From Chloranthus sessilifolius (Eukaryota; Streptophyta; Magnoliopsida; Chloranthales; Chloranthaceae), in assembly GCA_021018995.1 (NCBI GenBank), contig CM037596.1:68923367-68987366 (forward strand): a DNA stretch of 64,000 bases, in the 5' to 3' direction. The notes under the pieces are model-generated. The model worked only from the letters and a program-made list of their open reading frames with translations. It was not told where the DNA came from and did not search any database. A program made the position numbers and the translations under genes. Positions 1 through 64,000 of the stretch are shown piece after piece. How positions within the stretch are numbered: the first letter of the stretch is position 1; each line of letters starts with the position of its first letter.

Positions 1-157
1 CAAATCCAGGTTTATCGAGCCATGGTTTTAGATTCTCTAAGGACCCATGAGAACATCGTAGTAGTCATGTCGTTAGGTCCGAATCACTAATCTTGTTTGT
101 GATTGTCGTTACAATCAATGTTGACTGATGTTGTGGTGTTCACAATGACAGATCAGT

Positions 158-1436
158 ATGGCCCCAAGATTTAGAGGCAGAGGTAGGATGGTGCCTTTAG
201 AGGACATTCTTGAAGGTGTCGGTACATTAAGGGGAGTTGCTTTCGCATCCGGTTCTAATGCAGTCCCTATAGGAGCCGGAGTTGATAGAGGTCAGGGTGA
301 AAGAATGGAACAAGTGTTGGAAAGTCCGCCACCAACATTGCTCCAGACCGCATCTATGGCTCGAGATCGAATCGCCCAAAGAAGCGAGCTGATTTCTGGA
401 CAACAACAACAATCATCGATTTGTTAATTCAGGAGGATGAGACCTCCAAATTTCAGACCGACCCGATGGAAGTGAAGGTTGGTTGGATGAGATGGAAAAG
501 ATCTTGAGGTGCTTGATGCAGATGTCGAGAAGGTTAGATGGGCAACCTTCAAACCGGATGGACAGTGGACCATGGTGGAAGTCTGGCTGACATCGGGAGC
601 AGGAGTTTCCCAATACTCCTTGGACATGGGCTGAGTTTATCAAAGCGTTCAACGATCAGTACTTTCCCAAGATCGTTAGGCATCAGATGGAAGTTCAGTT
701 CATCGAGCTGAAGCAGGGGGCAATGTCAGTGCGTGAGTATGGAGATGAGTTCACGCGACTTTCAAGGTTTGCACCTCAACATGTGGCCACCGATATGATG
801 AAGGCCAGAAAATTTCAGCTGGGTCTTAGGCCGAGTATACAGGAGAGCGTGGCTATGTGGGAAATGGAAACATATGGAGGAGTACTGTCAAAGGCCCTCA
901 TAGCAGAGGAAGAAATTCAAAAGCGGTTTTTGAGAAGCAGTCAGCCGAACAAGGACAGGGTTGTACAAGGGCAGTCAGGTACTTATGAAAATAAGAGGGC
1001 CAAGTTTACAAAGCCGCCAGTGAACCTTACTCAACCTGCATTTTCTAGACCAACATTTTCTTCTGGACCGACCCCTTATCAGAGATTGGCAGCATCATCA
1101 CCTGTGCAATCCGTACGACCAGCGGGTTCTAATGCTAGTGGAGCTTCAGTGGGGCAGGGATCCTCTCGTGCACCATCTTTTGTTTCGGTCACTATGTGCC
1201 TAAGGTGCGGGAAACCACACAAGACCGAGGATTGTAGGAGGAACACGGAGCGTGTTTCGGTGTAATCGGACACATGGTTAAGGATTGTCCTCGGGAGGAC
1301 AAGGGAAGAACTAGTTCGGCTTCTACTCAAAGATCGACCTCTGCTTTCAAGGTCGAAGCTTATGCCGTGATGGCTCAAGAAGCCGAAACGTCGAACGACG
1401 TGATCCAAGGTATTATTAAAAGTTGAGATGTCTTCT
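158..1436 (+). pseudogene. gag of Tekay-type element, frameshifted
   Basis: The Gag polyprotein packages element RNA. The start at 158 gives MAPRFRGRG, the usual basic start of chromovirus Gag; that frame stops at 425 and coding resumes in other frames. The central capsid-like part is open at 687-1265 (motif VREYGDEFTRLSRFAP). A CCHC zinc knuckle follows: CLRCGKPHKTEDC at about 1197-1235 is clear, but its continuation is frameshifted and the second knuckle has lost a Cys (CFGVIGHMVKDC). Gag-like reading continues to about 1420, then an AT-rich stretch with no coding match separates it from protease. Confidence 0.8.
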
Positions 1437-1535
1437 TATTTTATGTGTTATATATAATTGCTTGATATTTAATAAATTTTGTTAATAAGTTATGGATGAA
1501 TACACATGCTTAGAAACTTTTAATTGAAACGCTTG

Positions 1536-1900
1536 TCTAAACTAAGGTACCCTTTTTATGCATCGGGGGAGCGATGTAAGCAAAACCGAAGAGCGAGTGT
1601 TGATAGACCCCGGTCTACATTCTTTTGTTACTCCATTGTTAGAAGTTGGGAATCATTCAAGGCCCTTGATTTCATCTTGGCGGTGTCAATTCCTATGGGC
1701 AACCTCGGTGAGCACCAATACCATGTGTCAATCGTGATTGTGATGATCAAGACCACGAGAGGTGGCTGATTTGATCATTTTGAGCATGGAAGGGTTTGAC
1801 GTGATACTAGGGATGGATTGGTTATCTACTTACCATGGCGTGATTGTCTTCGAAGATTGTAACATTCCTACCAAGAAGAGAAAATCTTTTCGATTTTATG
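1536..1900 (+). pseudogene. retropepsin-like protease relic
   Basis: An aspartic protease relic just upstream of RT, where chromoviruses encode it. The active-site box reads VLIDPGLHSF at about 1597-1626 (Asp codon 1606-1608); the family form is DPGSTHSF or similar, so the residues after Gly have been altered by a small deletion. Downstream reading (LDFILAVSIPMGNL) continues for about 60 residues with frame changes, then stops. It is non-functional. Assignment rests on the DPG box and its position between gag and RT. Confidence 0.6.
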
Positions 1901-2036
1901 AGTCAAATCTTGTGTGATACCGTTTATCTACGCCATTCGAAAGCGGACCGTATGATGAGGAACGGTGTTATGGTTATCCGGCCTACTTGCAAGATCATAA
2001 GGAGGAGAAGAAAATATTACGAGATATTACGATTGC

Positions 2037-2771
2037 TTGCAGTATTCGGGATGTTTTCACGAAGATCTACCTGGATTACCACCTGACAGGGAGATTGAGT
2101 TTACGATTGAGTTAATGCCGAATCAACGATCAAAACTCCGTGATCGAATGACGCCTGCAGAATTGAAAGAGTTGAAGGAGCAGCTTCAGGAACTGCTAGA
2201 TAAGGGCTTTATTAGACCGAGTGTGTCACCCTGGGGAGCACCAGTTCTATTTGTAAAGAAGAAAGACGGTTCAATGTGGCTTTGCATCGATTACCGCCAG
2301 CTAAATAAGTTGACAATTAAAAACCGTTATCCACTTCCAAGAATTGATGATCTGTTCGATCAGTTACAAGGAGCAAGGTTCTTCTCGAAGATCGACTTGA
2401 GGTCAGGCTACCATCAGTTGAAAGTTAAGTCTGAAGACATTCAGAAGACAGCGTTCAGAACCCGATATGGGCACTACGAGTTCTTGGTCATGCCATTTGG
2501 GTTGACAAACGCACCCGCGTCATTTATGGACTTGATGAACCGGATATTCAAGTCACATTTGGACAAGTCTGTAGTAGTTTTTGTAGATGACATCCTCATC
2601 TATTCAAAGACGCGAGAAGAACATGAGCAACATCTGCGAGTGGCTCTACAAACCCTTAGAGACCATCAGTTATATGCAAAACTTAGTAAGTGTGAGTTTT
2701 GGCTTGAGCAGGTCAGTTTCCTAGGCCATGTTATCTCTGAGACCGATTACAGCTTGACCCACCAAGATTGA
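2037..2771 (+). pseudogene. reverse transcriptase of Tekay-type element
   Basis: RT copies the element RNA into cDNA. The open stretch of about 240 codons holds the canonical gypsy blocks: [71 protein letters not shown] and the catalytic FVDD at 2580-2591 (FVDD is a common variant of YVDD). The frame is lost after LGHVIS, where RT should continue into its thumb and RNase H. The RT core itself is the best-preserved part of this element, but the polyprotein around it is broken, so activity is not expected. Confidence 0.9.
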
Positions 2772-3450
2772 GTCGGTGATGAATTGGGGAAATGCCAAAG
2801 ATCACAGAGGTTCGTAGTTTCCTCGGTTTGGCAGGATACTACAGAAGGTTTGTGGAGGGCTTCTCCAAGATATAAGGTCCTCTTACACAACTTACGAAGA
2901 AGAATACTAAATTTGATTGGATAGAACAGTGTGAGCAAAGTTTTCAGGAACTCAAGAAACGATTGACTATTGCGCCAGTACTTGCTATACCATCAAGCAG
3001 GGGAGGCTTTGCAGTATACAGTGATGCATCAAATGGGGGGTTAGGCTGTGTGCTTAACCAGAATGAGAGAGTCATTGCTATGGGTCTAGACAACGAAAGA
3101 CCATGAGAAGAATTACCCGACGCATGATCTTGAGTTGGCGGCAGTGATTTTTGCTCAAGATCCGGAGGCATTACCTTTATGGGGAGACCTTGATATATTT
3201 ACCGATCATAAGAGCCTCAAGTATCTCTTCTCACAAAAGGAGTTGAATATGAGACAACGTCGATGGATGGAGTTCTTGAAAGATTATGATTGTACCATCG
3301 GTACCACCGGAAAGCAAGCGTAGTGGCGGATCGTTAAGTCGAAAGTTCTCTGCTCAGTTATCACATCTCACCACAAGGGTGCGACGATGGCATCTTTTGG
3401 AAGATATGGCTTAAGTAGCATGAGATTTGACGTAAAAAGTTTAGGTGCAT
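2772..3450 (+). pseudogene. RNase H region of Tekay-type element, multiply frameshifted
   Basis: Continuation of pol. Recognisable pieces in changing frames include [19 protein letters not shown] sequence near 2822-2870, YSDASNGG-like sequence near 3015-3045 (the Asp of the RNase H active site) and [31 protein letters not shown] at 3198-3292, which is the standard gypsy RNase H end. Several indels and stops interrupt it. The linker to the integrase zinc finger runs to about 3600 with further frameshifts. Confidence 0.8.
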
Positions 3451-3599
3451 TAATGGCTACTGGCCCGGTGATTCGCTCGACCTCTATGAGAACATTCGCA
3501 GACTTGGATGACGGATGATGAACTTATGGCTATCGACGGGATGTGATTGGGGAAGCAAAATAGATTTTCTATCAAAGATGATGGCACTTTGTTGTTTAG

Positions 3600-4902
3600 A
3601 AACCGGTATGCGTACCAACTAGTACTGAGCTTCGGGGCACTGTTTTGGGAGAGGCTTATAAGTCTATGTACGCTATTGACCCTGGCAGCACGAAGATGTA
3701 CCAAGACTTAAAGAGAAGCTTGTGGTGGAGAGGTTTAAAGAAAAATGTCGCTGTGTATGTCTCGAGATGTCTTGTGTGTCAACAAGTAAAGGTGGATCAT
3801 CGAAATCCGGCAGATCAAGTGCAACCACTACCGATACCTGAGTGGAAATGGGAGGCTATTTCTATGGACTTTATTTTGGGATTGCCAAGAACATTAAGAA
3901 AATACAATGCCATCTGGGTCATTGTGGATCGATTGACTAAGTCCGCACACTTTCTTCCTTATAATACGTCGTATACCGCCAACAAGCTCGCAGAATTATA
4001 CATCAAGGAGATAGTTAGGTTGCATGGTATACCGGTCAGTATCGTCTCCGATAGAGACCCGATGTACACATCTCAGTTTTGGCAACGATTTTAAGAAGGA
4101 ATGGGCTCTAGGCTCGATTATAGTACAACATTCCATCCTCAGACCGATGGGCAGACTAAGAGGGTGAATCAGATTATAGAAGATATGTTACGTGCTTGCA
4201 TGTTGGATTTTCAGGGGTCATGGGACCAACATTTACCGCTGATCGAGTTCGCCTACAATAACTTGATTCTAGGCTAGCATCGGCATGGCACCCTACGAAG
4301 CTTTGTATGGACGACGGTGCAGGTCTCCGCTTAATTGGGAAGAAGTGGGTGAGAAACTCATTTTAGGTCCCGAGATCGTGGAGAATACAACTAAGACAGT
4401 TTGGTTAATTCGTGAGAGACTACGAATTGCTCAAAGTCGTCAGAAGAGCTACGCTGATCTGAAAAGAAACCATGTTGAGTTTAAGGTGGGAGATAACGTA
4501 TTTGTCAAAATCTCTCCTACAAAAGGCGTGATGCGTTTTGGGAAGCGTGGGAAGCTGAGTCCGCGCTATGTTGGACCTTTCGAGGTATTGGGCCGGGTCG
4601 GCGAGGTTGCCTATCGAGTAGCCTTGCACACATGATCGGAAATGCACAACGTGTTTCATGTGTCCATGTTACGAAGATATGTTAAGGACCCGACTCACGT
4701 ATTGGACTACCAGCCCATTGAGCTCCAAGAAGACCTATCCTTGGTTGAGGAACCGATACGAATCTTGGATCGTAAAGAACAAATCTTACGGACAAAGAAC
4801 ATTCCCTTAGTACTCGTGAAGTGGCGGAACCATTCTTCAGAGGAAGCCACATGGGAGCGTGAAGCGGAGATTCGCGAGCAATTTCCACAACTTTTCGAGT
4901 GA
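3600..4902 (+). pseudogene. integrase with C-terminal chromodomain
   Basis: Integrase inserts the cDNA; the chromodomain is thought to steer insertion to heterochromatin. The HHCC end (CLVCQQVK) is at about 3763, the first catalytic Asp at 3867-3869 (ISMDFI) and the second at 4050-4052 (VSDRD). The third catalytic residue, normally Glu in GQTERVNQ, reads Lys (AAG at 4158-4160). A stop at 4092 and a frameshift near 4270 break the frame. The GPF/Y region (SPRYVGPFEVL) is at about 4558-4590. The chromodomain (PLVLVKWRNHSSEEATWE) lies at about 4804-4860, and the protein ends at 4902. It is inactive by both frame and catalytic change. Confidence 0.88.
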
Positions 4903-5540
4903 AGGTATATTGTAAACTATAGTTATGTAAGAAAACCATACGTACCTTTAAATTCTTGAATTTGCTTCTAAAAAAAAAAAAAAAAAAAAAAAGGAGAATT
5001 TCTTCAAATTCTTCAATGTTAAATTGGTTCATAACATCGATGCTTTACATATATATCTATAACGATCACACAATAAAATCTTAAATGTCATATTTATTCA
5101 TTCTCGGTTAGAACCGTATATCTGTTGGAACCCGTGTCATCAGTTAGAACATGTTACCAGGCACGTGATCATGCTTTTGAATAAGTGTTCGATTCTGACA
5201 TCTGAAATTTCTGCTCAAATAATTACCAAAAGGGTGAGGTAGGTGTGTGCTAGGTTTGTGTCATGGTGAAGTATATTTCCAGGCACGTGACACTTGGGAA
5301 GGTATGCATCCATATCGGATGCAATCCTCTATGGCGATATGGGATGCCACACGCAAATCGCTACTACGGATCCCGACCCTTGAAAGCGTGCTTGGTGAAG
5401 CCTACCGCATCGCGACCAAAGTTCTTTGACTTTAGACTATTTCGATTTTGCTTTATACTGGTGTTAGGATAAGGACTTACCGCAGTTCGGTTTAACTAGC
5501 CGTATATTTTCGAGGATGAAAATTCCTAAGGAGGGTAGAA
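4903..5540 (+). other. 3' untranslated region and polypurine tract of Tekay-type element
   Basis: No coding match. It contains a 23-base A run at about 4970-4992. Its last 15 bases (5526-5540, TAAGGAGGGTAGAA) form the polypurine tract that primes plus-strand DNA synthesis and directly abuts the TGTAAAG start of the LTR. Confidence 0.7.
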
Positions 5541-5796
5541 TGTAAAGACCCGTATTTTGAACCCGAGTTAGACTGACCCTGTGTGTGTATTCGGCTCGGC
5601 AACCGACGTCACCATTTGTTTTGAATTTTTATCTAGATGTGATTGTGCGGACATATTTTAATTTAGAGCCCATTTGGACCCTCGTGCGAAAGTTGTGCAC
5701 CGACCTCGGTGTAGCCGCTCAACACCGGACTTGAGTTTTAAAATTAGAAGTGTATAATACATAAGATGTGTGTGTGTGTTTTACTTTGTGAGCAAT

Positions 5797-5808
5797 CCTA
5801 TTATAAGA
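5797..5808 (+). promoter_or_regulatory. TATA-like box of LTR promoter
   Basis: CCTATTATAAGA about 257 bp into the LTR, within a U3-like AT-rich stretch and upstream of a pyrimidine-rich region (CTTCTTCTCTCTTC at 5877). Placement fits an LTR Pol II promoter. No transcript evidence is available. Confidence 0.4.
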
Positions 5809-6107
5809 AGGAATTGCATTCCCGTATTATACTAGATTTTGTTAAGAGAGGATAGTTACCCAACCGTGTGAAACTCCTTCTTCTCTCTTCTTCAATCATC
5901 GTAGGAGATCGGTTTAGAAAACCTCCTTCTCTAGAACCCTCTTTGTTGAAAACACTTAAACCTTAGAAAGAACTTGAATCAACCTTGAATTCATAGTTGG
6001 CTATTGGGAGAGGTTGAGATCATTGGGGGCGTGTTGGAGTTGTCTCTGTGAACTCGTGGGATCGATCGCGGCGCGAATCGTTGAGGAAACCCGTCGGTTT
6101 TTATAAT

Positions 6108-6732
6108 CGTTCGAGCAAGGTATCACCGAACTCTGACATTGCCTTAGTATTTTAGTCATAACGTTTTATTCCGAACTCTGATTAAGACGATTCTTTTTGC
6201 GTTGGAAAGCTAATAGAAACATCTACAACTTTCATGTTTTGACCAACTCATGAATCAATCATCTTGATGGTCAAAAAAATATGAGAATGTTACGTCAAAT
6301 CGCTTGAGCGAGCTATTATCATCGCTCGAGCGAGGTATCACCGAACTCCGACATTACCTTAGTATTTTAGTCATAACTTTTTATCTCGAACTCCGAGTAA
6401 TACGATTCTTTTTGCGTTGGAAAGCTAATAGAAATATCTACAACTTTCATGTTTTGACCAACGCATGAATCAATCTTCTTGATGGTCAAAAAAATATGAG
6501 AAGGTTACATCAAATCGCTCGAGCGAGCTATTATCATCGCTCGAGCGAGGTATCACCGAACTCCGGCATTGCCTTAATATTTTAGTCATAATGTTTTATC
6601 TTGAACTCCGATTGAGACGATTCTTTTTGCGTTGGAAAGCTAATATAAAAATCTACAACTTTCATGTTTTGACCAACACATGAATCAATCGTCTTGATGG
6701 TAAAACATATATGAGAATGTTACGTCAAATTC
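6108..6732 (+). repeat. Tandem 215-bp repeat, three copies, inside the LTR
   Basis: The phrase TATCACCGAACT recurs at 6121, 6336 and 6551, exactly 215 bp apart, and the copies remain closely similar over most of each unit (for example GCGTTGGAAAGCTAAT in all three). Units are joined by the 12-bp palindrome TCGCTCGAGCGA or a close variant. The third copy ends near 6732. This is a unit-length duplication within the LTR downstream of the promoter. Confidence 0.9.
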
Positions 6733-7930
6733 TAGGATTGGCGCAACTTGCCTGTTTTGACTTGTTTTTGAGGAAACGCTTAAATAGGTCTATATTATTA
6801 GTAATTAGAGTTTATCTTAATGCATGAACGTATATTGTGATGTAGATTGAGGGCGAGAGGCCATCAATAGGACCTTGCTTGACTTCGCATAACTCCGAGT
6901 TTTAGGTAGGAGAATCTCATCTCTACAGTATTTTATTTTAATTCGCATGGATATTTTGAATTAAAATCTTTGAACTTGCATATGCCATTGAAATCACATC
7001 TGTAAATTGAAATTGATATAAATGACTAAAAATTTAAATCTACCTGAATCTGCTTAAGCTCTGAAGATCTGAAATCAAGAACCTGAACTATGTATAAGAG
7101 ACTTCCATCTGATTATATTAGTATCTGCATTTGTTTTATGATTGACCTGAACGACCCTCAAAATTCTGAACAACTTCGGCACAAGTTTCCCTCATTACGC
7201 AGGGCTTGTTGCATCTGAAAAAGGGTTCATGAACGCAGATGGTAGGTAGGGGTTCCCATCGGCTATATTCACGCTCTCGAGATATAGTTTACTGGGAGGT
7301 ATTTTAAGTTGAGGATTTCATGAATTACGAACTTTGCATATAGAAGTTAGAGAAACTAAGACATCAAACACCGCATCCGTTTCTTGAAACCGTTTTCACA
7401 CATTTAGAAATAAATCTTACATATGATTTCGCACCTAAATTCAGCTTTATTATCCGCTTATATGTTTGACAAGCTATATTCATATTTGTTTTGAAACCAT
7501 ATTAGTTAAAGTAAAATGCCGTAGATGTCTTTCTTTCATCGAGCTTTGTTGTTGGCGGCTATTCAGTATGTGAGGCCATTCGACTACGCCCGAGGAAGAG
7601 CTTGAGGTTCCTCCCGAGGAGTTTTCCCGATAGAACTTCATCGATTTTCTTATTTGTGGTGAGAGTTAGACTTGAATTTGTGGGCCCTTTTTAGTTGGAT
7701 ATCATAGTTTTATATTTGACGTTGATTTCTGTTATGAGCCATGTTTCGATGATGGTCGGCCATCATCGGTGGTTCTTTACTTTTAATTGCTTCCGCATTT
7801 ATTTTAGCTATGGATATTTATTACGCTTTACTCTGATATGTGCCCTGTTTGTCCGGCTTATCGTTTATTCGATAGGTTGGCGAACCGGCCTTTCCTATAC
7901 CTGAGGGATTGGAAAAGTCGGATCGTCACA

Positions 7931-8397
7931 GTTACCGTTGTTACCCTAGCCGACCTTATCTCACCTAAAATTATTATCGATCGTCTACCTGAACCCGTGA
8001 TAGCCCCAAAATCAGTTGAAGAGTCGGTACTGGTTGATGAGAACTCTCTTTCGGTCAATATCTGTACTAATCCCAACACCATTGAGGAGCCTGAGACCAT
8101 TGAAGAGCAAGTTGCCGCAATCAGTCCTCTCGAGCTCGAGATCGTCGAAGCACAATTATTTGAAATGAAGATTATCGCACCCACGACCCACAGGTCCCAA
8201 GATCGTGTTGGTTGCATGTTGACGTCCATTCCCGTTGGTGAATCGAAGATCAAACGGATCTAGCCTGAGTGGAATCCTGTTTACTTGTTCAAGCTGCTTC
8301 TGATCAAGGTTCCCTATATATTATCTGTGATCGCAACCATGGAGATCCATGCCAGCCAAAGTTCGAGGTCGAACTTTTTCAAAGTAGAGGGGATTGA
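7931..8397 (+). pseudogene. 3' end of a gypsy polyprotein (second element)
   Basis: Coding-like sequence continues to a stop at about 8261 and beyond in another frame. The last codons before the LTR read FEVELFQSRGD and end in a TGA that is the first bases of the LTR (8395-8397), the usual arrangement for some gypsy clades, where pol ends at the LTR edge. Upstream text (KIIIDRLPEPVIAPKSVEES) is a low-complexity tail I cannot assign. The Tekay-type element's LTR ends at 7930, so the rest of this element was probably to the left before that insertion. Confidence 0.5.
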
Positions 8398-9223
8398 TGC
8401 GAACTTAGAGCTGCTTGTTTGAATTGTGGCCGGATACAGAGGAAACGTCAAAAGAGAAAGTGGACCCACGAATGGGTTTTAAAAAAAGGCCCGTTAAAGA
8501 CTTGTGTGCACATTAATTTAGGCAATATTTTATCTAGATTTAGTTTCCTTTCTTATTAGGATTCTTTTAATAAGTGACTTATTTTAGGACTAGTTTTCTT
8601 ATTTGAATTATTTCGGGTTCAGGCACATATATGTGATATGTGACTGTTAATCCCATCACTTTCTGCGCAATCATCGAAAAAGTGGTTAGAAGTTTACCAA
8701 TATGTGTCGGAATTGTGTGATTCTTATCTTGTTGGAAAGCTACTTGGATAAGCTTTCAAATAAGACCAATTTCACGTCAATCAGACATCGTTTGACCCTT
8801 CAAAAGTGATCGTTTAATAAAAAAAGGGATTAATGGTGAAATTAATTATAACCGTTAGATTAGAAAGTTTTAATGGTTGATTAGGAGTTTTATTTTAAGT
8901 AGTATTCCTAGGGTTTCTTTTCTTTATAAATACATATTGTAATCTCCTATGAGAATTATTATTGATGATGAATGAAAATTATGAGTTTTGCTTTGTGCGA
9001 ATTCTAGAGAACTTGAGATGAGTTTTCGATAGAAGAGTGATTTTTCTCCCGCTTGCGGTTTGGTGTGAGGCCAACTTTCTTCCTTGGAGCGATTCCTTGG
9101 ATCTTCTTCTATCCATATTTTCTCTTTTATTTTTTTTGTTTTAATTGAAGAGTAAGAAACCCCAACCCCTATCTTGCGGGGTTTACGCTATTTTAGGGTT
9201 AGCGTGCGATTTTTTTTGCATCA
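8395..9223 (+). repeat. 3' LTR of a second gypsy element
   Basis: An 829 bp LTR with inverted ends TGATGC...GCATCA, preceded by a polypurine tract (AAAGTAGAGGGGAT at 8381-8394). A TATA box TATAAATA lies at 8925-8932, followed by a start-like region. The short LTR with TGATGC ends suggests a Reina-like chromovirus, but clade is uncertain because no pol domain remains. Confidence 0.7.
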
Positions 9224-9712
9224 CAAAGTTTTGTAAAAGCAATAATATAATAACCATCAATCCATAAAAGTGTTTTTACAAGCCTTTAAATAGGCAAAGT
9301 ATACCGTAACTCGAAATTAGAGTCCGAAAAACTTAAAATACTAAAATGTCAACTTTTGCCAAAGAAAATAAAAATCCCGTCTTTTGGCGGATTGATGTCA
9401 TGGTCGATCGATCGATCCTAAACAATCGATCAATCGACTGTTAAATAATAATTCGCTTGAAGAACATGTTCACAATCGATTGATCGAATGTTTGGGATCG
9501 ATCGATCGACTGATAAAGAATAAGTTCGTCAGAAGAACCTATTTACAATCGATCGATCGACTAAAACGCTCATTCATGAATTTTGTAACTCTGTGCGGTT
9601 TTTCTTCCGGAACACTTTCACATTTTGTAACTCTGTGCGGTTCTTCATCCGGAACACTTTCACATTCTTCTTTCGCTCATTCATGAATTCCTACAATTGG
9701 TACCAAAGCGGC
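9224..9712 (+). mobile_element. Copia-like LTR end with primer-binding site (degenerate)
   Basis: At 9697-9710 the sequence TTGGTACCAAAGCG resembles the initiator-Met tRNA primer-binding site TGGTATCAGAGC of copia elements, directly after a possible LTR end CCTACA (9690-9695). Upstream are CCTTTAAATAGGC (9288-9300), which looks like a U3/R segment, an array of TCGATCGATCGA-like words (9405-9561) and a 42-bp duplicated unit (TGTAACTCTGTGCGGTT at about 9587 and 9629). No gag can be read downstream. The family is a guess. Confidence 0.4.
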
Positions 9713-10902
9713 ATGATCTTAAAAGTAAATATTTTGTCGGAGAATATTAATCACAGGGTGATAATAGGTATCCATATTGATTGGAAAGGATGTAGATGAG
9801 TGTCCATTGCAGCCAGGGAAAAAAGGTAAATTATGGGAAGGATATCATGTAAATCCATGGTTCCATTTGAACCATAGTTCAGAATATCGTGATGTGATAT
9901 TTTATCTTAGTACTTGGTCAAATGTTCAATTAAATTGAAAGTAATTCATAATCATCCGGTTAGGATCAATCTAAAGCAGCCCATTCTGTATACGATTCAG
10001 CATGGCACCTATTAAACAACTTAGTGGAGACGCGAGACAATCAACTAGAAATGTCACATTATAGCTTGCATACTTGTAATTGCCCTGCACATATATGAAA
10101 ATATGATTCAAGCCTTTTCTGTTTTGATAGGTAAGTTGGGATCGAAGTTGCAAACTCAAGTAGGGTCATCACGCACCTTCCAGTTGAGAAGTTGGTAGTG
10201 CCCGAGTGTCTGCAAGAGCGAGCACTCGTCTTGATGAAGGGTTGGATACTTGCTGAGAGTGTATGAGGTCAAGTTTGAAAGGAACCTGATAGATATTCAT
10301 TGATAACAAACTAACAATGGAGTATTAGATAGATGGTTTTGATGCGAACAAGTTCTAAGGAAACAATGTTGGTTGGAGATTCGAAGTGGTAGTGTAGACG
10401 ACGTAAAAGCTCACATGTTTCCAATACTTCTGACTAGATGGTGGAATTAAATATTTTTGGTACCACTTCCTAAGCTGGTATACTGCTACTATCATTTGTT
10501 CATTATAGATTGAGATCTTCGGACTAATTGTACAAATAGATGGAATAGCAGCAAATAGCTTCTTTCTATCCAGCGTATCCGCAATCTCATTTACAAACGT
10601 TATCAGCATCTATCTTTTAGCAATCTCATTTGCAAATGTTATCAGCGTCTATCTTTCAGCAACTGAAGGAGAAGTTGTTTAGGATAAACATTTCTTTCTC
10701 CTCTTTCAGATGACTGTTGAGGATATCAGTCACATTTTTTTGCAGATGAATGATTATGTGATGAAAATGAATCCAATCTGAAAAGATAAGGAGGCATCGA
10801 GAATTTGCTTAGGAATTTTTAAATTTCATTTAGTTCAATTACTTTAGATTTTGATTCTTTATATTATGATCTCTATTGCTATATGATGCTCTTTTTAGCA
10901 AA
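9713..10902. other. No recognisable gene
   Basis: AT-rich sequence with no long ORF and no domain I recognise. A short direct duplication (GCAATCTCATTTRCAAAYGTTATCAGC) occurs at about 10578 and 10620. It may be internal debris of the preceding copia-like element, but nothing proves that. Confidence 0.5.
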
Positions 10903-10905
10903 TTA

Positions 10906-11128
10906 GGCCTAGTTTAGCAACCCTTTTTCAAAAAACACTTCTCATGTCCCTGAAAGAAGAGTATCACAAGCTTCTCAAATGCTGCTTCTCGAAAAGGTTT
11001 ATCACATTTTGAAAATGTTGGTGTGAGAAGCAGCATGGGGCAACTTCTCAACATATTTCCTTGGGTGAAATATGGAGACATTTTTCCTGTGAAAAGTGTA
11101 TTTTGGAAAATGATTGTCAAACAGGGCC
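10906..11128. mobile_element. Tourist-like MITE (PIF/Harbinger)
   Basis: A 223 bp element with imperfect terminal inverted repeats: left GGCCTAGTTTAGCAACC, right (reverse complement) GGCCCTGTTTGACAATC. It is flanked on both sides by TTA (10903-10905 and 11129-11131), the 3-bp target duplication typical of PIF/Harbinger elements. It has no coding capacity and internally mixed arms (CTTCTCAAATGCTGCTTCTC). It would need an autonomous Harbinger in trans. Confidence 0.7.
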
Positions 11129-11229
11129 TTAATGTACGAGTTAGCTCCACCATTATTCTATCCACTATGAAATAAAATGTCCTTGGGAACTGCTAAACTT
11201 TGATGTATACAGTACTTTCATCATCCTAC

Positions 11230-11649
11230 TTAGGGATTGCAAGTTTTGACCCGGAACCCAAATCCAACCCAAAAATTGCAAGAACCAAGCTGGTATGGAT
11301 CGGCCTGAAACCTGATTCAGGCTGAACCGATTCTGGTTTGATTTGGTTCGGTTTTGGTTTGTGTGTCAAAAAATGAAAACCTCTTTAGGATGAGAAAATT
11401 GAAAAAAATTGTTAAACTTGAAAAGACAAAAAAAAGTAGCTAAAATTGTGAAAAAAATAAAAATCAGAACTGACCTAAAAAAAAATAAAAAAATTTGGGT
11501 TTTGATTCCGGGGTTCGGTTCTGAGCTGGGCCAAGTTTGGGCACCTGAATTTGAAGCCAATTTGGTTCTGGTCGGAATCGGTTCTGGGTGAACTGATCCG
11601 AAAATAAAAAAAGTCGGTTTCCGGTTGGGTACTTGAACTTGCATCCCTA
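11230..11649. mobile_element. Non-autonomous hAT-like element
   Basis: A 420 bp element with ends TAGGGATTGCAAGTT and, inverted, TAGGGATGCAAGTT. The TAGGGNTGNCAA type of end is common in plant hAT-derived MITEs. The interior is rich in CGGTTTCGG-like words. I could not find a matching 8-bp target duplication, so boundaries may be off by a few bases. Confidence 0.55.
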
Positions 11650-11719
11650 ATTCATCCCTAATTCTATTCAATGAACCGTCCGTAAGAAACTAAGAATAGG
11701 ATCATTGCTCAAAGAACTT

Positions 11720-12115
11720 CAAGGGGTTTGGCGAGAGGATCAGGTACCCACCTCCGGAAGTGGGAGAGCCGAGTTCGAATCCCCCCTTGAGGCCACCGTA
11801 GGGATTTATATCCCTTGTTGACCAGACATGTACTAACTTGGAGTGTCCGTGTTGTCACGGAGTCGCTTGTTGCGACATGAACTTGCATGCGGCACCTAAC
11901 TTAGTCGCAACGTGTGTATTAGGGCCATCGTGTTTGGGGTGATTTCCACCCATCCTCGCGGTGCGGGTCTACTCCCAAAGGGGGCTGGTCATATACGTGT
12001 CACTGCCTATCGCATTCTTTGCTACGTAGCGTCGTGAGTTGAGTAGGCTGAGTTAGCTTGGGGGAGCAAATGCCAAAGATTGCCTCATTACAGCGTGCCC
12101 CGGAGATTAATTCGT
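11720..12115 (+). mobile_element. tRNA-derived SINE
   Basis: A box-A-like TGGCGAGAGGATCAGG (11729-11744) and a box-B-like AGTTCGAATCC (11772-11782), with tRNA-like spacing, form an internal RNA polymerase III promoter. The region between can pair like a long variable arm (CCACCTCC...GGAAGTGGG). Downstream sequence is non-coding and the 3' end is uncertain; it meets a LINE RNase H relic at about 12116. It is not a functional tRNA because no acceptor stem closes. Confidence 0.6.
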
Positions 12116-12319
12116 CTAGTGCTCTACATATTTAGCTAATTCATGAGCAGCTTTGTTTCCTGATTGACGAACGTTGTTAGAAGGAGCCGACTTGAAAGAG
12201 ACTTGGACGACCGTGGTTACAAGAAGCGACTTGAACGCGGATTTTATCTCCTCAATAACGCCACCAAGATCAGATAATTTTTTAACTGTATTAAGGGCAT
12301 CGGCCACGTTAACCTTCAC
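12116..12319 (-). pseudogene. LINE RNase H (RVT_3-type) C-terminal fragment
   Basis: The reverse strand reads 67 residues ending SNNVRQSGNKAAHELAKYVEH. The pattern V-R-x-x-G-N-x-x-A-H-x-L-A is the C-terminal signature of the plant LINE-associated RNase H domain (RVT_3, PF13456 family). Only this end is present and no RT is attached, so it is a truncated relic rather than a gene. The catalytic Asp residues that lie earlier in the domain are missing. Confidence 0.7.
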
Positions 12320-12692
12320 CGTGTTTTATATATTCATTTACGATTGATTAGATACATCTTGAATGAGAGAAATAGTTGAGAAATGCATTGATCTTTTAAT
12401 TTAATTAGATTTTTAGAATTTAAGAAAGTTATATCTAACATCTAAGAAAAAATTAATAGATACAAATGAAGTAATCAACTTTCTCTCTATATCAACCGCA
12501 CATGATGACTTGCTACTCAGATCACTTTCGGTCACCTTCAATCCTCATGCGTCATGTCTCATAGGCTCGCTATGATCTTAATATCTTCATTTTTTTTATT
12601 TTTTTATTTTGAAATGAATGATCTTAACATCTTTGATGTAAAAGATTGACATAAAAACAATCTCCATCATATTGATTCAATACAGTAAAACC

Positions 12693-13162
12693 CCATCTAA
12701 AATTAATGGCTGTGTTTTATTATTTTGAATGGGTCAATGGTGATTGTTTTTCTTCTCAATCTGTTTCTCCAAAGATCTTTAGATCATGGAGTACTCATCC
12801 GACGACACACACAATGAATCATTTTGGTACATATCCTAAGAAGTGACTTGAGTACCGAGAGCACATGACCCTCGGGCTGCTTACCTAGTACTAATTCTAT
12901 TTATACAAAACTAGCATACCAACTTGGTACTCAGGTCACCTTTTGGGATGCATGTCACTTGGAATCATCATGTCCGCTGTCTGATAAGTGTACTATGATC
13001 TAAAGATCCTTAGTGCAAAAGATTGGGACAAAAAAATGATCTAAAGATCTTTAGTGCAAAAGAATGAGACAAAAAATGATCTTCATCATCCAGCCAAAGC
13101 AGTCAAACACCATCTAACATAATAAAAATCATTAAACCTAACATATCATTAATTTTAGATGG
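12693..13162. repeat. Fold-back repeat with perfect 16-bp arms
   Basis: CCATCTAAAATTAATG at 12693-12708 is the exact reverse complement of CATTAATTTTAGATGG at 13147-13162. Similar words (AAGATTGG...ACAAAAAATGATCT) recur inside and again near 22290-22320, so this looks like a dispersed MITE-like family. I could not define target duplications. Confidence 0.45.
12995..13075 (+). repeat. Tandem 41-bp duplication
   Basis: The unit beginning ATGATCTAAAGATC occurs at 12995 and 13036 with only a few substitutions, and the start of a third copy follows at 13076. Confidence 0.85.
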
Positions 13163-13389
13163 TTTTGACATCTTTCACCTAAAATCATGGACGCAAATCA
13201 CATAGAACACATAATGGTCCCACATGGCATGCATAGTACCCATGTTCAGATTCTATAATCATTCAATGGCAGGTTAGATCGGTATAATTCGGATACGTTA
13301 TAAAAAAATTGAGGATGATAAAAATAATAATAAGTTATTAAAAAAATATAATATATTTTAATATATATTATATGTATTAAAATAGAGTA

Positions 13390-13585
13390 CATATGGCTGA
13401 AATGCGTACGCTGGGATGGATGTGCGGACAGTGGAGTAACTAGAAAGGATAGAATACGAAATGAGTACAAAAGAGAAAATTTGAGAGTGACACTTATAAA
13501 GGAAAAAATTATTAACTGTCGCTTGAGGTGATTTGGACATGTTCATCGGGGGGTAAGAAGTAGATCCGATACGAAAAGTTAAGAC
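13390..13585 (+). pseudogene. LINE reverse transcriptase 3'-terminal fragment
   Basis: Starting ATGGCTGAAATGCG at 13393, the reading MAEMRTLGWMCG followed, after a frameshift, by RKDRIRNEY and a WFGHV-like stretch matches the C-terminal tail common to plant LINE RT-like proteins (the LRWMCG...TRKDRIRNE...RWFGHVQRR pattern). Several stops and frame changes are present. It is a 5'-truncated LINE end, cut on the right by the hAT element at 13600. Confidence 0.65.
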
Positions 13586-13599
13586 TCTATATGTATAAG

Positions 13600-14166
13600 T
13601 AGGGTTGTCAACGGGCCGGGCAGGGTTTTTATAGGCCCAAATATTTTTTTAGAATAAAAGTGAGGCCCGAACCCGACCCGATATCCTATCCGGGCCGGTC
13701 CCAGCCCGACCTGCTTTTGGGATGTTTGAGCCCAAACCCGATCTGGTACTAATCGGGCCAGATAAGTTTTTTATGAATTTTGCCCAACAATTTATGCATT
13801 CGAGCCAAATTCAGGCCAGTGACCCTTTAGCTAACAAATTTGCTAAAAATTTAATATTTACATTGAATTTCAAATATAAAACCAATAAAAACATGCTGAA
13901 ATCTCATACAAAATCACTGAAATTTCATTTAAAATCCCATACAAAAACAAAATATTAATTTTTATATCCTCAAAAATCTGAATATAGAACTTATTTCAGA
14001 TTCATACAAGACCCAACTAGAGCTCCAAAACTTGTTTCATACAAGAGCTGAGACCCAACCTGAACCTGTTTGATATTCATATAATACCCAACCAGAGGTC
14101 CAAAGACCTATTTCATAAAATAGTATAAGACCCAACCTCACCTTGTTTCCTAAAACACCCAACTAG
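13600..14166 (-). mobile_element. hAT element, left part (3' end relative to transposase)
   Basis: It begins TAGGGTTGTCAACGGGCC, a typical hAT terminal sequence, followed by GGGCCGGGC-like words and repeats of CCCAACYAGAG...CATACAAGACCC. The same CATACAAGACCCAA words continue at 29431 and 29454 on the far side of the CACTA transposon, which shows that this piece and 29405-31502 were one element before the CACTA landed. No matching right terminus is visible. Confidence 0.7.
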
Positions 14167-14221
14167 CACTACAAAAATTATCGGATACGCCGACGGCTGA
14201 AATTTATATGCCGTCGGCGTA
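14167..14221 (+). repeat. CACTA left terminus and subterminal hairpin
   Basis: The terminal CACTACAAAAATT is followed by TACGCCGACGGC (14186-14197) and its reverse complement GCCGTCGGCGTA (14210-14221), a 12-bp perfect stem with a 12-base loop. Subterminal repeats of this kind are the binding sites of TnpA-like proteins in En/Spm elements; binding here is inferred. Confidence 0.85.
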
Positions 14222-15439
14222 GGAGAAGATTTGGGCCAAGCCTCGACAGCTAACTCGCCCCTCCACTTAAGCCCACGACCGATCCAATCGGGCCCCTATA
14301 TAAGTATATTTTTTCCATCTCCCTTCTCCCGAACTCAAACCTTCTCCCATCTCCCTTCTTCCCTCATTCCCTCTCGCTCAAACCCTAAATCTCCCTCATT
14401 TCCTCTCGCTCAAACCCTAAATCCCTCTCGCTCAAACCCCTCTTGCTCAAATCTCTCTCGTTCAAACCCTAGCTAGCATTCACTTCTCCATCAACGATAC
14501 CTAATCTCCGAGATTTTAATGCTGTGAGACCTTTGGGATGACGCCATTGAATAATGCCATTGAAGAGCCCTGTTGAAGACGATTGAACAACTTCATCAAT
14601 TTTTTATTTCAATTTTCAGGTACTCTCCTCTCCTTATCGAAGATGTTGAATTGTGCCCTGCTTTTCCAATCTTTGATTTTCTTTTTGTTCCTCTGATTTG
14701 ACTTAGGGTTTTTATTTTTATTTTATTAGAGCTCCCTCTCACATTGAGACTCGGCCAATATGCACAATTGAGTTATTTTTCCTATGCAGTGCACCGCTGT
14801 GGGGATTTGTTGTTGCTTTTATGTTGTTTAACATCAATGGTGAGGATGATGCTCATCAGAAAATGATTAGATTTATTTCAAATTTCTGGCATTTAAATTG
14901 GCAAGGGATTTTGTTTGAGTTTATTTTAGGCTTCTTCTTCCTCCCAAATCTATTTCAGACATAACTTTAGCTATGCATCATTATTTTTCTTGATGAAGAT
15001 AATGGTAAATATGGGTTTACATTTTAACTAGATTTGTCATCAATTTTTTTATTGTTCATTATTGATAGATGCAGATTTTTTTTAAATGCTCAAAGGGTAG
15101 ATTGATGATCTGTAGAGGGGTTTATCTTCATATATCTAAACATACATGGTTTTCCTTATTATTTTTGTGTGATTTGCATCTACATAGATGATTTTTACTT
15201 TTTAGCTTTTATGGCTTACAGTTCGAAACTACTGATTTTTTTCAGATGTTGACCGGCTTACATAGTCGATCTTGCCCAGTTTTCTAGGTATAGATTTATT
15301 AATAGGCACTCTTGATCAAAGCGTTTTCTCTGTATGTTCTTCGATCTGAACCAATTTATGTCCACAATTCTATGTAATTGAATGCCCATAATTCTATAAT
15401 TCAATTTATGTTCACAACGGATGCTACTTATTTATGCAG
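14222..15439 (+). promoter_or_regulatory. CACTA 5' region: TATA box and CT-rich leader
   Basis: A TATA-like CTATATAAG lies at 14296-14304. Downstream is a CT-rich leader with the unit CTCTCGCTCAAACCCTAAATC repeated several times (14380-14470), then AT-rich intron-like sequence with CAG acceptors (for example 14613-14619). No ORF of note. It probably is the element promoter and 5' untranslated exon/intron region. Confidence 0.45.
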
Positions 15440-15547
15440 GTTTACTTTGGTCAAAATTTAGTCTGTGGGAAAGGAATGACTATTAAAGTAGGCGATCCTA
15501 TCTACGTTCTTAAAAAGGTTTCATCATTTGAGGATGCAGCAGTTTGA
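15440..15547 (+). pseudogene. Captured last exon of an mARC/MOSC-domain protein gene
   Basis: After an intron-like TTTATGCAG acceptor, 35 codons read VYFGQNLVCGKGMTIKVGD, then PIYVLKKVSS...EDAAV and a stop at 15545-15547. This is the C-terminal end of plant MOSC-domain (mitochondrial amidoxime-reducing component-like) proteins, whose last exon carries the YFGQN...VIKVGDPVxVLKK pattern. It lacks a few residues after LVC compared with relatives as I know them. The rest of the gene is absent. It lies in the CACTA on the same strand as the transposase. Identification is by motif memory only. Confidence 0.7.
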
Positions 15548-15734
15548 GTTCAGAGACTATCTCAACTGTCTCAATTCGCATGGTAATTTTTTTTTTGTTC
15601 CGTTATTAATAACTAGAGCTATCAACAGGTCAGCTTGGCCCATTACCCAAACCCGCCTAACCCATTTTTCTAATCGGGCACATAAATTTGATCCTCATTA
15701 ATTTTTCTGGTAGTGCTGGTATTCCTCGTCATAA

Positions 15735-16212
15735 TTTGCTACCAAAATGACCATCAAGAAATGCCCTAAACTGATTGCTCTGCCTAGATGTCCCTCACTT
15801 GAAAAATTAATGCTGCAAGGGAGTAATACTACAGTTTTTCTTGCAGTAGCAGACATCACATTTCTTTCATTTCTTAGCATTCATGAATTTCAGGAGACAT
15901 CTCTACTTATAGGGTATCTAACCCCTCTTCAAACTCTAATAGTTGATAGTTGCCCTGACCTTGTCCTCGTGCATCTCAAAGAGTTTACTACTTTGAGAGT
16001 AATGCATGTTAAGTGGTGCAGTAACCTCTTTTCTATCATGAACCTTAAATCTCTTGAAAAACTGCTTTTGTCTGGGTGTGAGAAATTAACAAAGAATTGG
16101 TTAACAGAGGAGGAGCTTATCCTAGGCTTGACCGATCTTAAGAATTTGTGCATTGATAACTATCGTAGTATAAAGTCTTTGTCTGATGGCGTTCAACACT
16201 TGACTGCCCTCG
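15735..16212 (+). pseudogene. Captured NLR leucine-rich-repeat fragment
   Basis: About 155 codons of LRR sequence of the plant NBS-LRR (disease resistance) type: LTIKKCPKL-like, LIVDSCPDLVLVHLKEFTTL, MHVKWCSNLFSIMNLKSLEKLLLSGCEKL and LTDLKNLCIDNYRSIKSLSDGVQHLTALESL. The C/N-P-x-L and SLPxGLQHLTxLxxL-like spacing is that of CNL-type C-terminal repeats. It has no NB-ARC domain, no start of its own and no clear gene 3' end, so it is a fragment. It lies in the CACTA just after the mARC exon. A small hAT-end-like sequence (15612-15690) sits between the two. It could alternatively be an older local R-gene relic that the CACTA enclosed. Confidence 0.72.
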
Positions 16213-16216
16213 AAAG

Positions 16217-16435
16217 TCTATTTTATCTATTTCATTATTATAATGAGGGATATTCAAGTGGCAGTCCATCGTTTAGTATTCATTTCATTCGTCCATCTGT
16301 TTTATCTAATTCATTATTATTATAATCAGGGATGTCCAAATGGCAGTCCATCGTTTAGTATTCATTTCATTCACCCATCTGTTTTATCTATTTCATTATA
16401 ATAATCGGGGATGCCCAAGTGGCAGTCCATTGATA
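16217..16435 (+). repeat. Tandem repeat of about 80 bp
   Basis: GGCAGTCCATCGTTTAGTATT occurs at 16260 and 16342, and a third partial copy (GGCAGTCCATTG) at 16421, with the flanking TTTTATCTATTTCATTAT repeated likewise. There are about 2.6 copies, immediately downstream of the LRR fragment. Confidence 0.85.
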
Positions 16436-16439
16436 GATG

Positions 16440-17440
16440 GGACAACCCAATGGTGCTGATAAGAGAATTTTAACCATATAATTAAAGCGTTTTGTGCATG
16501 TGGTATGTATCTTGCTTATAGATGCTTTGACATTTTACTTGGGATCTTACACTTCTTTCTCATTAATATTCCGAGATTTCAATGCATCTCATTTTCTTTT
16601 CTTTTTGTTCAAAATTCTCTCTTAATAATTTTTGCAAATGCTTTTTGATGATATTCTACTATCAATTTATCATGTAGTCATGATTTACATCGAGCTTACA
16701 TACATCGTAATATATGCTTATCTTGGAAATTATAGAAATTTAGAGTTTGTAAATGATTTTTGGCTTTCATATGTTGGTGCAATTCTTTTCTAACATGCTC
16801 GCAAATCTCGCATACATGATGAAAGTGTTGGAATGAGACGACATATGGTATCGTTCATTTGTATTTTGACGAGTAGTGAATTTATGTTGCAAATGATTAA
16901 AAATATAAAACAATAAAATTAAAATAACGATGAATTCTTGTTGTATGCCTCTCTTGCAATTAAAACCAATGAGGAAGATCTTGTGGAGAATGGAGATGTC
17001 ATTTGTGCAAGACCGGCAAAGGCTATGGTTCGAGAGGACTTCCTTTATAGTTGAAAAGGGTTTTGGCATTTGAGATTATGGACATGAGTGAAATCAAGGT
17101 TAAGGTTAGTGTTATGATTGGTTCAAAGAGAGAGACCCGGAAAAACAAGGAAGAAAAAGTCCAGAAAAGATAGGCAGTAGGCATTGAATGAAGAATGTAG
17201 GCTGACATCTCGATTCGAGATATTGACCCCTTTATGATCTACTTAAGACATAAATGGGAATACAAGTTGAGTCTATTTTTATGCTTTTTCATCTATTCAT
17301 ATAACTGTGGATCATTATATATTCAATCGTCATTCGAAGGTATAAATCGAATCCTTCAAGGCATGTGATCATTCATAATATAACAAGAATCCGTTGTTGA
17401 TATATTTGGCATAGGTTGTAATCCCCCTTTATGTCTTGTA
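16440..17440. other. No recognisable gene
   Basis: AT-rich sequence inside the CACTA. Short reading frames only, none with a domain I recognise. Confidence 0.5.
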
Positions 17441-18190
17441 CGTCATCATTTCAATGGGGTCTCATAATATGCTCTATAATGCCTTAGAAATCCTGAACCC
17501 GAGTCCGGTGTGTACTGCACAAGTATCCTTTGTCAAGGGCAATCTGCACCTTCTAATTTAGATCAAATCATTAAAATGTGCAGAGCACCTTCAAAGTGCA
17601 GTATACGTATTGAATTAAGTGATTAGTCACGTAAACCCGGGAGAATGCCCTGGTTAAAGACTTAAGTGATTGGTTTAAGGTCTAGAGATCAAATGGGCTA
17701 GGTACCTAATTATTTTTGAAGCTAGTTACATAAGGACCATACACGGTCTTGAATGTGCAGGTCACACATTGGATCAGTGCACATAACTATATATGCCAAC
17801 TCACATGCATAACATTTGCATGCATTTTGTTTTAGAGTTTTGAGAAAGAAAGAACCCACAAGAGCTTTCTCTATTCTTTTGAAGTAGAAACCTTTGAACT
17901 CCTTGCTCGATCACTTATTTCACGCCACGAGAAACCTCGTGATGAATCCGAAATCAAGAGAAATACCGATCAGCAACCATCGAAATCAAGAATTGATCTA
18001 TCGCGAGAGAAGGAATGATCTAACACTGATTAGAACTTGCGTTTTCACACAAGTTCCCAAGTAGATCAGTGGTTATTACCGCTATTTTCAACTGTGTTTT
18101 AACACAGAAAATCTGACCTTAATATTTATAAGATCGAGGACAATTTAGTGGTGTTTTGACACTGTGAAACTGGTTTCTAAGTAGTTTTTT
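17441..18190 (+). other. Possible solo LTR remnant (uncertain)
   Basis: The stretch has the feel of a copia LTR: a TATATATG at about 17790, then purine-rich sequence, and an end-like region with TCAACTGTGTTTTAACACA at 18089-18107. I cannot define paired TG...CA ends or a target duplication, so the call is weak. No gene is seen. Confidence 0.25.
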
Positions 18191-18423
18191 ATCTACTAAC
18201 CTGAAGTTATAGCATTATGGGCTGCGGTTTGCATTAAAAAAAAAATTATATTTTCAGCGAGATTCTGGAGATCATTTGATTTTTTTGGTAGTTCTTTCTT
18301 GTGCTTCATCAGCATTGGATTGATTGTATGATGGTACATATAGAGATTCTGTCTATATGCTTTCTATTTGTTTTTCATACATTCGATTTATGACTGACTA
18401 GTTTCAAACTTGGAATTTGTAGG

Positions 18424-18464
18424 TTCTTGTGAAGCAAGCTGGTTTGAAGCTCCAAGAAAATGTA
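18424..18464 (+). other. Intron-flanked mini-exon-like sequence, unassigned
   Basis: Between an acceptor (TTTGTAG) and a donor (GTAAG) lie 13 codons reading VLVKQAGLKLQEN. It looks like a captured internal exon but is too short to name. Another acceptor/donor-bounded stretch occurs at about 18238-18267. Confidence 0.3.
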
Positions 18465-18863
18465 AGATTTTATTCCTCATTCTTTTCCCTTAGCCTTTCC
18501 ATTCTAGTGTGGAACTAGTTTGCGATTTAGTTCGCTTCGGTTCAGTTAGATAGAGAGAATTGGAAACTTTTAAAGAAAAAAACTTAATTTTGGTTGAATA
18601 CTTCACTGAATTGCATATGCTTTAGCAAGTATAGGGGAGAAAAAAAACCCAAATCTGATGCTTCTCGGTTAAAGCCATCTGTAAATTTAAAAAAAAATCA
18701 CTTAATTACAAAAGAAAGATTACCCTACTGAGTTTTTTATTAGAATCAAATTTTTGACTTTTTCAAAATAGGAAAGTATCAGCCAAACTTACTTACATAG
18801 CAACTAGGAAAGTATCAGCCAAACTAAAAAAATGTTCTTTATGGATTTTGCTTCTTAATGCAG

Positions 18864-18950
18864 TATTATTTTAAAGCACGTTTTCCCTTCAACAAAGATC
18901 AATTTGCTGATTTACTGCTGATATCTGGTATTGCAGGAGTTATATCATAG
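18864..18950 (+). pseudogene. Captured exon of an MFS transporter gene (hippocampus-abundant-transcript-like)
   Basis: After an AATGCAG acceptor, 28 codons read YYFKARFPFNKDQFADLLLI then SGIAGVIS and TAG, followed by GTATTT. In plant hippocampus-abundant-transcript / tetracycline-transporter-like MFS proteins the motif is YYLKAxFHFNKDQFADLMxISGIAGxISQ, so TAG is most simply CAG (Gln) mutated at the exon end, and GTATTT the donor. Only this one exon is seen. Same strand as the transposase genes. Identification is by motif memory. Confidence 0.62.
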
Positions 18951-19244
18951 GTATTTTTATTTGCTATTGTGCATTTATATGTTTGTTAACATGAGATTCA
19001 TTGCATTTCTTCTCTTCGCACTTATATTAAGTTTTTCGATGCTTCTCATACCTATATCATAGGTATGTCTATTACTATTTTGTCGACCCTCCTTGTGATT
19101 GATAAAGTTGAATCATAGTGTTTGATCGTATTAGTATCACTAGTCTTTCTCACTTTCTCTCACTTTCTCATACTAGTCTCACTAGTCTCACGAGTTCAGC
19201 TCAAATAATCAATCTCTATTTTCAAAGCTTCTTGCATAGACATT

Positions 19245-21803
19245 ATGGATAAAAGCTGGATGCAGAAGCCTCGGTAAGCATTTTTTATTACGACTAATTA
19301 ATATTCCTAAATAGCTAGTATTTTGATGAAGTGGTGAAAGTAATGACTTTTTGAAATATGTTGCTATAATAGAAACACTGAAGCATACTATGATGGGGCA
19401 AGAGATTTCATTAAATTTGCTGACTCTCGTGGAGCAGTTTATGATGGAAGGTTAAAATGCCCCTGTATCAAATGTTGCAACGTCTACTATCAAGACGTGA
19501 AGACAACATATGATCATATCATATGGCACGGAATTGGGAAGAGCTACACTACGTGGTTTTTTCATGGGGAAAATAACACGTCATCGAGTTTTACACGAGA
19601 TGAACCATTGGCTGATGTAGTTGAAGAAGATGATGATACAACTGATGATATGAGGAGCATGTTACATGATTTGTGTGGGGTTCTGAGTGAAGAAGAAACT
19701 CATGATAGTCCGAGACAAGGCACAGAGAGTACATTGGATGACAATACAGCTAGATTTTTTAAATTGGCCGATGATGCGGAGTTGGCCCTCTACACGGGGT
19801 GTAAACATACAAAATTATCTTTTATCGTAAGACTATGGCATATCAAATGCCTTTGTGGATGGAGCAACAAATCCTTCTCAATGTTACTTGACTTGTTAAG
19901 AGAGGTGCCTTATTGGGAGCACAATCTCCTAAGACATAATCTCGATGTGATGCATATTGAAAAAAATATTTGTGATAATGTGCTCTTCACGCTTTTGGAC
20001 ATTGATGGAAAAAGTAAGGATGAGATAAATGCGAAAAAAGACTTGGCTGAGATGGGATTGAGGAAAGAGTTGCATCCACAACAAATAGATTCAAACAAAT
20101 TCAAATTACCAGCTTCAATTTACAATTTGGATAGACATGGAAAAGAACAGTTTTGCAGAGTCCTTAAAAATATGAAGATTCCGGATGGTTTCTCGTCTAA
20201 TATCTCAAGCCGTGTCAATGTCAAAGAACGAAAGATAACTGGATTGAAAAGCCATGACTCACACACCATATTACAATATTTTTTGCCTATGTGTATTCGA
20301 CATATCCTACCAAAGTATGTGGCGAGGACTTTAATAGACTTGAGCACATTCTTTCGCGAATTATGTTCGAGAGTTTGTCGAACTGACGATTTGATCCGCC
20401 TCGAGAAGAACATAGCACTGACACTTTGCCATTTTGAGCGGATCTTCCTGCCTGCTTTTTTTGCCATCATGGTGCACATGTCGATACACTTGGCATCGAT
20501 GCATTACTTGGTGGACTGTGCACTATCGATGGATGTATACCATTGAGAGGTTTGTATTGATGCCTTGTCACTTTTCAATTAAACATGAGAGAATATTAAT
20601 GTGTTTGATAACACAAACTTAAGTTGTCGAAATCGGTACTTGTTCACTTTAAAGTCGTATAAATAATAGGGCTCAACTTTGAGGGTCCATTGCAGAAGCC
20701 TATTTGGCGGATGAATGTCTCACATTTTGCTCTCGATACTTGCACAATGTTGAGTCAAAGCTAAACCGACCCAAAAGAAGTGATGAGGAAACATCAATGA
20801 GAAGCGCCAAAGTGTTCAATCTTACCGATTTGGAATGGACACAGGCTCATCGTTATGTCCTCTACAATAATGTTAACGTCATAGGATATATAGAGTATAA
20901 AGCGTTAACAAAAATTCCTATTATATTTAGAGAGTTGATTTATTCAATTGTTTTAATATATGAATCCTTTTATGTAGGGATCATAAAAGAGTAATTCGAC
21001 ACAAGTTACATCGCATGCGCTTGCATGATATAGAGAAAGAACACGAAAGGCATTTCATCTATTGGATTAAGGATCGTGTATGTAACTATATATTTCTAAA
21101 ATCATCATCAATATAGCTCATTTTTTCTCATGATTAATACTTTCTCCCCTATTCTTAATAGATACGAGATGAAATGAAAATTGGATTTACATTGCCAAAA
21201 GAGCTTCAGCTGTTAGCCGAGGGACCTCATCATATTGCTGAAAGGCTGAAATGCTATCCTATTAATGGATACAATTTCAAAACAGTTGCAAGAGAATCAA
21301 AGACTAAAATGCAAAATAGTGGAGTCTATCTATCGGCGGCGAGTACTAGCTTTGCAAGTGGGATATCAATCCGATTATTGGCAATGTGGAATATTTTGGC
21401 CGATTGATCGACATAATTCAGACTAACATATTCTGATAAATTGAAGGTTACAATGTTCAAATGCGAATGGGTAGATGTTCGCGTAGAAGGGAGGGGAATA
21501 AAGCAAGATCATTTGGGGAACACACTTGTGAATTTCACACGATTGGCATTTTCTGATGAACCATATGTGTTGGCTTCCCAAGTCAAACAAGTTTTCTACG
21601 TAGATGATCCTATTGACCCAAATTGGAAGGTTGTTTTTAAAGTCAAGCCCAAAGGAGCTTCTGAGTTGAGAATAGAAGATCGTGAACTGTTAATGAGTGA
21701 CCAAAATTTAAATGATAGAGGAAATGTAAATGATGATTGTGTGATGACGAGTGGATTAGAACAGATCGAGAGGAGAAATTGTTGTAGTGTGAGGACTTCA
21801 TAA
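19245..21803 (+). pseudogene. TNP2-type CACTA transposase with internal deletion
   Basis: Transposase of the En/Spm TnpD/TNP2 type. Exon 1 (19245-19273) encodes MDKSWMQKP; a GT-AG intron follows; exon 2 runs 19373-20545. Residues 1-90 are the transposase-associated domain (CPCIKCCN, TYDHIIWHGIGKSYTTWFFHGE). Then LLDLLREV joins in frame at about 19905 to PYWEHNLLRHNLDVMHIEKN, so most of the TNP2 catalytic core, some 250 or more residues in relatives, is missing. The DUF4218-like part (HMSIHLA) ends exon 2. Further exons are 20697-20994, about 20977-21079, 21162-21407, and a DUF4216-like end (FKCEWVDV, LASQVKQVFYVDDPIDPNW) at 21441-21803 after a frameshift. It is not expected to be catalytic. 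Confidence 0.88.
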
Positions 21804-21869
21804 TGACAATGAACAATAGTATTTCAGATTATATGAGACAAAGAGGATGGTCTAAACAATGGTTGATAT

Positions 21870-22130
21870 TATATTAAACAGATTGGATGGTCTAAATCTC
21901 CCTAAAATGCCATTTTTGGGCTCTTACACGTCAATCTATCACTTTAATTATATTATTAAATAGATTGGATGATGTAAGATCATTTAAACACCATCTAGTA
22001 TTTTAGGGAGATCCACACTGATACATATCAGGTATCACCCAACCCAAAAGAAAAGTAGGCTTTCAAGGGCCTCAAGATATCCACACCGATACATATCAGG
22101 TATCAGCCTCCCATAAGGTTACATATCCAC
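21870..22130. repeat. Fold-back repeat and short duplication
   Basis: ATCTCCCTAAAATG (about 21895) is mirrored by TATTTTAGGGAGAT (about 22000), with GATTGGATG repeated between, so the segment can fold back like a small MITE. Next to it CCACAC(C/T)GATACATATCAGG is present twice (about 22012 and 22082). Confidence 0.45.
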
Positions 22131-22698
22131 ACCTATAAGATTGTGAAATGCTGATTCCACATGTTACACATCCCCAAAACTGCCTGATCATGGGTGTACT
22201 AGAAGAGGTTCTGAGGTCATTTTTGAAATCTGTGCCATGTATAATCAATAGCTGATCTCATAAGTGAGCCATCATCCAGATGTCAGTTTTGTGGAAGATT
22301 GGGCCGAAAAATGATCTCTATCGTTCGATTCAAGACAGTCAATGATTTTTATGCGAGAAAACCTTGATTGCAAAGACTGAATATTTGGTTGCAAATACTG
22401 TTATTCTAGTGATATTGGTGATGCTACCATTACTGCCTTCAAAACAATCCAAAATAATTAAATAATGTGTTTTTTCCACTTTAACTGTTCCATAGCTGTT
22501 TATGACTGTTATGGCTGCAGTTTCTACTTTCCAATGGATTTTGTGGTAACTCAGATGTATACCTTCCTCCTTTGTGAAGCTTGATGTCAATGATCTTTTC
22601 TAGTCTTTTGGGTACCCTGATTGTTCTTTAAAATCATGGACAATAGTATCTGATAGCCATAATTGTAATATTTTTCCTTGATTGTTTGGGTGTTACAG
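22131..22698. other. Non-coding stretch inside CACTA
   Basis: No domain recognised. The end (from about 22600) reads like the 3' part of an intron, with a T-rich run and GTGTTACAG leading into the neprosin-type exon. GATTGGGCCGAAAAATGATCT near 22299 resembles the fold-back family at 12693-13162. Confidence 0.4.
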
Positions 22699-22784
22699 AG
22701 TGAAGATGGAGACATCATTGATAGTGTTGATTTCTATAAACAACCTGCTTTTGGTAATCCTTTGCTCAGAATCACACAATCCAG
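22699..22784 (+). pseudogene. Captured exon of a neprosin-type (DUF239) protein gene
   Basis: Bounded by TGTTACAG on the left and CCAG|GTTATT on the right. It reads [20 protein letters not shown], then LL, and after a one-base deletion NHTIQ. This matches the neprosin activation-peptide domain of plant DUF239 proteins ([29 protein letters not shown] pattern) as I remember it. The single-base loss in CTCAGAATCAC shifts the frame. Both splice sites are kept, so genomic DNA rather than cDNA was captured. The neighbouring downstream exon is from a different gene (FEN1). Confidence 0.75.
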
Positions 22785-22959
22785 GTTATTTTTTAAACAT
22801 TCTTTTCTCTTTGGTTTTATTGTATGATATATGATCATCTGCCCCTGTGTATATTGGTGCAGTGTTGGGTAATAACTGATTTCTCTAGTTATGTTGGGTA
22901 ATAACCGATATTTAACTGCCGATAACAAAATTGTATATTGATATGTATTTTTTGAACAG

Positions 22960-23169
22960 GCCATAGAAAAGATCAAAGCAACAAAGAACAAATCATCTCA
23001 AGGCCAGTGAGTGGTATTGTGTAAATAGGCAATCTTTTGATGGGTATGTAAATTAGAATGAAAGATTTAGAGTTTATCTTGTATTGATTTTGGTGTCATT
23101 TTTGTTATATACAGATTAGAATCGTTCTTTAAGCCAGCTGTGAGTGCATCAGTACCCATTAAACGAAAG
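22960..23169 (+). pseudogene. FEN1: Captured FEN1 C-terminal exons with intron
   Basis: Two exons of flap endonuclease 1, the nuclease that trims Okazaki-fragment flaps. Exon A, 22960-23006, follows an ACAG acceptor and reads AIEKIKATKNKSSQG. The intron is 23007-23114 (GTGAGT...TACAG). Exon B, 23115-23169, reads LESFFKPAVSASVPIKRK and ends at a GTATAT donor. Together these are the C-terminal region including the PCNA-binding PIP-like box (Q-x-x-L-E-S-F-F); plant FEN1 has SQGRLESFFKP, here R is Q across the junction. The phases match across the intron. The nuclease domains are absent. It is a fragment captured as genomic DNA. Confidence 0.85.
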
Positions 23170-24582
23170 GTATATGCTTCAAATCAGACATAGTTTATAT
23201 ACTAATTTGTTACTACGATCATTGTTATGATACTCTGAAAGCCTGTGAGAAATTTAGACTGCGAAGCTTTGTGCCAACCAAATTTGAGGGAACTCATACC
23301 TATTTCTGCTGATGGATTAATTAAAGTCTATGGAATTTACTTAAAATGGAGCGAGTATATATATTAGATATTTGGAGTTATGTGTGTTTACCTTTTCAAA
23401 ATTTGAAGGTCAAACTTTAATTTGTATGTGGTCAGTTTAATTTGTATGTGGTCATTCTCTGTTTTACGGTATCGATTTTTTTGGTCAGCAGATTCACTTG
23501 CTCGAAACAGTTATCTACAGTTGTACACAAAAAAGGATTGTTAAAAATATAAAGAGGCTCACTAGCACTGATTGAATGCCCCCGGGTGAAGAAATAAGCC
23601 ACAAACCTCTTATACTTTGGTATTTATTAGAACAATCATATGATACTGTATTTCTTTAAGAACAGAGACCAAATTGGTAAGTGTGACAAATTCAGTTTTT
23701 ATGCACAAACAGAACAAAAATGTTCAAACGATAAGCCTATAGAAAACTATGTAAGGTTCACTCTTGAATCCAGTTTAGAAAACAAGAAACAATAAAGTGA
23801 ATACATTGCTTGTCAGAAACAATAAAGAACATGAACAAGATACCCCATATCCTTGGGGAGTCCAGTTCTTCAAATTGTAATTCTGAACTAAAGAAGTGTC
23901 AAGAAATTTGGCAAATTGCTTCCAATCAGCCAAAAGAAAAGTAAATGCATGGTAGAAACTAGATACTATTAATGTTGAGGTGCATAATGGAGAAGCTTGG
24001 AATAGCATCAAAATCTGAAGTTTCATTGATGCATTTATAAGTGAACTTGGGGGAAAATTTATGTTGGAGAAATAGAGGCTCATACATTACTGAATACTAA
24101 GTCATAGGACTTACTAAGTAATATGGAAATTGGACCAGATCGGTAGTGTTCCGCATTTCATAACCATGTCAGCATTGTGGTTAAAGTCTTACAATTTAAT
24201 ATTTGATCTTACAACTAGAGTCGAATTCCACTGCTTGCAATTCAAATCTTACACTTAAATCCTTTGAAATCTTACAATTTGTGGATGTATCCTAGGATCT
24301 AGATTGGAATCATACAGTGCCAACCAAATCTCCCCTAAAACTTGATCCTTTTTTTCTTTTCGTTTTCAGAATTTATGGAGGCTTAAAACCCAAATGGCAG
24401 ATCCCTTCCCATTATTTAACCATTTGGATAGAAATATTGGAGTTAAAGGTTGTTTCAAAACTCTAAATGCTCGAAGAAAGAAATTGCAAGAGCTATACTT
24501 AGCTACTGAATGAATTTTAGGTATCTGTCAACACATTTTCACATTGAAGGAGGAATCTGTCGCTATATCACCTTCCTATATC
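23170..24582. other. Stretch without a named gene; one coding-like tail
   Basis: Mostly AT-rich. At 24361-24511 one frame reads WRLKTQMADPFPLFNHLDRN and on to LQELYLATE-stop, which looks like a protein C-terminus after an exon acceptor (TTTTCAG at 24364), but I cannot name it. GTCAGTTTAATTTGTATGTGGTCA is part of a short direct duplication near 23420-23455. Confidence 0.35.
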
Positions 24583-24610
24583 TTCAATTCAATTCAATTC
24601 AATTCAATTC
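24583..24610 (+). repeat. (ATTCA)n microsatellite within a 54-bp duplication
   Basis: About five ATTCA units, flanked by two copies of TATCACCTTCCTATATCTT (about 24565 and 24621), just upstream of the NAC start codon. Confidence 0.8.
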
Positions 24611-24650
24611 TCTAGTCATCTATCACCTTCCTATATCTTTAAAAGCATAT

Positions 24651-24785
24651 ATGGGTCTAAGAGACATAGAGGCCAAGCTACCACCAGGGTTTAGGTTCTA
24701 CCCTAGTGATCAGGAGTTGGTGTGCTATTATCTCTACAAAAAGATTGCTAATGAGACAGCTTCTTGGGGAACTATGGTGGAGATT
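24651..24785 (+). pseudogene. Captured NAC transcription-factor first exon (N-terminal fragment)
   Basis: Starts ATG at 24651 and reads MGLRDIEAKLPPGFRFYPSD, then QELVCYYLYKKIANE and GTMVEI: NAC subdomains A and B, the start of the DNA-binding/dimerisation domain. The MGLRDI start is typical of the NAC021/NAC022-like group. Homology stops at about residue 45, and a stop follows at 24801. Subdomains C-E and the activation region are missing, so no DNA-binding protein results. It sits 170 bp upstream of the first TnpA-like exon, on the same strand. Whether the 5' end includes a captured promoter is unknown. Confidence 0.88.
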
Positions 24786-24957
24786 TACCTCTATATATAT
24801 TGATAAGCTTTCCAAAAATTAGTATTGGGTGTAAAATAAACATCTAATCTGTTTTTAAAATGTTTGACTCGGCCTTTTAGTTCCGCTTTATATGTTGCTT
24901 TTTAGTATTGGGTGTAAAATGTTTTAACCTAATTTGCTTTTTATGTTGCTTTCAGAT

Positions 24958-26316
24958 ATGGATCAAAATCAGCCATCACAAAAAAAAGTACGAGGGAAAA
25001 CTTTATGTGCTGATTTGCATAGAAATATACCAAAGCACCGTCTCCCACTTGTTTTCAATGATCGGGGTCAACCAGTAGGAGGCGAGGATGTGAAATTTAT
25101 TAGCTACCTTGGAGTCTTATCAAGAGATGGGTCTTTTTTACCCATCGATTGCCCTTCATGGGACGCTGTGGACCCTATAGATAAAGAAAAGGTTTGGGAC
25201 GCTGCTAAGGTAAATATAATTAATTATTTCTTATTGAGAATATATGCATTTCAAATTATTTATCATTGATAATTTCTTTTCAGATCGCGAGTTCTCTTTG
25301 AAATTCCCGAAGACGACAAAGTAAGAACTTGGTTCATGCAATCAGTAGGAAGAAAGTGGAAGGAACACCGCTGCGATCTAAAAAGAAGATATTTTACTAA
25401 GCCCCTCCCTAAAGGAGTAGATCCATCCTCTCTGAACCCGCTAGGGGTTGACGGGAGACAATGGTTGAATTTAGTCGGTAGGGATGGGCATTGGCAAAAC
25501 TCTAAAACAAAGGTAGGATGACGGTTCTCAACATATTAAATTTTTATACATTCAAACTTATTATAAATGTATATAATAGAAATTAATTTTTTTCCAGAAA
25601 ATGGTTGAAATAAATAAAGTCAACCGAGAAAAAAAGACGATGCATCATACAACAGGGCGGAAAAGTTTCCCTTCAATTATTGCATCAGAAGTAAGTGAAT
25701 TTATATTATTTTCTGATTAATCGTACTTTGTATATTTTATAATTATTATATACTTTCTTCTTCATCTTATTATATGAAATCATATTAATATCTGTGTTTA
25801 TTTTTTAATTTTACAGACTTCAGAGGATGGTGTAGAACCTAGTCGCGCCAATATATTCAAAATTGCATATACGCACAAGGATGGTACACCATCAAATAGT
25901 GTGGTCGCGGATGCATTGGTAAAATTTATAATAATTTTTAATTACAGGTCATGTTTTATTTCTTAAAATAAAATATATTATTAATTATTACAGGAGAAAA
26001 TAAATAGACAACAAGAGAAACAACTAGAGGGATCCAAAGACCCCCCCGGTCGTGAAGATGTCCTCTCTCAGGTTTTTGGAGAGGATCGACCTGGTCGATG
26101 TCGCATCCTTGGAGTGGGACCAACTCCATCACGAGAATGGGGGGGCAAATCCAACCGTCAAATGTCAAAACAAGGGGAGATGGCTTGTTTGAGGAGCAAG
26201 ATAGCAGAATTGGAAGAAAAAGAGAAAGAAAGAAATAGAGAAATGCAAGAAAGAATTAGAGAGATGCAGGAAAGAGACATAGAAAGAGATAGAAAGATGA
26301 AAGAAAGCGATGCATA
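24958..26316 (+). CDS. TnpA-like protein (Transposase_24 / Ptta-En/Spm family), five exons
   Basis: The second CACTA protein, thought to bind subterminal repeats and assist transposition. Proposed exons are 24958-25209, 25285-25512, 25599-25690, 25817-25918 and 25994-26316, each bounded by AG and GT, with TTTCAG just upstream of the first ATG. Recognisable parts: FNDRGQPVG and SYLGVLSRDG (N-terminal), FEIPEDDKVRTWFMQSVGRKW, NREKKTMHHTTGRKSF, VFGEDRPGRCRILGVGPTPS, and a C-terminal coiled coil rich in EKEKERNREMQERI. The order matches plant Transposase_24 proteins. No stop falls inside the exons as drawn, though phases were only checked by eye. The start could be further upstream if exon 1 is longer. 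Confidence 0.75.
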
Positions 26317-26731
26317 AGCACGATGGCGAATAGAAGAATTGAAGAGAATGTTCCTCGCTTTACAAAGATAGATATCGAAGGTAATTGATTTACCTTTTTT
26401 ATATGTTCTTTCTTCAATAGTAGTTTAATAGCATTCTTCTTTGATTTATGGCTATGGTGTCCTTGCTTGCATTATAGTAGCGAAGATAGTGAATGCAGTG
26501 CCCCTTTACGTCATAAATGTTTAAGAATTTTGTTTTTGTTTAAGAACTCTACTTTTTCGTTGGGATTGGTTCTTGTTTGTATAATTCTTATTCCATATTC
26601 CATCAAACTCCTATTTCGTAGCTGCTGCACAACTCTATATTTATTTTAAAAATACGATGGCTGAATTGATTAGGTGATTATATTTATTTTAAAAGAGTTA
26701 TAGTAAAAAAATTTCCACTCGTGAAATATTG
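26317..26731. other. 3' region after TnpA-like gene
   Basis: No domain. T-rich non-coding sequence, likely the gene's 3' untranslated region and spacer up to the MITE. Confidence 0.4.
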
Positions 26732-26739
26732 AGGTGTAG

Positions 26740-27018
26740 CAAGGTATAAAAAAGTGGCTGATACCGATATATATCAGCGATGCGTATTGATTTTTTGGCA
26801 AACCGATACGTAGCGATTCGATACGTATTGGTATCCCAACTTGGGTATCGAATACTGTATCGGCCGATAGGGGCCCGCATCGGCCGATACGTCTCGGTTT
26901 CGGCTGAGACGTGGCTTTTCCTTTTTCTTTTAAAAAAAAAGGGCCGATATGTATCGGCGGAGTCGTATCGGTCCTCCATTGACCGATACCCAATGCCGAT
27001 TTCGATTTTAATACCTTG
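26740..27018. mobile_element. MITE built of GATACGTATCGG-like words (hAT type)
   Basis: A 279 bp element with inverted ends CAAGGTAT(A/T)AAAA and flanking 8-mers AGGTGTAG (26732-26739) and AGGTGTAC (27019-27026), a 7-of-8 target duplication that fits hAT elements. The interior is almost wholly made of short palindromic CCGATACGTATCGG-type words in both orientations. No coding capacity. Confidence 0.7.
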
Positions 27019-27026
27019 AGGTGTAC

Positions 27027-27725
27027 AATGGCTCAACTTTAAGGTCACAAGTTCAAACCCAGCCCATATATGTGAATATTTTAGCTTAAAGGCAGCACCA
27101 TTCATCAAATAAGAGTTTTTTTTGTCCAAACTAGCCCTAAGGGATGCACACACCATAAAAGACCCAAGAATTCTTCATTAATTGGATCTATTGGACAGAT
27201 ATAAATATAGCCAGTGAAAGAAGGCAGTGGGATAAGAGAAGAAGCTAACAAACAATTGATGACCAGCAAGATAACAGTGCATTATTTTGAATGACTATGA
27301 CAAATACCTACAATTTTTTCAGTCAATCAGAATATGATTACTTGTCATTTTGTATAACTTTGCACTTCAAGGTTGGGGATCCACTGCAAGCACTCTTATT
27401 TTCTTGATCAGTACAGAGATGTATTAAATCGCCAGGGTGTTCCCACCAATTTCTTTGTAAGTTCTTCTCCCATCTTGTCACCTTCTTCTAACTTTGTTTC
27501 AGACATGTTTATTCCTTCCGATGAAGGTAACTAATGAAGCAATCTTGATTCTTCAAGAATGACCCAAATAGACTGATTATCATGTCAGTCAAATTATCCA
27601 TGCACCAACTTGCTATGATCATTCAATTATAAAACAAAAAATATTAACACTCTTAGTTATGGCTTCCAATATGGAAATTAGATTGGAAAGGTAAGTCATA
27701 GAACTCACAGACAGATATATTTCAG
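27027..27725. other. Stretch with an unassigned exon-like piece
   Basis: A reading at about 27388-27455 (YFLDQYRDVLNRQGVPTNFF) ends at a TTCTTTGTAAGTT donor and looks like an internal exon of some plant gene, but I do not recognise it. The rest is intron-like and AT-rich. Confidence 0.35.
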
Positions 27726-27996
27726 GGGCGGTTACAACTGTCATATGTGCAATTACTTCCCCGAGGAGGTTATGATGTTGCTCTAGGAACTCAAGCGATA
27801 TCCCTTCAGCTTAGTGAAGGAAGCTTCCTGACTGATTCAACGAGCCAGTTGACTTGATAGCTACAATTTGGAGGATATCTCTGTTGTTCCAAGCGAGGCT
27901 AACTCTGAGGGAGACAAACTTGCCAAAGAAAGGGCTTCAAGCAGTGATCTTCTTCTTGATTACCTGGTTAATTTTCTCGCTGCCTCAGGCCTTTGA
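27726..27996 (+). pseudogene. Captured C-terminal fragment of an unidentified host protein
   Basis: After a TTTCAG acceptor the reading GRLQLSYVQLLPRGGYDVAL continues to about 27848. After a stop and frame change it goes on as NLEDISVVPSEANSEGD, LAKERASSSD and LLLDYLVNFLAASGL to a stop at 27994-27996. The composition is that of real protein, not of shadow frames. I cannot name the gene. It is on the same strand as the other captured pieces. Confidence 0.45.
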
Positions 27997-28110
27997 TGGA
28001 CATGCACAAGCCTTCTCAAATGACATTCTGACTTGTATAGCACTGTTTGTAGTTATTTTTATTCAAATCTGTTAAAACCCTAATGGCTAAGCTAAATCTT
28101 TTACTAATGA

Positions 28111-28285
28111 TATATGCAGGCTGTGAAAGAGTGTTTTTACTTTTGATTAATCCTCTAGTTACTTATCCTTCCAGAGGATGCTTAGTACGATTTCAATGCT
28201 GCTCCATATGTTAGTAGACAGTCTATGTTGGAATACTGCATGATTTTAGTTCAGCCTGATAAAAAGTTTTGCTGTCGTCTTGCAG
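28111..28285. other. Intron-like spacer with exon-like traces
   Basis: A TTCCAG acceptor at about 28170 precedes a short reading (YDFNAAPYVSRQSMLEY) with a stop near its start; not assigned. The segment ends in CTTGCAG, the acceptor of the next captured exon. Confidence 0.3.
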
Positions 28286-28361
28286 AAGGAATCCCGTCAA
28301 TTGGAATGTCACCATTTGCCTGTGGATGGTCAACTTCTGAGAGAAATGTTAGAATCTCCAG
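28286..28361 (+). pseudogene. IPK: Captured exon of isopentenyl phosphate kinase
   Basis: After GTCGTCTTGCAG the reading is GIPSIGMSPFACGWSTSERN. Plant isopentenyl phosphate kinase (cytosolic amino-acid-kinase-fold enzyme that phosphorylates isopentenyl phosphate) has A-x-EGIPxIGMSPFSCGWSTxxR at this place, so the match is close. Only this exon start is present; similarity ends after about 25 residues and a stop follows. The acceptor plus exon start is partly duplicated at 28411-28441 (AGTCGTCTTGCAGAAGGAAC). Identification is by motif memory. Confidence 0.72.
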
Positions 28362-28964
28362 TCCAGATTGACTGTGATTTATTAGATTATATAATTGCAC
28401 CAACAATCACAGTCGTCTTGCAGAAGGAACCCCGCCAATCGTAATGACAGGCGAGTGGTGTATTTTGTGATCAGTGAATTTCACAGGTCATGTTTTCACG
28501 GAAAAGAGTCAAATTTTCTCTTTTTTTCCTTCAAAACATTAAAGCAAATTAGATCTCCAAGGTTAAGTTACTTTTATAAAGTTCATATAGGCCTAGTGCC
28601 CAACACCTACGATTGTGAATATAGTTCATAAAGAGAAATGTGAGTATTCACTATGTTATTATGTTTTATGGATGAATCATACTCTATATCCAATATTTTC
28701 TATTTTTTCATATTTTTGATGAATTTATTATCATTTTTTGTTGCTATGGCCATTGCATTGAACAACAGGAATTGAAAGTCCATTTTCCTGAGGCAAGAGA
28801 AGAGGTCAACGGGTCTTAATGAGGTCAACGGGTCTTAATGATTATATTTCAAGAAGATAATGCTTAGTCCTTTGCTTTGTGCACTTGTTACATCAATTGG
28901 TAAAATAAATGAGAAAAGTACCTAATCAGGACCCGTACCTGTGTTTGTGTTTTTGTGTGTGTGC

Positions 28965-28965
<1 letters not shown>
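28362..28965. other. No recognisable gene
   Basis: Contains the partial second copy of the IPK exon boundary (28411-28441) and a 21-bp tandem duplication (GAGGTCAACGGGTCTTAAT at about 28802 and 28821). Otherwise AT-rich with no gene seen. Confidence 0.45.
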
Positions 28966-29038
<73 letters not shown>

Positions 29039-29110
29039 GTGCCCAGCAAAAAAATATATAAAATTGTGCCCAACAAAAAAGGGCGCTAATAAACCCCCCC
29101 CCCCAAAAAA
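28966..29110. repeat. (TA)n microsatellite, short duplication and homopolymers
   Basis: 34 TA units (28966-29033), then AAAATTGTGCCCARCAAAAAA twice (about 29033 and 29058), then a C run of nine or more and a long A run. Confidence 0.95.
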
Positions 29111-29252
29111 AAAAAAATTTGTAAAAAAAAGGGCCTCTGACGGCCATTTGTAAGACATAGATATTAAAATATTTTTAAAACACCTATGCCATGCATGAGC
29201 CTCGGCGTGTATTATATAAAATTATATAAATTTTAAAAAAATTTAATAACCC

Positions 29253-29404
29253 TACGCCAACGGCATCCGCCGTCGGCGTAGATTCATGACTTACGCCGAC
29301 GGCTGAAAACCGTCGGTGGTTAGATTCCCCGACGAGAATAGTGCAAGCGGTGTGTCGGTATTTGGCGTAGATATTACGTCGTGATTACGTTTTTTTTTGT
29401 AGTA
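29253..29404. repeat. CACTA right subterminal repeats and terminus
   Basis: TACGCCAACGGC (29253-29264) pairs with GCCGTCGGCGTA (29269-29280). TACGCCGACGGC recurs at 29292-29303, with a partial partner CCGTCGGTGG after it. The terminus TTTTTTTTGTAGTA (to 29404) mirrors the left CACTACAAAAA except that the final G is A. Confidence 0.85.
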
Positions 29405-31502
29405 ACCCATGTTTCATAAATTTTCATACAAGACCCAAGTTGAAACTGCTTCATACAAGACCCAATCAGTTACTTGTTTCATCATTTCCTTGCCCCTACC
29501 CTCTATGATTAATTGAACGCCAATTCAGCAAGGGCTATTTTCGTTCTCATAAATTATACAATACAAAAGCTGTATAAATTATAACAAGTTTACTATGTTA
29601 TGCTTCTCTCAAATCTCCCTATGCTGCTATGCCTATGCATCTCTCCTCCGCCCTTTTTGACCCTTTTCCATGAAAATCTTTTTCTTCAATAACTTGTAAA
29701 ACAGAGAAAATACAAAAATTATAACTTGTAACTTGTGCTTAATGTAAATAATCAAACTCATCTCAAAAGGAACTCGTATTCCTTCATTCTCATCAACATC
29801 GACAACACCACTATAACTATGATGTATCCTATCTTGACCATAAATTAACATTTCTACCGTCTTTGGATGTAATAATATATCCCGCACAATTATGGAAAGA
29901 ACCGGGTATGTAGTTGAGTTAATTTTTCATCATGCTAAAATATCAAATTTTCGGTTTGAGATTCGTGTGGACTCTCTAAATACAAGTCTAATTCGGATTT
30001 GTTCGTAAACTGGCCGGACCTTTACGCTTACCCTTACTTTTAAATTGCCGCCACAATGACAAAACTTGAGGACAACCCTCATTGGTTGGAACACTTATAG
30101 GTAATTCACAATCATTGCCATCATCGTTGGAACCAAATATACTATTATATTCATTGAACATGATCGTCAAATCACCAAGTACATCCTTAAAATATTTATC
30201 ACCATCCTCTTCTTATAAAATATAAAAAATAAAGGCCGAAATACTCCATTTAAAATGAAGGATCTAAAATCACCACAATTGAGAGGAGTAAAGAAAACTT
30301 TTTCCAATATTTATCAAATTTATCTAGCATTAGCTTAGTCATATTATGAGCCCACACAATCTCTTCGCACACCATTTGTTTTTTAGGTTGTATATAAATC
30401 TTGATTACTTGAAAAAATAAAGGAACAATTGGATAATTAGTACCGGAAAAAATATTTGTAGCTTTGTAAAAAAATTTCAAATAATAAAAAAGGGCTTCGG
30501 CATTAACCCAATCTTCAACCGATGGCGCCGATTGATAGTTCGAATTGCAACCTTTTAACCGAGAGAACTCATCTTTAAATGTGGCTAGCATTTGCCTTGA
30601 CCCAAATATTAAAAATTTTGTTGGAGGGATGGTAATAATTTAATATACTTAATGCTCTCCCTAATATTTGAAATTGTATCTTTAATGGCTTTCAACTCAT
30701 TTTGCGTAATCAATTTGAGAAGATGAAATAACCTATCACCAATTGGAAGGAAGCTCCTAGTAAGATGTTCTCTTAAAGATATAACCATAACACGATTGTT
30801 TGATGCATTATCTAATGTTATAAAAGAATTTTTATGCTTTATTTTTCATCAATGATACATCATAAAATATGATAAAAAAGAACTTGACCCATGTGACGAC
30901 AAGGGATCAAAGGGAAGTTAATCACACGACTTTACAAGTTTCAACTCTCATCAATGAAATGGGCAGTTAGACACATATACCCAAGTTGTTGATTTGAAGT
31001 TCAAAAATCTCTAAGTGAAGCTAATCCTTCTTAGTATTTCTTGAAATAAGTTATATAATTTTACTCTACCTTTTTTGTAGACATAAAAAATTACAACAGC
31101 CATTTTATGTTTGGGTTGTAGACCTTTACACAAGTCAATAAACTCTACGTGACTAACAAATTTAAATGATAATTCATGCAAAATTATCATTCGAGCAACT
31201 AGGTCGTAACATTTACTTTGCTCAAACTTATAGTTACCAACTCCTCCTTTTCCCTCCACACATAACCGTTGTTGTTTACTTTCATTGTTAGCTCATTTTA
31301 TTTTTGGATAAGTTATTTCTCCATGTCTTTTTAAATGGCTAGTTCCATTAGCCCCACTATCAGCGCCAAAGCCAAATAGGGCCTTACAAGGCTTGCATCC
31401 GGCTTTGAGGACTCCCTCAACTGTCACTTCCTTAAAATAGTTTCAGGAACTAGATGTCCATTTCATTTTTTTTTTATGTTCATTGGGGTTTACAATAGAG
31501 GG
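29405..31502 (-). mobile_element. hAT element, right part (transposase side)
   Basis: Continuation of the element whose left part is 13600-14166, separated by the CACTA. It holds the minus-strand transposase relic. No hAT terminus is seen on the right; the element is cut at 31503 by a Tekay-type LTR in minus orientation. Confidence 0.7.
29790..31450 (-). pseudogene. hAT transposase (RICESLEEPER-like), broken
   Basis: Read on the minus strand. A BED-type zinc finger end (CKPCKALFGFGADSGANGTS then HLKRH) lies at about 31410-31330. Then YDLVARMIILHELSFKFVSH at about 31200-31140, the central SVEDWVNAEALFYYLKFFY and SGTNYPIVPLFFQVIKI at about 30520-30400 with MLDKFDKYWKK...ILDPSF to 30250 (DUF4413-like), a linker with WRQFKSK near 30050, and the end of the hATC dimerisation domain (LLHPKTVEMLIYGQDRI) near 29875-29820. 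Several stops and frameshifts occur, so the protein is not made whole. The family is the zinc-finger BED / RICESLEEPER group common in plants. Confidence 0.82.
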
Positions 31503-31865
31503 TGTGGCAATCTGAATTTTTCTAACACGATTTTCTGAGAGATATTTTTTTTATTTTTCTTTTTGACCAACTGGGAAAACCCGGCCCGTCGGCTCGCAGA
31601 TCATGATTCGAATACAGAATTCTTGGCACATCCACACTAAATGCGAAAATCAAAGCAAAGATACATATGGCATAGTTAAATTTTTTTATTTCCATATAAA
31701 ACATATAAACAATGGAGACAAAAATAATCCACCGGTGATGGCCGATCATCACCTAAACAGTGGTATACAAAATATATATATACAAAACTAATTCTACCAT
31801 TGTACCCAAAACCTTATGAACATACCAAGTGCTAAACCAAACTCTCACAATACCAAATCTGAATC
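31503..31865 (-). repeat. Minus-strand Tekay-type LTR, first part
   Basis: Begins TGTGGCAATCTGAATTTTT, which is the inverted form of a Tekay LTR end (compare the inverted end of the LTR at 7930, TGTGACGATCCGACTTTT). It contains the inverted GATGATCGGCCATCACCGG (31737-31755), similar to 7751-7769. It is interrupted at 31866 by the Athila element and resumes at about 46748. Confidence 0.7.
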
Positions 31866-34023
31866 TGTGTTAAGTGTTGAAAAATGCCACTTTGCACCCT
31901 TTAACCTGACCTTTCATGGACTTGCAAGCACACTAATAAGCCTCTGTTGAGTGCATTTTGTAGATAGCAGGGAAATCTGGTAATAATGCAGCAAATCACT
32001 TAAGAATGCCCACAAAGAAGTCATCTCTCAGCACCATGCAGACCCAGCAACAGATCAAGGAGAAAGAAGTGAAGATAGGTCCAAAACACCCTATTGAGAG
32101 GATGTCTGAAGACTTCAATAGGAGCTGAGGAGTAAAAGGAAAGAATTCGTGTAGTTGGAGAAGGGTTCGATAGGATCCGAAGGCAGAAGAAGGATGAAGT
32201 CGCATGGGATGAGGAGTTCGATAGGATTTTAGAACCTATCGAGCAAAGAAAGGAAAGAAGAAACTATCATGTCGAAAACTTGCCTGAAGTGTCAAAGGAA
32301 CCTATTGAACGGATCTGAGAACCTAGCGAAAGGACTAAAATGCTCGATTCCAACTTGTCGAAGGCTCCCTGAATCTATCGAAATGAAGATGTTGAAATTT
32401 AACCTATCGAAGGATGCTTAAGCCTTTCGATAGGAATGGGAGCTAACCTATCGGGATGACGACACATAGAGCTGAACCTATTGAAGAGGACCACTGGACC
32501 TATCGAACTACTCAGCCAACCTATCGAGTACTCCAGATATTGGGCTGAAGACCCTGAAGCTTTAAAGAGAGAACTCATCCTATCGGTACCTATCGAAGAG
32601 ACCAGGGAACCTATCGAAAGGAACTACAAGCTTACTTTGAACCTATCGGAAGCTTCTCCAACCTGTCGAAATCGTGTGCTGAACTTCTCAAAAACTATGC
32701 TATGCACACGTTGAGACTTGGTGACCTGTCGCACGCAAACTGAGGTACTCTAGTGACCGGTGCGACGTTCTAGAAGATGTCCTAGAAAGCCCTAACCAAC
32801 CTACGTGTGTTAACAGAACTCTAACAAACTCTGACAACCTTCTAGAAGGGATTATTGGCGAGAAAAAAAGAGGAAAAAGCTATATATTGAGATCCCCAAT
32901 TACCATTGGGGAGGATCGAAATTCTGAGCAATTTTCTAGAGATCAGAGCTTGCAGCTTCCCTCCTTTAGCCCAACTATGGTTGGCTAAATCCCAAGGAGC
33001 AGCAAGGAGCGAGTTAGATCTGTAATTGGGTAAGGTTAAGAGTGTTGCTGGGGTTAATTGCTGCACAGACTACAGATCTGAGAGCATTCCATTATAAGAG
33101 TGACCTTGTTTGCAATGTAAATGTTGTTTTCAATGTTTTAATTAGATCTAAAGCTCTTTCGATGCCTTTTGGTACTCGATCGGATTTGTGTAGAGGAGTT
33201 GCTTGATCAGCTCACCCACTTAACTGGTAGACCTCTTGGATGCCATCTGAATTCCCTGGATCTGATATCCCTGTAATTTCTTGCGTCTGTGACCTAGAAA
33301 TTGTAGCATCTGTAGTGGTTTTAATTGTTCTAATTGAGGCTCTGGCTTTGTAGGAGATATCTCGGATGGTCTGTGACCATTAAAGTGGACATATCATAAC
33401 CTTAAGGTGAATCTGAGCTCAGGCCTTAATTGGATTTATCAGCTGCAATCCATGGATTCGATAAAGCCTATATGATGGTCTGTGACCATTAAAGTGGACA
33501 GATCATAACCTTAAGGCCAGGTGGATCCTGTGATTTAAAGTGGAATTTATACCCTGCAGCTGTGCTTGCGGACAGTGCCTGTGGCCAGCTAAGGGACTTG
33601 TGTACTTTTGAACCCTTGTAATATGCTTAGCTCAACCTGATTACAGTGAAGACAATCTCCAAGCTGTTCTTCTCCATTTTCTAAGTTTTTAAACCATTCC
33701 ATCTGTAAGATTTGAGGCTCTAGATTCGATCCAAAACAATCTATATTTTATTTGTAGTTTAGTTTAAGTGACAACTCATTTCAAAACTCTCCTCTGTCTT
33801 TTAACTAAAGTAGAGATAGCTAGGGTGTCAGATCTCTCACAGATCTGGAGATTTATCCTATTTCTAATTAGCCTCCTTATGGACATTCCCTTACTTACCA
33901 TTCTTTTAAAGCTTGCTACAAAGGACCCTGTATCTTGCAGGTCTAGGATATCTCAGATGTGCTGAATCCATCTCTGTTTTCTCTTGATTTTTACATCATA
34001 AATCAGTACACTTGAATTCAACA
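31866..34023 (+). repeat. 5' LTR of Athila element
   Basis: Begins TGTGTTAAGTG and ends TTCAACA, repeated at 44581-46747. A TATA-like TATATATT lies at 32881-32888. Upstream (about 32090-32690) is an irregular array of CCTATCGAA / TTCGATAGG words in both orientations. Downstream the phrase GGTCTGTGACCATTAAAGTGG occurs twice (about 33369 and 33477). Confidence 0.92.
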
Positions 34024-34029
34024 AGTTTT

Positions 34030-34047
34030 TGGCGCCGCTGTCGGGGA
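34030..34047 (+). promoter_or_regulatory. Primer-binding site, tRNA-Asp type
   Basis: TGGCGCCGCTGTCGGGGA, 6 bases after the LTR, close to the TGGCGCCGTTGCCGG complement of plant tRNA-Asp used by Athila and Tat elements. Confidence 0.85.
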
Positions 34048-34335
34048 GGCAGCTTAGAAATTGATAGATCTAAGTTTTGATCATAGATTTGTAGTTTTTA
34101 TTTGATTTTACTAACCGCATTTGTGAGTTTTGCTGTTTTTCAGTATTTTTTGTGTCCATTTCACCAGATCTAAGTACAGAATGAGAGGAGAGCTATGCTG
34201 AAGGCTGCTCTATAGTTTGCATCCCTTCTCCCCTGTTTATTTTCAGATCTGTTGATTTTTTTTAGATTAGTTAATCAATTGTGTGTTCCTGTTTGTTGTG
34301 TGAGGATTTACTCTGCATTCAGTTGTGGGTGTTGT

Positions 34336-35850
34336 ATGTTTGGTAGGAGATCTCTTCAACCTGAGATTATTCCACTAAATCCAGAGGTTGAAAGACTTCT
34401 TAGAACCAGACCAACTACATCCACAGCTGTTGAATTTGAATCTGTTGAAATGGGTGAGCAGCAGCAGCCTCGAACTCTCAAGGAATTCAATGCACCAGAG
34501 ATTTACAATTCCCCCTTATGCATTCAATTCTTTGCTGCTCAAGGAAACTATGAGATCAAATCGTCCATCATTCAAATGTTGCCCTCATTTCATGGCCTGA
34601 CCAAGGAGGATCCTTATAAGCATATAGATGAATTCTTAGGACTGTGCACCACCTTCAACATCACAGGTTTGGGGGAAGAGGCCACCAGGATGAGACTCTT
34701 TTCTTTTTCATTAAAGGACAGAGCCAGGACCTGGTTATCTCTGCTTCCACCTAATAGTATACAGTCCTGGAGTGATCTCCAATGTCAGTTTTTAGCCAAA
34801 TTATTTCCTATGTCAAAGACCAGTCAGTTGAGGAAGGGTATCATCTCTTTTGCCCAAGATCCAACTGAAGACTTTCATTAAACCTGGAAGAGATTTAAAG
34901 AACTCCTCAAGAAATGCCCCCACCATCAAATCCCTGAATGACAACTGGTTTAAAGCTTTTACCAGGGAATTGATTCAAAGAGCAGGGACATGATAGATAC
35001 ATCTTGTGGAGGCACTTATCTTCATAAAACTGCTGAGGAGGCATGGGAGCTCTTTGACATCATCAGTGAAAACTCTATGCAAAGGGAAACCTTATCAAGA
35101 GATCTAGACCCTTCCAAATTGATAAAAGAGAACACCTCAAGAGGAAAGATATATGAAGTGAGTGTGCCAAGTGAGTTGGAAAGGAAAGTGGACAGCTTAA
35201 CTCTAAAATTTGATAGGCTGATGGGAGCAATGCAGTCACCTGTGGCTGCTAGAGTAGAGGAGGCATGTGCTATATGCCAGTCCCCTGCTCACTCCCTAGA
35301 TGAATGCCCGTCAGCTACCCAATTTCCTGATTTCATAACAGAACATGTGGTTGCAACTCAAGCCTATGGGCAGCAGCCTGCTGCTGGGTATCAATGGAGA
35401 AACCACCCCAATTTGAGGTGGAGACAAGATGGATACCCCAGCCAGCAGCAATAGCAGCCCCAGCAACCCATGCCATACAGAAATGCTCAGCCCTATCGAG
35501 AAGGTTATGCCCTAAGACCTCAATATCAGCAAACCATGGCCCAACCTGTAGCTCCTCCTGTGCAGCAAGCTGCACCTACTCTAGATGTGAGAGCACCATC
35601 TTTTGAGGAATAAGTTCTATCTTCATTGTAGAACTTGAACACTTTAACCCAAACTGTGCACTCTCACAACCAGAGCATAAAAAAGATAGAGGACCAACTT
35701 GATCAGCTGTCTGATGCTCTGACTAGGAGAGAAGGAGGAAGGTTACCTAGCCAACCACAGGATAATTCACGAAGACAGTTTGTAGTGGGTGAAGTTTCCT
35801 CCACCTATGAGGAAGCCAAATCTGTGATAACTTTGAGGAGTGGAGGCTAG
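34336..35850 (+). pseudogene. Athila gag, one frame with several stops
   Basis: Starts at ATG 34336 (MFGRRSLQPE). One frame runs to the end, interrupted only by stops at 34879, 34939, 34951, 35452, 35611 and near 35629. By comparison with the gag at 53444 most of these arose by single transitions (CAA or CAG to TAA/TAG, TGG to TGA). The capsid-like part includes IDEFLGLCTTFNITGLGEEA and ARTWLSLLPPNSIQSWSDL; a single zinc-knuckle-like CAICQSPAHSLDEC lies near 35266-35307. It ends in VITLRSGG, the Athila gag/pol boundary motif. The downstream frame is shifted. Confidence 0.85.
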
Positions 35851-38658
35851 TGGACAATCAAGTGGGCTGTGAGCCTGTGAGAAGTCTGAAGGAAGATAAT
35901 GGAAGGAGTTTTTCAAGAACACAACAGAGGCCACCAGTGGTGGACCTGCAGGAACAATCCAGTGTCAATAAAGAGGATGATATGGATCCTCAAGGAAAAG
36001 AAAAAATAAAAAAGAAAGAAGCCCCATTGGCTAAGGCTGCAAGTGAGGGAGCACCCCCACACTTGCCATTTCCCAAGGCATTCCAATGACCCTCCCCTTT
36101 TGACAAATGGCATGGCAAAATTAAGGAAATGATGGAGACTTTCAAACAAGTAAAGATTAATCTGCCTTTACTTGATGCCATTAAACAAGTCCCAGCCTAT
36201 GCCAAATTCTTAAAAGACCTATGTACCCATAAAAGACAGTCCAGGATACACCTATCCAAGAAAGTCTTTTCAGCAGAAAAAGTCAAGCATGTCTTGTCCA
36301 TTGCAACTCTCCCCAAACTTCAAGACCCTGGACTCTCCACCATCCCCTGCATCATTAGGGACCATACCATTGACAAAGCTCTATTAGATCTGAGAGCCAG
36401 TGTAAATTTGCTTCCATATTCAGTATATGATAAGCTGGGCTTAGGCAAATTAAAGCCCACACATGTTGTTATACAGTTAGAAGACATATCTGAAAGGAAA
36501 CCTGTGGAGATAATCGAGGATGTTTTGGTGGGAGTTAACAAATTCTTTTATCCTGCTGACTTTTTGGTACTGGATATGGAACCAGGAAGGAATGCCACCT
36601 CCATACCTGTAATCCTAGGCAGACCCTTTTTGGCCACAGCTAACGCTTGTATTCAATGCAGGTCTGGAATAATGGAAGTATCATTTAGAAATATGAAGGT
36701 CAAGTTGAATGTCTACAACGCAGCCAATCAACCTCATCCTGATGAGGATTATTTTTCTCTAGACATAATAGATGAGGTTGTGCAAGAAAATGTGAATATG
36801 CTGTTGCATGATAAGGAATGGTCTAATGAGATAGTTGAAGTATGGAAGGAACCAGAGGTAGAAATGACTTTCACCCCTGAAACTGAGCATGTGCAACTTG
36901 TCTCTTCCAGAGCAGAACCAGCAAAGCTCCATCCATGGAAGCCTGCCTTGTTGCCTCTTCCACCCCCCTCCAAGACACCCCTATTGCCCTCCCTCATCAG
37001 TCTCCCAGAGGTGGAGTTAAAGCAACTCCTGTCAGCTTTGAAAGATGCTTTTTTAGGAGACAAGAACAAACTACCTGTGATAATTTCTTCTTCCCTCACC
37101 ATTGAGCAGGAAAGAGAACTACTTGTTGTGCTAAAAAGGCATAGGAGGGCAATAGGATGGACCATTGCAGACTTAGGGGGGATTAATCTTGCTGTGTGCA
37201 TGCATAAGATTCATCTTGAGGAAGGTGCCAAACCTTCTCGAGAGATGCAGAGGAAACTCAACCCTCATATGCAGGAAGTTGTGATGAAGGAGGTAGTCAA
37301 ACTCCTTGATGCTGGCATCATATACCCTATCTCGGATTCCCAATGGGTGGCACCTACCCAGGTAGTGCCCAAGAAATCTGGCATCATAGTTGTTGAAGCT
37401 GATTCAGGAGAGCTGATCCCAACCAGACAGACCACTAGTTGGAGAGTATGCATCGATGACAGAAAGCTAAATGAAAAAACTAGCAAGGACCACTTCCCAC
37501 TACCCTTTTTAGACCAAATCTTGGACCAGTTGGCAAGCAAGGCATATTATTGTTTTCTTGATGGATATTTAGGGTACAATCAGATCCCTGTTTACCCCTA
37601 AGATCAAGAAAAAATCACCTTCACTTGCCCATTTGGGACCTTTGCATACAGGAGGATGCTATTTGGGCTGTGTAATGCACCTGCCACTTTCCAAAGATGC
37701 ATGTATGCCATTTTTTCTGACATGATTGACAAATTTTTGGAGATCTTCATGGATGATTTCTCCATTTATGGAGATAATTTTGGCCAATGCCTGCACCATC
37801 TCAGTTCTGTGCTGTAGAGGTGTGAGGAGACCATCCTAGTCCTAAGCTGGGAAAAGAGTCATTTTATGGTGACTCAAGGCACTGTCCTTGGACATGTGGT
37901 CTCCCACAAGGGAATAGAGGTTGATTAGGCTAAGATTGACTTAATTTCCCATCTGCCCCCTCCCAAAACTGTCAAATAAGTCAGGTCTTTTCTGGGCCAT
38001 GCTGGGTTTTATAGGCGATTCATTAAGGACTTCAACAAAATCACCAAACCTCTGTGCCACCTGTTGTGTCAAGAGGTACCCTTTGAGTTCAATGATGACT
38101 GCCTAGCTGCTTTTGAACAGCTGAAAACTTGCTTGACTACAGTCCTGATTCTACAAGCCCCTGATTTCTCTTTACCATTTGAGTTGATGTGTGATGCATC
38201 AGACTTTGCTATGGGGGCTGTTTGGGGACAAAGAAGAGACAAGGCACCATGTGTGGTGGCATATGCTAGTAAATCAATGGTTGATGCTTAATTAAATTAC
38301 ACCACGACTACGAAGGAGTTGTTAGCCATTGTCTTTACTTAAAAAAAATTCAGATCTTATGTGTTGGGCTCCAAAATCACTGTGTTCACTGACCACTCAG
38401 ACTTGAAATACCTCTTGTCTAAGAAGGACGCCAAAGCAAGATTAATCAGATGGATTCTCCTTTTACAGGAATTCCATTTGGAGATTAAAGATAAGAAGGG
38501 AGTGGAGAATGTGGTTGCTGATCATCTATCATGGATCCAAGTTGTAGAAACAGAGAGCCTACCCATCAATGATTCTTTTCCAGATGAGCAGCTGTTTGCT
38601 GTGGAGATCAATATGACTTGGTTTGCTGATATCGTGAACTACCTTGCTGTGAAAAGGA
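35850..38658 (+). pseudogene. Athila pol: protease, RT and RNase H with stops
   Basis: One frame from 35850 to the solo LTR at 38659, with stops at 36087, 37599, 37816, 37926 and others. Protease: the site normally DLGAS reads DLRAS (36387-36401), Gly to Arg, so it is likely dead; the partner ILGRPFLATANA is at about 36613. RT: PISDSQWVAPTQVVPKK, WRVCIDDRKLNEKT, YYCFLDGYLGYNQIPV and catalytic FMDDFS at 37746-37763, the usual Athila form. RNase H: CDASDFAMGAV near 38191 and [16 protein letters not shown] near 38385. Part of the integrase N-terminal linker ([12 protein letters not shown]) lies at the insertion point. Confidence 0.88.
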
Positions 38659-40550
38659 TGGTTGAGAACTGAAAAATACCATTTTCCGCCCCTTAATCTG
38701 GGCCTTGATAGACCCTTGAGAGAACTAAATAAGTGTTTTAAGTGTTTATTTTACAGCTAACAATAAAGGCAGGCTTAACCCTGAAAGTAGCTTAAAAGTG
38801 CCAAAAAGATGATGACCCATCTTGATTTGGAGGAAGAAGAAGAAAGGACAACCTCACTGGCTGTCAAAATGCTTAAACTAAAGAGGACAAAGGCCTGGTT
38901 TCAACCTGAAAATAGGTTTGGAGCTATTCGAAAAGAAGAATGCACTACAGAATGCTATTCGAAAGGATTCCTGATCTTTTCGAAAGGATTACTGATCTAT
39001 TCAAAAAGGTCTCCAATCTGTGCGAATAGAGCTTCAGAAGTTACAGTTCCTTTCGAAAAGGTCTCTAATCTGTACGAGTAGAGCTCCAGAAGTTACAGTT
39101 CCTTTCGAAAAGGTCCCCAATCTGTGCGAATAGAGCTCTAGAAGTTACAATTCCTTTTGAACAGGTCCCCAATCTGTGTGAAATCGTATTCTGAAGATTC
39201 CCAGCATCTGCAAGGGCATTTCAGTAATCTCTGCACGCGCCCTAATGCATTTAAAAACCCAAAGGCATTCTGGAAGATTCTGAGCACAAACCAGAGGCAT
39301 ATTTCACTCCATGCGAACACCCAAAGATGAAATTACTTGGCGGGAACTTCTAGAAGCTCAAACAGACTTTTGAATTACCTAACAGATTTGATGCCTCTGC
39401 CTCCTGATTGGCTGAACCAAATCAAGCAGTTCTGATTGGCCAGAATAGATTTGGATCCTTGTGCTCGACTCCTATTAGTTGATATGGATCTAACCAATTC
39501 TGATTGGTTGATGCACATTTGAGCTGGACTTGGGGAAAGCTATAAATAGACGAACTATTTACCCAATTTGGGTATCCAAAATTTGAGTTTCATTCCTGCT
39601 GCCCCATTTCCAATTCAGATCAAGATAGCTTGTCTGAATCCTCTGTAATAGCCTAGCTTTTGTCTGTAACTGAGAACTGTGAGATGCTTATGTAATTCAA
39701 GTGAGAATTGTATTCAAGACTACAAATCTGAGAGCTGTTTTAAGCTGTGCTCTGTAATTGTAATGGTGGATTTGAAAAGGTTGCTTTCATCAGTACGTTC
39801 TCAATCGGATTCATGTTGAGGGTTCATTGCAATCTCCTCATTCATTAAATTCCTTTAGATTTGCTGTTTTAAAGCAATTTCCCTTAATTCATTATCCCTG
39901 TGAGAATCTGTGTTTGTAACCTGATTCTTACAGCATTTGTAGTGGTGCTTATGTTCTGAATCAAAACTTTGGATTGAAAACTATTGGATGATCTGTGTCT
40001 ATGACAGTGGACAGATCATAGCCATAAGTTCAACTCAATTCTAATCCTTGAATTGGATTATTATCTCTTACATCTGAGCTAGTAGCCAGATGAAGATTTG
40101 ATAGTTTCTTGACTGTGCTACACTAGTTCTCATTCTGCAATCAATTACTAAGCTTAAGTCAATTGTTATTTCTCCATTCTTATTAATTTTGCATCCAATT
40201 CCCCAACTCGGATCTGGATCACTTAGTTTAAATTTTACTTGTAGATAATTTAGTTAATGGGACAAATTCAACCTCTCATCTTACTTGCTTTGTAGATAGG
40301 ATCAGAGGCCAGATTTGGTAGCTAAGATCTGGAGGTTTATCATACATTTTAAATTAATTCCCTGTGGATGATTTTTTACTCACTTACATTTAAAACTTGC
40401 TACAATTGGCCATGATCTTGCAGGCTAATTAATTTCTCTCTGTGCTGATATTTTTTTCTTTTTTCTAGTTTTCTAATCAAAGTATAATCCATCCTTTGAA
40501 AAATCTGTTTTCAAAATACAAATAAATCATGCACACTTAGGAAGACAACA
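38659..40550 (+). repeat. Solo LTR (Athila-type) inserted in pol
   Basis: The pol reading ...NYLAVKR breaks at 38658 and resumes at 40551 as IPPHWNKNDRN. AAGGA is present on both sides (38654-38658 and 40550-40554), a 5-bp target duplication. The segment starts TGGTTGAGAACTGAAAAATACC, resembles the LTR start at 31866, has a TATA box TATAAATA at 39541-39548, and ends ...GACAACA. A TTCGAAAGG-type array lies upstream of the TATA. It has no internal region, so it is a solo LTR left by recombination. Confidence 0.85.
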
Positions 40551-41800
40551 AGGATCCCTCCACATTGGAACAAGAATGATAGAAACTTATTTTTCTCTCA
40601 GATCAAACACTATATATGGGAAGATCCTTACCTTTTTAAGCATTGTTTAGACCAAGTAATTCGAAGATGTGTATCGGAAATAGAGTTCCACCACATTTTA
40701 ACCATGAGTCATGAACAGGCTTGTGGGGGCCACTTCAGTGCTAACAAGACTACTGCGAAGGTGCTTCAGAGTGGTTTCTATTGGCCTACTCTATTCAGAG
40801 ATACTCGACAACATTGCAAAGCTTGTCCTCGATGCTAGCAGATGGGAAGTATTACTAAGAGGAATTCCATGCCTTTGCAGCCCATACTGGTGGTCGAATT
40901 GTTTGATGTCTGGGGTATTGATTTTATGGGACCATTCCCCCCCTCCTATGGATATAATTTTATCCTTGTAGCTGTGGATTACGTGTCCAAATGGGTAGAA
41001 GCCATAGCTACAAGGACAAACGACCACAAAGTTTTCATTAGATTCCTCAAAGACAACATCTTCTCCAGGTTTGGCATCCCTAAAGCCATCATTAGCGATG
41101 GGGGAAGCCACTTCTGTAATAATCCTTTTGATAAGCTGTTGGAAAAGTACTCTGTGACCCACAGGGTAGCCACTCCCTACCACCCACAAACCAGTGGACA
41201 AGTAGAGAATTCCAACAGAGAAATCAAACATATTTTAGAGAAAACTGTGCGAAGTGATAGGAGGGATTGGTCCATGAAATTGACAGATGCCCTATGGGCT
41301 TATAGGACTGCTTATAAGACTCCCATAGGTATGTCCCCATTCAGACTAGTTTATGACAAGGCATGCCATTTGCCTGTTGAATTGGAACACAAAGCATACT
41401 GGGCTATTAAAGCAATAAATTCTGATTTCAACTCTGCTGGTATACACAGGAAATTGCAGATAGCTGAGCTGGAGGAGCTCAGATTGGAAGCATACGCCAA
41501 TGCTCAGATCTACAAAGAGAAGACCAAAGCCTTCCATGATAGACATTTGCTACGGAAAGAATTCACCCAATGATAAGGTGTGGATGTTCAATTCTAGATT
41601 AAAATTCTTTCCAGGTAAGTTGCAGTCCAGATGGGATGGACCCTTCATTGTTGTACATGTTTCCCCATCTGGAGCTATTGAAGTCAGGGACCCTACAGAT
41701 GGTAGAGTCATGAAGGTCAATGGCCAGAGGCTCAAACTATGTGTGGACAAGATCTGTGAGCCCGAGGAGAGCATTGATCTTCAAGACCCTCCAGGTTGAT
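40551..41800 (+). pseudogene. Athila integrase
   Basis: Resumes after the solo LTR. The HHCC zinc finger (HEQACGGHFSANKTT...CKACPRC) spans about 40706-40835 and is frameshifted. The catalytic core is open from 40842 to 41573: first Asp 40920-40922 (GIDFMGPF), second Asp 41097-41099 (ISDGGSHF), Glu 41205-41207 ([11 protein letters not shown]), spaced 36 codons apart as in D-D(35)E enzymes. So the triad is kept, unlike in the Tekay-type copy at 4158. The C-terminal end (GPFIVVHVSPSGAIEVRDP) reads in another frame at about 41638-41697. The protein is broken by the zinc-finger and C-terminal shifts. Confidence 0.87.
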
Positions 41801-42568
41801 AGCTAACTTTGGCTTGTATCATATGTAATATATGTGATTTATTTGTATCAACAAAGTGATGACTGGCTTAGCAGGAAAATTTTTAGGGTGCTGAAACTGA
41901 GCCCTACACTCATTTATCCAATTTTTGGCTTTTAGAACCCTTTCGATAAGACGACTGATGATTTTGATAGGATTTTAGACATTTTCGAGGGGCATTGAGC
42001 CTTGATGATAGGAGAAACCAACCCCTCGATAGGTTAAATAATGGCAACAAACACTTTTCGATAGGTTCTGGATACCTATCGGAACCTATCGAAATGACGA
42101 ATCACGTCAAATTCCAACCTATCGAAAGGAAGTTACCACCTATCGAATGATACCTTTTGTAAGCTTTGATTGCCAAGCCTTCGATAGGACACATCGACCT
42201 ATCGCCACCATTCTCGTCATCCTATCAAAATCATAGTTCACACCCGTATCGATAAAGTAGTCTTGTCCTGTGCACCTCCCAAATTCCTAACCCTCTCCCC
42301 GTGCTTCAGCATTTATGGCGCATGCCGCCTTAACTTAATCTTCCCTCCTAAATTTAGTCCATCATGCAGTCCACGCTCCAATTCCCACCAAGCGATCGCC
42401 ACTCCCTGTATTTCCGCTTTTCATTTTTTAATTCCCACGCCTCGACGACTGCGCAACTTTTATTGCATCGTTTCATATTCCAACACCCATGCACCTTAAG
42501 TATTCGCTTCGTCCATTCCTTCCACATCCATTCCACCCTAACCTGCCCAACTCGTCCAGCCCCCACTC
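41801..42568 (+). repeat. Post-pol region with CCTATCGAA/TTCGATAGG array
   Basis: No coding match. From about 41940 to 42255 the words CCTATCGAA and its complement TTCGATAGG recur irregularly in both orientations (for example 42058, 42084, 42118, 42139, 42180), the same words as in the LTR U3. Confidence 0.75.
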
Positions 42569-42814
42569 ATGGCCGACGATAAACCTCCAGAGTTGCCTAA
42601 CAAGTTCTTCCCAGTCTGGCCACCACCACCTCCACCGGTCGAGCCTGATCCTCTCAAATTTCTCTGGGATGAATATGACGAGGTCCAGAGAATCCTCACC
42701 AAGGAGAAAAAGAAAAACTTAAAGAGGAAGAAGAAGAGGCAGAAGACCGAGTCACCGGCTGCTTCCCCCCCTTCGTCCTCATCCTCATCCACCACCCCAC
42801 CCCCAGCCCCCTGA
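42569..42814 (+). CDS. Small hypothetical ORF in Athila 3' region
   Basis: 81 codons from ATG 42569: a proline-rich segment (PVWPPPPPPVEPDPLKFLWD), then a lysine-rich nuclear-localisation-like run (KEKKKNLKRKKKRQK) and a Ser/Pro tail. Athila elements often have an extra ORF downstream of pol, sometimes called env-like; this one lacks any transmembrane segment and I cannot link it to that ORF. It may be a chance ORF in low-complexity sequence. There is no independent evidence of expression. Confidence 0.3.
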   Translation: MADDKPPELPNKFFPVWPPPPPPVEPDPLKFLWDEYDEVQRILTKEKKKNLKRKKKRQKTESPAASPPSSSSSSTTPPPAP

Positions 42815-44569
42815 TCCCACTCTTTTTCCTTTTCTTCCCCCCCTGGCTTGCACTTCCTCTTCCACCTGATGCAGGTTGAGGATATCCCTGAGCCTAGAGG
42901 GACGTTTTTTTTTTCTCTCCATAGGATATGTTGTCCACACGGCTGTTTTACGATTATTTATAATAAAATGTTTTGTTCAATTCACTTGTTTATTCCTTGT
43001 TCAATTTATTTTTCTCTAGATGTCTGCACACCTAAACCCATTCTGCTCGAAATAGTGGGGACACTGTTTAGTTTACGTTTGGGGGTGTGGCATGTATGCC
43101 AATAAACCAGCTAATTTTAGTGCAGCCAAGTTAAAAAAGGAATAATCGAAAAGAGAATGAATTCACCTCATAATTGTTGATTAAGAAAAATTTTAAATAA
43201 CCATTTGCAGCTGAAGCTGAAGTTTTAACATTTTTTCATAAAGAAAATGTCAAGAATTTTTGCAGGAAGTTTTTGATGTATGATAAACCAGCAACGAGAA
43301 GAGACTGTGAAGATACTCTCCAGAAATTGGATGGAAGGCCATACCCAATGAGAATTGGGCCTGAAAAACTTCTTTGAAGAGTGTCTTGGCAATTCATTCT
43401 GCCTTGAGGACTGACTAGACCTAATCTGGATCGCTAGAAGTTAGGCAAATCCGAGTTGAAACAATTTGACAACACTCAGAACATGGAAGACATGAAGTAA
43501 GGCCATCTCTTGGAGAGTTTGGGCCTAAAATTCCCCACCATTGAACTACCCTTGATACACACCACTTGAGCCTTAAAAGCCCCAATTTTCTTTGATGAAA
43601 ACCAGAAATTCTAAACCCAAAACCTCTTGACCTATTCCATTTCACCCTCAATCTGAGAAATCAGGAAGAGGAAGGAGGAGAAAGTTTAGAGGAGCAAGGT
43701 CCTAAATCAGGTCAAAAGAATGAAAAAAAAAAAAAAAAACTGGAAGGAAGAGAAGAAGCTGGCCACTTTGGCTCTGAAAATTTAAAAAGTAGATGGAATT
43801 GTGCTGAATAAAAGGTGAAGTCAAAATCACCTCCTAGCCTCTACTGATTTCTCAATTTTGAACTATGTTATCCCTTTTTATTCCTCCACAAACCTCATCC
43901 CCAAGCCATAGTACAACCCAATAAAAAGACCTTACTAATTTGAAAGTGGATTGAGCTGTCATGTGGAGATGAGAATCTTCTTAATCTATGGTGAAAAAGA
44001 GCTGGAAAAGTCAAATTCAGGCAATGCCTATGCTCCTGCTTGCAGTCCTATTTGAGGGCTGTAACTGCTCTTGAGCTGAGAGATATGATTTACCCCTCTT
44101 CTCTGTACTGATGTGTGAACAGCCCTGATGAGACTTGGGTCTGAAATCCATATTGAAGGGGGAAGTATCTAAGTAGGATCCTCAAATTGATGGTGAGTTA
44201 TGCATAAAATTTCAGAAGCAATGCCTGGACATAAACTGAGTGATGATGGAGAGATTTCAGCAAACTTTCATGTTTCCAAATGGATGTTTTTTTTTTTTCT
44301 GTTGAATTTCCCTTAATGAATAGGCATGATTTGAATTTATTTGATTTGCTTAAATTCGGTTTTAACAGGTTGCACTATTATTAACTAAGTGTATTGGAGA
44401 AGTTTGTGGGTACCTTCACTGAAAACCCTCAGGAGACTTCACTCCTCCACTAGGCATCACCTAGGGGTTTAAAAGGCTTAGTGCATGTGCTAAATGCATC
44501 CGTTCTCCCTACGAAAGTGGCATTTTATTTTTCTTTGAATTCTCCTTTGCTCAGGGACTAGTAAAGCTT
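42815..44569 (+). other. Long non-coding 3' region of Athila element
   Basis: No gene seen. A second polypurine-like GTTTGGGGGTGTGG occurs at about 43076-43089, echoing the true polypurine tract (GGTTTGGGGG at 44571). The part around 43730-43880 (GAAGCTGGCCACTTTG, CACCTCCTAGCC) is shared with 55260-55370 of the next Athila element. Confidence 0.6.
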
Positions 44570-44580
44570 AGGTTTGGGGG
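44570..44580 (+). promoter_or_regulatory. Polypurine tract of Athila element
   Basis: AGGTTTGGGGG directly before the 3' LTR start TGTGTTAAGTGG. It primes plus-strand synthesis. Confidence 0.8.
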
Positions 44581-46747
44581 TGTGTTAAGTGGTGAAAAAT
44601 GCCACTTTGCACCCTTTAACCTGACCTTTCATGGACTTGCAAGCACACTAATAAGCCTCTGTTGAGTGCATTTTGTAGATAGCAGGGAAGTCTGGTAATA
44701 ATGCAGCAAACCACTTAAGAATGCCCATAAAGAAGTCATCTCTCAGCACCATGCATACCCAGCAATAGATCAAGGAGAAAGAAGTGAAGATAGGTCCAAA
44801 ACACCTATCGAGAGGATGTCTGAAGACTTCGATAGGAGATGAGGAGTAAAAGGAAAGAATTCGTGCAGTTGGAGAAGGGTTCGATAAGATCCGAAGGCAG
44901 AAGAAGGATGAAGTCACATGAATTGAGGAGTTTGATAGGATTTCAGAACCTATTGAGCAAAGAAAGGAAAGAAGAAACTATCCTGTCGAAAACTTGCCTG
45001 AAGTGTCAAAGGAACCTATCAAACAGATCTGAGAACCTAGCGAAAGGACTAAAATGCTTGATTCCAACCTGTCGAAGGCTCCCTGAACCTATCGAAATGA
45101 AGATGTTGAAATTTAACCTATCGAAGGATGCTTAAGCCTTTCGATAGGAATGGGAGCCAACCTATCAGGATGACGGCACACAGAGTTGAACCTGTCGAAG
45201 AGGACCACTGGACCTATCAAACTACTCAGCCAACCTATTGAATACTCCAGATATTGGGCTGAGGACCCTGAAGCTTCAAAGAGAGAACTCATCCTATCGG
45301 TACCTATCGAAGAGACTAGGGAACCTATCGAAAGGAACTACAAGCTTACTTTGAACCTGTCGGGAGCTTCTCCAACCTGTCGAAGTCGTGTGCTGAACTT
45401 CTCAAAAACTATGTTATGCACACGCTGAGACTTGGTGACCTGTCGCATGCAAACCGAGGCACTCTAGTGACTGGCACGATGTTCTAGAAGATGCCCTAGA
45501 AAGCCCTAACCAACCCACGTGCGTTAACAGAACTCTTACAAACTCTGACAACCTTCTAGAAGGGATTGTTGGCAGAAAAAATAGAGGAAAAAGCTATATA
45601 TTGAGATCCCCAATTGCCATTGGGGAGGATCGAAATTCTGAGCAATTTTTCAGAGATCAGAGCTTGCAGCGAGATTCTATTTCCCCCCTTTAGCCCAACT
45701 ACGGTTGGCTAAATCCCTAGGAGTAGCAAGGAGTGAGTTAGATCTGTAATTGGGTAAGGTTAAGAGTGTTGCTGGGGTTAATTACTGCACAGACTACAGA
45801 TCTGAGAGCATTCTATTGTAAGAGTGACCTTGTTTGCAATGTAAATATTGTTTTCAATGTTTTAATTAGATCTAAAGCTCTTTTGATGCCTTTTGGTGCT
45901 CGATCGGATTTGTGTAGAGGAGTTGCTTGATCAGCTCACCCACTTAACTGGTAGACCTCTTGGATGTCATCTGAATTCCCTGGATCTGATATCCCTGTAA
46001 TTTCCTGCGTCTGTGACCTGAAAATTGCAGCATCTGTAGTGGTTTTAATTGTTCTAATTGAGGCTCTGGCTTTGTAAGAGATCTCTAGGATGGTTTGTGA
46101 CCATTAAAGTGGACAGATCATAACCTTAAGGTGAATCTGAGCTCAGGCCTTAATTGGATTTATCTGCTGCAATCCATGGATTCGATAAAGCCTATAGGAT
46201 GGTCTGTGACCATTAAAGTGGACAGATCATAGCCTTAAGGCTAGGTGGATCTTGTGATTTAAAGTGGAATTTATACCCTGCAGCTGTGCTTGCGGACAGT
46301 GCCTGTGGCCAGCTGAGGGACTTGTGTGCTTTTGAACCCTTGCAATATGCTTAGCTCAACCTGATTACAGTGAAGACAATCTCCAAGCTGTTCTTCTCCA
46401 TTTTCTGAGTTTTTAAACCATTCCATCTGCAAGATCTGAGGCTCCAGATTCGATCCAAAACAATCTGTATTTTATTTGTAGTTTAGTTTAAGTGACAACT
46501 CATTTCAAAACTCTCCCCTGTCTTTTAACTAAAGTAGAGATAGCTAGGGTGTCAGATCTCTCACAGATCTAGAGATTTATCCTATTTCTAACCAGTCTCC
46601 CTGTGGACATTCCCTTACTTATCATTCTTTTAAAGCTTGCTACAAAGGACCCTGTATCTTGCAGGTCTAGGATATCTCAGATGTGCTGAATCCATTTATG
46701 TTTTCTCCTGATTTTTACATCATAAATCAGCACACTGGAATTCAACA
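44581..46747 (+). repeat. 3' LTR of Athila element
   Basis: Second copy of the LTR at 31866-34023, with scattered substitutions and a 16-bp insertion near 45670. It carries the same motif array (about 44796-45375) and a TATATA at 45595-45602. Confidence 0.92.
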
Positions 46748-47249
46748 ACAATCAGCAACACTATTGTGCTTCTCTCTCCTGTATGAAATATTGGATTCTC
46801 CTCACATCCAGGGTCTTGATCCAGAGCTACACCTGTGATGTATAATTGGGGTGAGCTAACAGAGTAAGCTCAGTAGGAGAAATATTAATATCAATATCAC
46901 ATCTCAACATATCAATTCAGATATTCATGACAGAATTTTAAAAGACAATTTACTATCAAAACAAAGTTTGCATACATCCTTAAATCGAAATAAAACTCAT
47001 CAATTCAGAGTTTCATATAAGTTTCAATGATTCGTTCTCAGTTCACAAGTTCACATTTTAATTCAGATTCAAAATTTCTATTCGAATTCAGAGACTTATA
47101 GTGTTCAGATTTCCAGTTCATATCTTACAGTGTTCAAATTTCTATTTCACATCTTACAATGTTCTGAATTTCAATTCATAACTCACAGTGCTCTAAATTT
47201 CCAGTTGCAGTGGTCCAGTCAGTATCTAGTCAGTGTCTAGTCTGTATCC

Positions 47250-47640
47250 AGTTAGTGTGTACGGATAACTCATCGTATCGATCCAATATGCAGTATGCAG
47301 TGTGTATGGATAACCCGCCGTACCGATCCAATATGCAGTATGCAGTGCGTATGGATAACCCACCGTACCGATCCAATATGCAGTATGTACGAAAAACCTG
47401 TCGTACCGGTCCAGTTGCAGTATGCAGTGTGTACGGATAACCCATCGTACTGGTCTAGTATGTAGTATGTAGTATACAGTATGCAGTGTGTACGGATAAC
47501 CCATCATACCGATTCAGTATGCAGTATGCAGTGTGTACGGATAACCCGTCGTACCGGTCCAGTTAATGTATGCAGTATGCAGTGTGTATTGGTAACCCAT
47601 CGTACTGGTCCAGTATGTAGTATGTAGTCGTGTAGTCAGT
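47250..47640 (-). repeat. Minisatellite of about 44 bp, eight units
   Basis: GGATAAC(C) recurs at 47263, 47309, 47353, (47390), 47435, 47494, 47539 and 47591, each with CATCGTACCGGTCCAG-like and GTATGCAGTATGCAGTG-like parts. Unit length varies between 44 and 59 bp because the GTATGCA/GTATGTA sub-repeat expands. It lies within the minus-strand LTR. Confidence 0.9.
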
Positions 47641-48819
47641 GTCCAGTCAGTGTATATGGATTCTAAATCACAGTTCATGTTCAAAATTCATATCAGGTTC
47701 AAAGTTCATGGATTTTAAGTTCACATAAGATTCAATGTTCATATCAGTTCAAATCAGATTCTATTATATTCAATGTTCATATCTTTCGATTCACAGTCCA
47801 TATTCGGAATTCATATTCACATCCAGAAACATAGTTCAAATTTGATGCTCAAACTAATAATTTCGAGGTAATTCCATCTCATTCTAAGACTCAGAGTTTC
47901 ATATTCCATATCAAAACTTCAGATGCAACCAATAATTCCAAAAACTTCAATTATATCTCAAAGATTTCCTCACATTAGTCAAATTAGATTCAAATTCATA
48001 TTCTAAGTTCAAAAAACTCGATACCTTTCAAAGAATCCAAGTTCTAATTTCAAAGAGTTCCACTACTAATTCAAGGGTGGTCAAATTCATCACATTTCAT
48101 TAATCACATCATATCCACATTTTTTATTGATGTGCACTCCTTACAAGGATTTCATAGTTCGGATTCCGTGTGGATTCTAAGTCGAAGATCATTTTCAAAG
48201 TTCACGAGGTTTGATATTTCAAAGAGTTCATATGCGTGTCGATGATTCAAGCTTTCAATAATCAAACACAACCAGACTTACAATTTCTAAAATTCAAATC
48301 ATAATTGTTGCCCTAGATGGATTCAATAGTTCAAAGAATTCAAAGACGAGTCAAAACTTCAAAGCTTAACTCATTATATTTACAAATCAAATTAAAAATG
48401 AAATTGAATAAGAATTTCCCTTACATGTCCATATTCTTTACATTCAAATTCAAAGATTCGGATTTCAATTCAGAGTTCTCGATAATTCAAGAGATGCCAA
48501 AGCAAACAATTCCTAAATCAATTTCATGAGTCAAAAATCCCTAAAACTTTCAATTGTTCAAATACAGACAGATTCACAAATTCTAAATCATTCAATCATA
48601 TTATAGTATCTATGAATCAAAGCCAAAAATACAAATGGGCATTGAGTTTCCCATACCTTAAGTTCGAGACACGCGAAAAGATGCTAATTCCCTTCACATG
48701 TGTTTCCAGCTACCAACCTACATCACATTGTCCAAAAGTCAATAACGAACACTTAAGAGATTATACAGGTCGAATATTCGAAAGATTTTCTAAAGAAAAT
48801 CCCAAATGGACAAAACTGG

Positions 48820-49105
48820 CTCAGTTGCGCGCGTGAGTTCCAGGGTCACGCGAGTGACTGCACCTGGCATACCTCAGTCGCACGGGCTCGGTGAGTAATT
48901 GTGTTCACTTAATTCTTCTCAGAACAGCCTGAGATAGTCGCGCACACGAGTCCCAAAGTCGCACGAGCGAGTTTCTTGGCACATTCTCAGTCGCGCGGGC
49001 CACGTTCTCTACTGATTTTCAGGCTATTCTGAAGCCTATCTCGCAGGAGCAACTCCAACTCACACAAGCGAGTCTCCAAGTCGCGCGAGCGATTTTCTGG
49101 ATTTC
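48820..49105 (-). repeat. Array of GTCGCGCGAGCGA-like words
   Basis: Words such as TCACGCGAGTGA, TCGCACGAGCGA, TCACACAAGCGA and TCGCGCGAGCGA recur about every 25-40 bases. Many are near-palindromes. They occupy the same relative place as TCGCTCGAGCGA in the LTR at 6300-6550. Confidence 0.8.
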
Positions 49106-49453
49106 AATGATTCTTCTCGAAATCATACTCTCTTTTTTTTTTCCTTTAAAAACCCATATTAATTAACTAACATTTAGGCAATAATGCTTGATTTAAACTA
49201 TAATTAATCCACAATAAATAAAAGATCTCACCTTATTAACTACTCACGAATTCACTATCGAATGAATGCATCAATCAGTGCTTTCTCCACACGAATCTAA
49301 AGGGTTTGAGACCCACCTTCTTATGTTCGTATCAAGCACAGACACGATCAAAATAATCTTCCAAACACACTCTACTTAAGAATCCTTGTGCGAAGGTGAT
49401 CACACGACGGGGCTCTCTACAAAGAAGGCCCTCTCACACTCCTTGATTGTAAC

Positions 49454-50315
49454 TGTAATGTCTCAAAAAATTTTGACCTTTGAATAGTTCATCTCGATGG
49501 GCGTGCCCGATTGGTCAAACAACTGACAGGATAATATATTAAAATATTTATTATGAGTTAAGATGTGATTAAGTTTGAGTGAAAAAGGAAGGCTTAGAAT
49601 GTGTAAGAACCATTAGATGACGTGTGATACACTGAGGTTCGGTGTATTGGCTTAACACACAAACATGTGCTTTTAAGTATGTAAGTTAAAAGATAAGAGA
49701 ATTACTTCTCTTGTCTTGGTTGTTGAGGAGTAAATGAGAAGAGAGAGAAGGAGAAGAGCTTTGAATTCATGAGTGTGCTTGCAAGACCTGGACCGTGAGA
49801 AAAATTAAGGATACGGGATCGATATGAATCCCCAAATTTAAAGCCTTGAAGATCTAGCTTGAGCTTGAGCCGGGAATCAATCCAGCCTAAGGTAATAAGA
49901 ATTATGATTTAGTGTGATATGTATGTGTGTTGTTTTAATTAGCATATGAATGAGAAAATTTGAAGAATAGGAAATCAGAAGTAAAGAAATGAGTTTGAGA
50001 AGTTAGAAACCGTGATTGAGTGGAATCTGGCAAAATCGATCGATCGAAATAAGTGATTGATCGATCGATTTTGACAAGAGTGAAAGTGTGAAGGTTTATG
50101 GAGAAACCGATCGATCGATTTGAGAAAAACAGTGAGTGTGTTTATGTGTTTATGAAGAAACTGACTGATCGAAATATAATTTTGATCGATCAATTTAGAA
50201 TTCGACCTATCGATTTAGAAATCGATCGAATGAATTGTGGTACCAGAAGTGGATGGTTTCTGAAGGAATCGACCGATCGAAATAGAATTCAAACCGATCG
50301 ATCGATTTGGGCAGA
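49454..50315 (+). repeat. Plus-strand Tekay-type LTR, 5' part only
   Basis: Starts TGTAATGTCTCAAAAAATTTTGACC, the typical start of a Tekay/chromovirus LTR, and runs 862 bp until the next Athila element interrupts it at 50316. Its last 290 bases hold an array of CGATCGATCGA-like words (50034-50308). The remainder should lie right of the window. Confidence 0.6.
50031..50310 (+). repeat. Array of TCGATCGATCGA-like palindromes
   Basis: At least ten occurrences of (A)TCGATCGATCG or near variants (for example AATCGATCGATCGAAAT at 50034, ACCGATCGATCGATTTG at 50106 and 50294), spaced 15-50 bases apart, mostly paired either side of short spacers. Confidence 0.85.
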
Positions 50316-52982
50316 TATTAAGCACTGAATATCGCTACTTTTCATCCCTTAAACCTGGCTTTTGCTAGGACTTAGAGCATTTAATAATTGTTTTTAAATA
50401 TGTTTTGTAGCTAACAATAAACTACAGTTATGATGCAGAAATTCAAGTAATAAATGCCAATAAGAGGAGATTACAATCATTCATGAGCTGAGAGAAGTGA
50501 AGCCTAGTGCATGAAGAAGAGTTGATATTGTTAGAGTAAAAAGCAGAGCAAAAAGCTTTCAAGACAATACCTTCAGCAGTTTCAGCAGCTACAAATTCGA
50601 GCAAATGGAAGCTTCAAAACTGCACACTACATACAGTAGCCCAATCTTCAGCTGCGTGCACACATCTAATGTGCACACTAGGGTAGTTCATTAGAGCATG
50701 ATAAGCTTCAGTTGTGTGCACACACCCTAGCTGCACATTAAAGAAGAAACAACTTCAGTAAGTGCACACTAAAGCAGCCATGTGGTTCACCATTTTCAGA
50801 AGCTACACACATGAACACTTCAGTAGCCTCAGCTGTGTGCAACTCGAGCAAAATAGAGTGCTGAAGAGAACTTGTCAAGAGGTTCATACTGAAAGACAAC
50901 CCTACGAGATGTTTAAATGTGTTGAAATGAACCTGTCGAATGGTGAAGCCTGCTGAAAGTGAACCTGTCGAATGGTTCTCTGCATAGATTAAACCTGTTG
51001 AACTATATAAAATGCAGCTGGAAAAGAACATGTCAAGAGGTTCATGCTGAAGAAAACAACTCCGTGAATGGATGCTTGAACCTGTCGAGTGGTGCTTCAC
51101 TTAAAGTCCAACTTGTCAAATTGTTCTAGCCAACTGCTCGAGCAGTACTCCTCCAAGCATTCAACCTATCGAATGGTGCTGAAGACCATGCAACCAACCT
51201 ATCGAACAAAACAGTGCTGAAGCTGCTATTTTGAAGACCTGCTTCAGTACCTGTCGAATAGTGCACTCCTCCAACTCCTACCTATCGAATGGATGGCTGA
51301 AGCTCACTTCATCTTCTCAAAGTGAATCAGAACTTCTTCAAAGTGCTCCAGCTCAGGTTCCATTGGGTTTTAACTGATTTAAGATATTATTAATGGACAT
51401 TTGAGGGGCAGCTTTGAGATTTTCAATAAGGCACATGGGACAGCAGTCCACATGTGAATTAGTTCATAACTATATGGAATATTCCTGGGCTGTAATGAAG
51501 CTACCTCAGCTGAGCATAACCGAATGGAGTATTCTTTCTTCTGATTGGCTCAAACACTAATCACATGGATTAGAATAGGTTGCATCAATTCCTCTTCTCT
51601 GATTGGTCAGAAATAAAGCACATGGATCAATGCTTATGTATAAATACCAAACTGATTTTTGTGGTTTGGCAGCAACGAAGCAAGGAATAATTTGAGTTTT
51701 CCTTGACTCATTTAGGTTTAATTTTAGGTTTCTTTTCTCCCCTTTCCCCCCCTCTTTTCTCTCCCTAATCCAGTCTGTTGGATTAGTTCTTGGTAGCAGC
51801 TGAGATTATTTAGATCTGTTAATTACATTGTGAAGAATTCAAAATTTTCAGAGACTGTTGCCTTGAGGGCAATCATTGTAAGTTTTGTTCATGCAATAAA
51901 ATGCTGAGTTTATAGCTTCATCAGATCTGTAATTTTCTAAGTTTTTGCTTTGGATGTCTATGGATCTGATGCACCTATGGATGCCTATGCTTGTAGCTTT
52001 GCATCTATAGTGGCAGCAGTGATCTTCTTGTTATGTCTTTAACTCTTTTACCTGGCACACACCTTTGGGATATGTTGTGACCATTTGAGTGGATAGCCAT
52101 ATACCCATAGGATTGGTCCAAATCTGAGGGTTAGAACAGATTCTTTTTCCAGTCACTTGTGCTTGTAGTCAAGTGATGGATTTCTGTAGATCTGATTCAT
52201 GCTTTGTTTTATAGCTCTCTTTTTAGCATTTTGATTTGGAGTCTAACAGAGATTGCAGACTTGAGAGCTAGGCCATTGCAGCTGTTTGAGGCAATGACCA
52301 GCTGACTTTAATGCCTCAGTTGAGCTGTGATTTTCTTATGATTTTTATTAGAATTTTACAGATTTGTTGCTCCTATGGATACTTGTGCTTGTAGCCTGGC
52401 ATCCATAGTTCCTACAATACTTTTCTTGTTTCAGCTCTAGGCTTGTGATTAGATGAGATCTCTGAGATAATTTGTGACCATTCAAGTGGACAGATTATAC
52501 CCCTAAGATCAATTCAAATCTCTAGTTTAGAATTAAAATTTTCTCCCTTGCACTTGTGCTTGTAGCCAAGTGAAGGCCAGCTGCAGATCCATTGTTCTAA
52601 ATATGATTTACAATTAAAATAATCCACAGCTGCCTACTTCTCACCATTTTATTTTATTTTATCAACCCATTAGCATTTTACTTTTGTTTATAGTTTAGAT
52701 CTAGATTTAGTTATGACACCTGAAAAACCACCTCTCTTTTCCCTGTTTTCATAGAATAGGTTTAGAGATTTCCAGATCTGTAGCAGATCTGGAGGTCTAC
52801 TAGATTTTTAGATCATCACTCCCTATGGGACAAATTCTTACTTACTTTTAAAACTTGCTACAACAGCCCTGTATCTTGCAGGTTGTGTTTTTGTGCTGAA
52901 ATCCATTCCATTTTCATTTCATTTTCTGCTATATTTTCCCACCATTTTTATAATAAAAATCTACAAGCACAAAATAAAATAA
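50316..52982 (+). repeat. 5' LTR of gag-only Athila element
   Basis: About 2.67 kb, beginning TATTAAGCACTGAA (TGTTAAG in relatives; G to A change) and ending just before the primer-binding site. TATA box TATAAATA at 51639-51646. Upstream array of CCTGTCGAA/CCTATCGAA words (about 50930-51290). Exact ends are uncertain by a few bases. Confidence 0.75.
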
Positions 52983-52987
52983 GTTTT

Positions 52988-53005
52988 TGGCACTGTTGTC
53001 GAGGA
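52988..53005 (+). promoter_or_regulatory. Primer-binding site (mutated tRNA-Asp type)
   Basis: TGGCACTGTTGTCGAGGA, matching the site at 34030 except for CG-to-CA/TG-type changes. Confidence 0.7.
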
Positions 53006-53443
53006 GTTTTGATCTAGTTAGTAGATCTGAGTTTTTCTTTTTGTAGATCTAATTTTTTTCATTAATTTAGAAGTAGATTTGTATATTGGATTTCAATTGT
53101 TTGAATAAATTACTGCTGCAGTATTTGTATATTAAATCTATTTTATTGTTGCAGTATTTTTTGAGTTTTCTTTCTTTCTCTGAGTTTTTTCTCTTCATTA
53201 CCTATAACCTGTTTTGAATAAATTACTGTTGCAGCATTTGAGTTTGTGCAGTTTTGAAGCAGTAGCAGTAAGAGGAGCAAATGGATTGCCGGTGGAGCAT
53301 CTCTGCTTGAGTTTATATTTCCTTCTCCTTTGTTTCCGTTCTCAGTTTTTTGAAATTCTTTAAATCCAACAGTTTTGTCATGTTTGTTTTTAGTCTTGCT
53401 TTAATTTTTTCTGTGTTTACTACAAATATGTTCTGCTGTGTGT

Positions 53444-54857
53444 ATGCTTGGTAGAAGATCCCTCAACCCCGAGCTTGTCCCTTTAGATCTTGAAGTTGAG
53501 AGGCTTCTCAGACCTAGACAGACCACACAAATGCCTGCTACTAATTTTGAGCCATTTGTGATAGGTGAGCAACAAAGAACACTGAAGGAATACTATGCAC
53601 CAGGGGTATATTCATCCCCCTTTTCCATTCAATTCCCTGCAGTTGAAGGAAACTATGAGATCAAATCCTCAACCATCCAAATACTGCCATCATTCCACAG
53701 GCTAAGCAAAGAGGACCCAACAAGCACATAGATGAGTTCCTTGCTTTATGCACAACCTTCAATATTGCTATCTTAGGAGAGGAAGCTACTAAATTAAGGC
53801 TTTTTCCTTTTTCTTTAAAGGATAAAGCTAGAACATGACTCTCTATGCTGCCAACAAATAACATACAATCTTGGAATACTCTCCAATGCCAGTTTTTGAC
53901 AAAATTTTTTCCCATGAGCAAAATCAGCCAGTTGAGGAAGCGCATCATTTCTTTTGCTCAATCCTCAACTGAGGATTTCTATGAGGCATGAGAAAGGATT
54001 AAGGAACTGTTGAGGTAATGCCCACACCATCAAATTCCTCAGTGGCTGCTTGTCCAAAGCTTCTACCAGGGAATTGATCCCAAGAGCAGGGATATGGTGG
54101 ATGCCACATGTGGGGGTACCTATCTCCATAAGACTGCTGACGAGGCTTGGGAGCTTTTTGATGTAATTAGTGAGAACTCCATGCAGCAAGAGTCTCTGTC
54201 CCGCAATGACATTGAGATTCTAGCTAAAATGGTAAAGGAACCCACCTTTAGAGGGAGAATGTATGAGGTCAATGTGTCCAATGACCTAGAAATAAAGGTG
54301 GATAGTTTGAGCATGAAATTTAATAAGTTGATGAGTGTGATGCGACCTAGAATGGTTACACAAATTAAAGAGGCATGTCTGATATGCCAATCACCATCAC
54401 ACTCCTTAGTGGACTGTCCATCAGCTGGACAATATCCTGAATTGGTTATGGAGCATGCCAATGCAGCTCAGTCCTATGGGTAGCAACAACAACCTGCATT
54501 GCCCTACAGACCACAACCACAGTATTATCAGGGATATGCACCTAGACATCCTTTCTCTCAGTCAGTTCCATAGCCGAACCAATTGACTTTTCCCCCACCA
54601 TAGTCTAGAACTCCATCTTTTGAGGAGCATGTTCTGTCCTCATTACAGAACCTCAACTCTTTAGCACAAACTGTGCATTCCCACAGCCAGAGCTTAAAAA
54701 GGATTGAGGACCAGCTTGGTCAACTCTCCAATGCTTTGGCAAAAAGGGAAGAGGGCAGACTTCCAAGTCAACCAATGAATAATCCTAAGGGACTGTACAT
54801 GATGGGTGAATCTTCTTCAACTCCTGAAGAAGTTGGTAGACAACTAAGTTGTTTTTG
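53444..54857 (+). pseudogene. gag of gag-only Athila element
   Basis: Homologous along its length to the gag at 34336-35850: MLGRRSLNPEL start, NYEIKSSTIQILPSFHRLSKEDP, then after a one-base shift near 53725 IDEFLALCTTFNIAILGEEA, SRDMVDATCGGTYLHKT at about 54085, knuckle CLICQSPSHSLVDC at about 54376-54417, and HSHSQSLKRIEDQLGQLS near 54680. Several in-frame stops (CAG to TAG, TGG to TGA) are present. It ends at 54858 where the VITLRSG motif should follow; instead 3' non-coding sequence starts. Not functional. Confidence 0.82.
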
Positions 54858-55374
54858 AACCAAAAAGGGGTGTAAAAGGATCAGACAGTGGGATCCCTTG
54901 CTGCAGTTTCAAATTAAAAACATGCTATTTTTTTGTGTTTGTCTAAATAGTACACAAAACATTGGAGAGTTGACCATTGGAGAGTTGACCAAAAACCAGA
55001 GAATTTGATCTCAAACCTCAGTGACTTGATTCAGCCTGACCCTCACTCTGAGATTTCAGAAGGTAAAAGAGAAAAAGTTGAAGAAGGTGGAGCTTCTTGG
55101 TGGTAGAAGAAGAAAGCACATGTGATGATAACTATGTGTCAGCTATGTAGCTGTGGCATTCCTACCCATAAAAGAATACAAAAAGAGAAACAGAAAAACA
55201 AAATAAAAGAGAAAGAGTAGTCAAAGAAGCACTTCATTGGTAAATTTGAAAAGAAGAGAACAAGCTGGCCACTTTAACTATGAAAATTCAAAAAGAAGAT
55301 GGAGCTGTGCTTAAATGAAGAAGGTGAAGTCATAAATCACCTCCTTACCTTACTGATTTATCAATTTTGAATCC
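54858..55374 (+). other. 3' non-coding region of gag-only Athila element
   Basis: AACAAGCTGGCCACTTTAACTATGAAAATT and GGTGAAGTCATAAATCACCTCC-like text (55259-55345) is shared with 43750-43840 of the full-length Athila copy, which places it near the element's 3' end and shows that pol was deleted. GGAGAGTTGACCATT is tandemly duplicated near 54964-54990. Confidence 0.65.
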
Positions 55375-56831
55375 TGTAGACACCCAAATTTGGCCCAAGG
55401 CCCAATCGAAACACATTTTGAGAGAGGCGCGTCTCCGAGCTTTTGATGGCATGTATGGAACCCTTAGGAACCCTTCCAAGACCTTAGGAGCCATCCCAAA
55501 CCCTTAGGAGTCACCCTCGATTCCTTAAGAACCTTCCCGACCATTAGAACCCATCCCAGACCTAAACCTAGCTTTCCCGAGTAATGAATGAAGAGTGGTA
55601 TACCAGGACTAACTGTGACCTTCTACTATGATCAAATCTCATACCATTAAAAAGTAGAAGTCTTCAGCTTTCCAATGGGTCAAGAATCACCCCAATCGGA
55701 GCTGTGTATAAAAAGATATCACATCCCAAACTCGAAGGGCAGAATGGTAATTTCATCCAACCTCCTAGGCACTGTTCAAGCACTGTTTTATTGTACATAT
55801 GCTTGGCACAACTAATAGTTGCACCAGGCATATGAACAGTAACTGTATATTTTTGCCTCAAAAATTGAGATTGGGGTTTGACTTATTGACCATCTTGACC
55901 TTTGGAGTGTGTTTTACTAGTTCTGTTGCACCCATTTACTACTTATGTACAACTCCTTTAGTGGTTTAAAGCGTCATCCATCATTGGAGCACCTTCTCAC
56001 ATTTTTTAAGGCTCTAAAAAACTCTAGGAAACCTTAGATGACCCATTACCTAATTGCTAATCCTAATTAGCCTCTAAGCACCCTTCTAACCTCTCTTTTT
56101 CCTATAAATAGAGAGGCACCCCTCCCTTATAGATGGCTTGAAAAATTTTACATTAAAGAGATTAAGGAATCTCTTCTTTCTCTCTCCTCTAGTGCACCAT
56201 TCCATACAAATTCCAAAACTTGAAATATCCCTTTAGACCTTAGCATTTCACCCATAAGCTCTAGGTTAGAGGTGTGCTACCCCCTAGCCTTCCCTCTCTA
56301 CCTCTTAGCTAGTAAGCCATAGGAGTTAGAACTTCATTTCTCATCATACAAGCCTTCAAAAGCTCACCGAAGCAAGCCAACGCAAGGCTCCACAGTTGTA
56401 CAACAAGGGCTCGAGAGATCCGGCTCTCCCCTCTATTCCTCTACCTTCTCGGTTATTCCTCCATTCCCCCATTTGTGCCATTACGCAGCCACATGTTCAG
56501 TAAGAACGGAGGGGCACAAATATGATTTTAAGACTCATTTAGACAAGAGAAAGCCTTTTTCATTTCTTTTATATTGTTTTTATTTTGGCTATTAGTAGAG
56601 ACCGCATTAAGCGGGTTGATTGGGTGCCTAACACCTTCCCAATCGATAACCGAAGCCCCTACCCAAGAGCATTTGGCGTAGACCAGATTCAGAGTCATAT
56701 TTGTGGCACTTTGATGCTTATAAAAATGATCTAGGTTTCTCGGGATACCAAAAGCTCTGGGTGGTGACTCTATAATTTTATCAGTAAGCGCATCGTCATG
56801 ACGGGATCGTCTCGATTCCTACGGTTGCACA
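55375..56831 (+). repeat. 5' LTR of Tat/Ogre element
   Basis: 1,457 bp from TGTAGACACCCAAATTTGG to GGTTGCACA. TATA box TATAAATA at 56103-56110 within TTTCCTATAAATAGAGAGG. The 5' boundary is set by the change from Athila 3' region and by the typical TGTAGACACC start. Confidence 0.75.
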
Positions 56832-56833
56832 GA

Positions 56834-56851
56834 GGGCAACTCTGCTGGGGA
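56834..56851 (+). promoter_or_regulatory. Primer-binding site of Tat/Ogre element
   Basis: GGGCAACTCTGCTGGGGA, close to the TGGCGACTCYRCTGGGGA site (tRNA-Arg type) seen in Ogre-like elements. Confidence 0.65.
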
Positions 56852-58143
56852 GTAGCTAGTAGTACTTTCCCTTGAATTTGGCCATTCTATTTTTCATTTA
56901 CTAACTTTTTTTATTGCTGTTATTTATTTATTTTTTTTACTCACCCCTCCGATTACGTCATTTTACTTACTCCTACGTTTACATCATTTATGTGCCTTAG
57001 CCGTTTGGTTGTGTACTGTTATTCAATTTCTTTATATATTTACCATTTCAAGCACCTTAGCCGATTGGGGGGTCTACTTGTGCATTGCATTTAAATTTCT
57101 TTACTTTTACATCATTTAAAGTGCCTTAGCCGTTTAGCGGCCCTATGTGTGCATTTACGTTTTCGCAATCATATTATAAACAGTGAACGCCGGCCCGTTG
57201 AGGCAGCACGGGAACATCACCCCCTATCTTTGAACTTAAGAAAATTCCTTTAAAAGTAAAAAATAAAATTGAACCAATACGGGGGATCTAAATTAATTTT
57301 TGCGGGATAGATTTTTAAAGGGTTGGGTTATTTAGGCACACATATAACTACCCGGGTCTTAGAACGACGGCAGCCCCTAGTGGTGATGATCCAAAAAAGT
57401 CCCAGCCCACCTAGTACCTAAAAAAAGCGCTTGCACTAGAGGTATATCAGGTGGGTAACCTTCTCATTCCAAGCTTAAAACCCAGAAAAAAAGAGAGCAA
57501 TAGTGAACCCGATTTGGCCTTAAACCTTTAGGTTCGATGAGAAAGAGAGTGGATCATATAAACAGTCAGTCCCCGGAAGCCCAGCTTCCATCAAAAACTA
57601 GTTTTGAGACCCATTTCGAACTCAGGTTGCTGCTGTCATAGAAACTGGAAATCCATTTTTCTCTGACGCAAGTATTAGTTGCGCCAATGTATAATATCCC
57701 AAAAATGCACTGGCACAACTATTAGTTGCGCCAACTTTAAATCTGGAACTTTTGCTCTGGCGCCACTAATAGTTTCCCTAGTGTGGTTCTGAGCAGCTCA
57801 GTCTGAATTTGTGGCCTATTTTCTCATCCCAGACTCCCCGATCAGTATGTTTAGTGCCTCTGTTTAGGTCCGGCTATTTTCGACACCTAATATGCCCTCA
57901 CCGGTCAAAAGAAGGCGACTTCTTTTTGACACATTTCTGGGGATCGGGTTATTTGCATTGGTTTCAATAGATCAAGGGATTTCCCTTTGATTCTTCCAAA
58001 GTGCGTCGGAACCATTGCCACGGGACCTATTTAGGGTACGAAAGCCACCCGAGAAGGAAATTCAAAAGGCTCTAGAATCCTCATTCCTTTTGAACTTATA
58101 AAAATCTAAAAATATTTTAAAATTAAAAATTAAAGAAAGAGTC
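56852..58143 (+). other. Leader of Tat/Ogre element
   Basis: No gene. The phrase TGCCTTAGCCGTTTGG recurs three to four times (56992, 57051, 57122) with about 65-70 bp spacing. The words CTAATAGTTGCRCCA recur at about 57660-57780, also near 55810 in the LTR. Confidence 0.6.
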
Positions 58144-59883
58144 TTGATTGGTGCCGACACAACGGCATCAACGGACCCCCCATCATCCCGTAGGGGAAGA
58201 AGGAAGAAGCTTTACGGGCCCCATTCGAGGCACCCGTACCCAACCCGATACCAAGACATGTCGTGGGCCGTGGACCCGGCTTATGCCGATCCCGACTCAT
58301 CCCCGCCACATTCTCCAACCCATTCCCATACCGAAGAGGCCTTTAATTCCACCCCCTCACCCATTCAAACCTCACCACAACCGGCCCGTTTGGTGCCCCT
58401 ATTTTCCCTTCCACCACTTTTCATAATATCTAAAGTCCAAATTTCCCATCATTTTCCCAGACCATGCCTTCATCTATGACCATCTCTAACCCATCTCACC
58501 CATTCAAGACCCATCCTCTACCTTGACCAACATGCCCTATTTCTCATCCTCCCAACCTGATCCACCCACATCCATCTATACCACATCCAATCCCCCACAC
58601 ACCCCTCCATTTACCCAAGCCATGGCCAATTGCCCTTTCCTATCTTCCACTTCCATGCTCCATACATCTCCCCCATACATACCAAATCCATCCACCGATG
58701 CCCCACCTTATTTTCCTAATCCACCATATATCCCACCCCTCACCTAGGCCATACCCAATTTTACCGGGGCCATGCCCAATTTTTTCTATTCCCATACCCC
58801 ATCCATACCCCTCCAACCATCAAATAGTCCATCTCCATCCGATCCCCCTTCCATGGCAATGATGGAGGAGATGTTTCAAACCTATAACAAATGGAAGGTC
58901 TCCCAACACATCCCCTCTCATTCACACTACACCCCCATGGATCCATCCCATACCCTAGCAAGCCTCCATGCCTCATTCTCCCATGACCCCCATCAATCCC
59001 CCATCATCCACACTACCCAAAACCCCACAACCCATACCTATCAAGGGCCCATGGCCCTGACCCACCAAGGGCCCATGACCCAGACCCATCAAGGCCCATT
59101 AGGCAAGACCCATCAAGGGACCATGGCCCAAACCCACTAAAGGCCCATTGGGCTAGACCCATTAAGGCCCATTGGGTCAGACCCCATAAAGGGCCCATGG
59201 ACTAGACCCACCAAGGGCCCATGGCCTAAACCTACCAAGGGCTCATAGCCCAAACCCATCAAGGGCCCATGACCCAAACCCATTAATGGCCCATGACCCA
59301 AACCTATAATGACCAAGGCTTTGTGGCCCAACCCTCCCAAGGTTTCATGGCCCCAAACCAAGCTCAACAAAACTTTTGAGCCTCACGCCCATACCCTTCA
59401 CAAATCCTCCAAAATTTCACCCATTCACAACCCTCATACTCAGGTCAAACCCATGCCTTACAACAACCCCAGTTTACCCATATCCCTACATCCCAAAGTC
59501 AGCTTAAAACCTTCCCCCATGCTCGGTGGCCTCATCAGGCCCCGCTCCAAAATCTAACTTCCACTCATCCCATCACCCAACAAACTTTCCCTCCTGCCCA
59601 ATGGGCTCACCCAACCCCTACTCATGTCATTCCCACCCAGTCCATGTAACACCAACATGAGAATCCCACCCTTACTATACACTATGTCGACCAACAGTAT
59701 GAAGAGGATGAGATTAGGAACAATGGAGCCTATGCTGGGACATTGACCAGCCTTAACCCTCCCTCAATCATTTCCCACCCCCTGGTAGCACAAAGTGAAA
59801 TCCAACCAACTGTCGAGGAAGCGGCCCCCATATCTAAGGAGTCAGAGCAGCTGAAAGAACAGTTGGACAAGATACAAAAGTAG
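58144..59883 (+). pseudogene. Proline-rich N-terminal region of Tat/Ogre gag
   Basis: Pro/His/Thr-rich reading frames from about 58144 (for example RHPYPTRYQDMSWAVDPAYA, then PHSPTHSHTEE), broken by several stops, lead to a coding minisatellite (59036-59356) and an acidic, coiled-coil-like end (EEAAPISKESEQLKEQLDKI-like near 59815-59880) that joins the gag core across a TAG at 59881-59883. Similar long Pro-rich stretches precede the gag core in Tat/Ogre elements. Not functional. Confidence 0.55.
59036..59356 (+). repeat. 24-bp coding minisatellite, about 13 units
   Basis: The unit ACCCATCAAGGGCCCATGGC encodes THQGPM plus two variable residues. Five clean units at 59036-59140 stay in frame; later units include 25-26 bp forms that shift the frame, then decay towards 59356. 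Confidence 0.9.
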
Positions 59884-61490
59884 TTGATAAAAATGGGTGG
59901 TGCTGAAATCCATGCCATGGACTTCACAGATTTATGTTTATTTGCTGAGGTTCCCTTACCTCCCAAATTTAAGATGCCAGTGTTTGACAAATACAATGGC
60001 CTCGACAATCCTATTGCACACCTGAAGTCCTATTGTGGGGACATGTGTCAATATGGAGGAAACGAAAGACTGCTGATAAAGGTCTTTCAAAAGAGTCTGA
60101 CTGGTCCGACCATAAGATGGTTCACATCTTTGAAACCATCTATGATAAAAATATGGAAAGACTTAACGCACTTGTTCCAGGAACAGTATGTCTATAACAT
60201 TGACATCGAACCGCGTAAGTCTGACTTGGCCCGATTAAAGCAGAACCTAAACGAGACCTTCGACAATTATCTAGGGCGGTGGAGAGCACTAGCAGCTCAG
60301 GTCAGAATAAGGATACTTGATGATGAGCAGATCGAAATGATTTCTAAGAATACTCTACCAGTGATCTCAGGCTTTTTGGTGTACCAGCAGCAGTCCAGTT
60401 TTGCTGATCTTGTGAGGAATGCCAATTGCTGTAAAGATGCCATAAGGGAGGGGCGCCTAAACAAAAATATATCAAGTGGAGCCAGTGGGGTTAGAAGATT
60501 TTCGGAATAAAGGAATGATAAGAGAACCAGGGCCGATGTCTAAAATATTGCCAATACCAGGCCCAACAATAACATAACCCCGTTCTAATTCTAAGCGGGC
60601 CAGCTAGCACCAGTCAGAACTGAGAAGATGCAGAGACCAGGAAACGGTCAAGGAATGCAAATGACTCTGGAGCAGAGGAGAGCCTGCTATGACCGAGTGT
60701 TTACACCCCTGGGGCAATCATTAAGTGTCCTCTTGCCTTTATTAGTAGAAAAGGGATTAGTCATTATTCGTCAACCACAACCTCCTCCTCACTTGATCCC
60801 AAAGAACTATGACCTGAATACTCACTGCAATTTTCATCAGGGTCCGGGTCACCCTACAGACCGCTGCCTCCTATTTGAAGCACGAGATCCAAGATTTGAT
60901 CGATGCCAGAAATATCATTTCATTGGCACCTTCTCAAGTAAACCAGCATGCAAACATCCACCAAGTGCCGTTGCCCCCACATCCTATCGGAGGAGCAGGT
61001 CTCAGACCCACCATCAGGATATGAGGAGTTTGAGTTTGACCCATCTGACTACATCAGTGATCAGGTGAGCTATGTGGCACCATTGCCAAGGAACTGTGAT
61101 GAAAGGAACATTGGGGTGATTGAACCCCTGCATTTATCAGACTATTTTCCCAGCCCAACCGCACGAGCTGAACCCTTAGATCTTAGGGTTTATTTTCCAT
61201 TGCCCACTCCTATCAAATATGTGTATATAAATACATACCAACCATACGCCACCACCCTCGTCAATTATTCGATAACCCATCATACCCCCGATCCCCCGCC
61301 GATACCTATTAGCTACCAATGGCCTACTTTTATCCCTTTTCTCCTAGTGCCACCACCGTCAAGTTTCACCACCCCTATTTGGCCCAATTTTGTCACTCAA
61401 TCAGCTATTATCGAGGTAAATCAAGTATTGCCCACACCTCCTAAGCCCGCGGTACACGTGCCTCTGATACCAGTAGCTATACCATTCTAG
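59884..61490 (+). pseudogene. Tat/Ogre gag core and zinc-knuckle region
   Basis: The core at 59884-60510 reads PLPPKFKMPVFDKYNGLDNP, HLKSYCGDMCQYGGNERLLI, FQKSLTGPTIRWFTSLKPS and WKDLTHLFQEQYVYNIDIEP, the Tat/Ogre capsid signature (PPKFKMPxFxKYxG...FQxSLTGxAxxWY). After stops, 60628-61068 has a knuckle-like CNFHQGPGHPTDRC at about 60832-60873. A further open stretch to 61490 is Pro-rich (SYVAPLPRNC, DYFPSPTARAEPLDLRVYFP) and also typical of the region before protease. Stops at 60508 and others make it non-functional. Confidence 0.75.
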
Positions 61491-61649
61491 ATCTCGGGAC
61501 CGACCTATGATCCTCATCAGGTCCTGCTGAGTTATGAACAAATAGATATTAGTGCTGGTAGCCATAGAGAAGGGGCAGTGGACTTCATGACCTGATCCGG
61601 AAAGATCTTAAAGCAATCGAAAGCACTGACAATAGCACAAACACAACCC

Positions 61650-62382
61650 GAAGGAAAGAAAGACATTGCTGTGAATCCTTTTGAGAAAATGAGTCAAGAA
61701 CATATACTGGAGACTCAGCTGAGAAGAATGCCTGCCCATATTACTATATGGGATCTATTGATGACGTCCTTACTCTATTTCTAAGCATTAATGGAGTCAT
61801 TAAAAATGCGCATGTATCACTTTAGGTTAGCCCGGATGAAGTCGGGCAAATAATTGGTCAAGTGATGACCCCGAATGCCATTTCTTGTTTTGATACTGAT
61901 TTACCTGAGGAAGGAGGCAGTCACTCAAAGTCCTTGAATATAACTGTTGAGTATAAAAATATGGTAATCCCCATGGTCCTAATCGATAATAGGTCTACAC
62001 TGAATATATGCCTGCTAAGAACCGCCACCAAGATCGGGATAGATCCGTGCATGTTGAGACCCATAAGAACCAGTGCTAGAGGTTTCGATAACACACGAAG
62101 AAAAATAATGGGATAAGTTGATCTTGAGCTATTAATTGGGCCAATGACTTTCTCCATCTTGTTTCAAGTGATGGACATCAAATCCTCGTTTAATCTGCTG
62201 CTGGGGTGCTCGTGGCTACACGAAGTCGGAACCATACCCTCCACATTGCACCAAAAACATAAGTTTGCATTCGGACATAAGATCATCACAATCATCAGAG
62301 AGAGATACAGTGAGAAAGAAAAGTCCACCAATAGCATTGAAAAACTCAATATACTGGATATACCGCACACCACTGAGGACGT
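61650..62382 (+). pseudogene. Tat/Ogre protease relic
   Basis: The aspartic protease active-site box, normally DNGSSLN, reads DNRSTLN at 61985-62005, so the Gly after Asp-Asn is Arg. It is followed by RTATKIGIDP, RGFDNTRRKIMG, a TAG/TAA-type stop at about 62114, then IGPMTFSILFQVMDI and SFNLLLGCSWLHEVGTIPST, LHQKHKFAF, the standard order in Ogre-like proteases. The reading stops at 62383 where the Athila LTR begins. Dead by stop and by active-site change. Confidence 0.78.
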
Positions 62383-64000
62383 TGTTAAACACTAATTTTT
62401 GCCACTTTCTACACCTTTAAAGCTGGCTTTTGTTAGTACCTAGAGTGGTTAATAACAGTTTTTAAGTATATTTTGTAGATAGGAATGAAATATAGAATAA
62501 TGTAGTTTTCCTATGTAATAATGAGTAGCTGTGCATTTTAGTTGTGTGCATTTAAATATGATATAACAGCAGCAGTACACATGGAAAGCCAACCTATCGA
62601 AGTTCTGCAGTTATTGCACCTATCGAATGGAACTCCTTAGCAGCTAGGAACCTATCAAATGCTTAAAAGAGGCTTCAATTTTATATCCTATCGAGCAGTG
62701 GTTTATCCTATAGAATGGTGAAGACTACTGCTGAAGTAGAACCTGGCGATAGGTTCTGAAATAAGAAGGGATCCTATCGAGCAGTTGGCTAGAGAACCTG
62801 TCGACTAGGATACACAGCAGAAGCCCTCAACCTATTGAGATGCCTTGAATACAACAGCTACTGAACCTGTCGAAGTGTTCAAATAGGAGCTTCAACCTAT
62901 CAACTGGTTGGTAAACTTGATCAGCTGCAGCCAAGTGCAATAGAACCTATCGAATGCTTTAATAAACCTGTTGATTGGTTCATGAAGCTGGAGCTTAATC
63001 TATCGAATGATTGCAATTCAACCTATCGAATGCTTAAAGAATGCAGTAGCAATTCAACCTATCGAATGGATATTGCCTTTTGCAATCTAACCTATCGAGT
63101 TCTTCAAGGTTGCAGTGAACCTATCGGTTGGTTCTTCAGCAAACCATTATCCTATCGAATGCTGAAGTTGTACCTATAGAATGCTCCATTTATTAATCCT
63201 GCTGTAGCACCTATTGACTGAGCAACTTATATATTAGCAGCAGCTGTATCAGCAAATATCAGTGGTCGACAGGGGCTTTTTTGAGGGCTGAAAGAACACA
63301 TCAGCTGGGCACAAAACTCTGCAATGGGACAACAGTCCACATGTGATTTTCCTTGGCCAAAATGAAGACACCTCAGCAGTGGATAATAAAATTACTGCTC
63401 TCTGGTTGGCTGAAATGCAGTTCACTTGGATCAAGCTCCTCTCTTCTGATTGGCTGCAACTCAAAGCACATGGATCACTGCATACCTACAAATACCCATC
63501 TATTCTGCTATAATTTCTTAGCGAGGAAAGTAGGAACAAAGGAATAGCCTGAGTTCTCCTTAGCTCATTTTGGTTTAGTTTTAGGTTTTTCCCTTTTCTC
63601 TTCTCCCTACTCTCTCTAATCCAGCCTGTTGGATTAGATCTAGGTAGCAGCTCAGATCTAGTTTGTAATTATAATTTCGGCATGAAGAAATGTGGATCAA
63701 TGCATAGACTACATATCTGGCAATAAGTTTATTGTAAGTTGTTTTGTTTAAAGCAATAAATTATTGGTTTTAAAGCTTAATTAAATCTATAGATCTTGTG
63801 GTCCCATTAGATTCTAGATCGGCTCTTGTGTAGATGGGCCAAGCCTGCCACATCTCCAGTAGATCTCTTGATGACCATCTGATTTTCCTAGGTTTGATAT
63901 GCCTGTGGGTGCCTGTGCTTGTGGCCTTACATCCACAACATCTGTAGTGATTATCTTATTCTGATCGAAGCCATCGGGATGGAGAAAATCTATTGGATGC
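62383..64000 (+). repeat. Athila-type LTR, 5' part (runs off window)
   Basis: Starts TGTTAAACACTAATTTTTGCC, matching the starts at 31866 and 50316. It carries the richest CCTATCGAA array of the window (about 62590-63185, some 25 words). ACAAATACCC near 63490 is the likely TATA region by alignment with 51639 (CAAATA rather than TAAATA). It continues past the window end, so the rest of this element is unseen. Confidence 0.8.

Follow-up and report, generated by a model that had tools for sequence, protein, structure and literature searches.

We show that the CACTA (En/Spm) element in the window, the 64,000-nucleotide stretch of the 2.17 Gb Chloranthus sessilifolius genome that was analysed, holds DNA of nine host loci, and we located source or homologous loci for these pieces elsewhere in the genome at 86-99% identity. 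The element is 15.2 kb long, real and partly broken. It belongs to a large CACTA family that has repeatedly picked up host DNA, probably by template-switching gap repair followed by amplification. Multi-gene capture is a well-known CACTA habit, of which the element is a strong example.

Structure of the element

An earlier note on this DNA had proposed a CACTA transposon at this place, which is borne out by the 5′ terminal inverted repeat, by the subterminal repeats and by empty-site matches of the joined flanks (Table 1). The 5′ end of the window copy is CACTACAAAAATTATCGG; its terminal inverted repeats read CACTACAAAAA on the 5′ side and TTTTTTTTTGTAGTA on the 3′ side, where the last base is altered and the copy ends in GTAGTA. 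Inverted subterminal CCGACGGC repeats are present at both ends (CCGACGGC/GCCGTCGG, in both orientations, at 14190, 14210, 29269 and 29296). The element sits within a hAT-like repeat, and once its flanks are joined they match related repeats unbroken across the junction, among the best 40 of 84 candidates scored (C12:95936093 over 12-600 of 600 at 65%; C15:12856069 over 139-469 at 72%). Thus, the borders are correctly placed. No 3-bp target duplication is visible in the window copy (TAG versus ACC). Membership of the CACTA family holds despite this, since its relatives carry one: two are complete, with perfect ends and with the mARC, LRR and MFS regions present (C7, 10.7 kb, ATA; C9a, 11.7 kb, TCT), and relative C8 has the duplication TGG.

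Of TNP2, the window copy retains Transpos_assoc, DUF4218 and DUF4216, while the Transposase_21 core is deleted; the window copy would therefore depend on a helper. In copy C7, itself interrupted by stops, the start of Transposase_21 was found (E=4e-7, 27 of 213 positions). Because remnants of TNP2 are present, we describe the element as a CACTA with captured genes and not as a strict Pack-CACTA, a label reserved for elements free of transposase sequence: the available text of PMC8903248 keeps Pack-TYPE elements separate from those that match a transposase.

Table 1. Features of the CACTA element, with positions in the window
Feature	Position	Strand	Evidence
CACTA element, internally rearranged	14167..29404	+	5′ TIR, subterminal repeats, empty-site matches; complete relatives with target duplications ATA, TCT
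Family-shared 5′ terminal/subterminal region	14167..15227	+	at least 46 matches in the genome to 14167-15400, with 40 of 568 candidates scored
Captured piece X	15228..15345	.	87% to C14:32791379, 85% to C14:29492932, 82% to C5:34473346
mARC (MOSC) last exon and flank, sense	15380..15730	+	86-88% to C10:30564722 (L029), C6:20115170 (L030)
NLR leucine-rich-repeat piece, sense	15740..16219	+	94/91/86% to NLR cluster C7:144.73-144.90 Mb
MFS exon 18864-18947 (family name presumed), flanking intron, next-exon start, sense; outer borders approximate	18695..19080	+	83 matches
TNP2 remnant (Transpos_assoc, DUF4218)	19347..20546	+	Pfam; catalytic core deleted at 19906-19908
Remaining TNP2 gene (DUF4218 end, DUF4216)	20683..21803	+	Pfam
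Neprosin piece (Neprosin_AP exon), sense	22625..22904	+	E=2.2e-7; 96% to C9:26942229 (L035)
FEN1 3′ exons and introns, sense	22922..23443	+	93-94% to FEN1 gene C7:799-802 kb (L037)
TFCD gene intron, antisense	23475..24569	-	98.3% to C6:40959041 (L034)
NAC exon-1 piece, sense	24566..24784	+	NAM E=5.3e-7; 98% to C1:23959740 (L031)
Second transposon gene, TnpA-like, weak Transposase_24	24902..26317	+	E=0.007 and 0.03, under curated cut-off
Host gene Y exons and introns, sense (frames, AG/GT borders)	27077..27950	+	98.1% to C10:23028215 (L039)
IPK-like gene piece (name presumed), sense	27948..28414	+	99% to C11:56448 (L040), C7:145536322 (L041)
3′ subterminal/terminal region, truncated and rearranged	29156..29404	+	sequence comparison with copies

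Captured pieces and their source loci

The nine loci are those of mARC, an NLR leucine-rich repeat (LRR), an MFS transporter, neprosin, FEN1, NAC, a gene Y, IPK and tubulin-folding cofactor D (TFCD). They exceed the seven or more host genes that the earlier note had listed, from which TFCD was absent. The pieces are genomic DNA, introns included, and the loci lie mostly on different chromosomes. That several pieces keep their AG/GT borders, as had been noted, can be read directly in the sequence.

The truncated NAC piece matches NAM above the Pfam curated cut-off; it also occurs in copy C14:46146823 and, from 24598 onward, is 98% identical to C15:78895035 (L032). Its immediate source is uncertain, as L031 adjoins CACTA-like repeats and a GatB piece and thus may itself lie in an element. 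The Neprosin_AP match falls under the curated cut-off and the exon is shifted by one base; the immediate source of this piece is uncertain, no further neprosin exon being recognised within 3 kb of L035. The LRR piece matches LRR_14 under the cut-off (E=2.1e-4), and its donor L047 reads as an NLR LRR. For the mARC piece, PDB gave a weak match (E=0.43) and Pfam none to MOSC; both of the loci that it matches hold further mARC exons. The MFS exon, identical at 78 of 84 positions to the host-gene locus C2:173460335 (L057), is what we take to be part of an MFS transporter, a name to which Pfam and PDB gave no support, with no Pfam match for its 28 residues. The immediate sources of the mARC and MFS pieces are uncertain, the best loci reaching 86-93%. 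The IPK-like piece, presumably from an IPK gene, likewise received no support from Pfam or PDB; both of its loci also contain an apparent next exon, and a second partial copy of the piece lies at 28412-28449.

A PDB query with the FEN1 piece gave no match. Copy L036 carries a longer FEN1 stretch, of which about 1.6 kb matches the FEN1 locus, and C9a keeps FEN1 sequence, including a 3′ flank absent from the window, at 96-98% to that locus. L037, which on a first reading passed with L036 for a CACTA copy, is the FEN1 gene. The TFCD match at L034 has a TFCD_C exon on either side, both of them on the opposite strand. The identity of gene Y was looked for and no match was found; its segment 27192-27321 is 100% identical in copy C2:92238201. 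Gene Y may be among the exon-like pieces that the earlier note left unnamed and listed without coordinates.

Distribution of the pieces in the family

Related copies hold differing subsets of the pieces. The mARC and LRR pieces occur in six of the ten fetched copies, and the MFS exon has 83 genomic matches (96 candidates scored), among them the window and three or more probable host genes. The pieces have thus been mobilised with the element; since other members of this CACTA family carry them too, they are not repeats that inserted on their own, the possibility that the earlier note had raised against its own reading. That note had also proposed a search for other copies with the same set of fragments; among the matches listed, no compiled cluster contains the full set. 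The presence table behind this comparison was drawn from the best matches of the searches, excluding the window, repeat pieces of one copy and low-identity host-gene matches; in it, the FEN1 coordinate of C9a is estimated, not all entries are copies, some being host loci, and cluster C11:17909011-17937233 merges two adjacent copies. The copy searches scored 40 of 568, 142, 163 and 66 candidates, and copy counts and absences are lower bounds.

Among the matches listed, some pieces are spread through many copies and others are found in few or in the window copy alone. Their identities span 86% to 99%, and the pieces therefore probably entered at different times. Copies without neprosin seem to have lost it by deletion, as the neprosin match extends past the missing segment; an insertion of neprosin into C11-type copies was rejected on the same ground, the C9 match overlapping the retained part. 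A 9-bp overlap (21944-21952 and 23194) was considered as a Mutator-type target duplication and rejected as well, being at base level the seam of a deletion in C9a.

Seams between pieces and a proposed mechanism

At three seams both templates are known. There, pieces stand end to end with 6, 4 and 3 bp of common sequence, and no transposon end is seen between them. Two of these seams bound the TFCD block, which can be compared with a related copy lacking it: in C14:46146401 (L046) the FEN1 tail is followed by NAC with no TFCD between them, whereas the window has the 1.09 kb TFCD intron and misses about 110 bases of L046. The overlaps are ATTTTT (6 bp, mostly a run of T) and TATC (4 bp, read by eye from the printed strings); at the third seam, between gene Y and IPK, it is TCT (3 bp). 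Microhomology is thus present at 3/3 capture seams examined and sums to 13 bp, with a naive P=9e-5. As TFCD is inverted, the joints are insensitive to orientation. Either the L046 type or the window type may be the older.

These seams would fit the following course. The element would break, for example at excision, and repair copying could jump to unrelated templates via microhomology and then back, leaving a patch. Later transposition would multiply the patched element, the core-less copy relying on a helper, and captured exons would ride as passengers. The more specific proposal, that of a CACTA lineage growing by serial microhomology-guided template switching, with patches stitched in either orientation and then amplified, so that the copies form a readable series of single captures, has in our view an even chance of being right. 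Here the repair event is one that we infer, and similar seams could also arise when broken pieces are joined at their ends or when copies recombine with one another.

Alternative explanations

The published model of Pack-CACTA capture, that of Catoni, is tandem insertion (available text of PMC13317346 and PMC8903248): two nearby CACTAs use their outer ends and carry the intervening host DNA, once per gene. The LRR source cluster lies 0.6-0.8 Mb from copy C7, and the FEN1 capture, as L036 indicates, was originally long; both would also fit capture by local hopping. Nonetheless, TFCD and NAC, and likewise gene Y and IPK, are directly joined with overlaps of 3-4 bp though their loci are on different chromosomes, and an exact search, which degraded ends would escape, revealed no internal CACTA end (CACTACAAAA once in the window, TTTTGTAGTG zero times). 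We thus consider tandem insertion unlikely as the origin of the pieces. Separate nested insertions into the CACTA, as Pack-MULEs, Helitrons or retrogenes, would account for the mixed origins and differing identities of the pieces, and not every border is resolved for the mARC, LRR, MFS, neprosin and FEN1 pieces. This explanation is nevertheless very improbable: the pieces contain introns and so are not retrogenes, they travel with the CACTA family, the three resolved seams show neither a target duplication nor a foreign end, and the copies without neprosin look like products of deletion.

The earlier note had all fragments in sense orientation and saw in this either a possible sign of selection for transcripts that splice through or simply chance. 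Under such selection, sense, splice-competent exons would be kept for their products or for regulation. All eight exon-bearing pieces are indeed sense. The 1.1-kb TFCD intron is antisense, and the claim therefore fails for the DNA pieces as a whole: 8/9 are sense, with a two-sided sign test of P=0.039 that is uncorrected and treats as independent trials pieces that are common by descent. Pieces may thus seem to be all sense when exons catch the eye and introns escape it. Minus-strand ORFs of at least 50 aa gave no Pfam match above the curated cut-off among the 20 of 43 tested (ORFs opposite the transposase genes, with several more, being set aside), a weak control as several sense pieces are also without a Pfam match. 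Exons of Tgm-Express1, a soybean CACTA, are spliced into transcripts (available text of PMC1947982), and some of the captured exons of the window could be as well. For the MFS exon, 32 of the 83 matches, window included, are identical at 28/28 residues, which suggested purifying selection, and divergence is below that of the flanks (1.7% versus 2.8-3.1%). Counting sites did not bear the selection out: 11 copies, made up of the window, C7, C9a and eight taken from the DNA match list, hold 7 nonsynonymous variants and 1 synonymous variant at 64.7 and 19.3 sites; the test is small, and its sample leans towards conserved copies, having skipped higher-ranked ones such as C15:13303889 with two stops in the exon. 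Moreover, 8/83 matches contain a stop, NAC survives as a truncated piece, and there is a one-base shift in the neprosin exon. The one testable exon thus shows no protein-level constraint, selection for spliced products is unsupported, and we hold it to be improbable. The pieces resemble passengers more than a set kept by selection to make new proteins.

Comparison with known systems

How plant cut-and-paste transposons gain host DNA is still argued. The present element is a well-resolved case: the loci of origin or their homologues can be read from it, as can relative ages and, for some seams, the joints at base level. Gap repair has already been proposed for plant transposons; if general, serial template switching would support it at the level of single bases, and against tandem insertion as the route of Pack-CACTA capture. 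The copies of the family (the 5′ end has at least 46 matches and the MFS exon 83, some of them in host genes) could settle whether gap-filling template switching or tandem fusion is at work.

Tgm-Express1, from the wp allele, also has CACTA ends around exons and introns of several unrelated host genes with working splice sites. It is 5.7 kb long with five genes in the available text of PMC1947982, whereas the window element has 15.2 kb and nine loci and keeps transposase remnants. The Pack-CACTAs of Arabidopsis and maize likewise enclose multi-locus host coding DNA within CACTA ends, those of maize containing the most distinct loci (PMC8903248, in its section 10). The number of sources in one copy, which the earlier note had stressed, is thus a matter of degree. 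In contrast to Pack-CACTAs, the window copy keeps TNP2 and TnpA-like remnants, and its seams point to template switching and not to tandem fusion.

In animal Pack-TIRs, for which gap filling (FoSTeST) is proposed, breakpoint microhomology is 1-36 bp with a median of 2 bp (n=190; available text of PMC8277862), and the part of PMC8978399 at hand names the mechanism of Rubin and Levy for CACTA capture. The Pack-TIRs share with the window microhomology at capture breakpoints; they are mostly single captures in animals, whereas the window has several in one plant CACTA lineage. The same part of PMC8978399 describes the CACTA-like Jozin of Chenopodium, which resembles the window element in being long and in having Transpos_assoc, Transposase_24 and a captured neprosin piece. 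Jozin has few captured genes there, upstream of ORF1, whereas in the window pieces lie upstream of, between and downstream of the transposon genes.

Element borders and source loci

The CACTA element at 14167-29404 is a mosaic copy holding pieces of nine host loci. The window corresponds to C13:68923367-68987366, and its genes and repeats suggest a flowering plant. It starts with CACTACAAAAATTATCGG, ends with TTTTTTTTTGTAGTA and has the subterminal repeats CCGACGGC/GCCGTCGG at both ends. When the genome (2.17 Gb, 32 contigs) was queried with the joined flanks (300 bases from each side), related repeats were found to span the junction among the best 40 of 84 candidates, and a hAT-like RNase-H domain lies 3′ of the element on the minus strand (30253-30639, E=1.8e-11). 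Together, these findings show that an older hAT-like repeat was the insertion site of the CACTA and that the element's borders are correctly placed. No 3-bp target duplication was seen at the window copy, the left side reading TAG and the right ACC. The hAT-like repeat around the CACTA was noted at 29405-31300.

As queries against the genome we used six internal stretches of the element, one Pfam family and one protein, and we read the candidate loci. The capture from at least seven host genes proposed in the earlier note is borne out by nine matched host loci, with the names MFS, for exon 18864-18947, and IPK, for piece 27948-28414, being those that we presume. Both mARC loci hold further parts of the gene; at C6:20115170 an upstream exon matches MOSC (E=0.0035, below cut-off) and human mARC1 (E=0.06), while the window piece alone matches mARC1 weakly (E=0.43) and the same exon at C6:20115170 gave no match to mARC1. 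At the MFS host locus the splice site is intact and the following exon is present. The C7 FEN1 gene has an XPG_I match about 7 kb upstream and an exon matching FEN1 structures (E=4.5e-5). The NLR cluster is 0.6-0.8 Mb away from the C7 copy of the element; a tandem repeat of about 80 bp at 16217-16430 probably arrived with the LRR piece, since it also occurs in this cluster (C7:144729028-144905103).

Captured pieces of the element and repeats crossing its insertion junction
Feature	Position	Orientation	Match
piece X	15228-15345		82-87% matches in genome
mARC	15380-15730	sense	86-88% to C10:30564722 and C6:20115170
NLR LRR	15740-16219	sense	94, 91, 86% to NLR cluster C7:144.73-144.90 Mb
MFS exon (presumed name)	18864-18947	sense	78/84 bases identical at host locus C2:173460335
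neprosin	22625-22904	sense	96% to C9:26942229; Neprosin_AP E=2.2e-7
FEN1	22922-23443	sense	93-94% to C7:799-802 kb
TFCD intron	23475-24569	antisense	98.3% to C6:40959041
NAC	24566-24784	sense	98% to C1:23959740; from 24598 also C15:78895035
gene Y	27077-27950	sense	98.1% to C10:23028215
IPK (presumed name)	27948-28414	sense	99% to C11:56448 and C7:145536322
junction-crossing repeat	12-600 of 600 (joined flanks)		65% to C12:95936093
junction-crossing repeat	139-469 (joined flanks)		72% to C15:12856069

Some source loci have features of their own. A GatB catalytic-domain piece (E=3.7e-19) lies near the NAC exon at C1:23959740 (389-577 and 1235-1458, counted within the locus) and CACTA-like subterminal sequence adjoins; this region is probably a second gene-capturing element. 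IPK-like copies lie near chromosome ends (C11:56448, C7:145536322, C2:123295, C2:232666), the first two being 98.5% identical across 2.3 kb, a probable subtelomeric duplication. The stretch 26770-27000 is rich in CGATACGTATCGG-type motifs, and similar translated text was seen by eye at the C10 loci of mARC and gene Y.

Distribution of the pieces among family copies

The mARC and LRR regions are present in 6/10 fetched copies, two of which also have the MFS region; in the other four of the ten the 5′ match ends at 15210. These two copies are complete: C7 (10.7 kb, target duplication ATA) and C9a (11.7 kb, target duplication TCT). The neprosin/FEN1 block is nearly whole at at least four other genomic places, part of gene Y is found at C2:92238201 (100%) and part of IPK lies close to other element 5′ ends on C9, C10 and C11. 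Such recurrence, in complete copies too, argues that the pieces belong to the CACTA family itself and not to separately inserted repeats. One CACTA copy with FEN1 is 94-95% identical to the FEN1 locus along some 1.6 kb, and a part of C9a missing from the window matches the 3′ flank of that locus (96-98%), indicating that the original FEN1 capture was a longer stretch than the window's. The MFS exon has 83 genomic matches: 32 (window included) are identical at 28/28 residues, 8 have a stop and 3 extend to the next residue of a host gene. The TFCD block is found at length in the window and its source locus only, among the best 40 of 66 candidates.

The search for other copies with the same fragment set returned no cluster with more than five of the twelve labels among the 113 clusters of matches listed. 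The underlying table was compiled from the best rows; it includes some host loci, leaves out the window, repeated pieces of one copy and low-identity host-gene rows, uses an estimated FEN1 coordinate in C9a and joins two neighbouring copies at C11:17909011-17937233.

Orientation and selection

Among the best 40 of 66 candidates, 23475-24569 has one other long match, located between two TFCD_C exons (E=4.8e-17 and 4.7e-25) of opposite strand; the element therefore carries an antisense intron of a tubulin-folding cofactor D gene. This contradicts the view that all pieces are in sense: the known exon-bearing pieces are, the captures as a whole are not. By a two-sided sign test, eight sense pieces out of the nine of known orientation give P=0.039, and the seven of seven first noticed give P=0.016, both values being uncorrected for how pieces were noticed and co-inherited pieces not being independent. 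On the minus strand, 20 of 43 ORFs of at least 50 aa were scanned with no Pfam match above the curated cut-off, a weak control because several sense pieces (mARC, MFS, IPK, Y) also have none.

Nor does the selection that the all-sense pattern had suggested hold. In 11 copies of the MFS exon (window, C7, C9a and eight others), a small sample tilted towards conserved copies, 7 nonsynonymous and 1 synonymous variants (64.7 and 19.3 sites) give no sign of protein constraint; the exon diverges by 1.7%, versus 2.8 and 3.1% for its flanks. Chimeric RNAs from the element are possible, since splice borders are kept, as in soybean.

Seams and proposed joining mechanism

In the copy at C14:46146401, the FEN1 tail (23453-23480) is followed by about 110 bases of its own and then by the NAC piece; the window instead has the TFCD block at this position. 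ATTTTT is common to that copy and TFCD at the left seam, TATC to TFCD and NAC at the right seam, and TCT to both templates at the Y/IPK seam. Over these three, which are all the capture seams with both templates known, 13 bases are shared (naive chance probability 9e-5, one overlap being mostly a T run), and inspection of them showed neither target duplications nor ends of a CACTA or of a foreign transposon. We propose that template switching during repair would have produced the patches of host DNA, an enzymology inferred from three seams, and that the patched element would then have been amplified. Deletion is the best explanation for the lack of neprosin in the C11 copies, and here too the overlap is 3 bp.

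The element is a true, well-documented case of a known phenomenon. Excerpts of published reports describe five captured genes and chimeric splicing in Tgm-Express1 (PMC1947982), the soybean Tgmt* element (PMC2613891), an antisense PPR piece in a grapevine CACTA (PMC2528002), and neprosin and AP2 pieces in Chenopodium CACTAs, naming Rubin and Levy's mechanism (PMC8978399). Likewise in excerpt, 140 capture events are given for wheat 3B, break repair being listed as one way in which CACTA-linked duplications arise (PMC4290129), a tandem-insertion model is reviewed in 2026 (PMC13317346) and microhomology is reported at the seams of animal Pack-TIRs (PMC8277862). Among the 12 listed of 34 papers combining CACTA with microhomology and template switching, no title describes capture guided by microhomology for a plant CACTA. 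What deserves further attention is the series of captures whose seams can be read.

Transposon genes and other repeats

Pfam identified Transpos_assoc (2e-17), DUF4218 in two parts and DUF4216 (1.2e-22) in the element, and no Transposase_21. At 19906-19908, C7 and C9a have about 1 kb more than the window, whose loss shows a 3-bp overlap, TGC; the extra DNA of C7 codes for the start of Transposase_21 (E=4e-7), and C7 is itself broken by stops. The second gene (24902-26317) is TnpA-like and resembles Transposase_24 only weakly (E=0.007 and 0.03). The window copy is probably unable to move by itself.

Elsewhere in the window, a 2.2-kb direct repeat (31866-34024 and 44581-46748, 94.6% identical) may be the LTR pair of a retrotransposon some 15 kb long, and at 6101-6730 lies a tandem repeat that recurs about every 215 bp with 90-92% identity.
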